Assembly (NCBI GenBank): GCA_937969495.1
Contig: CALBVY010000060.1
Span: 1 to 45,389, forward strand
Direction: 5' to 3'
Source: an uncultured Verrucomicrobiales bacterium
GTDB taxonomy: Bacteria; Verrucomicrobiota; Verrucomicrobiia; Verrucomicrobiales; Akkermansiaceae
DNA: 45,389 nt
A program made the position numbers and the translations under genes. The notes below the pieces were generated by a model. It had not been told where the DNA came from, ran no database searches, and saw only the letters and a program-made list of their open reading frames with translations. Shown here piece by piece: positions 1-45,389 of the stretch. Within the stretch, counting starts at the first letter, position 1; each line of letters opens with the position of its first letter.

Positions 1-623
1 TTAGAATAGTCATAACTTCCAATTGTCCGACTGGAGTTTGCAATGGTAATGGACCCGTCATTAACTGCAGGAAGATCATTTCCAAGAGCTACTCCAAACC
101 CCCCGTCGCCTCTTATACTTCCAGAACCAAGATGAAGATTCACACTTTGCACACCTGCAGAGTCAGTGATTACTTTGGCACCGTCAATTTCGATTGATGC
201 ACTGCCCTCGGAACCATCACCAGGATCTAAGGTTATTCCAGCTGCACTAGATGTAGCTCTATTAAATAAAGACAATATATTATTCGAATCGAGCTCCATT
301 TGTTGAGCTATCCCATTATTTCCATCGTCGTACCCCCAATTCCATTTCGCGCGACTTGTATCATTAGCAATCATCGCAATATTAGCCAAGTTACCTCCGC
401 TAGTTACCAAATATTGCAGAGTTACCCCGCCAAGAGTTGTATTGTAACCAACAGTCAAAAACCTACCATCCATGGTTAAGCTCCCATCTTCTGCTGGTGA
501 CGCTGTAGAATCTTCCGTAATAAGATGATCTCCTACAAGAGTTGCCGCATTCGATGAGGCTAAACCAAAGATAGAAACAAGTAGGGCAGAGTAAGATTTT
601 TGATATATCGTATTTCTTTTCAT
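1..623 (-). CDS. Partial exported surface protein (C-terminus beyond window)
   Basis: An open frame runs on the minus strand from an ATG at 621-623 to the window edge with no stop, so only the first ~207 residues are present. The N-terminus (MKRNTIYQKSYSALLVSIFG followed by LASSNAA) is a clear Sec signal peptide. The rest is rich in Gly, Asn, Ser and Thr with alternating hydrophobic residues, as in beta-rich secreted adhesin or autotransporter-like proteins and in the passenger part of PEP-CTERM proteins of Verrucomicrobiota. No catalytic motif is visible. A C-terminal PEP-CTERM or autotransporter domain cannot be tested because that end is missing. It is transcribed in the same direction as the pdh genes but separated from pdhB by 185 bp. 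Family assignment is only by composition. Confidence 0.7.
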   Translation of the reverse strand, partial: MKRNTIYQKSYSALLVSIFGLASSNAATLVGDHLITEDSTASPAEDGSLTMDGRFLTVGYNTTLGGVTLQYLVTSGGNLANIAMIANDTSRAKWNWGYDDGNNGIAQQMELDSNNILSLFNRATSSAAGITLDPGDGSEGSASIEIDGAKVITDSAGVQSVNLHLGSGSIRGDGGFGVALGNDLPAVNDGSITIANSSRTIGSYDYS

Positions 624-808
624 GATATTGAGGTGTTCGAGTTATTAATTGTTAGCAATCTGTTGGGAAACACCCGCCCTTGTCAAATCAAAATCACCCA
701 TATGGTAAAAATACACGACTCAGCCCTGCTGTACACAGCTCTGGCCGAGGCACACAGCCACAATCACCCCTAGGATGTTACCCTAGCTAGGAAAGTATCT
801 ATTTCGCT

Positions 809-1792
809 CTATGCAATGCTCAACACCTGCTCGATGATACGGCGCGGATTAGGCAGCTGCTCGTCTTCGACGTAGGGGGAGTAAATCGCTGGTGCATCCA
901 GTGAGCAAACACGCTTTACTGGGGCATCCAGATGATCAAATGCATGCTCTTGAATGAGTGTGGTGATCTGGGCAGATACACCGCAGAAGGGTTTGCTTTC
1001 GTCTACGAGGACAGCGCGGTTTGTCTTCATGACACTGTCAATGATGGCTTGCTGATCGAGTGGGCGAATGGAGCGGAGATCAAGCACCTCGGCACTAATG
1101 CCGTGCTCGCTCTGGAGTGTTTCTGCCGCCTCAAGTGCGCGCAGCACACTACGTCCGTGGGCGATGAGGGAGATGTCTGAACCTTCACGTTTAATATCCG
1201 CTTTACCAAGAGGCGCGAGGTGATCTCCATCGGCTGGGTCTGGCACTGGGCCGCTCATGCCGTAGAGAAGGGTATTCTCCATGATGTAAACGGGATCATT
1301 GTCACGGATAGCTGTTTTCATCAGGCCTTTGGCATCGGCTGGCGTCGCTGGGGAGCAGACTTTGAGACCAGGAAATGCGGCGAAGAGGCCTTCTGGTGTG
1401 TGTGAGTGGGTGGCACCTACGTTGGTGCCGCCATTGGCTGGGCCACGCATTACGATCGGGCAATGACAAAGTCCACCTGACATGTAGCGGACATTGGCGG
1501 CGTTATTAACAAGCTGATCAAAGGCAACGGAGTGGAAGGACCAAAACATCAGCTCCATAACAGGGCGAATACCTAACATGGAGGCACCTATACCCATACC
1601 GATAAAGCCGGCCTCGGAGATGGGGGTATCAACGATGCGTTTATCGCCCCATTTTTCCCAGAGGCCCTCGGTTACTTTGTAGGCACCGTTGTATTGGGCA
1701 ACTTCCTCACCCATGATGACGACGTTTTCATCCCTTGTGAGTTCTTCGTCGAGAGCTTCGCGGATGGCGTGGCGGTATAGAATTTCGCGCAT
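809..1792 (-). CDS. pdhB: Pyruvate dehydrogenase E1 component, beta subunit
   Basis: 327 residues, full length for the family. With PdhA it forms the thiamine-diphosphate-dependent E1 heterotetramer that decarboxylates pyruvate and acetylates lipoyl-E2. The N-terminal signature (REILYRHAIREALDEEL), the GEEVAQYNGAYKVT segment, the VDTPISEAGFIGMGIGA segment and the C-terminal transketolase-C domain (around 200-320) are all typical. The start ATG at 1790-1792 lies 43 bp after the pdhA stop, so the two form an operon in the order pdhA-pdhB. No E2 or E3 gene follows; the next gene downstream is an unrelated surface protein. The acetoin dehydrogenase beta subunit (AcoB) is a close relative and cannot be fully excluded without the E2 partner. 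Confidence 0.93.
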   Translation of the reverse strand: MREILYRHAIREALDEELTRDENVVIMGEEVAQYNGAYKVTEGLWEKWGDKRIVDTPISEAGFIGMGIGASMLGIRPVMELMFWSFHSVAFDQLVNNAANVRYMSGGLCHCPIVMRGPANGGTNVGATHSHTPEGLFAAFPGLKVCSPATPADAKGLMKTAIRDNDPVYIMENTLLYGMSGPVPDPADGDHLAPLGKADIKREGSDISLIAHGRSVLRALEAAETLQSEHGISAEVLDLRSIRPLDQQAIIDSVMKTNRAVLVDESKPFCGVSAQITTLIQEHAFDHLDAPVKRVCSLDAPAIYSPYVEDEQLPNPRRIIEQVLSIA

Positions 1793-1835
1793 GATTAGAA
1801 TGTGTGAAGTGATCAGAGATCAGTGATGAAAAAGA

Positions 1836-2912
1836 TTAATCGTTAAAGAAGTGACGGCCTATCTTACTGGCCTCGGTGTTATTATCTGTCTCCCAGTAAA
1901 CGTCATCAAAGATGGCCTCTACGGTAGGAGCTGGTGACTCATCGGCAAACTTGGCGGAATCAGTGGCCGCTTGCTTAGCCTCTTTATCGATGGCATCTGC
2001 CTCAGCATCGGTAAATACAGCTTCCTCAATGAGGCGGCGGCGCCAGAGACGGATGGGATCATGGTACGTTTTGTATTTTTCAATCTCATCAGGCGTACGG
2101 TATTTCTTAGCATTGGCATCCGCGACGGAGTGCCCGTAGTAGCGATAGGTGGCGATCTCTAACACGGTAGGTTTACTTTCCTTTCTAGCACGCTCTATCG
2201 CGATGTGAGTCTTGGCGCGAACTTCGTAGAGGTCTTCGCCATTCACAAGATCCCAGTCCATGTCATAAGCTTCTGCACGCTGGGCGAGGCAGTCTTTGTA
2301 AGCACTGGAGCGTTGCTGACTGGTCCCCATGGAGTAGCCATTGTTCTCGATGATATAAACCACTGGGATATCAAAGAGGGCGGCAATATTCAGCGACTCA
2401 TGAAAAGCTCCCTGATTCACTGCGCCATCACCCATGTAGCAGAGGCAGCAGCCTTGGAGATTTTTATATTTCACTGCGTAGGCGAGACCTAGCCCTAGAG
2501 GGGTCTGCCCGGCAACGATACCGTGTCCGCCCCAGAAGTTACGTGATGGGTCAAAGAGGTGCATTGAGCCTCCCTTACCTTTAGCACTACCAGTGGCCTT
2601 ACCGTAGAGCTCTGCCATGCAGGGGTTCATATCCATTCCTACGGTGAGGGCATGACCGTGGCAACGGTAGGCGGTGATGACGTGATCATTATCCCCGCAG
2701 AGAGAGATTGTCCCAACTGCGACAGATTCCTGACCGATGTAAAGATGGAGAAATCCGCCCATTTTCCCGCCGTTGTAGAACTTCAGGGCGGTCTGCTCAA
2801 AGCGGCGAATCCGCACCATCTGACGGTAAAATTCTATCTTATCAGCATTGGTCAGATCTTTATTGACCTTGGATTGGGAAAAATCGAGTGAGGTAGGTGG
2901 AGAGTCCATCAT
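1836..2912 (-). CDS. pdhA: Pyruvate dehydrogenase E1 component, alpha subunit
   Basis: 358 residues. The thiamine-diphosphate/Mg motif starts at GDGAVNQGAFHESLNIAAL and ends at the conserved IENNGYSMGT. FYNGGKMGGFLHLYIGQE and YRCHGHALTVGMD are the usual active-site segments, and the phosphorylation-loop-like segment YRYYGHSVAD is present. It pairs with the beta subunit immediately downstream. Two tandem ATGs (2910-2912 and 2907-2909) can start the protein; the longer form is given. The 145 bp upstream contain TTGAC(5 nt)GTCAA inverted repeats but no convincing promoter. A short C-terminal extension beyond the catalytic domain (about residues 320-358) has no recognised function. An acetoin dehydrogenase alpha subunit is the main alternative. 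Confidence 0.93.
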   Translation of the reverse strand: MMDSPPTSLDFSQSKVNKDLTNADKIEFYRQMVRIRRFEQTALKFYNGGKMGGFLHLYIGQESVAVGTISLCGDNDHVITAYRCHGHALTVGMDMNPCMAELYGKATGSAKGKGGSMHLFDPSRNFWGGHGIVAGQTPLGLGLAYAVKYKNLQGCCLCYMGDGAVNQGAFHESLNIAALFDIPVVYIIENNGYSMGTSQQRSSAYKDCLAQRAEAYDMDWDLVNGEDLYEVRAKTHIAIERARKESKPTVLEIATYRYYGHSVADANAKKYRTPDEIEKYKTYHDPIRLWRRRLIEEAVFTDAEADAIDKEAKQAATDSAKFADESPAPTVEAIFDDVYWETDNNTEASKIGRHFFND

Positions 2913-3057
2913 ATATTCAGTGGCAGTTGATAAAGCGCATAGGGGGTGCTGACGAGAGGTGCAAGCTCAAAGCGATTTGACAGCCCGTCAAGTGAAGACG
3001 CACACTAAACGAGGATTAGGAAAAGTGACCAGAAAAATGGGGTGAGAATCATTCATA

Positions 3058-3654
3058 CTACGAGTTCAGCATCCTCAAAGCATCGCGGAGAAGCTCCTCA
3101 GTAGGCGCACTGGGCTTTAACTTCATCACGGCGGCTACGGCTTTACGGGCTTCAGCCTGCTTATAGCCCAGCCCGATTAATGCGGACTCTGCATCAATGG
3201 CGGCACTTGGCACAGTATCACCTGCGGCTGCCTGCCATGCTTCTGCAACACCCACCTTATCCTTCAGCTCCAGAATAATACGCTCGGCTGTTTTTTTCCC
3301 CAAACCTTTAATCTGAGAGAGTGCAGGAGCATCTCCATTAACCACACAGTTTTTAAAATGATCCACCGGCATACCACTCAGCACCGCCATACCAATGGCT
3401 GGCCCAATACCTGAAACCCGCTCAATGAGTAATAGAAAAAGATCTTTCTCCGCATCCGAGGCAAATCCGTAGAGGGTATGTGCCGTTTCACGGATATGCA
3501 GGTGCGTACGTAGATCTACTTCAAGGCCCTCTACAGGATTAAGCGCATCATAAGTGCTCAGTGACACCGTCAGCATGTAGCCCACTCCATTGACATCCAC
3601 CACCAGCCTGCCAGGCAGAGCCTCTAACACTTTTCCTCGAAGTCGCGCAATCAT
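3058..3654 (-). CDS. ruvA: Holliday junction branch migration protein RuvA
   Basis: 198 residues, normal length. RuvA tetramers bind four-way junctions and load the RuvB motor during recombination and repair. The N-terminal OB-fold (MIARLRGKVLEALPGRLVVD, then VNGVGYMLTVS) is followed by two helix-hairpin-helix segments (LIERVSGIGPAIGMAVLSGM and IKGLGKKTAERIILELKDK) and a C-terminal three-helix domain that would contact RuvB (about 150-198: ALIGLGYKQAEARKAV). Neither ruvC nor ruvB is adjacent. It diverges from galE with 186 bp between the two start codons. No SOS-type box was recognised upstream. Confidence 0.96.
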   Translation of the reverse strand: MIARLRGKVLEALPGRLVVDVNGVGYMLTVSLSTYDALNPVEGLEVDLRTHLHIRETAHTLYGFASDAEKDLFLLLIERVSGIGPAIGMAVLSGMPVDHFKNCVVNGDAPALSQIKGLGKKTAERIILELKDKVGVAEAWQAAAGDTVPSAAIDAESALIGLGYKQAEARKAVAAVMKLKPSAPTEELLRDALRMLNS

Positions 3655-3840
3655 TTGAGGGTGATTACACCTGCTTCAGCCCCTATGCGTCAACAGCAAT
3701 CCTCTGACCGCATACTTTGCCAACTCGCCTACTTATGACATCAAGGCTGCTCGATGAAATCCATCATCTTTTCTGTAATAAAGCCAACACAGCGGACACA
3801 ACTCTTGACTCTTGTTTCTTATCTATTGATTCTCTCACCC

Positions 3841-4833
3841 ATGAATGTTCTCGTTGTAGGAGGTGCTGGGTATATCGGCAGTCACTGTGTAAAACAGCTT
3901 CAAGCCGCTGGTCACCATGCATTGGTACTGGATAACCTTGTCTATGGGCACCGTGCCGCGGTCTCCAATGACACTCCCTTTTTCCAAGAAGACCTTGGGA
4001 ATCGAGCTGCTGTTAGCCAACTCCTCGTTGATCAGAAAATCGATATTGTCATGCACTTTGCCGCCTACGCCTACGTGGGGGAATCTGTCACCGAACCTCT
4101 TAAATATTACGAAAATAACACCGGCAATACCATTCAGCTCTTACTCGCCATGCAGGATGCCGGAGTGGATAAGTTTGTCTTCTCATCCACCTGCGCCACG
4201 TACGGAGAACCCAATACACTCCCCATCGTAGAAAACCTCCCTCAATCTCCCATTAACCCCTATGGCCAGACTAAGCTTCAGGTGGAAGCCATCCTCAAAG
4301 ACCTCGCCCATGTTGGTAAGATCTCTTCCGCCGTATTCCGCTACTTTAATGCCGCAGGAGCCTCAGAAGACGGCTGCATAGGCGAGCATCATTCTCCCGA
4401 AACTCACCTCATTCCTCTGGCCATTGATGCCGCTACTGGTAGACGTGCCGCGCTCAAAATCTTTGGCACAGATTACCCAACACCCGATGGCACTTGCCTG
4501 CGTGACTACGTCCATGTGGATGACCTCTCACGCGCGCACATCGCCGTGTTTGATCAGTTAGGAAAAGCTAACACATTCGTTGATTACAACCTCGGCACAG
4601 GGAGGCCTACTTCCGTCAAAGAAATCCTCACCGCTGTGGAAAAAGTTACAGGCTTCAAGGTACCAGCCGAAGACGCCCCACGCCGCGAAGGTGATCCCCC
4701 ATCCCTCTACGCAGATAATACCAAAGCTCGCACCGAACTAGGATGGGAACCCAAATACATGGACATTGAGTCCACCATCGCCACCGCCTGGAAGTGGCAC
4801 GAGAGCAATCCGGAGGGATATGCGGATCAATAA
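3841..4833 (+). CDS. galE: UDP-glucose 4-epimerase
   Basis: 330 residues from ATG 3841. The frame is open further upstream to 3754, but homologues begin at this methionine, directly before the NAD-binding GGAGYIGSHCV motif (residues ~7-17). The catalytic Ser/Thr region (FSSTCATYGEP) and the YxxxK pair (PYGQTKLQVE) are intact, as is the C-terminal substrate-binding region (YVHVDDLSRAH, then YNLGTGRPTSVKE). The enzyme interconverts UDP-glucose and UDP-galactose and so supplies precursors for cell-surface glycans, which fits the glycosyltransferase-rich end of the window even though the loci are not adjacent. ispG begins 26 bp after its stop, so the two are probably co-transcribed. Confidence 0.95.
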   Translation: MNVLVVGGAGYIGSHCVKQLQAAGHHALVLDNLVYGHRAAVSNDTPFFQEDLGNRAAVSQLLVDQKIDIVMHFAAYAYVGESVTEPLKYYENNTGNTIQLLLAMQDAGVDKFVFSSTCATYGEPNTLPIVENLPQSPINPYGQTKLQVEAILKDLAHVGKISSAVFRYFNAAGASEDGCIGEHHSPETHLIPLAIDAATGRRAALKIFGTDYPTPDGTCLRDYVHVDDLSRAHIAVFDQLGKANTFVDYNLGTGRPTSVKEILTAVEKVTGFKVPAEDAPRREGDPPSLYADNTKARTELGWEPKYMDIESTIATAWKWHESNPEGYADQ

Positions 4834-4859
4834 ATCAAATTAATTTACCACACCACTCT

Positions 4860-6653
4860 ATGCACTCAGACCTTTACTACTGCCCAGACTACTTTGCCTA
4901 CACACGTAGAAAATCACGTGAAATCACCGTAGGGAACGTAGGCATCGGCGGTGATAACCCCATCAGAGTGCAGTCTATGATCACCTCAGATACCCGTGAC
5001 ACGGAGGCATGTGTCAAACAGGTTCTTGATCTTGCTGAGGCTGGATGTGAAATTGTTAGGATCACCGCGCAAACAAAAAAATATGCGGAAAACCTAGAAC
5101 ACATCCGCGATGGTGTTCGAGCCGCCGGCTGCAATGTGCCACTGGTTGCCGATATCCATTTTAAGCCTGATGCCGCCTTCGAGGCCGCAAAATGGGTGGA
5201 GAAAATCCGAGTCAACCCTGGGAACTACGCTGATAAAAAGAAATTCGAGATCCGGGAATACACCGATGAACAATATGCTGCCGAGTTAGAGCGCATCCGT
5301 GAGGACTTTGCCCCGCTTGTAGCACTCTGCAAGGAGCTTGGACGCGCCATGAGGATCGGCACCAATCACGGTTCACTTTCTGACCGTATCATGAACCGCT
5401 ACGGTGACACTCCGCTCGGCATGGTAGAGAGCGCTCTTGAGTTTGCCCGCATTGCACGTGATCTCGACTATCACAACTTCTGCTTTTCCATGAAAGCCTC
5501 TAACCCCAAGGTAATGATCGAGGCTTATCGGCTACTCGTAGCGCGACTTGATCAAGAAGGTGATGACTGGAACTACCCCATTCATCTTGGTGTCACAGAA
5601 GCCGGTGATGGTGAGGATGGCAGGATCAAATCAGCTATTGGGATCAGCTCTCTGTTAGCCGATGGCGTTGGTGATACCGTCCGCGTTTCACTTACCGAAG
5701 ACGCTGTCTATGAAATACCTGTTGCCAAGGCCATCGTAGCCAGCATTGAACGCTCTCAGCTCAAAGAAGACCCCGCTGGCGCACAGCGCGGCACCCTGTC
5801 TTATGATCCATTTTCCTACCAAAGGCGTCTTAGCCATGAACTAGAAATTAATGGTCATAAGTTAGGTGCTAGTAATACCATCAGGGTATTCACCTCACGG
5901 AAAAAATGGGACGCGCTCGCACACAAGATCGATAAGCTGGGGGACTTCACCCCAGAAGCCATTGCAGAAGATTCTAACATTATCGAACTTGACCCTTGGG
6001 ACACGGCTTCCATCCAAGAAATTAACGCTGTGCAAGAGCCACAGCTAGTCACAGTCAAAGACGGCTGTCATGGCGCAGCTGTGATCCACGCATTCCGCCT
6101 GTTAGCATCTAAGCTATCCGCTCACCACCCTATCCTACTGAAGGACACCCTAACTCCCTCCAACGATAAAAACGCCGACTTCCTCGACAATTTAATTACC
6201 GCAGCACGGAACATTGGCTCTTTACTCTGTGATGGCATCGGTGACGCCATCCTCATCCAAGGAGAAGAAGCCCCCGGTCAATCACTCCGCCTCGCCTACA
6301 ATGTCCTGCAAGCCGCAGGCTCACGTATTTTCAAAACTGACTACGTAGCCTGCCCATCGTGTGGCCGCACCCTCTTTAATCTTCAGGAAACAACCCAAAA
6401 GATCCGTGCCGCAACAGGCCACCTCAAGGGGGTAAGAATCGCCATCATGGGCTGTATCGTGAACGGTCCGGGGGAAATGGCAGATGCAGACTTCGGCTAC
6501 GTCGGCGGCGCACCTAACAAAATTAATCTCTACGTCGGCAAACAAGCGGTGAAATTTAACATCCCCGAGGCAGAGGCTGTAGAACGTCTGATTGACCTGA
6601 TCAAAGAGCATGACAAATGGATCGATGCGCCTGTGGCTGTAGCTAATCCCTAA
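4860..6653 (+). CDS. ispG: 4-hydroxy-3-methylbut-2-en-1-yl diphosphate synthase (long form)
   Basis: 597 residues from ATG 4860. An in-frame start at 4794 would overlap the end of galE and is unlikely. The enzyme makes HMBPP from MEcPP, the penultimate step of the non-mevalonate isoprenoid pathway. The N-terminal TIM-barrel starts at RRKSREITVGNVGIGGDNPI. The [4Fe-4S] ligands are C498, C501 (CPSCGR) and C532 (GCIVNGPGE). Between the barrel and the iron-sulphur domain there is an extra region of about 200 residues (roughly 290-480). This gives the 'long' IspG architecture known from Chlamydiae, Bacteroidetes and plants, in contrast to the ~370-residue E. coli enzyme. It fits a Verrucomicrobiota origin. 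Confidence 0.95.
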   Translation: MHSDLYYCPDYFAYTRRKSREITVGNVGIGGDNPIRVQSMITSDTRDTEACVKQVLDLAEAGCEIVRITAQTKKYAENLEHIRDGVRAAGCNVPLVADIHFKPDAAFEAAKWVEKIRVNPGNYADKKKFEIREYTDEQYAAELERIREDFAPLVALCKELGRAMRIGTNHGSLSDRIMNRYGDTPLGMVESALEFARIARDLDYHNFCFSMKASNPKVMIEAYRLLVARLDQEGDDWNYPIHLGVTEAGDGEDGRIKSAIGISSLLADGVGDTVRVSLTEDAVYEIPVAKAIVASIERSQLKEDPAGAQRGTLSYDPFSYQRRLSHELEINGHKLGASNTIRVFTSRKKWDALAHKIDKLGDFTPEAIAEDSNIIELDPWDTASIQEINAVQEPQLVTVKDGCHGAAVIHAFRLLASKLSAHHPILLKDTLTPSNDKNADFLDNLITAARNIGSLLCDGIGDAILIQGEEAPGQSLRLAYNVLQAAGSRIFKTDYVACPSCGRTLFNLQETTQKIRAATGHLKGVRIAIMGCIVNGPGEMADADFGYVGGAPNKINLYVGKQAVKFNIPEAEAVERLIDLIKEHDKWIDAPVAVANP

Positions 6654-6658
6654 ACCAT

Positions 6659-6937
6659 CTAAAGAGCTTCAATCTGCCGCCACACCCCTTCAGCCTGCCC
6701 CTCTTCTGTACGGATAAATAGCTCCTGTAGGCCTTTTGAACTTTGTGTCACGGCTTTGAGTCCACCTGAGACTGCACGCTGCACACGGACATCTCCAGTT
6801 TTACCATTTTTTCCCAGTGATTTGCCACCATAAGAGTGGCCGATGATAACACCCACAACTCCAGGGAAAGCCTCAATTTTACGAATCGCCTTCAAGCACT
6901 CTTTGGAAGAGCTTTGATGTCGACCGCGTGAAGGCAT
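6659..6937 (-). CDS. Small conserved-looking protein of unknown function
   Basis: 92 residues from ATG 6937; a TTG one codon upstream (6938-6940) is less likely. The protein is basic and compact, with no signal peptide or membrane segment. The central part (KIEAFPGVVGVIIGHSYGG) and the second half (GDVRVQRAVSGGLKAVTQSS, then LQELFIRTEE) look like a small alpha/beta domain. The latter resembles the general pattern of DUF2103-type putative metal-binding proteins, but I am recalling that pattern rather than matching it, so it is only a suggestion. It is convergent with ispG, with 5 bp between the two stops, and divergent from the exported PDZ protein. Function not assigned. Confidence 0.6.
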   Translation of the reverse strand: MPSRGRHQSSSKECLKAIRKIEAFPGVVGVIIGHSYGGKSLGKNGKTGDVRVQRAVSGGLKAVTQSSKGLQELFIRTEEGQAEGVWRQIEAL

Positions 6938-6989
6938 CAATAGAGAATGCAGATTAAAGACTCTCTTGTGAAGCCCTCATCCACACCAT

Positions 6990-7028
6990 AAGAACTTATT
7001 TTACCGATCATGAAAATCTGAAGTTCTT
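6990..7028. repeat. Inverted repeat AAGAACTT / AAGTTCTT in a divergent promoter region
   Basis: AAGAACTT at 6990-6997 and AAGTTCTT at 7021-7028 are 8-bp inverted arms separated by 23 bp. They lie between the divergent starts at 6937 and 7114 and could be an operator or simply an AT-rich structure. No regulator is known from the sequence. Confidence 0.35.
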
Positions 7029-7113
7029 TATCCGTAATTCTTAAAAAGATTACGTATCCTATTATTTAACATTGCATCGATACAGCGCCTATTCCACATT
7101 TAACACGCTCATT

Positions 7114-9051
7114 ATGAAAACTATACCATCTTTTTTCTGGATATCGTGTGTTATCGCACTTTTCAGCATTATTTCCTCTACCGAAAAAATTTCTGCTGAA
7201 GAACAACCGTCCGAGGAAAGTGAAATCGATCGTATCCTCGCGGAGAAATTCCCACTGCCCCAGAATGTTCCACTTCATGAGCTCGTAGATGATTACACCC
7301 AGCTGCCATCGCGTTTTATACCGAAGGAAATCATGGTCAATATACCATTAGAATACACCCCAAAGGATCAAGCTGCTCCTGAAAAAAAACAAAACCTGCA
7401 AGCTAATCATTTGGCAAAAGTAGTTAAAATATCAGCCACTGAAATCATTATCTCTCCCACCGCTCAATCTGGTCTTGAATCCCGTGTTGCCATCAAGAAT
7501 ACAGATTTCAAAACCCGCATTGAGAAGCTCTATGATCTCCTCATGAAGGATGCACACCAGCAGGTGTATAAAAAGCGACAAGCAATGCGCCCCAAAATAG
7601 CAGCGGAGCTACGAAGAAAAAAACCGCAAGTCTCAGAGTTTAACCCTAAAAAATATGGCAAAAAATTTTCCGGTGCCTATTTTCCCAAACTCAGAAATGG
7701 CCTCGGTCAGAAAGTTGACCACGAAGTTCCACTTGGACCCATCGCAGGTAAAGCATTAGCCTTATTCCATGGCAAAGAGGCTACCATCACTGAGCTATGG
7801 CCTAAAGGCCCAGGCGCTAAAGCAGGTCTGAAAGTGGGAGATCGTATCATCAAGGTAAATGGTAAATCGTTTAGCGAATACCCTCCCGAAAAAGGTGATA
7901 ATCTGGAAGGCTTCCCCAAAGATATAGGTATGGCCATCATCGCAGCTCAAGCCACAGGAGCTCCTCTTACCCTTACTATACATCGTGAAGAAAACGAAAA
8001 AGAAATCCCTATTCCTCTCTCTCAGCTACCAGCATTCAGTGACACCTACCCTGCAGACTGCCCACGTTCATCATTCATCATCACCACTGCCGCTGAATGG
8101 CTAATTGCGAATCAAAAAGATAACGGCACATGGCAGAACCAAGACTATACCAACGCCTGGGCCGCTCTCAGCTTGCTAGCAACAGGAAATAAAGAGTATC
8201 AAAGTGAGATCAAAAAAACCGCACGTCATTTTGCTGAAAAATATGCCATGAAAAGCAACCCTTCAAATGAAGAGCTGATGAAAAGATTTAGCGGTGGGCT
8301 TGATAACTGGCGACACTGCATAGTAGGTATTTTCCTCGCAGAGTATTATCTCGCTACGGGTGACAAAAAGATGCTCCCAGCCATTGAGGCATGTTCTCGC
8401 CGTATGGAAGCTCGTTTACAGCCAGAAACTGGAAGACTCGGCCACCAAGACACAGAGCTCCCCTACCGAGGTTTTGGCCTCGTGATCATTAACGTACAGG
8501 CTCATATCCTCTGGGCGCTACATGCTCAGATCAATCACAACGAGTGGAACTGGGAGCCCTGGGAACTCTCTTACCGAGCTGTTACCGCAGCCATGGGAAA
8601 ACCAGGTGTAATCGGCTACAGCAAGGCTAGCCGAGGGCCTGCCCAGTCTGGCACGCGGACAGGAGCTATGGCCACTGCTCTAGCCCTCGTAGATAAAGAA
8701 AAAAGCACACGTCGCAAGATGGGAGATTGGCTAGTAGAAAAGCATCGTCGGCTACTAGACACTCATTCCATGACTTCTCTAGGTCTTATATTCGGTTTGA
8801 TGGGCATCAAAAATACCGAACCTCGAAAACTCCCAGATTGCTATCAAAGCTTCCAGTGGAAATACGCGCTAGTGACCCCCCCACATGCCGATCATGGCCT
8901 GTTTTATTTTGGCCAGAAGGTAAATCATAATGGCGATAAATACCTCAATCATCAGATGGTAGCAAACTGGATGACTATTCTCACCCTAAGCACTCAGCGT
9001 TCAGACACACTCTGGGTATTTGGTAACCGCAAGAATGAATGGTATAAGTAA
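7114..9051 (+). CDS. Exported PDZ-domain protein, DUF6288-like
   Basis: 645 residues from ATG 7114. An earlier in-frame start at 7072 would bury the signal peptide. The N-terminus MKTIPSFFWISCVIALFSII is a signal peptide ending near ISAEEQ. Residues ~70-215 are charged and unassigned. Residues ~215-300 are a PDZ domain (AGLKVGDRIIKVNGKSF). Residues ~320-645 are helical with repeated Trp/Gly-rich segments (TNAWAALSLLATGNKEY, GLDNWRHCIVGIFLAEYYLA, GFGLVIINVQAHILWAL, SMTSLGLIFGLMGI), suggesting an alpha/alpha-toroid like those of prenyltransferase or terpene-cyclase folds. This layout matches what I recall of DUF6288 proteins of Verrucomicrobiota and Planctomycetota. The role is unknown; it is probably periplasmic or surface-located. 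It is monocistronic. Confidence 0.7.
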   Translation: MKTIPSFFWISCVIALFSIISSTEKISAEEQPSEESEIDRILAEKFPLPQNVPLHELVDDYTQLPSRFIPKEIMVNIPLEYTPKDQAAPEKKQNLQANHLAKVVKISATEIIISPTAQSGLESRVAIKNTDFKTRIEKLYDLLMKDAHQQVYKKRQAMRPKIAAELRRKKPQVSEFNPKKYGKKFSGAYFPKLRNGLGQKVDHEVPLGPIAGKALALFHGKEATITELWPKGPGAKAGLKVGDRIIKVNGKSFSEYPPEKGDNLEGFPKDIGMAIIAAQATGAPLTLTIHREENEKEIPIPLSQLPAFSDTYPADCPRSSFIITTAAEWLIANQKDNGTWQNQDYTNAWAALSLLATGNKEYQSEIKKTARHFAEKYAMKSNPSNEELMKRFSGGLDNWRHCIVGIFLAEYYLATGDKKMLPAIEACSRRMEARLQPETGRLGHQDTELPYRGFGLVIINVQAHILWALHAQINHNEWNWEPWELSYRAVTAAMGKPGVIGYSKASRGPAQSGTRTGAMATALALVDKEKSTRRKMGDWLVEKHRRLLDTHSMTSLGLIFGLMGIKNTEPRKLPDCYQSFQWKYALVTPPHADHGLFYFGQKVNHNGDKYLNHQMVANWMTILTLSTQRSDTLWVFGNRKNEWYK

Positions 9052-9184
9052 GCGCTTTCAGGTGGGCAGTCCTCAAGGTTTTTTGATCCATACTCTTCTC
9101 GCCGATCTTTTTTATCAATACGGAGAGAAGTTGATTTGACATCGCCCCTGTGTAAGCCAAGGCTCGCGCAAGTTACTAAAGATT

Positions 9185-10384
9185 ATGATTCCCGATATTT
9201 TAGATAGTCATTTGCAGTCTACACTCAGCGAAATTAAGGCTGATGGACTTTATAAATCTGAGCGATTGATAGGCTCATCGCAGAATAGCCAAATCACCCT
9301 CAAGGACGGCCGTAGCGTCATTAATCTGTGCGCCAATAACTATCTTGGCTTGGCAGATGACCCTCGGGTGATGGAAGCGGCAGAACGCGCGCTTAAGGAC
9401 TGGGGCTTCGGTATGGCCTCTGTTCGCTTCATCTGCGGCACCCAGACTCTGCACCGCGAATTAGAAGAGAAAATTTCCGAGTTTCTAGGTACTGAAGACA
9501 CCATTCTCTACCCATCATGCTTTGATGCTAACGGCGGACTTTTTGAAGTCCTACTCAGTGCTGAAGATGCCATTATCTCAGACAGCCTCAATCACGCCTC
9601 GATCATTGATGGCGTGCGGCTCTGTAAGGCGCAGCGCTATCGTTATGCCAATAATAACATGGCAGATCTTGAAGCCAAACTACAAGAAGCAGATCGCGCT
9701 GGAGCACGCTTTAAGATGATCACCACGGATGGCGTTTTTTCCATGGATGGTATCATCTGTCAGTTAGATGAAGTGCACCGACTTGCTGAGAAGTATAATG
9801 CCATTGTCCACTTTGATGACTGTCACTCTACCGGATTCCTCGGCGCACGTGGCCGTGGCACCCATGAGCACTGTGGTTTATTTGGAAAAATCGACCTCAC
9901 CACCGGGACTCTAGGAAAAGCGCTAGGCGGAGCCTCAGGAGGATACACCTCCGGGAAAAAAGAAATCATCGAACTCCTTCGCCAGCGATCTAGACCGTAT
10001 TTATTTTCCAACAGTATTGCACCTGTGATTGTAGCGGCCTCCCTTGAGGTATTTAAAATACTCACTGAGTCCACTGAACTAGCGGACCGCGTAAAGGCTA
10101 ATACAGAGTATTTCCGTAATCAGCTCGCTACCACTGGCTTCACCGTAGCGGGCGCTGATCACCCGATCTGCCCAGTGATGATTGGAGATGCCGCGCTCTC
10201 CCAGAAGTTCTCTGAACGACTGCTAGAAAAAGGAGTATTTGCCATCGGCTTCTTCTACCCTGTGGTGCCACACGGCAGTGCACGTATCCGCACTCAAGTA
10301 GGTGCAGGGCATACGCGCGAACAGCTAGATCGCGCCATTGAAGCTTTTGTCGAAACCGGAAAAGAACTTGGCATCATTAGCTAA
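9185..10384 (+). CDS. kbl: Glycine C-acetyltransferase (2-amino-3-ketobutyrate CoA ligase)
   Basis: 399 residues, full length for the alpha-oxoamine synthase subfamily. It cleaves 2-amino-3-ketobutyrate with CoA to glycine and acetyl-CoA using PLP. Visible motifs are the [16 protein letters not shown] substrate segment, [13 protein letters not shown], the [19 protein letters not shown] segment, and the PLP-binding lysine K245 within [13 protein letters not shown]. It starts at ATG 9185 and is followed after 21 bp by tdh, so the two make the classical two-step threonine-to-glycine pathway in pathway-reversed gene order. 8-amino-7-oxononanoate synthase (BioF) is a paralogue, but the tdh neighbour and the N-terminal sequence favour Kbl. 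Confidence 0.95.
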
Positions 10385-10405
10385 CTAACACTGCCCCTAT
10401 TTCGC

Positions 10406-11431
10406 ATGAAAGCACTCGTTAAAGCTAAACCTGAACAAGGATTATGGTTAGAGGATGTTCCAGAGCCTGAATGTGGCCCAATGGATGTGCTGATCCGCAT
10501 TCAGAAAACATCCATCTGCGGTACTGATTTTCACATTTGGAAATGGGATGACTGGGCGCAAAAAACCATTAAAACCCCGCTAGTCATTGGGCATGAATTT
10601 TGCGGAGAAATTGTTGCCGTAGGAAGTGGCGTGGAAGACTTCGTTATCGGTGAACGTGTGTCCGGTGAAGGTCATATTGTCTGTGGCCACTGCCGAAGTT
10701 GTCTAGCCGGACGCCGCCACCTTTGCCCTAACACATTGGGTGTAGGCATCCACCGCCCAGGTGCTTTTGCCGAGTATCTTGCGATCCCCGCTAGCAATGC
10801 TTACAAGGTGCCCGATGAGATACCATCTGACGTCGTCTCTTCCTTTGACCCCCTGGGGAATGCAGTTCACACTGCTCTGTCTTGGGACCTAACAGCGGAA
10901 GATATTTTAATTACTGGAGCTGGCCCAATAGGGTGTATGGCCGCTGCGGTAGCTCGCTTTGCAGGTGCTCGTCACGTTGTGGTCACGGATGTAAACCCCT
11001 ACCGCCTCGATCTTGCTAAAAAACTGGGCGCCACCCGCGTAGTGGATGTTTCCAAGGAATCGCTGAGTGATGTAAAAGCTGAACTTGATATGAAGGAAGG
11101 CTTTGACGTGGCGATGGAAATGTCAGGCCATCCAAGTGGCCTCAATGACATCCTCGAACACACATCAAATGGAGCCAAGGTCTCACTTCTCGGTATCTTT
11201 CCAAAAGACTTTGCCATCAACTGGGACAAAGTTATTTTCAAAGGGCTTGTCCTCAAGGGAATTTACGGGCGTGAGATGTATGAGACATGGTATCGTATGT
11301 CATCCATGATCCGGGCAGGTCTAGATATTAGCCCCGTGCTGACTCATCAGTTTCACTACAGCGAGTTCCAAAAAGGCATTGATGTCATTCAATCTGGAAA
11401 CTGCGGTAAAGTGGTTCTTAACTGGGACTAA
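10406..11431 (+). CDS. tdh: L-threonine 3-dehydrogenase
   Basis: 341 residues, zinc-dependent medium-chain dehydrogenase. It oxidises L-threonine to 2-amino-3-ketobutyrate with NAD, the substrate of the upstream kbl product. Catalytic zinc ligands are in ICGTDFHIW and GHEFCGE. The structural zinc lobe is C-G-H-C-R-S-C with a later C ([15 protein letters not shown]). The [18 protein letters not shown] segment is the Rossmann NAD site, with VTDVNPYRL after it. It starts 21 bp after the kbl stop and is convergent with the glucosidase gene (25 bp between the stop codons). No terminator hairpin was seen between them. Confidence 0.95.
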
Positions 11432-11456
11432 CCACTAAGAAAAAACCGGCTGCCCC

Positions 11457-14120
11457 CTACTTGCTGACCATATCGCGTTTGTGAATCAAATGCGTCACCA
11501 GAGATGTCCATCCTGTTTGATGAGATGCCCCAAGGCCTTCTCCTGTTTCTGCATGGAAGTACTCGTGAAATAGAATTAAGTCCTGCCAGTGATCTTTCTC
11601 CGCATAACGGCTAGCATCACCAAAACACGGGCGTATACCATTTTTACCCGGAGTAAATAAACTCACAAGTCTAGCGCAGATATCATGCGCCACCTCACGG
11701 AGGTTTGCCTGTTTCCCTGAACCCACAGGATACTCCACAGTAAAGGAGTCACCGTAATAGAAATAGTAACGTTCAAGTGCCTCGATCAGAAGGTAGTTGG
11801 TGGGGAACCACACAGGGCCACGCCAGTTCGAGTTCCCTCCAAACATATCTGTCTCTGATTCCCCAGGTGTGTAGCGCACCTCATTGGTCTTACCACCATG
11901 ACTAAAGATAAAGGGCTTTTCCTCATGCGCCTTACTCAGTGAGCGAATACCATGAGGAGAAAGAAACTCCTTAGGATCTAACATTCTCTCTAGCGTCCTG
12001 CGGAGTTGCTCTTCAGACGCTACAGAAAGTAAGATCAGATCACCAATATCACGTTTCTTGGTACGGCGGAAGGATATGTACTTTAACATATCAGGCCTGT
12101 TAGATAAAAACCAATCGACCCGACGCTTAAAGTCCGGGAGCCTATCCAACGTGCCCTGCGTAAGCGTCATCGTTGCAAACAGAGGTAACAATCCCACTAG
12201 CGAGCGAGTCCGTAGGTGCATAGGCTCATTACTATTAATCATAAGCTGATCGTAGTAGAAGCCATCCTCCTCATTCCAGAGACCCGTACCACCGATGGTA
12301 TTAATCGCATCCGTGATATTAACAAAATGCTCAAAGAACTTGGATGCGATATCTTCATAAGCGGGGTTCTCTGGTGCTAGCTCAAGAGCCATGGCTAGCA
12401 TCGTAAGGCAATAGCTCGCCATCCATGCCGTGCCATCCGCTTGATTAAGTGTGGAGCCATCTGGTAATGCATGGGACCGATCAAAAACACCAATGTTATC
12501 CAATCCGAGGAACCCACCACCAAAGACGTGCCGCCCCTCGCTATCTTTTCTATTCACCCACCACGTAAAGTTAATAAGGAGCTTCTGAAATGCCTTTTCT
12601 AAGAAAACCAGATCGCGCTGCCCCTGAGGTGCTCCTATTTTATACACACGCCATACAGCCCATGCATGCACAGGAGGATTCACATCAGAAAAGTTCCACT
12701 CGTAAGCTGGTAGCTGTCCATTGGGATGCATATACCATTCCCGCATTAACAACAGGAGCTGATCCTTGGCAAAGTCAGGATCAATAGCAGCAAAGGCAAT
12801 CATGTGAAAGGCGGAGTCCCAGGCAGCAAACCATGGATACTCCCACTTATCAGGCATGGAAAACACATCTTGCGCATAAACGTGCTGCCAATCATGATTC
12901 CTACCTTGCAAACGGCGTGAGGGTAGTGGCCTACCATCCGGACTATGAGTCAGCCAGTCTTTAACAACAAAGTGATAGAACTGCTTGGTCCACAGTAACC
13001 CCGCGTAAGACTGCCGGCACACTAACTTCTCTTCAGGTGAGAGATGCTGGGGAATCTTATCATGATAAAACTCATCACACTCCCTAACACGAGCGGCGAG
13101 CGTTTCTTCAAATTCTCCAAAAGATGGAAACCCATTATCTTCCCCCTCCCGGTGGAGACGACAACGGATCGAAACCGATTGCCCAGAGGCGATATTAAGC
13201 TGGAAAACCGCTGACGCCTTGGTGCCGGTTTGCTTCGGATTAACAGCATCTTTTGCACCATTGATAAGATGGCGGTGAAAAGCATCCTTGGTGTAAGGAC
13301 TGTTACTTTTTCTTGAGAAAATCAATTCCTCGTTTGTTTCGTTTTCGGTAAAAAGCCAGCTCTCTGGATGACTCTCAGCAGAAGATTCTGCATGAAATAC
13401 AAACTTCCCTAATGTCTCATGATCAATCTTGAGAACACCGTCTTCCAAAGTCATACTGGGCTTTCTAAAAGGCTTTTCGCTTTTATTCCCACCCTCCCAG
13501 ATATTACGCAACCATACCATCGGCAGCACATGAATAGGTGCCTCATCTGGCCCCCTGTTGGTCACGGTGATTTTCCACAGAATATCTTCAGGAGTGCGTT
13601 TGGCAATTTCCTGAACCACATCAAAATAACGGTCTTCATCAAACACCCCAAGATCCTCCAGCTCTACTTCTGGATCACGTCGCGTGAGTTTACTATTTGC
13701 CTCCAGTAGCGCACTATAGGGATACTCACACTGTGGATATTTATAGAGCACCTTGGTATAGGAATGGGAAGGGCTGGAGTCTAAGTAATAGTAACACTCC
13801 TTACAGTCTTCACCATGATTACCCTCATGGCCACCAAACCCAAAAAGGCGCTCCTTAAGGATAGGATCTTTACCATTCCAAAGTGCAGGGGCAAAACAAA
13901 GCCTACCGCGGCGGTCTGACCAGCCATTCAGCCCATCTTCACTCCAGCGATACACCCTACTCCGTGCCTGATCATGTGGAAATGCAGACCAACAATGACC
14001 ATGATCTGAATAATCTTCACGCACCGTCCCCCACTGCCGCTCGCTAAGATAAGGCCCCCAACGCAACCAATTCTTGGCGCGTTCACGGTTTTCTCTAATA
14101 CGCTGGTTTTCAGGAATCAT
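11457..14120 (-). CDS. GH63-like (MGH1-like) glucosidase
   Basis: 887 residues, cytoplasmic (no signal peptide). The N-terminus (RAKNWLRWGPYLSERQWGTV, then REDYSDHGHCWSAFPHDQAR) and the long C-terminal alpha/alpha-barrel (WFAAWDSAFHMIAFAAIDPD, FLGLDNIGVFDRSHALPDGS, GNSNWRGPVWFPTNYLLIEA, YFHAETGEGLGASHQTGWTS) are those of the large glucosidase family that includes yeast Ymr196w, related to GH63 processing glucosidase I. The substrate is not known from sequence; trehalose-, glucosylglycerate- or mannosylglycerate-like compatible solutes are plausible because related GH63 enzymes use them. I did not assign the catalytic acid and base. The gene begins 71 bp after the CNNM gene, on the same strand. 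Confidence 0.8.
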   Translation of the reverse strand: MIPENQRIRENRERAKNWLRWGPYLSERQWGTVREDYSDHGHCWSAFPHDQARSRVYRWSEDGLNGWSDRRGRLCFAPALWNGKDPILKERLFGFGGHEGNHGEDCKECYYYLDSSPSHSYTKVLYKYPQCEYPYSALLEANSKLTRRDPEVELEDLGVFDEDRYFDVVQEIAKRTPEDILWKITVTNRGPDEAPIHVLPMVWLRNIWEGGNKSEKPFRKPSMTLEDGVLKIDHETLGKFVFHAESSAESHPESWLFTENETNEELIFSRKSNSPYTKDAFHRHLINGAKDAVNPKQTGTKASAVFQLNIASGQSVSIRCRLHREGEDNGFPSFGEFEETLAARVRECDEFYHDKIPQHLSPEEKLVCRQSYAGLLWTKQFYHFVVKDWLTHSPDGRPLPSRRLQGRNHDWQHVYAQDVFSMPDKWEYPWFAAWDSAFHMIAFAAIDPDFAKDQLLLLMREWYMHPNGQLPAYEWNFSDVNPPVHAWAVWRVYKIGAPQGQRDLVFLEKAFQKLLINFTWWVNRKDSEGRHVFGGGFLGLDNIGVFDRSHALPDGSTLNQADGTAWMASYCLTMLAMALELAPENPAYEDIASKFFEHFVNITDAINTIGGTGLWNEEDGFYYDQLMINSNEPMHLRTRSLVGLLPLFATMTLTQGTLDRLPDFKRRVDWFLSNRPDMLKYISFRRTKKRDIGDLILLSVASEEQLRRTLERMLDPKEFLSPHGIRSLSKAHEEKPFIFSHGGKTNEVRYTPGESETDMFGGNSNWRGPVWFPTNYLLIEALERYYFYYGDSFTVEYPVGSGKQANLREVAHDICARLVSLFTPGKNGIRPCFGDASRYAEKDHWQDLILFHEYFHAETGEGLGASHQTGWTSLVTHLIHKRDMVSK

Positions 14121-14191
14121 ATCAAGGCGGCAGTGACTACGGGCTGTTCAAATAAATCATCCTCTAGATAAGCCAAAGTAGACTGATAAAA

Positions 14192-15271
14192 TTACTTAGC
14201 CACCTCTTGGCTATCTACATTGAGCCCCATGGCTGCGGCACGCTTTGCCCAGAGAGCACGTGCAAGCACCTGCATATCTTCATTACGATCTGCTTCATCC
14301 ATAATCTCCATTCCCAGCAAGGTCTCTACCACATCCTCCATGGTAACCACCCCATCCATACCGCCAAATTCATCCACCACTAACATCAGGTGCTGCTTCT
14401 CCTGAGTCATCATTGTAAAGGTATGATAGATGGAATCATTTCCAGACACAGCCTTGATATCCCGGATGAATTCTACGATGGTTTTACCCTTATCTGCATT
14501 CAATAACTTCGCAGACATGATGTCACTTTTCAGTACAAATCCAGTGATATGATCACGTTCTTTTTCAAAAACAGGGACTCGCGAAAAGGGGCGGGGCATC
14601 GCTTCGGTCAGAAACTCATCCACAGTAGTCGATTGACTCAGCGCGTAAACCACCGTCCGTGGAGTCATAATGTCACGCACCTTGGAGGACTTAAACATAA
14701 AGAGATTTTGTAAAATACGGTTCTCATCATCTTCCAGTTCACCAGTCTGAGAGCCTATCTCGGCCATTGCTACTAGCTCAGCGCGGCTTACCCCATGGGC
14801 GGCTCCGTCACCTCCTAGCATCTTGGTGATCATCTTCAGCACAGGCTGAGGCCATGGCGGCAGATAGGTAAGCACCCAGATCATAACACGTAGAATAAAG
14901 GTAGTGGGAGAAGCGAGGACACGCCAAAGTTTAGCCCCCAAAGTCTTAGGGATAATCTCAGAGAGAATAAGCACCAGAAGGGTGAGCACACCTGCAAAAA
15001 TAGCCTCGCCAGTGTCATTATAGAGCACCTTCCACTGCGCACCAGCACCCGCAGCTCCCATGGTGTGTGCAATGGTGTTTAACGTAAGGATGGCTGAGAG
15101 CGGCTCATCCACCTTCTCCTTCATCTTCGCTAGATGCTTAGCGTATTTTTTTTCCGATGAAAGTTCATGCTGAACAAAGCCAGGGGTGACTGACAGCAAG
15201 ACAGCCTCCAGAATAGAACACAGAAAAGACACACCAAGTGCCAGTAAAACGTAGAATATCAGTAAGCCCAT
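14192..15271 (-). CDS. CNNM/CBS-domain membrane protein (HlyC/CorC-type)
   Basis: 359 residues. Residues 1-170 form a CNNM (DUF21) transmembrane domain: the N-terminal helix LLIFYVLLALGVSFLCSILE, the NTIAHTMGAAGAGAQ segment, and AGVLTLLVLILSEIIPKTLG. Residues ~195-325 hold a pair of CBS domains (VRDIMTPRTVVYALS and HLMLVVDEFGGMDGVVTMED). Family members are linked to Mg2+ or other divalent cation homeostasis, with nucleotide sensing by CBS. The C-terminal CorC/HlyC domain of longer relatives is absent; the protein stops soon after CBS2. 'Hemolysin' labels for this family are historical and unlikely to reflect function. Confidence 0.88.
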   Translation of the reverse strand: MGLLIFYVLLALGVSFLCSILEAVLLSVTPGFVQHELSSEKKYAKHLAKMKEKVDEPLSAILTLNTIAHTMGAAGAGAQWKVLYNDTGEAIFAGVLTLLVLILSEIIPKTLGAKLWRVLASPTTFILRVMIWVLTYLPPWPQPVLKMITKMLGGDGAAHGVSRAELVAMAEIGSQTGELEDDENRILQNLFMFKSSKVRDIMTPRTVVYALSQSTTVDEFLTEAMPRPFSRVPVFEKERDHITGFVLKSDIMSAKLLNADKGKTIVEFIRDIKAVSGNDSIYHTFTMMTQEKQHLMLVVDEFGGMDGVVTMEDVVETLLGMEIMDEADRNEDMQVLARALWAKRAAAMGLNVDSQEVAK

Positions 15272-15374
15272 TGCGTATGAATATGAAGCTACATAAACGC
15301 ATAACGCATCTTAAACAAGGAATATCCAACTGTCTTTCTGATAACACCTCTTTAAATACCCTATTCTGGACATT

Positions 15375-16442
15375 TTAGGACTTCTTGGAAACGTAATCAA
15401 CTAACCAGTCTCCCACCTCAGATGTCTTATAGGCATTATCCCCAGAGAGGTCTTCTGTGCAATATTCTGCTGCTAAGGACGCATCCACAGCCTCACGGAT
15501 CAGCTTACCCTCGTCCATAAGATCGAAGGCGTATTCGAACATCATTGCGGCGGAGAGCACAGTGGCGAGTGGATTGGCGATATCTTTTCCAGCAGCTTGT
15601 GGATAAGAGCCGTGAATAGGCTCAAAGACACTGGTGTGAACCCCCATCGATGCTGATGGCAGCATCCCCATGGAGCCAGTGATCACAGATGCTTCATCGG
15701 TAAGAATGTCACCAAACATATTTTCCGTCACCATGACATCAAAACTCTTTGGCCACTGGATGATGCGCATGGCGGCATTATCGACGAGCATGAATTCAGT
15801 CTCCACATCAGGGTATTGAGGTGCCATTTCCTGACCAATCTCACGCCAGAGACGCGAGCTCTCCAGTACGTTGGCTTTATCCACGATAGTGAGTTTTTTC
15901 CGGCGCTTCATCGCATACTCATAACCGAGCTTAAGGATACGTTCGATTTCTTCACGGGTATAGACACAGGTATCAAAAGCGCTATTACCATCGTCTGTGC
16001 GCCCTCTCTCACCAAAGTAAATCCCACCAGTAAGCTCACGGACACACATAAAGTCGACACCATCCACTAGATCCGTGCGGAGAGGAGACTTATCAATAAG
16101 AGAGGGGAAACTCACCACGGGACGGAGATTTGCGTAAAGGCCAAGCTTCTTACGCATTCCTAACAAGCCTTGCTCTGGGCGCACCGTCGCTTTGGGGTTA
16201 TTATCGTATTTAGGGTCACCTATGGCACCAAAGAGAACAGCGTCTGATTGCATACACAGCTCATGCGTGGCTTCTGGATAAGGATCCCCCACTTCATCAA
16301 TGGCGCAGGCGCCCATCAGCCCATGTTCATAGCTGAGCTCATGACCGAATTGATCACAAATGGCTTGAGTAACTTTGAGTGCTTGATAGATAACTTCCGG
16401 GCCAATGCCGTCGCCGGCGAGAACTGCGATGTTTAGTTTCAT
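15375..16442 (-). CDS. leuB: 3-isopropylmalate dehydrogenase
   Basis: 355 residues from ATG 16442; the frame is open upstream to 16502, but homologues start at [17 protein letters not shown]. It oxidatively decarboxylates 3-isopropylmalate to 2-ketoisocaproate with NAD in leucine synthesis. Visible are the substrate-binding arginines in LRPVVSFPS and [17 protein letters not shown], the catalytic Tyr/Lys region (YTREEIERI and [16 protein letters not shown]) and the metal-binding aspartates in [18 protein letters not shown]. It is the last gene of leuC-leuD-leuB, starting 35 bp after leuD. Confidence 0.96.
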
Positions 16443-16477
16443 AGTGATCTGATGGTTTTCTTTGTTAGGTGAGAATT

Positions 16478-17074
16478 TTAGTAGAAGCTCGTCCGCTCCC
16501 ACGCTTCGATTTTTTCCTTATTACTCATTAGGTAGTCAATGTCATCATAGCCATTAAGTAGACAGTTTTTCTTATAGCCATTGATCTCGAAGCTCTCCGA
16601 GTCCCCAGCAACATCAAGGGTAATGGTCTGCTCGGGAAGATCTACGGTCACTGAGGTCTTAGGGTCTGCTTGGATCGCTTTAAATAACTTAATCAGAAAT
16701 GCCTCTGAGACCTGCACGGGTAACACACCATTATTGAGTGAGTTGCCCTTAAAGATATCGGCAAAAAAACTGGAGACTACGACGCGGATTCCGTAACCAG
16801 CAATCGCCCAGGCAGCGTGCTCACGGCTGGATCCACTGCCAAAGTTCTTCCCCCCCACGAGGATCTCCCCACTGTAGATGGGGTCATTCAATACGAAGTC
16901 CGGCTTTGGTTGGTTATTTTTATCGTAGCGCCAGTCACGAAAGAGATTGTCCCCAAAGCCCTCTTTGGTAGTGGCCTTAAGAAAACGCGCAGGGATGATC
17001 TGGTCCGTATCCACATTTTCAATGGGTAAAGGAATACAGGTTGAGGTAACGGTGGAGAATTTTTCGATAGCCAT
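16478..17074 (-). CDS. leuD: 3-isopropylmalate dehydratase, small subunit
   Basis: 198 residues from ATG 17074; a TTG three codons upstream is a weaker choice. The swivelling small subunit pairs with LeuC to isomerise 2- to 3-isopropylmalate. Typical segments are [15 protein letters not shown], the substrate loop [16 protein letters not shown] and [19 protein letters not shown]. Both start and stop fit the family length (~200). It sits between leuC (41 bp upstream) and leuB. Confidence 0.96.
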
Positions 17075-17115
17075 ATGAATCAATGGTGAGTTGCAAATAA
17101 TAAAGGATCAATGAA

Positions 17116-18540
17116 CTAGACCAGCGCCGGCTCGCGAGCTTCCAGCATACTTCGGGGATCTGCCACCTCACCTTGAATGGCCGCAGCGGCGGCGGTGAGC
17201 ACACTGGCAAGTAATGTCCGAGAGCCAGGACCTTGACGACCTTCAAAGTTACGGTTCGAAGTAGAAACACTGTATTTCCCCGCTGGAATCTTATCCTCAT
17301 TCATCGCCAAACAGGCGGAACAACCAGGCTGACGCATCACAAATCCAGCTTCGGTGAGAATATCAATTAACCCTTCCTCGCGTGCTTGCTTTTCCACACG
17401 ACGACTACCGGGGACAATCCATGCTGTGACGTGCTCGGCCTTTTTTCTCCCCTTTACAAAACTACAGAATGCTCGGAGATCTTCAATACGCCCATTAGTG
17501 CATGATCCCACGAATACAAAATCGATTTTTTTCCCTATCAGCTGATCACCAGGCTGGAATCCCATATAGTCCATGGACTGCTTAAAGGTGGCCTGCCCGG
17601 CTTCATCAATTTCATCCAGAGTGGGGATGGAGCCTGTAATCCCTACACCCATTCCTGGGTTCGTGCCGTAGGTGATCATGGGCTCAATATCGGAGGCATC
17701 AAAGTGAAATACCTGATCAAACTCAGCGCCTACATCCGTCTTTAAAGTCTGCCAGTAAGCAAGTGCTTCATCCCAGTCTGCGCCCTTGGGGGCAAAATCA
17801 CGTCCCTCGATGTAGTCAAAGGTTGTCTGGTCAGGGGCGATTAATCCGCCACGTGCCCCCAGCTCAATACTCATGTTACACAAAGTCATCCGCGCCTCCA
17901 TGGAAAGTGCTGTGATGGCTGATCCAGCAAACTCAACAAAATACCCCGTACCTCCACCTGTAGAAAGCTGAGAGATCACGTAGAGGATAATATCTTTAGC
18001 AGCGACCGCCTCCCCAAGCTCACCATCAATCTTGATCAGCATCGTCTTAGGGCGCGGCTGAAGGATACACTGGCTGGCAAAAACCATCTCTACCTCACTC
18101 GTACCAATCCCAAACGCAATGGTGCCAAACGCTCCGTGAGTAGAGGTATGACTATCACCACAAACAATGGTCATCCCCGGTAGCGTGTAACCATTTTCTG
18201 GCCCCACAACGTGTACGATACCATTTTTCTGATCACCCAGACCATACAGCGTGATACCAAACTCCGCGCAGTTCTTGGTTAGAGTCTCAACTTGAAACTT
18301 AGAAATAGGGTCCGTGATCGGCTTATCTTGATTCCAGGTAGGGATATTGTGATCAGGAGTAGCAATGGTCTTACTAGGGCGCAGCACACTCAGACCACGC
18401 TGTCTGATACCATTAAATGCCTGCGGCGAAGTGACCTCATGGGCGAATTGACGATCAATATAGAGCTGAGTGGGACCATCCGTAACATCCGTCACCGCGT
18501 GCGCATCCCAGATTTTATCAAATAGTGTCTTCGCCATCAT
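17116..18540 (-). CDS. leuC: 3-isopropylmalate dehydratase, large subunit
   Basis: 474 residues, aconitase-superfamily [4Fe-4S] enzyme of leucine biosynthesis. The N-terminus ([13 protein letters not shown]) is canonical. Cluster cysteines are in [14 protein letters not shown] and the [13 protein letters not shown] pair; [21 protein letters not shown] is the conserved substrate segment. Two tandem ATGs (18538-18540, 18535-18537) are possible starts; the first is given. The leader of about 90 bp up to the upstream terminator contains a purine-rich AGGAGG about 27 nt before the ATG, too far to be its ribosome site. First gene of a leuCDB operon, with leuA elsewhere. Confidence 0.96.
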
Positions 18541-18628
18541 ATTTCAAAAAAGTGTGTCGCAAACTCCTCCTAGGAACTCGCGGGGGCGGGTATAATGGGA
18601 GATTGGCAGTAGGCGCGATCATAAACTT

Positions 18629-18663
18629 TAAAAAGTGTGGCTGCATGAAATCCATACAGCCAC
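18629..18663 (-). terminator. Rho-independent terminator after the outer-membrane barrel gene
   Basis: Read on the minus strand, GTGGCTGTATG (18663-18653), loop of 5 nt, CATGCAGCCAC (18647-18637), then a short T-rich run. The 11-bp stem has one G-U pair. It lies 31 bp past the stop of the barrel gene and upstream of leuC, so it insulates the leucine operon. Confidence 0.75.
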
Positions 18664-18693
18664 TACGCTCATCTCCTTACTCTGGAAGCAGCG

Positions 18694-19611
18694 CTAAAAA
18701 CGCGAACTCCAGCTCACTCCAAAGAATGGCGCAGTATCATAATCCGTGTCATAAAGACTATCACCAGAAGAGTCTTCCAGCTCCAGAGAACCTGCAAATT
18801 TCATCCCCATATAAAGCGATAGCTCAGCTGTATCACTGAACTTATAGCTAGCTCCCAGATAAACAGGCACACCACTATCTTCCCCCACACCGTCAGGTAT
18901 AAAATTACGATCACTCAGACGGAAGCGTAGCTTCTCGTAGCGCGCGCCTAAACTTAGTTTCCACTTTTCGCTAGCCTGCCAGTCTAGCACCAAGCCTGGC
19001 CCTTGGCTTGCACCCATACCTCTGCCAGTTTTTAACATAAGCTCATCATTGATCTGCCATCTAATGAGAAGAATGGGAAATAGATTCAGATCATCTTCCA
19101 GCTCAGAGCTGATACCAAAGCCCGGCCCAATGTAGAGCCGCTCACTTAGCTTGTAGGATGCCCCTGCTAGTAAACCTCCCGTTACCGCGTCCGAGATACT
19201 TGCTCCGTCTTCATAGTTTGCCCTTACAGAAGGCAGGGCAAAAAGACTCCACTGTGAGTTCAGCGATCGCCGAATAGGTGCAGAGAGTGTTAAGGCATGG
19301 ATCTTCCCCCATGGCTCAATCTTCATGCCATCGAAGCTATAATCATGATAGCCATACTCTAGCCCAATACCTACGGAGTCACCACGGCCCAGTGAGTATT
19401 TTGCCCCTACAGCAATGTTAGCACGGTCTACAGAAAACGCTCCTCCATCATCAAGATCTGTCTCCTGCTGATGCAGATAACCAGCATCAAGTGTCCACGC
19501 CCAAGACGGCTGTGGAGTCATCGATAGAGGGACTGCGGCCTCCTCGCCAGCCATTGCAATGCCAGGAGTAAAGGCAAAAGGAAGTAATCGTCTTAGGTAG
19601 TTCGTCATCAT
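18694..19611 (-). CDS. Outer-membrane beta-barrel protein, DUF6268-like
   Basis: 305 residues from the ATG pair at 19606-19611. Longer in-frame starts exist at 19632 and 19668, but the best signal peptide is MMTNYLRRLLPFAFTPGIAM. The mature part consists of alternating beta-strand segments with aromatic girdle residues (SWAWTLDAGYLHQQET, GIGLEYGYHDYSF, KWKLSLGARYEKLRFRLS) and ends in a C-terminal strand finishing with Phe (FFGVSWSSRF), the usual recognition signal for barrel insertion by Bam. The general pattern matches what I recall of DUF6268 proteins. The role is unknown. A GG-N10-GC element (TGGATC, 5 nt, TTGCC) at 19657-19643 resembles a weak sigma-54 site and would favour the shorter start. 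Confidence 0.7.
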   Translation of the reverse strand: MMTNYLRRLLPFAFTPGIAMAGEEAAVPLSMTPQPSWAWTLDAGYLHQQETDLDDGGAFSVDRANIAVGAKYSLGRGDSVGIGLEYGYHDYSFDGMKIEPWGKIHALTLSAPIRRSLNSQWSLFALPSVRANYEDGASISDAVTGGLLAGASYKLSERLYIGPGFGISSELEDDLNLFPILLIRWQINDELMLKTGRGMGASQGPGLVLDWQASEKWKLSLGARYEKLRFRLSDRNFIPDGVGEDSGVPVYLGASYKFSDTAELSLYMGMKFAGSLELEDSSGDSLYDTDYDTAPFFGVSWSSRF

Positions 19612-19713
19612 GACAATCAGTATGCCATTCATTTTCCACTCGGCAATACATGATCCATTTTTCTCCATTGGTATAAAGCCAAATGATCGCTATTGTTCCA
19701 CCTCAAACCTCCC

Positions 19714-20241
19714 ATGGCTATGACCGAACTTGTCCTCAATGAAAAAATCCACCAGCGCGTCATTGTAGAAATGATCCCCAAAGCGCGTACTTACGTATGG
19801 ATCGTCACCGCAGACCTCAAGGATATGCATGTGGCTAAAGGGAGAAAATTTGTGCCTTTCCTAGAGGTGATATCTGACCTTGTGCTACAGGGCATCGCAG
19901 TGCGGCTCTTCCACGCCAAGGAGCCAGGCCCACGTTTTCGTAAGGACTTTGATCGTTACCCAGCACTGGTAGAGAGCGATTTATTCGAGCGTGTACTCTG
20001 CCCGCGCATTCATACCAAAGCCATCATCGTAGACGGAATCAGGGCTTTTATCGGATCACCCAATCTGACAGGCGCAGGTATGGGTGCTAAAAATCCAGAC
20101 AAAAGAAACTTTGAGGCAGGGTTGATCACCGATCACCCAGAACACCTCGAACCCATTTTGGAATGGATCGATCACCTCTACTTAGGCGATCTCTGCCAGA
20201 CCTGTCAGCGTCGCGCATACTGCCCTGATCCTATTGCGTAA
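19714..20241 (+). CDS. Single-HKD phospholipase D-like protein
   Basis: 175 residues from ATG 19714 (an in-frame TTG at 19693 is less likely; ATG 19720 is an alternative). One complete HKD motif is present: H100-T-K102, D107, G114-S115, N117. Members with a single HKD, such as the endonuclease Nuc, act as dimers, each subunit giving one histidine. The product could cleave phosphodiester bonds in nucleic acid or phospholipid; the sequence does not say which. There is no signal peptide, so it is probably cytoplasmic. The C-terminus carries three closely spaced cysteines (CQTCQRRAYC), possibly for metal. It has 102 bp to the divergent barrel gene. Confidence 0.75.
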   Translation: MAMTELVLNEKIHQRVIVEMIPKARTYVWIVTADLKDMHVAKGRKFVPFLEVISDLVLQGIAVRLFHAKEPGPRFRKDFDRYPALVESDLFERVLCPRIHTKAIIVDGIRAFIGSPNLTGAGMGAKNPDKRNFEAGLITDHPEHLEPILEWIDHLYLGDLCQTCQRRAYCPDPIA

Positions 20242-20380
20242 CAAGAACTCTGCGGACCAATGATTACGCCTGTGATGTTTTCCAAATTACGAATTGCCTT
20301 ACTCGTTTATTTAAGTAATCCTAAATAAATCCCGCGTCGCCTCCTCATGAAACGGGAGCCTCTTCCCCGCACAGCCTAAT

Positions 20381-21298
20381 ATGAGATCTAACCGAAGATC
20401 CAAACCGCGCTCATTGAATCGCAGCACCAGAAGCGCACGCACGCGCAACAACAGGCGCGCAGGCCGCCCCTCTCTGCGCGAGGCTTTTCACGGCGCTAAT
20501 CAACGCGCCAAACAACGGGCAAATAGAAGACTGGGTAAACGTGAGGGCCTCACCTCGGTAAAAGCTGCCATTGCCGAGGCTGGTGACAACGGCCCCATTC
20601 ACTTAACCATGCCCCAGAGAATGTGGCGATGGATACTCGCACTCGCACTGCTACCGCTTTGCGTAATTACCACGATGGCGCTATTCAATGTCAACGAAGC
20701 AGGGCAAGGAGCGCAGACGTTCTGGATGGATCTACTGCGCACACGGCATTTTCTTTTCTTTGCCGTGGGGATGGTGCTGATGAGCGGATGGTTTTTCACC
20801 GGACTATTAGAGCGCCTCTTTCTCTATTTCTATGTGCTGGGGCATGAGCTAACCCATGCAATTTTTGTTTATGCCTGTGGTGGCCGTGTGGCGGGGATCA
20901 GCGTTAGTGCCGATGGAGGGTATATCATGACTAATAAGAGCAACGTGCTCATCGCCCTCTCCCCTTACTTTGTGCCTTTCTGGTCGGTTGTTATTTTAAT
21001 CATCTCCGCACTGCTCGGCTTCATCACTGATATCCCCTATCAAAGTGAGACACTCTACCTTCTCATCGGGGGCAGCTGGGCCTTTCACCTGCTGTGGACT
21101 TTATGGATGATCCCCCGCGATCAGCCTGATTTACAGGAAAACGGAGTCTTTTTCTCGCTAGTTGTTATCTATCTGGCCAACGTCATCGTACTCTCCGCAC
21201 TGCTCTGCCTAGCACCCGGAAATCTTACCTGGCATCACTGGGCAAACCAATTCCTAGAGGCATGGCACTACCTGCAAGGACTACTACACCAATACTAG
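20381..21298 (+). CDS. HELTH-motif integral membrane protein with Arg-rich N-tail (M50B-like)
   Basis: 305 residues. Residues 1-60 are extremely basic, with Arg and Lys on almost every third position. About five or six hydrophobic segments follow (81-102, 122-141, 145-165, 189-215, 224-243, 256-277). The third carries H155-E156-L-T-H159, an HExxH zinc-metallopeptidase motif inside a membrane helix, as in site-2-protease/M50 families; the segment SPYFVPFWS after it resembles the conserved Pro-containing helix of M50B-like proteins. A third metal ligand was not identified. Substrate and role are unknown. The basic tail could bind nucleic acid or anionic lipid. It is convergent with the gene ending at 21487. 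Confidence 0.6.
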   Translation: MRSNRRSKPRSLNRSTRSARTRNNRRAGRPSLREAFHGANQRAKQRANRRLGKREGLTSVKAAIAEAGDNGPIHLTMPQRMWRWILALALLPLCVITTMALFNVNEAGQGAQTFWMDLLRTRHFLFFAVGMVLMSGWFFTGLLERLFLYFYVLGHELTHAIFVYACGGRVAGISVSADGGYIMTNKSNVLIALSPYFVPFWSVVILIISALLGFITDIPYQSETLYLLIGGSWAFHLLWTLWMIPRDQPDLQENGVFFSLVVIYLANVIVLSALLCLAPGNLTWHHWANQFLEAWHYLQGLLHQY

Positions 21299-21329
21299 TA
21301 TTTTTATAAAACAGAGAGGCCAAAGGGGG

Positions 21330-21392
21330 ATTTGAGCTCAAATATTAAAAATACACACCTAATTTAAACTTGTTTGGAGTTATTTTTAATAT
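21330..21392. repeat. Palindrome and 12-bp inverted repeat between convergent genes
   Basis: ATTTGAGCTCAAAT (21330-21343) is a perfect 14-bp palindrome. It overlaps ATATTAAAAATA (21342-21353), whose exact reverse complement TATTTTTAATAT lies at 21381-21392 after a 27-nt spacer. This is about 32 bp after the stop of the HELTH protein gene. Confidence 0.7.
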
Positions 21393-21422
21393 ACACCCGT
21401 ATCTAATCGTTTAGCGATAAGC

Positions 21423-21488
21423 GATATTTGGGGGGAACAGCTCCGTCAGGATTGTCTTCAGAAGACACTGGCGGGGCTGTCAAATATC
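21423..21488. repeat. 66-bp near-perfect long hairpin
   Basis: Outer arms GATATTTG (21423-21430) and CAAATATC (21481-21488) match exactly. Inner arms ACAGCTCCGTCAG (21437-21449) and CTGGCGGGGCTGT (21468-21480) pair over 13 bp with two G-U-type positions. The tip holds the self-complementary GTCTTCAGAAGAC (21454-21466). The structure reaches into the stop codon of the minus-strand gene ending at 21487. It may be a bidirectional RNA 3'-end structure for the two convergent genes or a REP/MITE-like repeat; there is no T tract. Confidence 0.75.
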
Positions 21489-22005
21489 AACTATCTAAGT
21501 CACCCTCCTCCTTGGGCACAGGAGGAATAAGATCTTCACGCATCAGCAGCCTTTCCACAGAAAGATCATCGAGCAAATCCGCCGGAGTCTGCTGCACTAC
21601 CGCCGCATAGGGTGTAATCCTGTCCACTTCCGCAATCGCTGCATGCACCATGGAAGAGACAATATCCGCATCGAATTTATCACGCTCAAAAAGATTGGTA
21701 ATACGGAACATCAGCTGAGAACGATCCAGATCATACTCCAAGCTCCCCAGAGTGATCTTCTTATTTGCCCGCGCTAATAGCTCCAGCAGAACCAATTCAT
21801 TTTCTAACTCTAACTCCATAGGAGCCTCCCCCACTACGGAGAGCGCATTAAGCTGCGGGAATGCCTGTGCGTGTAGATGAACATGCGTGTGATAGGCTTC
21901 AAAGGCGGTACGTATCACGTCTTTCCCCTCAAGGTGCTCGAACTGCCAGCTTTGCTTACCAAAAGCTTCCATCACGGACTGGATTTGAATAGATGTAGGG
22001 CGCAT
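21487..22005 (-). CDS. Hypothetical protein, possibly YbjN-like
   Basis: 172 residues from ATG 22005; a GTG at 22023 would add six residues. The protein is acidic, without signal peptide or membrane helix. A beta-rich first half (QFEHLEGKDVIRTAFEAYHT, VHLHAQAFPQLNALSVVGEA) is followed by helices (ENELVLLELLARANKKITLG) and a further beta/alpha half, with an acidic C-terminus. The general layout is like YbjN / type-III-chaperone-like folds, but that is a weak guess. It follows the gene at 22037 on the same strand with a gap of about 30 bp, suggesting one transcript, and its 3' end lies in the long hairpin. Confidence 0.6.
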   Translation of the reverse strand: MRPTSIQIQSVMEAFGKQSWQFEHLEGKDVIRTAFEAYHTHVHLHAQAFPQLNALSVVGEAPMELELENELVLLELLARANKKITLGSLEYDLDRSQLMFRITNLFERDKFDADIVSSMVHAAIAEVDRITPYAAVVQQTPADLLDDLSVERLLMREDLIPPVPKEEGDLDS

Positions 22006-22036
22006 AAGGCTGTCATTAGTCACTGCTCAAGAGCCA

Positions 22037-22585
22037 TTAGTCAACCTCCGCATCACGTTTTTCCATCACACGTAAAACCGCCTCTTCAAGTAAATGCCGG
22101 CGCCTGGCTGGGATTGGCTTCAGCGAAACAACCACACCACTCTTTTTTTCCTCAGTAAAATGAAGCACCAAATTCTTAGCCCTCATTGTAAACTCCGCCT
22201 CCACCACCTGACTCCAATAAATAACCTGCAAATGATCCTTAGCCTTAAAAAAGGGAAAAATCTCCACCCCTAGAGGACTCAGGATAATATAAGCATGACG
22301 CGTGCACCGCAAAGCCAATCGAAATAACAGGTAACATCCAAATAACCCCACCAAACTCAACCACCACCAGCCTTTAAGCAAAGGCCCCTCCATACCCCAG
22401 TCTTGCGTAGAGAGAATCCATACCCCCACCGCAAAGGCAAACACCAGCGCCGAGCAGAAGAAAAATAATTTCCCCTGCGCTGCCCGCGTGAAGCGCAGCT
22501 CTTTCTCAGGCTCCGCAATAGATTTTGGCCCGCGCGGCAACACTGCCGCCTTGACCTTCTCACTCAGAATATCTTCGTCCTTCAT
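22037..22585 (-). CDS. Two-helix membrane protein with a PH-like tail, unknown function
   Basis: 182 residues from ATG 22585; ATG 22616-22618 would add 11 residues. A polar N-terminus of ~35 residues is followed by two transmembrane helices (about 40-59 and 73-92). The C-terminal ~85 residues (AYIILSPLGVEIFPFFKAKD, VIYWSQVVEAEFTM, LVLHFTEEKKSGVVVSLKPI) have a beta-rich pattern with a final amphipathic helix, as in small bacterial PH-like domains that follow membrane hairpins. No enzyme motif is seen. It is divergent from uvrB (92 bp between starts) and followed by the gene ending at 21487. Confidence 0.6.
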   Translation of the reverse strand: MKDEDILSEKVKAAVLPRGPKSIAEPEKELRFTRAAQGKLFFFCSALVFAFAVGVWILSTQDWGMEGPLLKGWWWLSLVGLFGCYLLFRLALRCTRHAYIILSPLGVEIFPFFKAKDHLQVIYWSQVVEAEFTMRAKNLVLHFTEEKKSGVVVSLKPIPARRRHLLEEAVLRVMEKRDAEVD

Positions 22586-22677
22586 AGCGATGTTGCCGTT
22601 GTGTCTCCATCTCAGCATTTGTTCAATCGGTAATCTTGTGATAATCCAATATTCACACGCAACAACCCTCCATTCTA

Positions 22678-24792
22678 TTGCCCTTTTCCCTTCATAGCGA
22701 TTACTCCCCCTCTGGCGATCAAGGACCAGCCATCGAGAAACTCACCAAGTCGATTGAGGCCGGAAACCAACACCAAACACTGTTAGGCGTTACCGGATCA
22801 GGGAAAACCTTCAGCATGGCCAATCTCATTGAGCGCACCGGGAAACCTACCTTGGTAATGAGCCATAATAAAACACTCGCAGCACAGCTCTATTCCGAGT
22901 TTAAGAATTTCTTCCCCAATAACGCAGTGGAGTACTTTGTCTCCTACTTTGATTATTATCAACCCGAGGCCTACATCCCCCGCTCTGATACGTATATCGA
23001 GAAGGACAGCTCCATCAATGACGAGATCGAGCGGCTCCGCCTCAGCACCATGGGATCACTCATCACGCGCGAGGACGTCATCGTAGTAGCATCCGTATCC
23101 TGCATCTACGGCTTAGGCTCACCAGAAGACTATCAGAATATGATGCTCCCCGTGAAAACCGGTGATGAAATGGACCGTGAAGTTTTTCTAGCAGGGCTAA
23201 TCAATCTCATGTTCGAGCGCAATGACATCGCTTTCTCACGTGGCCAGTTCCGTGTGCGCGGTGACGTTGTCGAAGTCCACCCTGCCTACCTCGAAGACAC
23301 TGCCATCAGAGTGGAATTCTTCGGTGATGAAATTGAACGTATCTCAGAGATCGACAGCCTAACAGGAAAAAGGATCGATACTCTCGATAGTCATACCTTT
23401 TTCCCAGCCAAGCAGTTTGTAACCGATAAGGATAAACTGAACACAGCCATTCGCGCAATCAAACAAGAAGCCAACGAACGTGTCGAATGGTTTGAAAAAA
23501 ACGATAAGCTCATCGAGGCACAACGCATCCGCATGCGCACCGACTACGATATTGAAATGATGCAGGAAATGGGCTTCTGCCAAGGGATAGAGAACTACTC
23601 CCGCCACCTCACCGGACGAGAGCCCGGGGCACGCCCCTACACCTTATTAGATTTTTTCCCCGATAACTACCTTTTACTCATGGACGAGAGCCATGTCAGC
23701 GTCCCTCAAGTAGGAGGAATGTATGAAGGCGATAAAAGCCGCAAGACAACACTCGTCGAGCATGGCTTCCGCCTACCTAGCGCGCTTGATAACCGCCCAC
23801 TGAAGTTTAATGAATTCATGCAGATGACCAACCAGCGCGTCTACATCTCCGCCACCCCCGGCCCCTTTGAATTTATCAACTCCCGCCCAGATAATAAAAA
23901 ATACATTCCTTGGAAACGCGGTGAAATCTCAGCCGCACAAGCACTCAAGCAAATCCGCAAAAACATCACCCCCAGCGGCGCAGACCAAGATACCGCAGAT
24001 TTCGATGTCCACGCTGCCAGCACCAATCTCGTGGTCGAACAAATCATCCGCCCCACCGGACTACTCGATCCCATCCTCACACTAAAACCCCTCAAAGGAC
24101 AGATCGATGAAACCATTGACCTCTGCCGTGATCGCGTGGAGAAAAACGAACGCGTCCTAGTAACCACACTCACCAAAAAAACCGCCGAAGATCTCGCCGA
24201 CTACCTGCAGGAAACAGGACTCAAAGTCCGCTACATTCATGCTGATGTAGGCGCCATCGAACGCGTAGAAATCTTACGTTCTTTACGCAACGCAGAGATC
24301 GATGTCCTAGTGGGCATTAACCTACTCCGAGAAGGGCTCGATCTCCCCGAGGTCTCTCTCGTTTGTATCCTTGATGCGGATAAAGAAGGCTTCCTCCGCA
24401 ATGAAACCTCACTCATCCAGACCGCTGGCCGTGCCGCACGCCACGTATCCGGTGAGTGCGTGCTCTTCTGTGATAATGTCACTGACTCCATCCAGACGCT
24501 CATCAACATCACTGAATACCGCCGCACCAAACAGATCGAGCACAATGAGCTGCACGGTATAAAGCCTCAAAGCGTAATCCGCAGCGTGCAAGAAAGCCTC
24601 AGCCAAGCCACCAAATACGCTGAGGAAGCAGATGAGCTGAACCGCGCCGTGCTTAACGAGGACGAAGCCACCTATAATGCTACCCACGTCATCGCAGAGC
24701 TACAGGAAGAAATGCGCGAGGCCGCTGCAAAGTTAGAATTCGAGCGCGCCGCCCACCTGAGAGATCAGATCAAGGAGCTAGAGAAAAAATAA
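22678..24792 (+). CDS. uvrB: Excinuclease ABC subunit B
   Basis: 704 residues, helicase-like damage-verification subunit of nucleotide excision repair. The start appears to be TTG 22678: it gives PFSLHSDYSPSGDQGPAIEKL, which aligns with the family N-terminus, and no ATG is suitable. Walker A is GVTGSGKTFSMAN. The DNA-inserting beta-hairpin region includes YFDYYQPEAYIPRSDTYIEK. The helicase motif III region is ISATPG, and the C-terminal UvrC-binding UVR motif is AAKLEFERAAHLRDQIKELE. Between ISATPG (about residue 390) and the conserved EQIIRPTGLLDP there is a lysine-rich stretch about 45 residues longer than I expect for this family. No LexA-like box was recognised. Confidence 0.95.
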   Translation: MPFSLHSDYSPSGDQGPAIEKLTKSIEAGNQHQTLLGVTGSGKTFSMANLIERTGKPTLVMSHNKTLAAQLYSEFKNFFPNNAVEYFVSYFDYYQPEAYIPRSDTYIEKDSSINDEIERLRLSTMGSLITREDVIVVASVSCIYGLGSPEDYQNMMLPVKTGDEMDREVFLAGLINLMFERNDIAFSRGQFRVRGDVVEVHPAYLEDTAIRVEFFGDEIERISEIDSLTGKRIDTLDSHTFFPAKQFVTDKDKLNTAIRAIKQEANERVEWFEKNDKLIEAQRIRMRTDYDIEMMQEMGFCQGIENYSRHLTGREPGARPYTLLDFFPDNYLLLMDESHVSVPQVGGMYEGDKSRKTTLVEHGFRLPSALDNRPLKFNEFMQMTNQRVYISATPGPFEFINSRPDNKKYIPWKRGEISAAQALKQIRKNITPSGADQDTADFDVHAASTNLVVEQIIRPTGLLDPILTLKPLKGQIDETIDLCRDRVEKNERVLVTTLTKKTAEDLADYLQETGLKVRYIHADVGAIERVEILRSLRNAEIDVLVGINLLREGLDLPEVSLVCILDADKEGFLRNETSLIQTAGRAARHVSGECVLFCDNVTDSIQTLINITEYRRTKQIEHNELHGIKPQSVIRSVQESLSQATKYAEEADELNRAVLNEDEATYNATHVIAELQEEMREAAAKLEFERAAHLRDQIKELEKK

Positions 24793-24822
24793 ATAACCAC
24801 TGGCAGCAAGATCGATAGACTA

Positions 24823-24857
24823 GATTGGCGGCTAAAAGTATTGCCAAAAATTTAGCC
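24823..24857. repeat. Direct repeat, left copy, flanking the PEP-CTERM gene
   Basis: 35 bp starting GATTGGCGGCTAAAAG and continuing TATTGCCAAAAATTTAGCC, 30 bp after the uvrB stop. It matches the right copy at 25790-25823 except for one substitution and one T. Internal inverted arms are GGCTAAA (24830-24836) with TTTAGCC (24851-24857), and TTGGC with GCCAA. Confidence 0.9.
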
Positions 24858-24971
24858 TAGAGCTGCTGTTGGGGTTACGAAATGAGGTAACCCTGAGGAA
24901 AAAGATTTTTAAAAAAATTGACACTCCTCTAGGAATACTATTTTTTCGTCCTTGCGAAAGATACCATTTTT

Positions 24972-25706
24972 ATGAAAAATACACTAAAAAATATAAATAG
25001 ACACATCACGTCTCTCTCCTTGTTGTTTGTTTCAGTGACTGCCCTCAACGCTCAAACAGTGACCACTTATTTAGATCGTGCGACCTTCCTAGCCGAAGGG
25101 AATTTAGTCGCGAACGAAGATTTTGAAGGGTATGACGATACGGCCCTCAGCGTTTTTGTAAATAATAGCACCGCTTTTGATGGGATGACGATCACTACGG
25201 CTCCCGCTCAGAGTATAGCTAACGGATACGATCACAACATTCTCACTAACCCTTCCGATCCTACCCTCAACGGTTTTGGCAATATTACAGGACAGGGTTC
25301 GGCGTTGGGTCCAGCCTTAGCTAATAGTTCCCAAACTTTTGAGCTTTCCATTGATGTACCAGCAATTGGGATGGGCTATGACTACCTGAGTTGGTCAAAC
25401 TCATCCCACAATTCCGTTCACATCTTCGAGTTCGCCAACGGGAGTAGCTATTCGGTGAACCCAAAAGGGGATTTAAATACTGTCGGGGACGGTCTTGCCG
25501 ACTTTAGCGGTCTTGGTACGAGCGGTTTTTTTGGGTTGGTTTCCGATTCTCCAATTGTCGATTACCGCGTAGAGTTTCTTGCCTCAGGTTCCGTAGAAGG
25601 GTGGGGCATGGATAATGTTTCCCTTATCAATGTAGTTCCCGAGCCCAGTTCCACTATTCTTCTTGGCATGGCTGGTCTCGGGTTAATTTCTCGCAGGAGA
25701 AGATAA
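24972..25706 (+). CDS. PEP-CTERM sorting-domain surface protein
   Basis: 244 residues. The signal peptide spans roughly residues 1-28 (SLSLLFVSVTALNAQ). The mature part is a beta-sandwich-like Gly/Asn/Ser-rich domain (ATFLAEGNLVANEDFEGYDD, FELSIDVPAIGMGYDYLS, VEGWGMDNVSLI) like small carbohydrate-binding or adhesin modules. The C-terminus is a classical PEP-CTERM signal: VPEPSS, a hydrophobic helix (TILLGMAGLGLI), then SRRRR. Such proteins are processed by exosortase and attached to the cell surface or extracellular matrix; the exosortase is not in this window. The gene lies between two direct repeats with its own terminator. TTGACA occurs at 24918-24923, but no -10 box is correctly spaced. 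Confidence 0.92.
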   Translation: MKNTLKNINRHITSLSLLFVSVTALNAQTVTTYLDRATFLAEGNLVANEDFEGYDDTALSVFVNNSTAFDGMTITTAPAQSIANGYDHNILTNPSDPTLNGFGNITGQGSALGPALANSSQTFELSIDVPAIGMGYDYLSWSNSSHNSVHIFEFANGSSYSVNPKGDLNTVGDGLADFSGLGTSGFFGLVSDSPIVDYRVEFLASGSVEGWGMDNVSLINVVPEPSSTILLGMAGLGLISRRRR

Positions 25707-25732
25707 GAGTATCTCATCACTAAATTTAATTC

Positions 25733-25766
25733 AAAACCCTCTCTCAGATTTGAGAGGGGGTTTTTT
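25733..25766 (+). terminator. Strong bidirectional rho-independent terminator
   Basis: CCCTCTCTCA (25737-25746), 4-nt loop, TGAGAGGGGG (25751-25760), then TTTTTT; the stem is 10 bp with one G-U pair and is extended by A/T pairs. It lies between the convergent PEP-CTERM gene (+) and the gene ending at 25818 (-). The A run before the stem gives a short T tract on the other strand. Confidence 0.9.
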
Positions 25767-25789
25767 ATTGGAGACAATTTCTTTCAAGT

Positions 25790-25823
25790 GATTGGTGGCT
25801 AAAAGTATTGCCAAAAATTAGCC
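25790..25823. repeat. Direct repeat, right copy, flanking the PEP-CTERM gene
   Basis: 34 bp starting GATTGGTGGCTAAAAG and continuing TATTGCCAAAAATTAGCC, 967 bp from the left copy. It contains the stop codon (25818-25820) of the minus-strand gene, so that gene's 3' end lies within the repeat. Confidence 0.9.
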
Positions 25824-26336
25824 ATTCACCACGGATAATCTACTCGAATCTTCCAGCTGATCCAATAAAGCCTCAGCGTGCAATTGACCCGAGCGCGTTA
25901 GAGCAAAAACCTTGTGAGAGTGCATGCCCTCGCTGCGAGCTTCCATGAGCCTCTTTTTCGCAAGGGTATCGACAATCTTTGTAGTATTCGCCGGCTTCCG
26001 ATCGAAACTCCCAAGAAATAAATTAAGCCGTTTGGTATCCAGATGCTCATCACCCTCCAAAAACTTATGATAGCTGGCTAAAATAACACCCTCACTACCC
26101 GATAGCCTACATGCCTTATCCTCTAAAACTAGACGCACAGCACGCAGAGCCTTTCCAGCGTACAGATCCTCATCACTTTCCAAATTAGCCGCTGCCATAA
26201 AGGCTTCCTCCGCTAGCTTCATCTCATACTTTTTAGTGATGAGCTCCTGGTAAAGACGTAGCTGCTCCGCGCTCATGTGATCGCTCATTTCATGCGCCAT
26301 ACCAGCTAATTTCTGCATCAAATCCTGCTCAGACAT
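25818..26336 (-). CDS. Hypothetical protein with a C-terminal winged-helix-like domain
   Basis: 172 residues. Residues 1-90 are helical and acidic (MSEQDLMQKLAGMAHEMSDH, LRLYQELITKKYEMKLAEEA). Residues ~95-160 look like a winged helix: a first helical part (HKFLEGDEHLDTKRLNLFLG), a recognition-like helix (NTTKIVDTLAKKRLMEARS) and a beta wing (HKVFALTRSGQLHAEAL). The wing pattern (LTRSGQ) is typical of MarR-like and archaeal-type winged helices, but no named family is recognised. It diverges from the gene at 26568 across a 231-bp AT-rich region and could regulate it; that is inference. The stop codon is inside the right direct repeat. Confidence 0.6.
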   Translation of the reverse strand: MSEQDLMQKLAGMAHEMSDHMSAEQLRLYQELITKKYEMKLAEEAFMAAANLESDEDLYAGKALRAVRLVLEDKACRLSGSEGVILASYHKFLEGDEHLDTKRLNLFLGSFDRKPANTTKIVDTLAKKRLMEARSEGMHSHKVFALTRSGQLHAEALLDQLEDSSRLSVVNG

Positions 26337-26452
26337 GACGGAAGGTTAGCTAACCTCAACCCAAATAACAAGACAATATACGTAAAATCATAACCTAAAT
26401 GCGCAAAAAATGCTCATTTATTCAGTAAAATAAATAGTTAGTTAATCTTAAA

Positions 26453-26480
26453 TTAGCACTAAAAACCCTTATTCTATAAT
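26453..26480 (+). promoter_or_regulatory. Candidate sigma-70-type promoter for the gene at 26568
   Basis: TTAGCA (26453-26458), a 16-bp spacer and a perfect TATAAT (26475-26480) in the AT-rich divergent region 26337-26567. This predicts a transcript start near 26487 and an ~80-nt leader. The same region holds GCAAA-TG-TTTGC and several TGCTCATTT repeats that could be operators. Confidence 0.45.
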
Positions 26481-26567
26481 GGTTGCGATTTTAATAATTA
26501 GCAAATGTTTGCATAATTGCTCATTTTTGATCATTTCTTAGCTGCGGATGTTCTCCGCCCCTAAGTT

Positions 26568-27182
26568 ATGAAAGCACGTTTTGACACCCGTTCCCCCCTC
26601 AATGGACGATACACCCCAGCCCAGGGTGATGCACCCACATCACCAAGGTGCCACACTCGCACCGATAGACCATCGTCAAAGCAGGCACTGATCTCTGATG
26701 CGGCTAACGCTGCCAACGAGATCAGCGCCGGGCTTAACCTCCACCTTGAAGATGAAATCCCCCTTCATGAGATTGAAGCTTACGCGCGTTATTTAATTTC
26801 ATTCTCAGCGAATACACAAGAAAGCCCCGAGCTCTGCTTAACCGATTTACTCCCTGCCTACGCAAGGCTTCAAAATGATTATGCTGATGCCTGCCAAGCA
26901 CGTAAAGAGCAACAAATTCTAGCGAAGCAACTCATCAAGGCAACCGAGCCACTACTCAGTAATGAAGCCGTAGCAGAGCAGGATAAACAAGGGCTCCTGA
27001 GCGTCACTGGACTGGCTATAGAAAAGCTGATGCAGCTAAAAATGCGCGCCTCGAACATCAAGCAACGTCTAAACTTCCTCAAGCAGATCACACCCCAGTA
27101 TGTGCAGAATTACGCGCAACTACTCGGCCATTCCCCAGAGCTCTGTCAGCAGGTAGAACAGCGGGCGAAGGCTGCTCTCTAG
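26568..27182 (+). CDS. Hypothetical helical protein
   Basis: 204 residues, ATG 26568. No family recognised. The first ~45 residues are basic, polar and probably disordered (MKARFDTRSPLNGRYTPAQG). The remainder is almost wholly helical with heptad-like leucines (YARLQNDYADACQARKEQQI, LAKQLIKATEPLLSNEAVAE, LAIEKLMQLKMRASNIKQRL), so a coiled-coil or helical bundle is likely. No signal peptide or membrane helix. It is divergent from the winged-helix protein gene and convergent with the gene ending at 27203, leaving 20 bp between the stops. A structural or complex-forming role is plausible but not shown. Confidence 0.6.
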   Translation: MKARFDTRSPLNGRYTPAQGDAPTSPRCHTRTDRPSSKQALISDAANAANEISAGLNLHLEDEIPLHEIEAYARYLISFSANTQESPELCLTDLLPAYARLQNDYADACQARKEQQILAKQLIKATEPLLSNEAVAEQDKQGLLSVTGLAIEKLMQLKMRASNIKQRLNFLKQITPQYVQNYAQLLGHSPELCQQVEQRAKAAL

Positions 27183-27202
27183 ACGTAAAAATAGCGCGCA
27201 CT

Positions 27203-27628
27203 CTAGCCCTCCTCACGGATGGACTTCAGCCGCTGATCATGGGCATCAAGGATGAACATGGAACGTTTAAAATCAATCAGCCCACTCAGCTTCTTAGCCT
27301 CCTCCCGTGAGCGTTCATCGATATGTAGGTTCATCTTCCCCATATTTACACCGGGGATCTCTTTGACTAGTTCTGGAGTTTCAATACGGAGCACAAGTCG
27401 CCTGACTTTAAACCATTTTTTTACAAGCTCCACGTGCTCAATTTCCCCGTAGGGCAAATCAATGGTGGTCATCTCACCCTTACCCCCCTTAAAGACACTC
27501 CCCTTCAGCCTCCAGCTCAGGGAAACATACTCGGGGAGAAAACGCAGCTTCCCTAGCACTTCCTCCTTACCAAGGGGGTCCATGGCTGGGATGTGGAAAT
27601 GGATGTTGACCGGATCAATGGAAATCAT
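27203..27628 (-). CDS. Small hypothetical protein, PH-like beta pattern
   Basis: 141 residues from ATG 27628; the frame is open from a TTG at 27676, but that would overlap the glnB terminator. After MISIDPVNIHFHIPAMD the protein alternates beta strands and short loops (YVSLSWRLKGSVFKGGKGEM, IDLPYGEIEHVELVKKWF, KVRRLVLRIETPELV) and ends in a basic helix (EEAKKLSGLIDFKRSMFILD). The pattern resembles GRAM/PH-like small domains, but no named family is recognised. No signal peptide or membrane segment. It lies downstream of glnB but is separated from it by a terminator. Confidence 0.55.
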   Translation of the reverse strand: MISIDPVNIHFHIPAMDPLGKEEVLGKLRFLPEYVSLSWRLKGSVFKGGKGEMTTIDLPYGEIEHVELVKKWFKVRRLVLRIETPELVKEIPGVNMGKMNLHIDERSREEAKKLSGLIDFKRSMFILDAHDQRLKSIREEG

Positions 27629-27644
27629 CGTGGGCAGAGCATAG

Positions 27645-27690
27645 AAAAAAGAAACGGACAAGCAACACTTTCTCAAGTGCCTCTTGTCCG
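27645..27690 (-). terminator. Rho-independent terminator of glnB
   Basis: Minus strand: CGGACAAG (27690-27683), an inner CACTT/AAGTG stem, CTTGTCCG (27662-27655), then TTTCTTTTTT. It lies 30 bp past the glnB stop and makes glnB monocistronic. Confidence 0.85.
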
Positions 27691-27720
27691 CTGAAATTCA
27701 AAGAGAGGAACAGGAACTGA

Positions 27721-28080
<360 letters not shown>

Positions 28081-28085
28081 TTACT

Positions 28086-28101
28086 TTATTTTTTACAGAA
28101 T
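28086..28101. repeat. Direct 16-bp repeat TTATTTTTTACAGAAT, copy 1
   Basis: Identical to 28163-28178, where it encodes the last codons of dprA. Copy 1 lies in the glnB leader and overlaps the predicted sigma-54 transcript start. The spacing is 77 bp. Confidence 0.7.
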
Positions 28102-28109
28102 GTATTCTA

Positions 28110-28125
28110 AGCAAGCATCGTGCCA
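28110..28125 (-). promoter_or_regulatory. Sigma-54 (-24/-12) promoter of glnB
   Basis: Minus strand TGGCAC, 5 nt, TTGCT (28125-28110) matches the sigma-54 consensus at all core positions with the GG and GC exactly 12 bp apart. The predicted transcript start is near 28099, about 31 nt before the glnB ATG. An NtrC-type activator would act from the 3' end of dprA; no clear site was seen there. Confidence 0.75.
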
Positions 28126-28162
28126 TATTCTCATGAGGCAAGATTTTTCTACCTTCGAAAGA

Positions 28163-29257
28163 TTATTTTTTACAGAATCGGCTGCCTGCTAGTCGTTGTA
28201 CCTTACCCATAATCTCAAGTTTTAGCAAAGTTGCATTCACTTCTGGAAGAGAAAACTTGGTGATCTCCAATAGCTCATCGAGAAGGAGGGGCCCATTTTC
28301 TAAAGCTGAACAAATGGCTTGCTCCACATGATTCATCTCTGGCTGATTAGCAGAGCTTTCGACAGCGTCGCTGGGCTCCAATGGCAAAGTGGCCATGTCA
28401 TCAAGAATATCGTGCCCACTCGTAACAAGGATAGCTCCTTCACGGATCATGGCATTACACCCTGCTGAAGTAGGCCTATCAATCTGCCCCGGCACCGCGT
28501 AAATCGTTTTACCCATTTCCCCGGCAAGATTAGCCGTAATCCGCGCACCAGACCATTCTGAGCACTCCACAACCAGCACCGCCTGAGACCACGCAGCGAC
28601 GATCCTATTCCGCATAGGGAACGTTTTTTTACTCGGTGAGGTATTCAGTGGGAACTCGGAAACAACCGCTCCATGTCCATCCACGATGCTTTCCGCAAGA
28701 GACATGTTTTCCGGCGGATAGATCTGACCTAGGCCAGAGCCTATGACCGAAATCGTTCTACCCTTCGCGGCAATGGCACCTTCATGAGCATATGAATCAA
28801 TGCCACGAGCCAAGCCTGATACAATCGTCAATCCACTACTGGCCAGCTGAAAAGCAAATTGTCTCGCAGCATTCACACCATACATGGATGTTTTCCGTGA
28901 TCCCACAATGGCTAAAGCATGACGATCTACATCCTTAATCTCACCCCAAACATAAAGCACCAACGGTGGATCATACATCTGCCTAAGTGCATCTGGGTAG
29001 CCTTCATCTTCTAAAGTCAATACCGCCAGCCCCCTATTGCTCACCTCTTGAAGCTCCTTCGAGAGATCGATACGGCTTTCCCAACTACCAATAATCTCAG
29101 CCGTCTCAGGCCCGATACCACTAACGCCACAAAGCTTATCGATATTCTGCGACAAAATAGACTCCGCGCTACCAAACCTCTCTAGCAATTTACGAACACG
29201 TACAGGCCCAATCTTAGGCAGCATATTTAGGGCGATGAGAGCCTCTCGTGAGTTCAT
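28163..29257 (-). CDS. dprA: DNA-processing protein DprA/Smf
   Basis: 364 residues from ATG 29257 (an upstream in-frame TTG at 29290 is unlikely). DprA binds incoming single-stranded DNA and loads RecA during natural transformation. An N-terminal helix-hairpin-helix region is present (IGPVRVRKLLERFGSAESIL). The Rossmann-like core contains GSRKTSMYGVNAARQFAFQL, VSGLARGIDSYAHEGAI, ISVIGSGLGQIYPPEN, VSEFPLN and FPMRNRIVAAWSQAVLVVE. The C-terminal part (LLLDELLEITKFSLPEVNAT) is the winged-helix domain present in longer DprA proteins. Its last codons are part of a 16-bp direct repeat. Confidence 0.94.
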   Translation of the reverse strand: MNSREALIALNMLPKIGPVRVRKLLERFGSAESILSQNIDKLCGVSGIGPETAEIIGSWESRIDLSKELQEVSNRGLAVLTLEDEGYPDALRQMYDPPLVLYVWGEIKDVDRHALAIVGSRKTSMYGVNAARQFAFQLASSGLTIVSGLARGIDSYAHEGAIAAKGRTISVIGSGLGQIYPPENMSLAESIVDGHGAVVSEFPLNTSPSKKTFPMRNRIVAAWSQAVLVVECSEWSGARITANLAGEMGKTIYAVPGQIDRPTSAGCNAMIREGAILVTSGHDILDDMATLPLEPSDAVESSANQPEMNHVEQAICSALENGPLLLDELLEITKFSLPEVNATLLKLEIMGKVQRLAGSRFCKK

Positions 29258-29348
29258 ACCCTTATTTAAATAATAAATCCCAATATCCAAGGCGTTTTAC
29301 CTTTAAGAGAGCAATTTCACCCCCTCTCTTTGCCAGAACTCGTGCAGT

Positions 29349-30545
29349 CTATGTTTGACCCGCATAGACTGCTACTGTCGCCTTCACAATACGGTTCCAG
29401 TCAAAAACCTCTTGGGCAAATGTGAAGCCTTGATCTGCTAATTGAGAGGCCAGCTCTTCATCATTAAGAATGCGCAGTATCGCAGCTCCTAATGCAGCCT
29501 CATCCTTCTCAGGTACCAGCAAACCTGTTTGCTCATGTTTGATAATATCAACAATCCCTCCGACGCCAGAGGCGACAACAGGTTTCCTATGGCGAAGAGC
29601 TTCGATGAGGACTACTCCGAGGCCTTCGGTATCACCTCGATCATCGAATATAGCTGGATGAACATAACACGTGCAGGTATGGTAAAGCTCTGCGAGCCGC
29701 TCACTACTGACAAACCCTGCCCACTCAACAACGTCTTCAAGACCCAGCTCCTTGGTAAGCTCCATCCATTCCGCCTTACAGTCGCCCTCTCCTGTGATGA
29801 CTACTTTGACTTGTTGTTTCTCTAAAATAGAAGGCAGAGCATTGAGTAAAATATGAAGACCTTTTCGCTGAATAAGCCTACCGCAGTTAAGTAACACGGG
29901 AGGGGTTGATACAGGGTAAACTTTACCAGCATCCGCAGCTTCTACAGTCGCCCCATAGGGAAGGATATTCACGTGGCGATCACACAGTTTTTTTACTTCA
30001 GTAGCAGTGTGCGAGCTATTAGCACATAGAGCGTCACCTGTAGATAATAGTGCCGCTAAAGCCTTTTTGATTAGGTTGCTATTACGAGCTAGAGCCAGCT
30101 CTGCACCGTGACAGGTCATGACGATCCGTGTGCCTAGCAGTTTCGAAGGTAGATACGACATGAAGCCATGAGGAAATGGCCAGTGCACATGCAGAACATC
30201 GAACTTTTTCCTCCAGCACCACCAGAAGACTGCAATAACTCCACATAGAATGTAGCTGAGAGCCCATATCTTGAAAAATGGCGACGATTGCTTGTTAGGC
30301 GCCCCTTCATCATGGGTCAGTGTTTCCCAGCGAGATGGTGCATATCTCCAACGAAGAACAGGAACCCCATCAATCTCATGATGAGGTAAGGCTCGCCAAG
30401 ATGGAGCGATAACAGTGACATCATGGCCATCTTTAGCTGTCCGATTGACAATCTCTCGCTGCCAGGGAACTCCTGGGTCTTCTTGGTTTCGTGGATACGT
30501 GGATCCTAGAACAGCTACGCGCAGTGGAGTTTCTGAGTGAGGCAT
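29349..30545 (-). CDS. Glycosyltransferase family 4 protein
   Basis: 398 residues, GT-B fold. The N-terminal domain has the usual donor-independent start (VLGSTYPRNQEDPGVPWQRE) and LHVHWPFPHGFMSYLPSKLL. The C-terminal domain has ILLNCGRLIQRKGLHILLNAL, VVITGEGDCKAEW, the EYA-like CTCYVHPAIFDDRGDTEGLG segment and the conserved E-x7-E nucleotide-sugar site (EGLGVVLIEALRHRKPVVAS). It probably adds a hexose to a lipid-linked glycan in the cytoplasm; acceptor and donor are unknown. It follows the GT2-REC fusion gene with a 12-bp gap, so the two are co-transcribed. Confidence 0.88.
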   Translation of the reverse strand: MPHSETPLRVAVLGSTYPRNQEDPGVPWQREIVNRTAKDGHDVTVIAPSWRALPHHEIDGVPVLRWRYAPSRWETLTHDEGAPNKQSSPFFKIWALSYILCGVIAVFWWCWRKKFDVLHVHWPFPHGFMSYLPSKLLGTRIVMTCHGAELALARNSNLIKKALAALLSTGDALCANSSHTATEVKKLCDRHVNILPYGATVEAADAGKVYPVSTPPVLLNCGRLIQRKGLHILLNALPSILEKQQVKVVITGEGDCKAEWMELTKELGLEDVVEWAGFVSSERLAELYHTCTCYVHPAIFDDRGDTEGLGVVLIEALRHRKPVVASGVGGIVDIIKHEQTGLLVPEKDEAALGAAILRILNDEELASQLADQGFTFAQEVFDWNRIVKATVAVYAGQT

Positions 30546-30557
30546 GGTGAGTTTGGA

Positions 30558-31985
30558 TTATTGAGTAACTTGGCGGGGCTGTGTATTCGCTGGTCTGATA
30601 GACTGGCTCAGTTGAATGGCTCGCCCCATCGTCTCCACCAGCTCACTGGCAATAAGGGGCTTCGATAAGAAATCAAATGCACCAGCCTTTATAGACTCTG
30701 ATCCATCCTTAGGTGAATCAGACCCGGAAAGCACAATAACTTGCGTATGTGGAGCCAGCACCTTCAACTTCGGAAGCACCTCTATGCCACTAATCCCAGG
30801 CAAATAAATATCTAACAATACAGCATCAAAATCATCGTTGATAGCCGCCATCGCTGACTCAGCGGTATCTACGGTAACGACATCCCAACCTTCCCTCTTT
30901 AGAATAGTCTCAGCAAGAGAACGCATAACCCCATCATCATCCGCTACAAGAATCCTTGGTGATGATGTTTCCTCACCTGATGAAGCATCAGAGAGACTAA
31001 TCACCTTAGACTTTGCTTCAGAGTTCACTATTTCTATCCGCTCACTGATGGGTAATGGATGCTTCTCTGAGTAATGCCTGTTCGTAATCATCTCTGCTAG
31101 AAAGCCGATCATTAACACCACTGGCGCGGTAAAAAGTGCAGCAGGTGCAGCAGATGCCATCGCCATGGAAAGGCCATTAGGGAAAAAGGGAATCAACGAT
31201 AACCCCCATAACCCGACAGCTAACATCAAACAAATAATAGCAATCCCCCCCATGAGGTGCAGCGGGCGTTCGCGGAAGTTTTTAATAAAATAAACCGACC
31301 ACATATCCATGAATCCACGGAGAAACCTCTTCACCCCATACTTAGAAACACCATGCACACGAGCGTGATGCTCCACTACGATCTCTGTTGTCTTAAACCC
31401 CTCTATAGAAGCTAACGAAGGAACCATGCGATGCATTTCACCGTACATAGGTAATGCTTTTACCACTTCTAAGCGATAGCATTTAAAGCCACAGTTATGA
31501 TCATGAAGCTTCACCCCATTCACCTTACTGAGCATGAGATTAAATACACGGCTCGGTAAAACCTTATGCCAAGGATCATGACGCTTCTCTTTAAACCCTG
31601 AAACAACATCCCAACCTTCACCCTCATTAATCTTTTCTAAAAATCTTGGTATCTCCTTTGGGTCATCCTGAAGATCTGCATCAAGGGTAAATACAATCTC
31701 ACCCGTAACCTCTGCATACCCTGCTGATAATGCCGGGGCTTTCCCTTGATTACTACGGAATCTGATCGCCTTCACATGCTCTGAATCTTGTTTCGCAATA
31801 TCCTGAACAACACTCCACGAATCATCCGTGCTACCATCATCAATAAAGATAATTTCCCACTCTCTTGCATGCTCATTAGCCTGCTCTGCAATTCTATCAT
31901 ACAGCTCTTGCAATGAATCCTCCTCATTCATCAAGGGGATAATAAAGCTAATTGTTGGTTTTTGTAAAATGGAGGATTTACTCAT
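30558..31985 (-). CDS. Polyprenol-phosphate GT2 glycosyltransferase fused to a receiver (REC) domain
   Basis: 475 residues in two parts. Residues 1-~310 form a GT2 domain of the dolichol/undecaprenol-phosphate sugar synthase type: ISFIIPLMNEEDSLQELYDR, FIDDGSTDDSW, the D-x-D pair D102/D104 in FTLDADLQDDP, NCGFKCYR, and two C-terminal membrane helices (about 242-266 and 277-300). After a low-complexity linker (315-342), residues 343-455 are a complete receiver domain: acidic D349-D350-D351, phosphoacceptor D392 (LLDIYLPG), S420 and K442 (SKP). The usual output DNA-binding domain is absent, so the glycosyltransferase may be the output. The gene follows the sigma-54 regulator gene on the same strand after 122 bp. 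Confidence 0.9.
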   Translation of the reverse strand: MSKSSILQKPTISFIIPLMNEEDSLQELYDRIAEQANEHAREWEIIFIDDGSTDDSWSVVQDIAKQDSEHVKAIRFRSNQGKAPALSAGYAEVTGEIVFTLDADLQDDPKEIPRFLEKINEGEGWDVVSGFKEKRHDPWHKVLPSRVFNLMLSKVNGVKLHDHNCGFKCYRLEVVKALPMYGEMHRMVPSLASIEGFKTTEIVVEHHARVHGVSKYGVKRFLRGFMDMWSVYFIKNFRERPLHLMGGIAIICLMLAVGLWGLSLIPFFPNGLSMAMASAAPAALFTAPVVLMIGFLAEMITNRHYSEKHPLPISERIEIVNSEAKSKVISLSDASSGEETSSPRILVADDDGVMRSLAETILKREGWDVVTVDTAESAMAAINDDFDAVLLDIYLPGISGIEVLPKLKVLAPHTQVIVLSGSDSPKDGSESIKAGAFDFLSKPLIASELVETMGRAIQLSQSIRPANTQPRQVTQ

Positions 31986-32107
31986 ATTCTTTAATTGGTG
32001 ATTATCTCATACTTCCAACTTTTATCGATCAAATAAATTCAAATTATGATTTATTAGTTTATATTGTTAGTATTTTTGAGACACACTCTAAGTTATTTCT
32101 AGCAGCC

Positions 32108-33466
32108 CTACATGAGCCCATGCCGCTTCATTTTGTTATAAATTGATTTCTCTGTTATTCCTAGCTTCCTAGAACATTCAGCTTTATTACCCCCGCAGAG
32201 TATCAATGTCTGCTGGATTGCTAACTTTTCTACTTCAGCAAGAGTCTGCCCGGCCAGCCCTGAAAACATGGCTGATTGATCTGATGATCCATCAATGCTA
32301 CCGGTCAAATCCTCTGGCGAGATCATATCATTTTCACAGAAAGCACAGGCACGTTCAATGCTGTTTTCCAGCTGACGCACATTCCCCGGCCAGTGATAGG
32401 TAATGAGTTTATCAACTGCCTCTGAGGTAAACTTAATTGCATTTCCCCCATGCTTAGCCGCTACACGGTCTGCAAAGCACTGCGCTAGAGGCATGATCTC
32501 ATCCGCCCTCATTCGTAAAGATGGAAGTTTAAGAGGTATCACACTAATGCGGTAGTAGAGATCTTCTCTAAATTCCTTCGTCTTTATTTTTTCTTCAAAA
32601 TCAATATTCGTCGCCGTGATGATCCTCACATCACAGTCGATGGCTTTCTCACCACCTACTCGGTAAAAAACTCTGTCCTGCAGCACATTCAGCAGCTTCG
32701 GCTGTAGATCGATGGATAAATCACCTATCTCATCGAGAAACAACGTCCCTCCCTGAGCAGCTTCTATTTTACCAATACGCTTCTGCAAGGCACCTGTAAA
32801 AGCCCCCTTTTCATGACCAAAAAGCTCGCTTTCTAATAATTCCCTAGGGAGAGCCGGGCAGCTCACCGTGATGAATGGTTTATCCGCTCTATGGCTATGA
32901 GAATGAATATAACGCGCTAAAACACCTTTACCTGTACCGCTCTCACCAGTCAGGAGCACTGAAGAATCCAGCTTGGCCACCTTTTCAGCTTTTTTCAGTA
33001 AACTCTTCATCCCATCAGACTCGGCAATGATACCCACTGATACAGATGATGATGACACACTATCTTTAAGCGATTGATTCTCTTTCTGAATGAGACTCAC
33101 TTTTTTCGCATTTCTCAGAGCCGTAAAGAGCTCGTTCATATCAAATGGCTTCGTGACATAATCATGCGCACCGAGTTTGACAGCCTTCATCGCCACCTCG
33201 GCATCATTCTCTCCACTGAGCATCACTACAGGGATATGAGGATGTGTTTTAGAAAGTTTCTGCAAACAAGCAAAGCCATCCATCACAGGCATATTAATAT
33301 CTAACAATAAAACCTCCACCTGATCATTCATGAGATCGAGCACCTCCGTACCATTTTCTACAGTAACGGGGCGGAAACCATAATGAGCTGATTTCAGCTC
33401 AAGTAAGTGACGGATAGTTCTATCATCATCTGCGATAATGAGGTTATAGTTTTCTGAATGACTCAT
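32108..33466 (-). CDS. Sigma-54-dependent response regulator (REC-AAA+-Fis), PrsR/NtrC type
   Basis: 452 residues. The N-terminal receiver domain has D13-D14-D15, phosphoacceptor D56 (LLDINMP), S84 and K106. The AAA+ domain (~145-380) has Walker A GESGTGKG at 174-181, the sigma-54-contacting GAFTGA loop at 221-226, Walker B TLFLDEIGD and the conserved WPGNVRQLEN. The C-terminal Fis-type HTH (~408-452) includes NKAECSRKLGITEKSIYNKM. It activates transcription from -24/-12 promoters when phosphorylated. Close types include PrsR, the regulator linked to PEP-CTERM/exopolysaccharide genes, which fits the neighbours but is inferred. It is divergent from the Hpt gene (42 bp). Its histidine kinase is not in the window. 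Confidence 0.93.
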   Translation of the reverse strand: MSHSENYNLIIADDDRTIRHLLELKSAHYGFRPVTVENGTEVLDLMNDQVEVLLLDINMPVMDGFACLQKLSKTHPHIPVVMLSGENDAEVAMKAVKLGAHDYVTKPFDMNELFTALRNAKKVSLIQKENQSLKDSVSSSSVSVGIIAESDGMKSLLKKAEKVAKLDSSVLLTGESGTGKGVLARYIHSHSHRADKPFITVSCPALPRELLESELFGHEKGAFTGALQKRIGKIEAAQGGTLFLDEIGDLSIDLQPKLLNVLQDRVFYRVGGEKAIDCDVRIITATNIDFEEKIKTKEFREDLYYRISVIPLKLPSLRMRADEIMPLAQCFADRVAAKHGGNAIKFTSEAVDKLITYHWPGNVRQLENSIERACAFCENDMISPEDLTGSIDGSSDQSAMFSGLAGQTLAEVEKLAIQQTLILCGGNKAECSRKLGITEKSIYNKMKRHGLM

Positions 33467-33508
33467 AGGGTAAATTTAACTTTTGTCTGAACATCGAAGA
33501 GTGTATGA

Positions 33509-33850
33509 ATGAGCAATATGGATATTAAGATTGATACGAGCCAGCTCCTCGCATTAGCAAGTGACACCCCTGAAGTCCTCGTGCCCATTGTAGAACAGTT
33601 TCACGAAAACGCTGTGGAGCTAATAAATTCCATGAGAGAAGCACTGAAAATCTCTGATCACTCTGGTATTTTAAGTTATGTCCATCAGCTAAAAGGTTCG
33701 TCTGGAACTCTGGGGATGGTGTCACTTTATGAATCATGTCTAAGTTTGGAAAAAGGTTCTGCTGAGAGCATCAATGATGAAGTGTTAGGAAATATGCTAG
33801 AATTAGTTGAAAAATCCGTTCAGTTAACTTTGACCGCTTTAGCTGGCTGA
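33509..33850 (+). CDS. Stand-alone Hpt (histidine phosphotransfer) protein
   Basis: 113 residues from ATG 33509, four helices. The phosphoacceptor is H59 in the motif HQLKGSSGTLG, which matches the Hpt H-x-L-K-G consensus. Hpt proteins shuttle phosphoryl groups between receiver domains in a phosphorelay. Placed beside a REC-AAA+ regulator and near a REC-tailed glycosyltransferase, it is the obvious phosphodonor for both. No kinase domain is fused. Its last 31 bp overlap the 3' end of the convergent outer-membrane factor gene. Confidence 0.88.
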   Translation: MSNMDIKIDTSQLLALASDTPEVLVPIVEQFHENAVELINSMREALKISDHSGILSYVHQLKGSSGTLGMVSLYESCLSLEKGSAESINDEVLGNMLELVEKSVQLTLTALAG

Positions 33851-35265
33851 GGCAGCTCACCTCCTCCGAGAGCTTTAAAGAGCCTCACACTGTGCGCAGC
33901 ATGACGCCCTTCAGTAGCTAAAGACTCATCCTTGGTAATCAGGTAATCCTGCTGAGCATTCAGCAATCTCCGCAGATCAACCTCACCTACATCATAAGCA
34001 TTCATCATAAGCTCTGCCGTTTTCTGATGCTCTGCCGTAGCCTCCTGTAAGAGACGCTTCCTCTTTCCTGAGTAATGTAAACGAGTCATACTGTTCTCTA
34101 CTTGAGTCACCGCTTTGATCACCGTGCTTTCATAAAGAACAACCGCCTGGTCCAGCTTACTTTCATGCTCTCTAATACGATTATGAGCAGCACACCCCTG
34201 AAAGAGTTTCCACTTTAAGTTAGGCCCGAAGCCTAATGTCCTACGCAATGTGCTCGCTGAATTCACTCCAGTTAAAAATTCATACGTGAGCGCTCCTGAA
34301 ATAGAAAACTCAGGATATAGCTCTGCTGTGGCCACACCTATTAAGGCTGACTGAGCCGCTACCTTTCGCTCTGCACGCCTGATATCAGGACGCGACCTTA
34401 ATAAATCGATAGGGAAACCTGTCATGATGGACTTTGGAGGTTTCGGTATTCGCTGATGTTTACTAATGATACTCTTTATTTCAGCCGGCTTGATCGCGAG
34501 TAATGCGGCTAAGCGGTTCCTCACGACAATCTGTTCCTGCTCCAACTTTGGTATTTCAGCCGCACTCGTTTTTAACCTCGCCCTCGACTCATGCAGCTCT
34601 AGCTCACTGGTTAGACCCTCTTCTAATCGGCTCGATATAAGTTTTTCTATTTTTTGATAATTCTTCACCCCTTCACGCGCCACCTCTAACCTCTTCCCTA
34701 AAGTCCTATAGGCGATATAATGTAGTGCTACCTCGCCATTAATAAAAACAGTAGCATCTCTTAGCCCCTCCACTTTCGCTTCATACTCCGCAGTAGCTGA
34801 CTCGACTTGGCGTTTTACCTTACCAAATAAATCAGGATTCCAGCCTACATTAAGCTGCGCTAACTCATCATGAGATGAGCCAAAATCGAAATCAAAACCT
34901 TCTCTATCAAACGTACCCAAACCTTCACTAACACGAGAGTTAAAGTTACTGCTCGGAGACCACGCCCCCGCTAACACCGAGCGCTGATGCCATGACTCCG
35001 CGATCCGCGCGCTGGCAATCCTTATATTAGGGTTCGCCGTTCTCGATAAAGTAACCAGTTCGTTAAGCACGGGATCATTAAACTTTCGCCACCAACGTTG
35101 CGCACCTGTCTGCTTAGACTTATTATCTTGATCGATAGCTGCCGTCCACTCATCAGGCATCTGTATCTCAGGCCTTTCATAATCAGGGCCTACCACTGCA
35201 CAACTTGATATGATCAAAAGACCTAAACTAGAAAACAATCTCAGCTTTCTCATCCATAATTTCAT
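33820..35265 (-). CDS. Outer-membrane factor lipoprotein, NodT/CusC-type
   Basis: 481 residues from ATG 35265 (a GTG codon just before is less likely). The signal sequence ends in a lipobox (LIISSCAVVGPDYERP), so the mature protein is a lipid-anchored TolC-like channel. RPDIRRAERKVAAQSALIGV and RWWRKFNDPVLNELVTLSR are signature segments of this family, and the long helices (LEVAREGVKNYQKIEKLIS) form the periplasmic tunnel. Such proteins pair with HlyD/AcrA adaptors and an inner-membrane pump. The adaptor is probably the HlyD-like product of 36687-38066, but no pump gene is visible. Transcribed away from that operon across a 480-bp spacer. Confidence 0.92.
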   Translation of the reverse strand: MKLWMRKLRLFSSLGLLIISSCAVVGPDYERPEIQMPDEWTAAIDQDNKSKQTGAQRWWRKFNDPVLNELVTLSRTANPNIRIASARIAESWHQRSVLAGAWSPSSNFNSRVSEGLGTFDREGFDFDFGSSHDELAQLNVGWNPDLFGKVKRQVESATAEYEAKVEGLRDATVFINGEVALHYIAYRTLGKRLEVAREGVKNYQKIEKLISSRLEEGLTSELELHESRARLKTSAAEIPKLEQEQIVVRNRLAALLAIKPAEIKSIISKHQRIPKPPKSIMTGFPIDLLRSRPDIRRAERKVAAQSALIGVATAELYPEFSISGALTYEFLTGVNSASTLRRTLGFGPNLKWKLFQGCAAHNRIREHESKLDQAVVLYESTVIKAVTQVENSMTRLHYSGKRKRLLQEATAEHQKTAELMMNAYDVGEVDLRRLLNAQQDYLITKDESLATEGRHAAHSVRLFKALGGGELPQPAKAVKVN

Positions 35266-35273
35266 CACGATAC

Positions 35274-35308
35274 TTTTTACAGCATGACTCTCGAAATAGC
35301 TGTAAAAA
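35274..35308. repeat. Perfect 10-bp inverted repeat TTTTTACAGC / GCTGTAAAAA
   Basis: Arms at 35274-35283 and 35299-35308 with a 15-nt spacer, immediately upstream of the outer-membrane factor start. A likely operator for a dimeric regulator. The related GGCTGTA/TACAGCC hairpin at 42777-42795 contains the same half-site core. Confidence 0.65.
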
Positions 35309-35409
35309 TTTCAGTATTTTTCAATACCTTATCAAGGTCAGCCTCGCAGAAAACACTGAAACCATTCTATTTCAAAGCGTTCCAATAAAACCTAGTAATT
35401 TGGCATGCT

Positions 35410-35568
35410 ATGAGCATGAGAGAATATGTAACCCAAACCTCAGTCAACATGATCAAGTATTTAACAGCTAATCTATCAGCTCGCGATAAGCGCCAGGCTT
35501 CTGACAAACAGAGCCTCACCACCTCTTCTGGCACAAATCGTGGTAAAGCTGATTTACTAACAAACTAG
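35410..35568 (+). CDS. Candidate small protein of 52 residues
   Basis: ATG 35410 to TAG 35568, 52 residues, starting MSMREYVTQTSVNMIKYLTA and ending with KADLLTN. No family recognised, no membrane helix or signal peptide; residues 14-30 could form an amphipathic helix, and the C-terminal half is Ser/Thr/Lys/Arg-rich. It is the longest start-to-stop ATG ORF I found in this spacer, and an inverted-repeat hairpin begins 8 nt after its stop, both of which support a real gene. There is no clear ribosome site. A chance ORF cannot be excluded. Confidence 0.4.
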   Translation: MSMREYVTQTSVNMIKYLTANLSARDKRQASDKQSLTTSSGTNRGKADLLTN

Positions 35569-35575
35569 CTATAGC

Positions 35576-35624
35576 AAAGGTGTGGCAAAATGCGTTCTTC
35601 AATATCTCACGCATTCGCACCTTT
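35576..35624. repeat. Nested inverted repeat after the small ORF
   Basis: Outer arms AAAGGTG (35576-35582 region) and CACCTTT (35618-35624); inner arms AATGCGT (35589-35595) and ACGCATT (35609-35615). Both pairs are perfect 7-mers. There is no T tract, so it is a hairpin rather than a classical terminator. Confidence 0.6.
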
Positions 35625-35746
35625 CAAAAAACCCCGTAAATACACATGTTGACTAGAGGTTCAAATAACTACGCTAGAACAAATTTAAAATTCTATAGTT
35701 GTGGAGAATGTCACCTTGGCTCATGAATACAGATAGATGTAAATCT

Positions 35747-36706
35747 ATGAAATCCCTTCTCAAATATACCCTCGTGCTACTGGGGCTCAGCCTCGCAGTC
35801 ATCGCTCTGCGAAGCCACTTGGAAAAAGTGCCCAGCCTTTTAGGCACGGTGGACTTGAGGTTTCTCATAGGAGCAATGATCGGGCTACTCCTCTACCAGC
35901 TATGGAATGCTAGCGTTTGGTCAGAGGTTCTTCATGCGATGGGCACTCAGTGTAAGCGTATCGACTGCACACGTATTTGGTTAGAATCAGAATCTCTGAA
36001 GTGGCTACCTGGAACAGTCTGGAGCTACGGCTCACGGATTGTTTCAGCTCAGAAGATAGGCGTCAGCAAGAAACTCGCCTCTGCTAGCATCATCCTCGAA
36101 CTCATACTCACCAATATCGCATGGGCAACACTAGCAACTACTATCGTATTCGCTAAGCCAGTGATGGCGATGGCAGCTCCTTATATTCAGCAAGGCTTTG
36201 ACTTTGTCTCGAACCAAGGCTGGCTAACGAGTGTCGCCGTTATCCTGTGCATTCCTCTGCTTATCTTTCTCGGGAATTTTATTTACCGTAAACTTAAAAC
36301 TAGTCCACGCTTCTCACAAGTCTTCCAGCTAGGGAAGCTTGATTACCCGAAATGCCTAGTCACGATCACCCACTACATCATCCTTTGCCTCTGGAATGCT
36401 ACGATGATGTGGCTCGTCTTCCAGTCCATCCCATCATTAGAGATTCCTTACCTCACCATCTTCGGAGTCGCAGGAGTGGCTTGGATGATCGGATTCTGGT
36501 CAATCGGTATCCCTGGAGGCATCGGAGTTCGGGAAGCTGTCATCGTAGTCATTCTGTCCCAATACGGAAATATCGAGTCAGGCGTGCTGGCTGCAATCGT
36601 ATGGCGCGGCGCACAAATGTTTGCCGAGATTTCAGCACTGCTCATTTCTCTCGCCTATGGCGCTAAACATCACTTTACAGCTCAACATGAAATCACTCAT
36701 CACTGA
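35747..36706 (+). CDS. Multispan inner-membrane protein, UPF0104/LPG-synthase-TM-like
   Basis: 319 residues from ATG 35747; earlier in-frame starts (35708, or TTG 35699) would put a hydrophilic tail before the first helix. About eight hydrophobic segments are present, among them LLKYTLVLLGLSLAVIALRS, FLIGAMIGLLLYQLWNASVW, ILELILTNIAWATLATTIVF and GVAWMIGFWSIGIPGGIGVR. The IPGGIGVREAVIVVI segment is the signature of UPF0104/YbhN-type proteins, which are proposed to move or build lipid-linked glycans or glycolipids. It is the first gene of a four-gene operon; its stop overlaps the adaptor start by 20 bp. Confidence 0.75.
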   Translation: MKSLLKYTLVLLGLSLAVIALRSHLEKVPSLLGTVDLRFLIGAMIGLLLYQLWNASVWSEVLHAMGTQCKRIDCTRIWLESESLKWLPGTVWSYGSRIVSAQKIGVSKKLASASIILELILTNIAWATLATTIVFAKPVMAMAAPYIQQGFDFVSNQGWLTSVAVILCIPLLIFLGNFIYRKLKTSPRFSQVFQLGKLDYPKCLVTITHYIILCLWNATMMWLVFQSIPSLEIPYLTIFGVAGVAWMIGFWSIGIPGGIGVREAVIVVILSQYGNIESGVLAAIVWRGAQMFAEISALLISLAYGAKHHFTAQHEITHH

Positions 36707-38066
36707 TAACAAAGGGGTTCTACTTCTCATTGGTATCGCCCTCATTGCTTTTGCCATTCTCACCTACTTCGTCATTCACCCCGCGTATTTAGACAAGAAT
36801 AATGGGATGTATGGCTCTAAGCTAGGCTACCCATCTCTCGTTCGCGCTACTGGCGGAAAAATAGAAGTTTCCACCACCACACCTAAAAGTCGCGAAATCA
36901 CGCATTATCTGATGGGTGAAGGTGTCTGCTCTAGCAAACCTATCTTAGTCCCCGTGATCCCAATGGCGATGGTGCAGGAGGTCCTCGTCGAAGAAGGTCA
37001 ACAGATAGAAAAGGGACAGCTCTTAGCTAAGCTAGAAAACGCCAAGGCTCTCATCAAATATGAATCTGCCAAGCTCGCCGTTTCCACTGCAGGCGCCGAG
37101 CTGGAGCGCGTGAAGCTAGGCTCAGCCTACGTGCTCGCACAAGAACGCCCTGAAGTAGAAAAAATCAATCTAGCATCCATTCTCGAACAACAAACCTTCG
37201 CTAAGCAACGGTTAGAAAGGTATGAAAAAGCTCATGCAAAAGGAGTTATCTCCAAGGTCGCCCTTCTGGAAGCAAAAGAAGCAGCCACCAAGATGGAGGA
37301 GCAAGTATCACGTGCTCAACTCTCAATGAAAATGGCTGAAAGCGGAGTTCAGCAAAGTATCCTCATTGCTGAGAACTCATATAACGACGCAAAGCAAGCC
37401 CTGGCTCACCGAGAGCAGGAACTCAAAGCTTACAACATTTACTCCCCCGTCCAAGGCATCGTAGACCGTGTTCTCATCAATACTGGCGAGTATAATCAAG
37501 ACAGTGGTAAACCAGGGTTTCTGATCTCTAGCAGCCTATGGTTTGATGCTTACTTTGATCAAGCAGACTTCCAACATATCACCACAGGTCTTGAAGCCAC
37601 CGTATCACTCGAGTCCTACCCTGGTAGTGAGTTTCCTGTAAAAACATCCATCATCAAACCTGTCATCAGCTTCAACAGTGGAGGCCCTGAAATATCGCGC
37701 CCGCTCCGCCCTCGTGGATCAGGTTCCCCAGAATGGGCAGCCACTTTCAAAGTAAAGTTAGATTTTGAAAAACTCGAAAATAACCAGCAGTCCATCGTCA
37801 CAGGGATGACAGGCTTCGCCCGACTAAAGATCACGAAACAAGCCACCACCGTCCCACGTAGTGCAGTCCTATCCATATCTGCCGGCTCGGGACTCCTCTA
37901 CATCGCAGAAGATGATGACTCATGGAGCTTACTGGAGGTTCGGATAGGACACGTCGATGAGCACTACGTGGAAATATTGACAACTCTAGATCCTGAAGCG
38001 CAGGTGATCACAGAAGGGCATAGGAGTTTGAAACCTGATGATAAGATTAAAGTCCATCGTTCTTGA
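36687..38066 (+). CDS. HlyD/AcrA-type periplasmic adaptor
   Basis: 459 residues from ATG 36687, which lies inside the end of the preceding gene (20-bp overlap, translational coupling likely). One N-terminal membrane helix (GVLLLIGIALIAFAILTYFV) is followed by a biotinyl-lipoyl-like half-motif (VQEVLVEEGQQIEKGQLLAK), a long coiled-coil hairpin (about 120-255), the second lipoyl half (AYNIYSPVQGIVDRVLINTG) and a beta-barrel/C-terminal domain. It would bridge the inner membrane and the NodT-type channel encoded just upstream on the other strand. The usual pump partner is absent. The C-terminal part is longer than in minimal HlyD proteins. Confidence 0.88.
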   Translation: MKSLITDNKGVLLLIGIALIAFAILTYFVIHPAYLDKNNGMYGSKLGYPSLVRATGGKIEVSTTTPKSREITHYLMGEGVCSSKPILVPVIPMAMVQEVLVEEGQQIEKGQLLAKLENAKALIKYESAKLAVSTAGAELERVKLGSAYVLAQERPEVEKINLASILEQQTFAKQRLERYEKAHAKGVISKVALLEAKEAATKMEEQVSRAQLSMKMAESGVQQSILIAENSYNDAKQALAHREQELKAYNIYSPVQGIVDRVLINTGEYNQDSGKPGFLISSSLWFDAYFDQADFQHITTGLEATVSLESYPGSEFPVKTSIIKPVISFNSGGPEISRPLRPRGSGSPEWAATFKVKLDFEKLENNQQSIVTGMTGFARLKITKQATTVPRSAVLSISAGSGLLYIAEDDDSWSLLEVRIGHVDEHYVEILTTLDPEAQVITEGHRSLKPDDKIKVHRS

Positions 38067-39417
38067 TCCTGACTGGCTGCCGAAGATGGTGAATTTCATC
38101 TTCGCCGGCATCGCGCTATTACTCGTGGGAGTATCATTGATACGTCCGTGGTATGCCATCCCCGGACTTTCATTTCTTCAGAATGGTGAGGTGGATTTTA
38201 TCACCACGGATTCAAGCTATACGCTGTTTTTTAAAGTAGCGCTCATTATTGTTACTTTATGCTTCCTGCTAGGTGTCTTCATTTTTAGAAAACACGTCAA
38301 TAGCTACGGCGGATTACTCATCCGCTACACGATCACTTGTTTCATCATCACGCTATGGTTTCCTACATGGCTGGCTTTGAGAGACGCGGATACGATAGGT
38401 GATGGAGCATGGCTTCAGCAGCAGCATGATACCATGACATGGTTAGGTGGCGATACTTATCGGGCACACGCTGAGCGCAGTATCGATCTCGGCACTGGTG
38501 TGAATGCACAAGATCCACCTGAGCGACTCGCAGTCTACCGGCCACCCACTGGCTCGCTCGGCATATCAAGACTCAATGACTGGATATGGTGGCTAGGCTA
38601 CGGCCCGGCCTTTACTCAGTTTGTCGGAAAAGGATGGTTCTACGCTATCTGTGGATATGGATTAGGCACGGTCTGCCTCTTCGGCTTCTACTGGCGTCGC
38701 CACATTCCCCGTGCGCGTAAACTCCTGAAGAAGCTCATCATCTTTCTATCTATCACCTTATCAATCACCGTAGGCATTTCAGTCAGCCTAGTCGTCATTT
38801 GTAAATATCAGCTCTCTAAAGCAGAGAAAGCCACAGCTCATGGCAACTACTCACAAGCTCGCCAGAGCCTAACAAACGCAATCAGAATCATGCCAAGCTT
38901 AATCAATGATAGCGGCATCATCAGGCAGCTAGGTTACTACGATGCTCAGCTAGGTAATGACGAATCTGACTTCGCACAGCTCTATCAAATCTCTTGGCTG
39001 GAAGATGAGGGTTACTACGGACGCGCTCGAAAAATTGTGAATAATCTATCCATCAAACAAAACGACATGAACCGAGCAGCCGCCCGAGAACTCTCACGTC
39101 ACCACCTCAGGATCGCTATTAACTTTATTAACTCTGGTAGATACCTCGTCGCTAGAGAACATCTCGACCACCTTCTGGAACAAGAACCCAATAGTCCACA
39201 AGCCTACTTCCACAGACAGCTCATCGCTACACAGACAGGCGAGCTAGAAACTAACAGGAGAATACACGAACTACTCCAAGAAGTCTACAAAGGCTATAAA
39301 AGTAAAAACAAACGCAGCGTCATCTCCGCCTCATGGTGGATGCTTTCTCAAGGCGAGCTAAATGCAGGAAATCTACACAAAGCGCGTGAGGCACGCATGA
39401 AGTCACAAGGACAATGA
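38038..39417 (+). CDS. Membrane protein with C-terminal TPR-like repeats
   Basis: 459 residues from ATG 38038, overlapping the adaptor gene by 29 bp; ATG 38086 (after a GAAG) is an alternative that removes the overlap. Five hydrophobic segments lie at about 17-36, 63-84, 92-113, 197-222 and 235-262. Residues ~265-459 are helical repeats of TPR type (AHGNYSQARQSLTNAIRIMP, SGRYLVAREHLDHLLEQEPN, LNAGNLHKAREARM). No family name is recognised. A TPR platform on a membrane anchor suggests assembly of the glycan machinery encoded around it. The last codon overlaps the next start as ATGA. Confidence 0.7.
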   Translation: MIRLKSIVLDPDWLPKMVNFIFAGIALLLVGVSLIRPWYAIPGLSFLQNGEVDFITTDSSYTLFFKVALIIVTLCFLLGVFIFRKHVNSYGGLLIRYTITCFIITLWFPTWLALRDADTIGDGAWLQQQHDTMTWLGGDTYRAHAERSIDLGTGVNAQDPPERLAVYRPPTGSLGISRLNDWIWWLGYGPAFTQFVGKGWFYAICGYGLGTVCLFGFYWRRHIPRARKLLKKLIIFLSITLSITVGISVSLVVICKYQLSKAEKATAHGNYSQARQSLTNAIRIMPSLINDSGIIRQLGYYDAQLGNDESDFAQLYQISWLEDEGYYGRARKIVNNLSIKQNDMNRAAARELSRHHLRIAINFINSGRYLVAREHLDHLLEQEPNSPQAYFHRQLIATQTGELETNRRIHELLQEVYKGYKSKNKRSVISASWWMLSQGELNAGNLHKAREARMKSQGQ

Positions 39418-42400
39418 GCCGTAAACCCAGCATCAATAGACGATCAAAGTGCACAGCCGCATTCTGGGTGACTGCGTCCCTATTTATGCTCTGGTGGTTT
39501 CTTAGTCATCAGAACTCTAACGACATCACCCGCTACCAACATAGCATCCCAGACGATGCAGACTGGATCACCACCCATAATGATACTCAGTATACGGGGA
39601 ATTTCAGAAAGGAAATACTCCTCAATGCCGATGTCAAATCCGCCTACATCAAAGTCATGTGCGATGGTGGCTACGAACTCCTCTGCAATGGTAATCCCGT
39701 AGGCGCACAAACTTACTGGCGACCTACCCGTGCCTATCAGAACGGACTCAGCGAATCAGGACAGCGAATCTCTGGCTTAGACCCTATAGTAAACTACAAC
39801 TTCCCCCGTGAGTATCAGTGGAGTGGTCACCGATACGATCAAACACTCACCGTCTTCGATCTCAGACCATTTCTCAAAAAAGGGAACAACGTCATCGCGC
39901 TATCCGCAGAAGGAAGAAAGGTGCAACCCACGATCCGCGCCTTCGGCGAAATCAAAACACGTGATAACAAAACCATCCAAATCCGCACTAATTCATCATG
40001 GAAAGCTGAGCCTATTCCTAAAGACGTGCGACAAAACAACTGGACGATCCCCACAATCAATACCAAGAGCTGGGATAATGCCATTCTCAAAGATCACTCA
40101 GCGACACCCCCTATCTCCACCGTGCCACCATCACTCTACGAGGTGCCATTCGCTGCCAAGTGGGTCATCGGAAAAAACACCAGCAGTGAAGATCAACATG
40201 CTTATGAATTCTCCGCAGACTTCGATGTAAAATCACACAAAAGCTCGTGGCTAAAAATACTCTCCCACGGGGACTTCTGGATCTGGATCAATGGTGAACG
40301 ACTTAACGTGAACCGATCTAAAAGAAAGGGCTACCACGGCGGAGAATGGCTCGTCTCATGGGAAGGCCGTCGCCCCCTCGCCACTCCACCTGTGTTACTT
40401 GACCCCGATGAAGCCTCAGACTTCTTCGGGGGTGATCGATTTAAAAACCCACGTCATGGAGACCCCACTGACAATGACTTCAAGGTATACGAAAACACGG
40501 CTAACCGTACACGAGAAAGACCTAACCAAACCAATGATCTCACCGTAGTCGATGAAGATGAAGAAAAAGGCAGACTCCAAGACCCCTATGGATTTCTCGA
40601 AGAGGCAGACCCCGCCGTCCCTCACTCCATTATCAGGAAACGCGCTAAGTCTACTCTCCAAGCCTACGACATCAGCCCTCTCATCCGCAGTGGTAAAAAT
40701 CATATCAAAATACGCCTCATCAACGGTTCTGAATATGGCTACCAAGGGAGCCAGCCAGTCAAGTTCGCACTCGATGGATGCATCACCGACTCTGCTGGAG
40801 AACAACAAAAACTCTCCAATCTATCATGGCAGATCAAACAGGGAGAAAGCGACCAGAAAGCAGTTATAGGAAACATAGTATCACCCACTGATCTACCACC
40901 AATGAAGTTCATGGGCGGCACCCACCAGCCTACCAAACCATGGATCATCGTCGCCTCTCTCATCGTCATCTTTTCACTAGCCTGCATTCTCAGTAGTCCA
41001 TCTATCAGGTTTCGTAAAACCTGCACCATCGTCACCATCACGCTAGTTATCGCCTACATCCTGCAGACCTGCTTTATGGAGCGTAGCGAATTAATATTTT
41101 TCACATCGACGAGCTGGGCATACACCGCCGTCTTTCTCTCCATCTCAGTAGCGATCATCATTTACTTACTTGGGAAAAAGCACCTTCATCCTTATCAGAA
41201 AAAAAGTAGATTTTCGAAAAGCCCCTACCTTTGTCTCGGCCTTCTCATTATCGTCTTTCTATCACGCGCATGGATGCTGCATGAGCAGCCTATCGATGAT
41301 GATGAATATGCCTCTATCCAGGCCGTCCTCGCTATCGCAGAAACAGGTAAGCCCTCTATAGCAGGTGATATCTGGTATAGCAGAAGCCCCCTCTACCACT
41401 ACTCTGCCGCACTCTTCGTAAAGGTATTTGGACCGAATATCTGGTCACTCCGTCTCTACTCCATCGTGCTCAGTGTTCTCACAGGCTGGCTCGTCTGGCT
41501 ACTCGCGCAGCGGTATTTCAAAGACCATTGGATAGCACCTATCGCGCTCATTATCTTTGCCCTCCACCCATTCCTGATCTTCAGCGGTCATATCGCACGT
41601 TTCTATCAGCAGCAGCAGCTCATGGTCGTCCTAATGATTCACCTATTTATTCAGGGCTTCATTTTCAAGAAATCTATCTGGCACCGCGCTGGCGCGATTC
41701 TCGCCTTCGCCTTCGCGGTATTAAGTCAGGAGATCAGCATCGGATTCGTCCCCGTATTTCTAATCACCTACTTACTCTTCGGTAGAGGTGTACCATTTAA
41801 GTGGGAGCTAAAGGCGGTGCTCTATCTCATCTTCGCAGGCGTTCTCATCGCAGCAGACATCTTACTTTTTAAAACCAAGTGTCTCACGCACAGCGTCGGA
41901 GTTTCACCCAATGTGGAAGCCACCCTTGCACCTACTTTCTGGGAGCTCGGGAATCTATTCTCCATGTTTATCGGTTACTCCCGCCTCCACCTTTTCCTGA
42001 GTTTCTTCTACATTTTTAGCCTCATTTACTCAGTTAGGAACGGATCTAGCAGGCTCATCACCCTGCACGCGTTTCTTCTCTTATCGATTATTATTTTTAA
42101 CTTCACAATCACCTCTGTCAGCTTCCGCTACATGTATTCTATCATCCCGTTATGGATTATTTTGGGAGCTCACGGTATTAGCATCTTTGCGAAATGGACT
42201 GCTAGTATCACAGACAAACACGTCTACCCCGTCATCATGGTAATAGGTGTATGCAGCGTTATCACCTCATTCTCTCCATGGCGTATTTTAGATTCCTATG
42301 ACGAAAAGATCCTAGGCGATCCAGTCTCCACTCTCGCCTATGTAAGATCAGAGATGAGACCTGATGACCGCATCATGATTACCGAGCCTCACCCTCATGC

Positions 42401-42764
42401 GGCGAAGATCGAGCTAGGCAGAGTAGACTATGATCTCGTCGTTCCCGTCCTCTATGATTTCACTTACAATAAAAATGGAGTCCTTCACGATAGAAATGGA
42501 GATGCCGTTGTCGTCAATCGTCTAGCCGATCTTCAGAAAATCTTCATCGAGCAAAAACGCGTCTGGATTATTCTGAATCGAGAAAAGTTCCGCTCACGAA
42601 AAAAAAATATCCGCTGGGAATACCCCGGTGCACGTGAAGAACTCTTCATCCGTCAGAACTGCGAGCTCAAATACAGCTCTTACCTCTGGTCAGCTTACCT
42701 CTGGGATCAATCTACCGGCGATATGAATACCTTCAGAAAAGAACCTGCCCAGTGGATAGAATGA
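39414..42764 (+). CDS. Exported beta-sandwich domain fused to a GT39/PMT-like membrane glycosyltransferase
   Basis: 1116 residues; the start is coupled to the previous gene (ATGA, 39414-39417). After a first membrane helix (~15-30) residues ~40-500 are an exported region with jelly-roll-like sugar-binding segments (YIKVMCDGGYELLCNGNPVG, HGDFWIWINGERLNVNRSKR) similar to the N-terminal domain of bacterial alpha-L-rhamnosidases. Residues ~509-1000 carry many membrane helices; the first loop holds D628-D629-D630-E631 (HEQPIDDDEYAS), matching the catalytic acidic motif of polyprenol-phosphate-sugar-dependent GT39/GT83 enzymes. The fused layout is unusual. It would use a lipid-P-sugar such as that made by the GT2-REC enzyme and act on the outer face of the inner membrane. 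Confidence 0.8.
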   Translation: MSRKPSINRRSKCTAAFWVTASLFMLWWFLSHQNSNDITRYQHSIPDDADWITTHNDTQYTGNFRKEILLNADVKSAYIKVMCDGGYELLCNGNPVGAQTYWRPTRAYQNGLSESGQRISGLDPIVNYNFPREYQWSGHRYDQTLTVFDLRPFLKKGNNVIALSAEGRKVQPTIRAFGEIKTRDNKTIQIRTNSSWKAEPIPKDVRQNNWTIPTINTKSWDNAILKDHSATPPISTVPPSLYEVPFAAKWVIGKNTSSEDQHAYEFSADFDVKSHKSSWLKILSHGDFWIWINGERLNVNRSKRKGYHGGEWLVSWEGRRPLATPPVLLDPDEASDFFGGDRFKNPRHGDPTDNDFKVYENTANRTRERPNQTNDLTVVDEDEEKGRLQDPYGFLEEADPAVPHSIIRKRAKSTLQAYDISPLIRSGKNHIKIRLINGSEYGYQGSQPVKFALDGCITDSAGEQQKLSNLSWQIKQGESDQKAVIGNIVSPTDLPPMKFMGGTHQPTKPWIIVASLIVIFSLACILSSPSIRFRKTCTIVTITLVIAYILQTCFMERSELIFFTSTSWAYTAVFLSISVAIIIYLLGKKHLHPYQKKSRFSKSPYLCLGLLIIVFLSRAWMLHEQPIDDDEYASIQAVLAIAETGKPSIAGDIWYSRSPLYHYSAALFVKVFGPNIWSLRLYSIVLSVLTGWLVWLLAQRYFKDHWIAPIALIIFALHPFLIFSGHIARFYQQQQLMVVLMIHLFIQGFIFKKSIWHRAGAILAFAFAVLSQEISIGFVPVFLITYLLFGRGVPFKWELKAVLYLIFAGVLIAADILLFKTKCLTHSVGVSPNVEATLAPTFWELGNLFSMFIGYSRLHLFLSFFYIFSLIYSVRNGSSRLITLHAFLLLSIIIFNFTITSVSFRYMYSIIPLWIILGAHGISIFAKWTASITDKHVYPVIMVIGVCSVITSFSPWRILDSYDEKILGDPVSTLAYVRSEMRPDDRIMITEPHPHAAKIELGRVDYDLVVPVLYDFTYNKNGVLHDRNGDAVVVNRLADLQKIFIEQKRVWIILNREKFRSRKKNIRWEYPGAREELFIRQNCELKYSSYLWSAYLWDQSTGDMNTFRKEPAQWIE

Positions 42765-42776
42765 TCCTTATTTAAT

Positions 42777-42795
42777 GGCTGTATTTTTTACAGCC
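42777..42795. repeat. Inverted repeat GGCTGTA-TTTTT-TACAGCC
   Basis: Perfect 7-bp arms with a 5-T loop, 12 bp after the stop of the 1116-residue gene. It may be a hairpin 3' end or an operator; there is no downstream T tract. The half-site is shared with the repeat at 35274-35308. Confidence 0.6.
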
Positions 42796-42812
42796 CGCCA
42801 CATCACCATCAC

Positions 42813-42885
42813 TGTAATGTTTACATGAATGGCATGAACTGTGTTTAAACACAAAAACCTAAAAACCCTTGTAAACAAAGGGTTT
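42813..42885. repeat. Cluster of three palindromes upstream of the DUF4114-like gene
   Basis: TGTAA-TGT-TTACA (42813-42825), TGTGTTTAAACACA (42840-42853, perfect 14 bp) and AAACCCTT-GTAAACA-AAGGGTTT (42863-42885). All carry GTTTA/TAAAC cores 20-95 bp upstream of the candidate -24/-12 element, the usual place for enhancer sites of a sigma-54 activator. Confidence 0.6.
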
Positions 42886-42905
42886 CAGAGCCGCTCAAAA
42901 CAATC

Positions 42906-42921
42906 TGGCACAGCCTCTGCA
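42906..42921 (+). promoter_or_regulatory. Candidate sigma-54 promoter of the DUF4114-like gene
   Basis: TGGCAC (42906-42911), 5 nt, CTGCA (42917-42921): GG and GC are exactly 12 bp apart, with one mismatch to the TTGCA core. The predicted transcript start, near 42932, leaves only ~4 nt before the ATG at 42936, which is unusually short and lowers confidence. Confidence 0.4.
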
Positions 42922-42935
42922 TAATAGGTATCACC

Positions 42936-45359
42936 ATGAAACACAAAATTATACCCCGTATCTTAACCGCTAGCATCACTGCATCCTACGCTTTATCCGC
43001 AACAAGCACCCAAGCAGAAGCTATTCCTTTTGAACGACAGCCGAATTTCTTCCAAGTGGTATCTGGTCAGTTAAACTCACTAGACCCTCGAGATGGAGTT
43101 TACACGAAGATCGGCGATAAGATCGAAAGCTACAATGCAGCTGGCTACAATATTCTCGATGATATGGTCTACGCATGGGGACGATACGCTCCTTATAAAG
43201 ATCAGCTCGTTAGAATCCACGGTGACGGCACCTTCGAAGCTCTAGGAACACCTACCACCACAGGTTCAGCCGTCCCAACATTCCGAATCTATGCAGGTGA
43301 CATGGACTTCGATGGTAACTTATGGGTGCGCGGAGATCGCTTCTACAGCCCTGACCTTATGAAAATTAATGTCGAGACCTCTACTTATGAAATGGTAAGC
43401 TTCTCTGGAATTAACCCCGGGGGTGTAGCAGACATCGTTTATCAAGAATTCGAGGGCAACAAATACTTCTACGGAACACGGAATCAAGACCTTTATGTAT
43501 GGGACCTGCAGACAATGTCCGTTTCAAAAATCCCCGTAAAAAACTTACCAGAAGGCCGTGTAGCCTACGGTGCTGCCTACACTGATGTTAATGGTAATCT
43601 CTATGTAAGCAGCAATGCTGGCGGCGTCTATCAGATTGTTGGCCATAGGACTAACGAGCCACGCGCAGTATTTATTCTAGACAGTGTAGTGACAGGAAAC
43701 AACGATGGCTTCAGCTGCCCAGTTTCTCAAAGCCCACTCGTCATCCCTGAAAACCAAGCACCAACCATCACCATGAATGACGATGCTATCGTGCAATCAG
43801 GAGAGAGAAAAGCGATCATCGATCTAGGTATTGCAGATGAAGGATTACCACTAGAGAAGGATGGTTTAACAATCCGCTGGACCCATGAATCTGGCCCAGG
43901 CGATATTAAGATATATCATCCAGATCGTCCAAAAACTGAAATGGCTTTCCCAAAAAACGGACAATACGTAGCACGCTGTGAAGCTACCGATGGAGAGCTA
44001 ACCACTAGTGAAACTTTCCTTATCGATGTTATCGATGATCAAGTAGCCTCTGTAGAAACATACTCCAAGACTGATGCCGACTACGCACACTCAAGACGTA
44101 TGTGGGCTGATGTAAAGGAACAGCTACACTGCCGCAAAAACGGAACACTTCTAGAAGAAGAGAAGCGCGGCTTCAATGAAAGCGACTTCATCATCAACGA
44201 AGATTCCGAAGTGATCATCACAGCCATCTATGATGGAGGCACCTACCGTAATTCATTATTCTGGTATGACGGAGCTAACACAGCTCAGAAAACAGAGATC
44301 TGGCACAGCTACATGCTAGGACCAAACACTCCACTAAAACCAGGCTCACGTGCTAGCTTAGGAGTATTGCCAGCAGGCACCGTACTACGCTTCGGACTAG
44401 TAGTTGATGGAGCTCGTGGTGGTGAGACTATGGTTTTCCAAGACTCCGAACTTAATCCCGATGGACTAGAGCAATGCGCTGGACGTTTATTCGGACAGAC
44501 TGAAAATTCTAACCTGATCCTAGCATTTGAAGACCAAGTGTATGGCGACGAAGACTTCAATGACGTTATTTTCCAAATAGAAATCATCCCACGCCACCGT
44601 GGAGACACTCAATATGATGAAGTCATCGCAGGTCAAAATGGTCTACACAGCGACCGTGGTCGCCGAGGCGTAGAACGCCATCTAAGTAACTTAGATATGA
44701 ACAGCGCAGATTATGAAGTCATCGATCAGCTATTTCTAATGCCTGACGCACCTATCAGCATCGAGTTCTTAGAAGACCGCAGTTCCATGAAATTCGATCT
44801 ATGTGTGTTCGATTACGATCAAGTCATGCACTTAGATCCTAGTTCATTAGAGTTCCGCAAACGCGCTGCTAAACTAGCTATCTCAATCATCAATGATCGC
44901 TCTGCGAACCCAGGAAACGTGTTAAGCTTCGATCCTAGAAACTACAACCTAGATGGAAAAACAGTTGGTATCATGTTCGTTCCTAATAATAACCGCGAGA
45001 CCTTCTTAAGGAATCCAGCACGCTACACACCAAAGGGCGTAGGTAACCGCACTAAACGCCAGCCACTATTCAGCTTAGTGAATGCTAACCCAGGAAACAT
45101 GGATCAAATACTAACATTCAATCGTGATGGAGCTACCGTCATCTGCCTAGAAGACCACACTCGCTATGAGAAAGAAGAAAACCCAGAACTAGGCGATGTA
45201 AGTAACAGCAGCTTCGATGATGCCATCTTCGTAATCCGTGGCGGCATGACTGGAGTAAACATCTTCGATAACCTCTACGGACTACCTACCGCTGATCCCA
45301 CCATCGATTTCCACGGTGAAGACGGCATAACAGACAGAGGCGGAAGAAAATGCTACTAG
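42936..45359 (+). CDS. Secreted 807-residue protein with DUF4114-like acidic modules
   Basis: 807 residues. The signal peptide is at about 1-29 (ILTASITASYALSATSTQAE). Residues ~30-270 have repeated beta strands like a propeller or NHL-type repeats (GDMDFDGNLWVRGDRFYSP, ADIVYQEFEGNKYFYGTRNQ). Residues ~270-375 resemble a PKD/Ig-like module (ITMNDDAIVQSGERKAIIDL). At 531-547, FEDQVYGDEDFNDVIF matches the acidic DUF4114 signature known from LruC and PEP-CTERM-linked proteins, and a second acidic copy (LGDVSNSSFDDAIFVIRG) is near 750. There is no PEP-CTERM tail; the protein ends GGRKCY. Probably a surface or matrix protein; ligand unknown. Separated by 171 bp from the operon upstream. Confidence 0.8.
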   Translation: MKHKIIPRILTASITASYALSATSTQAEAIPFERQPNFFQVVSGQLNSLDPRDGVYTKIGDKIESYNAAGYNILDDMVYAWGRYAPYKDQLVRIHGDGTFEALGTPTTTGSAVPTFRIYAGDMDFDGNLWVRGDRFYSPDLMKINVETSTYEMVSFSGINPGGVADIVYQEFEGNKYFYGTRNQDLYVWDLQTMSVSKIPVKNLPEGRVAYGAAYTDVNGNLYVSSNAGGVYQIVGHRTNEPRAVFILDSVVTGNNDGFSCPVSQSPLVIPENQAPTITMNDDAIVQSGERKAIIDLGIADEGLPLEKDGLTIRWTHESGPGDIKIYHPDRPKTEMAFPKNGQYVARCEATDGELTTSETFLIDVIDDQVASVETYSKTDADYAHSRRMWADVKEQLHCRKNGTLLEEEKRGFNESDFIINEDSEVIITAIYDGGTYRNSLFWYDGANTAQKTEIWHSYMLGPNTPLKPGSRASLGVLPAGTVLRFGLVVDGARGGETMVFQDSELNPDGLEQCAGRLFGQTENSNLILAFEDQVYGDEDFNDVIFQIEIIPRHRGDTQYDEVIAGQNGLHSDRGRRGVERHLSNLDMNSADYEVIDQLFLMPDAPISIEFLEDRSSMKFDLCVFDYDQVMHLDPSSLEFRKRAAKLAISIINDRSANPGNVLSFDPRNYNLDGKTVGIMFVPNNNRETFLRNPARYTPKGVGNRTKRQPLFSLVNANPGNMDQILTFNRDGATVICLEDHTRYEKEENPELGDVSNSSFDDAIFVIRGGMTGVNIFDNLYGLPTADPTIDFHGEDGITDRGGRKCY

Positions 45360-45389
45360 TATAAATTCATCCTAAGAAACCTCCCTACA

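Follow-up and report, generated by a model that had tools for sequence, protein, structure and literature searches.

Enzyme-level control of bacterial polysaccharide synthesis is best known from systems that act through c-di-GMP. A gene of an uncultured Verrucomicrobiales bacterium raises the question of whether phosphorylation can act on such an enzyme directly. The window analysed here, a stretch of 45,389 nucleotides (GenBank assembly GCA_937969495.1, contig CALBVY010000060.1), contains one reading frame in which a GT2 glycosyltransferase is joined to a receiver (REC) domain, and an earlier sequence-only reading had proposed that glycan precursor synthesis may be controlled directly by phosphorylation. 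Is the join a genuine feature of a lineage, or does it result from an error that links two genes? And, if it is genuine, does the REC domain control the enzyme, or does it serve another function?

The gene, here called GT2-REC, is an ATG-to-stop open frame of 475 codons, and the enzyme domain and the REC domain are on one polypeptide (Table 1). The Pfam matches bear out the single-frame join that had been described from the letters of the sequence, and every residue named at that time (D102, D104, D349–D351, D392, S420 and K442) is present in the translation. The acidic pair, the acceptor Asp, the Ser/Thr and the Lys of a receiver are therefore all there. The two membrane helices claimed for the protein are also found, by hydropathy at residues ~240–269 and ~274–302 and in an AlphaFold2 model (mean pLDDT 90.4, pTM 0.66; 48-row alignment) at 241–263 and 270–308. 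This model, a check that the sequence-only reading had suggested, gave a GT2 domain, the two helices, a poorly ordered linker at ~310–340 and a complete REC fold of alternating strands and helices at 344–463.

Table 1. Features of the GT2-REC gene and its neighbours, in coordinates of the window.
Feature	Coordinates	Strand	Basis or remark
GT2-REC fusion gene	30558..31985	-	475 aa
GT2 polyprenyl-phosphate glycosyltransferase domain (predicted), residues 13-176, DAD 102-104	31458..31949	-	Pfam PF00535 E 1.4e-31; ArnC, GtrB top by sequence and fold
Two membrane helices, residues 241-308	31062..31265	-	AlphaFold2 model and hydropathy
Flexible linker, residues 309-343	30957..31061	-	Low pLDDT; among least conserved stretches
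REC domain, residues 345-452	30630..30953	-	Pfam PF00072 (Response_reg) E 3.4e-24; fold complete in model
Codon of D392, predicted phospho-acceptor	30810..30812	-	Asp in 17/18 sequences
GT4 glycosyltransferase, next gene downstream of fusion	29349..30545	-	12-base gap; often linked to fusion
NtrC-like sigma-54 response regulator, REC-AAA-Fis HTH	32108..33466	-	Best NCBIfam TIGR02915, under cut-off
Free Hpt phosphotransfer protein, likely donor	33509..33850	+	Pfam PF01627 E 7.1e-13
NodT/TolC-type outer-membrane factor	33820..35268	-	Same neighbourhood
LPG_synthase_TM-type membrane protein (flippase-like role a guess)	35699..36706	+	Same neighbourhood
HlyD/RND-type periplasmic adaptor	36621..38066	+	Same neighbourhood
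Protein with weak TPR match	38038..39417	+	Same neighbourhood
PMT_2 GT-C-type transferase, plausible polyprenyl-phosphate-sugar user	39414..42764	+	Pfam PF13231 E 2e-13

The enzyme part has the GT2 fold (PF00535, 110.1 bits) and a DXD-type motif, and its membrane helices come after the glycosyltransferase domain. Among solved structures ArnC and GtrB are the best matches by sequence to the first part of the protein, and receivers led by the NtrC type to the second; the best fold matches are 9asc (ArnC, E 5.2e-23) and 3crn (a receiver, E 1.8e-11). Because ArnC and GtrB lead by both sequence and fold, we take this part to be a polyprenyl-phosphate glycosyltransferase, one that probably loads a sugar onto a lipid carrier. 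It is named neither ArnC nor PgfS since both NCBIfam cut-offs are missed, the ArnC equivalog model giving 169.7 bits where 529 is needed. The model of BcsA-like glycosyltransferases, PF13641, scores 27.6 bits against a cut-off of 27, over positions 1–128 of 230, far below the score of PF00535. A GT2 fold with membrane helices is also the architecture of ArnC, GtrB and dolichyl-phosphate-mannose synthase, but the matched chains are 322–374 residues long compared with 475 here, and to our knowledge none of these matched chains carries a receiver.

The same in-frame join is present in 16 other full-length homologues and in one fragment at a contig edge (L058), all in Verrucomicrobiota records. 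With the window protein these make up a set of 18 fused sequences. Twelve of the full-length homologues belong to an alignment, A1, in which they share the join at 44–80% identity to the window protein, and four more came from a search of the order. The named strain Roseibacillus persicicus KCTC 12988 (locus L184) is among the carriers; it also has REC-less relatives and, if G024 is taken to be its genome, H-NOX and a single detected Hpt. Two fused sequences, L047 and L048, are from records assigned to the phylum only. The window's own genome has one GT2-REC gene. In a sample of 386 genomes of the order, 23 are matched by the A1 model at E<=1e-80, REC-less cases among them. Eight genomes of the window's family and four of a second family have full-length fusions, and a fifth genome of the latter (G235) has a split copy. 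Across the phylum, in 387 genomes with at most four candidates scored in each, no listed match (E<=1e-80) from outside the order reaches beyond model position 343. A scan of genome contigs with six short peptide patterns, which distant fusions could escape, gave 162 relatives; of the 80 that were listed, all fused ones belong to the Verrucomicrobiota. Two long candidates, L059 and L060, were rejected, the extra piece in each being a second GT2 and not a REC. The enzyme also exists without REC, in a related clade. At one REC-less locus, L054, the intact GT2 gene adjoins a second GT2-like frame (4072–5076), probably an inactive paralogue, whose DAD/QDDP stretch departs from the usual one.

Could the join nevertheless be an accidental fusion, or an assembly error, without function? 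This is scarcely credible. The recurrence of the join elsewhere led us to reject an artefact of assembly or sequencing, the 16 full-length homologues, that of R. persicicus included, carrying it in open frames; the error joining two genes that the sequence-only reading had held in reserve is contradicted by the same homologues. The sole point in favour of an accident is that REC diverges faster than GT2. Between the window gene and its nearest homologue dN is 0.137 for REC and 0.060 for GT2, and only dN is given because synonymous sites are saturated in nearly all comparisons. Against such saturation the REC protein changes little. The fusion is genuine, and it has been conserved under constraint.

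The receiver site itself has been kept. The acceptor corresponding to D392 is Asp in 17 of the 18 fused sequences and the residue corresponding to K442 is Lys in all of them. Position 350 is Asp in 17/18 and position 349 Asp or Glu in 18/18, the acidic pair being complete in 17/18; a Ser or Thr stands at position 420 in 16/18. Only 11 of the 117 REC columns are kept in at least 17 sequences, and D350, D392 and K442 are among them. This pattern speaks against the REC being a structural pseudo-receiver that works independently of phosphorylation, which we regard as decidedly improbable, although two kinds of homologue would suit it. In L047 (2163–3587) Asn replaces the acceptor Asp and the Ser/Thr is absent, and in L048 (4988–6388) the acidic pair is partly lost and the Ser/Thr is again absent; in addition, the clade of 14 REC-less rows manages without the domain. 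These degenerate active sites weaken a universal role for REC, and together with the REC-less clade they weaken any strict requirement for phosphorylation. The two sequences may be a case in which the switch has been lost and the domain retained.

Phosphorylation might also act without touching catalysis. The REC could be a phosphorylation-regulated docking or clustering module that governs binding to a partner, entry into an assembly complex or the oligomer state of an enzyme whose activity is unchanged. Per-element conservation, calculated on 16 rows with L047 and L048 left out, places the linker among the least conserved stretches, and a linker that is both disordered and variable would be compatible with docking. 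So would the values in the eight closest homologues, in which beta5 is fully conserved (1.00) and alpha4 (0.85) exceeds alpha1 (0.56), and the presence among the nearest folds of a GtrB entry whose title calls it a tetramer. However, alpha5, part of the usual dimer face of REC domains, is weakly conserved (0.64), and no candidate partner was identified. We consider docking unlikely, though it deserves to be kept in view.

How did the enzyme come by its receiver? In a GT2 tree of 61 rows (fragment L058 left out, one identical pair, L020 and L056, included), the 17 fused rows group together with 14 REC-less ones (96/98). Within it the REC-less rows are a clade of their own (99/96) beside three fused rows (89/79). 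The REC label needs two changes on this tree, which means either a single gain with a later loss or two independent gains. In the tree of REC domains, from which the duplicates L118, L121, L124 and L125 were left out and in which L007 and L122, the same gene, both stand, a single origin of the 18 fusion RECs has a support of 43/92, which neither establishes nor refutes it. Their side of the tree also contains the RECs of the neighbouring NtrC proteins and two further rows, and those of the kinases lie on the other side, with weak support for the split (85/56); an origin from the neighbouring NtrC gene is favoured no more strongly than that.

In the window the NtrC-like gene is followed after 122 bases by the fusion and, after a further 12, by the GT4 gene; the Hpt gene, on the far side of NtrC, is oriented divergently. 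TIGR02915, the PEP-CTERM-box response regulator, is the best NCBIfam match of the NtrC-like neighbour, yet its score of 415.8 is below the curated cut-off of 502.6. About 6 kb from this regulator lies a gene for a PEP-CTERM protein (24972–25706, +; TIGR02595, 24.8 bits against a cut-off of 16). Members of the set of NodT/TolC, GT4, LPG_synthase_TM-type, HlyD, TPR-like and PMT_2 genes recur near both fused and REC-less homologues in varying order and number, and a few loci, such as L192, have none of them. The combination of a GT2, a GT-C-type transferase and an adaptor/outer-membrane pair would fit the assembly of a glycan that is secreted or displayed at the surface.

A scan of the window for the sigma-54 consensus gave 18 matches where 23.6 are expected by chance. 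None lies between the NtrC-like and fusion genes, and control of the fusion gene by NtrC is therefore unsupported by the scan. Corresponding scans gave 12 candidate sigma-70 promoters (9.2 expected) and seven candidate terminators (4.4 expected). The sole exact sigma-54 match (28110–28125, -), in a window whose count is not above chance, is 41 bases before a P-II gene (27721–28068, -). A site with one mismatch (42906–42921, +) is 14 bases before the start, at 42936, of a gene for an 807-aa protein with DUF6923 and DUF4114, which may be a target or a substrate of the cluster.

If the REC is phosphorylated, where might the phosphate come from? The sequence-only reading had named the neighbouring Hpt protein as a donor to be tried. 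The gene does encode an Hpt by Pfam, but the gene for H-NOX, a haem-NO (nitric-oxide) sensor, and a kinase of the expected kind are on another contig of the genome, C35, where H-NOX is 9 bases before a hybrid kinase. This kinase has 50% identity to one that is linked to the fusion at another locus, L188, where a single 11.8-kb contig carries H-NOX, hybrid kinase, Hpt, NodT/TolC, GT2-REC, GT4 and HlyD. At L187 the H-NOX, kinase and GT2-REC genes follow one another on one strand, with GT2-REC 108 bases after the kinase and Hpt divergent, and no NtrC relative was found in that genome at E<=1e-110. A REC-Hpt protein, H-NOX, kinase, GT2-REC and NtrC are together at L190 (genome G209) and L191 (G348). 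At L194 kinase, REC-Hpt and GT2-REC are neighbours, the REC-Hpt gene ending 103 bases before GT2-REC. In G068 the fusion is on a short contig, and a different one holds Hpt, NtrC, H-NOX and a kinase of which the first 60% is matched. H-NOX adjoins a histidine kinase gene at L187, L188 and L050 as well as on C35. The haem His and YxSxR, which we take to be the H-NOX motif, are both present in 32 of 33 H-NOX rows, some genes being repeated among the rows and that of the window's genome included; the remaining row has YxSxR only.

Linkage differs among the 18 fused loci. Nine of them (the window, G129, G022, G005, G029, G209 C22, G348, G212 C88 and G235 C51) have an Hpt or such a kinase in the stretch or contig examined, and neither was found in the stretch or contig examined at the other nine, four of which are on contigs of less than 9 kb. 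Further observations count against control of the enzyme by this relay. The fusion's contig lacks a kinase of this kind in the window's genome and in G068, G024, G011 and G005, and in R. persicicus a different kinase/response-regulator pair, ~7 kb from the fusion, would be a rival phosphate donor. Of the 13 fusion genomes searched, which do not include the sources of L047 and L048, all have an Hpt (a single match in nine) and 12 have H-NOX (7/8 in the family and 5/5 outside it, one of these a partial match); H-NOX was not found in G029. Close NtrC relatives (E<=1e-110) are present in nine.

The NtrC relatives bear on a further explanation, that the REC is a phosphate sink or a branch of the relay that tunes the level of phospho-NtrC, with the enzyme a mere carrier. 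NtrC and GT2-REC are on the same strand in the window with Hpt adjoining NtrC, and the weakly supported position of the fusion RECs beside those of NtrC would agree with such a role. Yet at this threshold no NtrC relative was found in four of the fusion genomes, G022, G029, G266 and G212, although a more diverged regulator is possible in them. A sink is on these grounds improbable. In G022 the fusion is beside H-NOX, kinase and Hpt, and with no close NtrC found there this genome gives the best indication that GT2-REC is itself an output.

REC-less relatives adjoin similar H-NOX, kinase and NtrC genes, which indicates that the relay does not need GT2-REC. Clusters in which H-NOX accompanies a REC-less GT2 (L050, with H-NOX at 1296–1826, L051 and L053) are natural controls against which the contribution of REC can be judged. 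Five kinases had suggested that a kinase with two REC domains marks the fused clusters; this was dropped because G025, whose close GT2 is REC-less, matches the kinase over both RECs.

H-NOX is present in 36 of the 195 genomes of the family, in 7/8 with the fusion compared with 29/187 without it (Fisher p 3e-5, uncorrected for relatedness). When every genome with a close GT2 relative, fused or not (best E <1e-90), is counted, the figures are 17/18 against 19/177 (p 1e-13, likewise uncorrected for relatedness). All ten genomes that have only a REC-less GT2 also have H-NOX, so H-NOX tracks the glycan cluster and not the fusion alone. A search for GGDEF domains in the 13 fusion assemblies, which are 85 to 97% complete, gave no match in 11, the window's genome among them, a clear match in G235 and a weak one in G212; eight of 14 control genomes matched. 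The lack of GGDEF in these 13 genomes may be general in the order, which counts against it as evidence for control by the relay.

Direct control of the enzyme by phosphorylation, the proposal from which we started, is the best-supported reading of these observations, and it is partly supported. In its favour are the kept REC site, the low REC dN, the linkage of phosphorelay genes at L188, L187 and L194, the co-occurrence of H-NOX and Hpt with the fusion, and the GGDEF domains that were not found; the REC-less clade and the degenerate receivers of L047 and L048 weigh on the other side. GT2-REC would then be a membrane-bound response regulator with an enzymatic output. Its N-terminal domain would transfer a sugar onto polyprenyl phosphate at what is predicted to be the cytoplasmic face, and phosphorylation of D392 in the C-terminal REC, carried on a flexible linker, would raise or lower that activity, to a large or a small extent. 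The phosphate would come from an H-NOX-controlled hybrid histidine kinase by way of the kinase's own REC domains and Hpt, and the same Hpt would also feed the NtrC-like regulator. One putatively NO-responsive signal could in this manner set both transcription and an enzyme step of surface-glycan assembly. For this explanation as a whole, with a relay that phosphorylates NtrC for transcription and GT2-REC for enzyme activity, we see an even chance. The stronger version, in which an H-NOX relay in cells without detectable c-di-GMP cyclases bypasses second messengers and phosphorylates a lipid-linked-sugar synthase as one of two outputs beside NtrC, is offered tentatively and may well prove wrong.

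A fusion of REC with a GT2-type enzyme is not in itself new. In one report, three genera of Methanobacteriaceae are described as having REC fused to a BcsA-like glycosyltransferase, the MTH_548 type (PMC5847659), and the fusion as such is already published there. In both types a single protein contains REC together with a GT2-type domain, and the distribution among lineages is narrow. By that description, however, the MTH_548 type is archaeal, with a BcsA-like glycosyltransferase (PF13641) and one or two RECs, while GT2-REC is bacterial, ArnC/GtrB-like and has two membrane helices. The nearest parallel to the relay is in Vibrio fischeri, where HnoX with NO inhibits the kinase HahK and syp polysaccharide is lowered, through a circuit of HnoX, HahK, SypF (Hpt) and SypG/SypE (PMC12369376). 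The accessible parts of that account name no REC-glycosyltransferase fusion; here the second output would be a biosynthetic enzyme. In the main text, as available, of a paper on aspartate-less receivers the term 'glycosyl' is absent (PMC4395418). Full-text literature searches on glycosyltransferases with receivers and on H-NOX, covering few subscription papers, yielded no bacterial GT2-REC that could be recognised from the titles and abstract openings of the matches listed.

GT2-REC is thus read as a new form of the enzymatic response regulator, placed in what is probably an NO-responsive phosphorelay. A candidate kinase, phosphotransfer protein and sensor are at hand, with the natural REC-less relative as a control, and a clear biochemical test is possible. 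If the proposal is true, a lipid-linked-sugar synthase with a receiver of its own would give these bacteria a direct two-component route to the control of polysaccharide synthesis.
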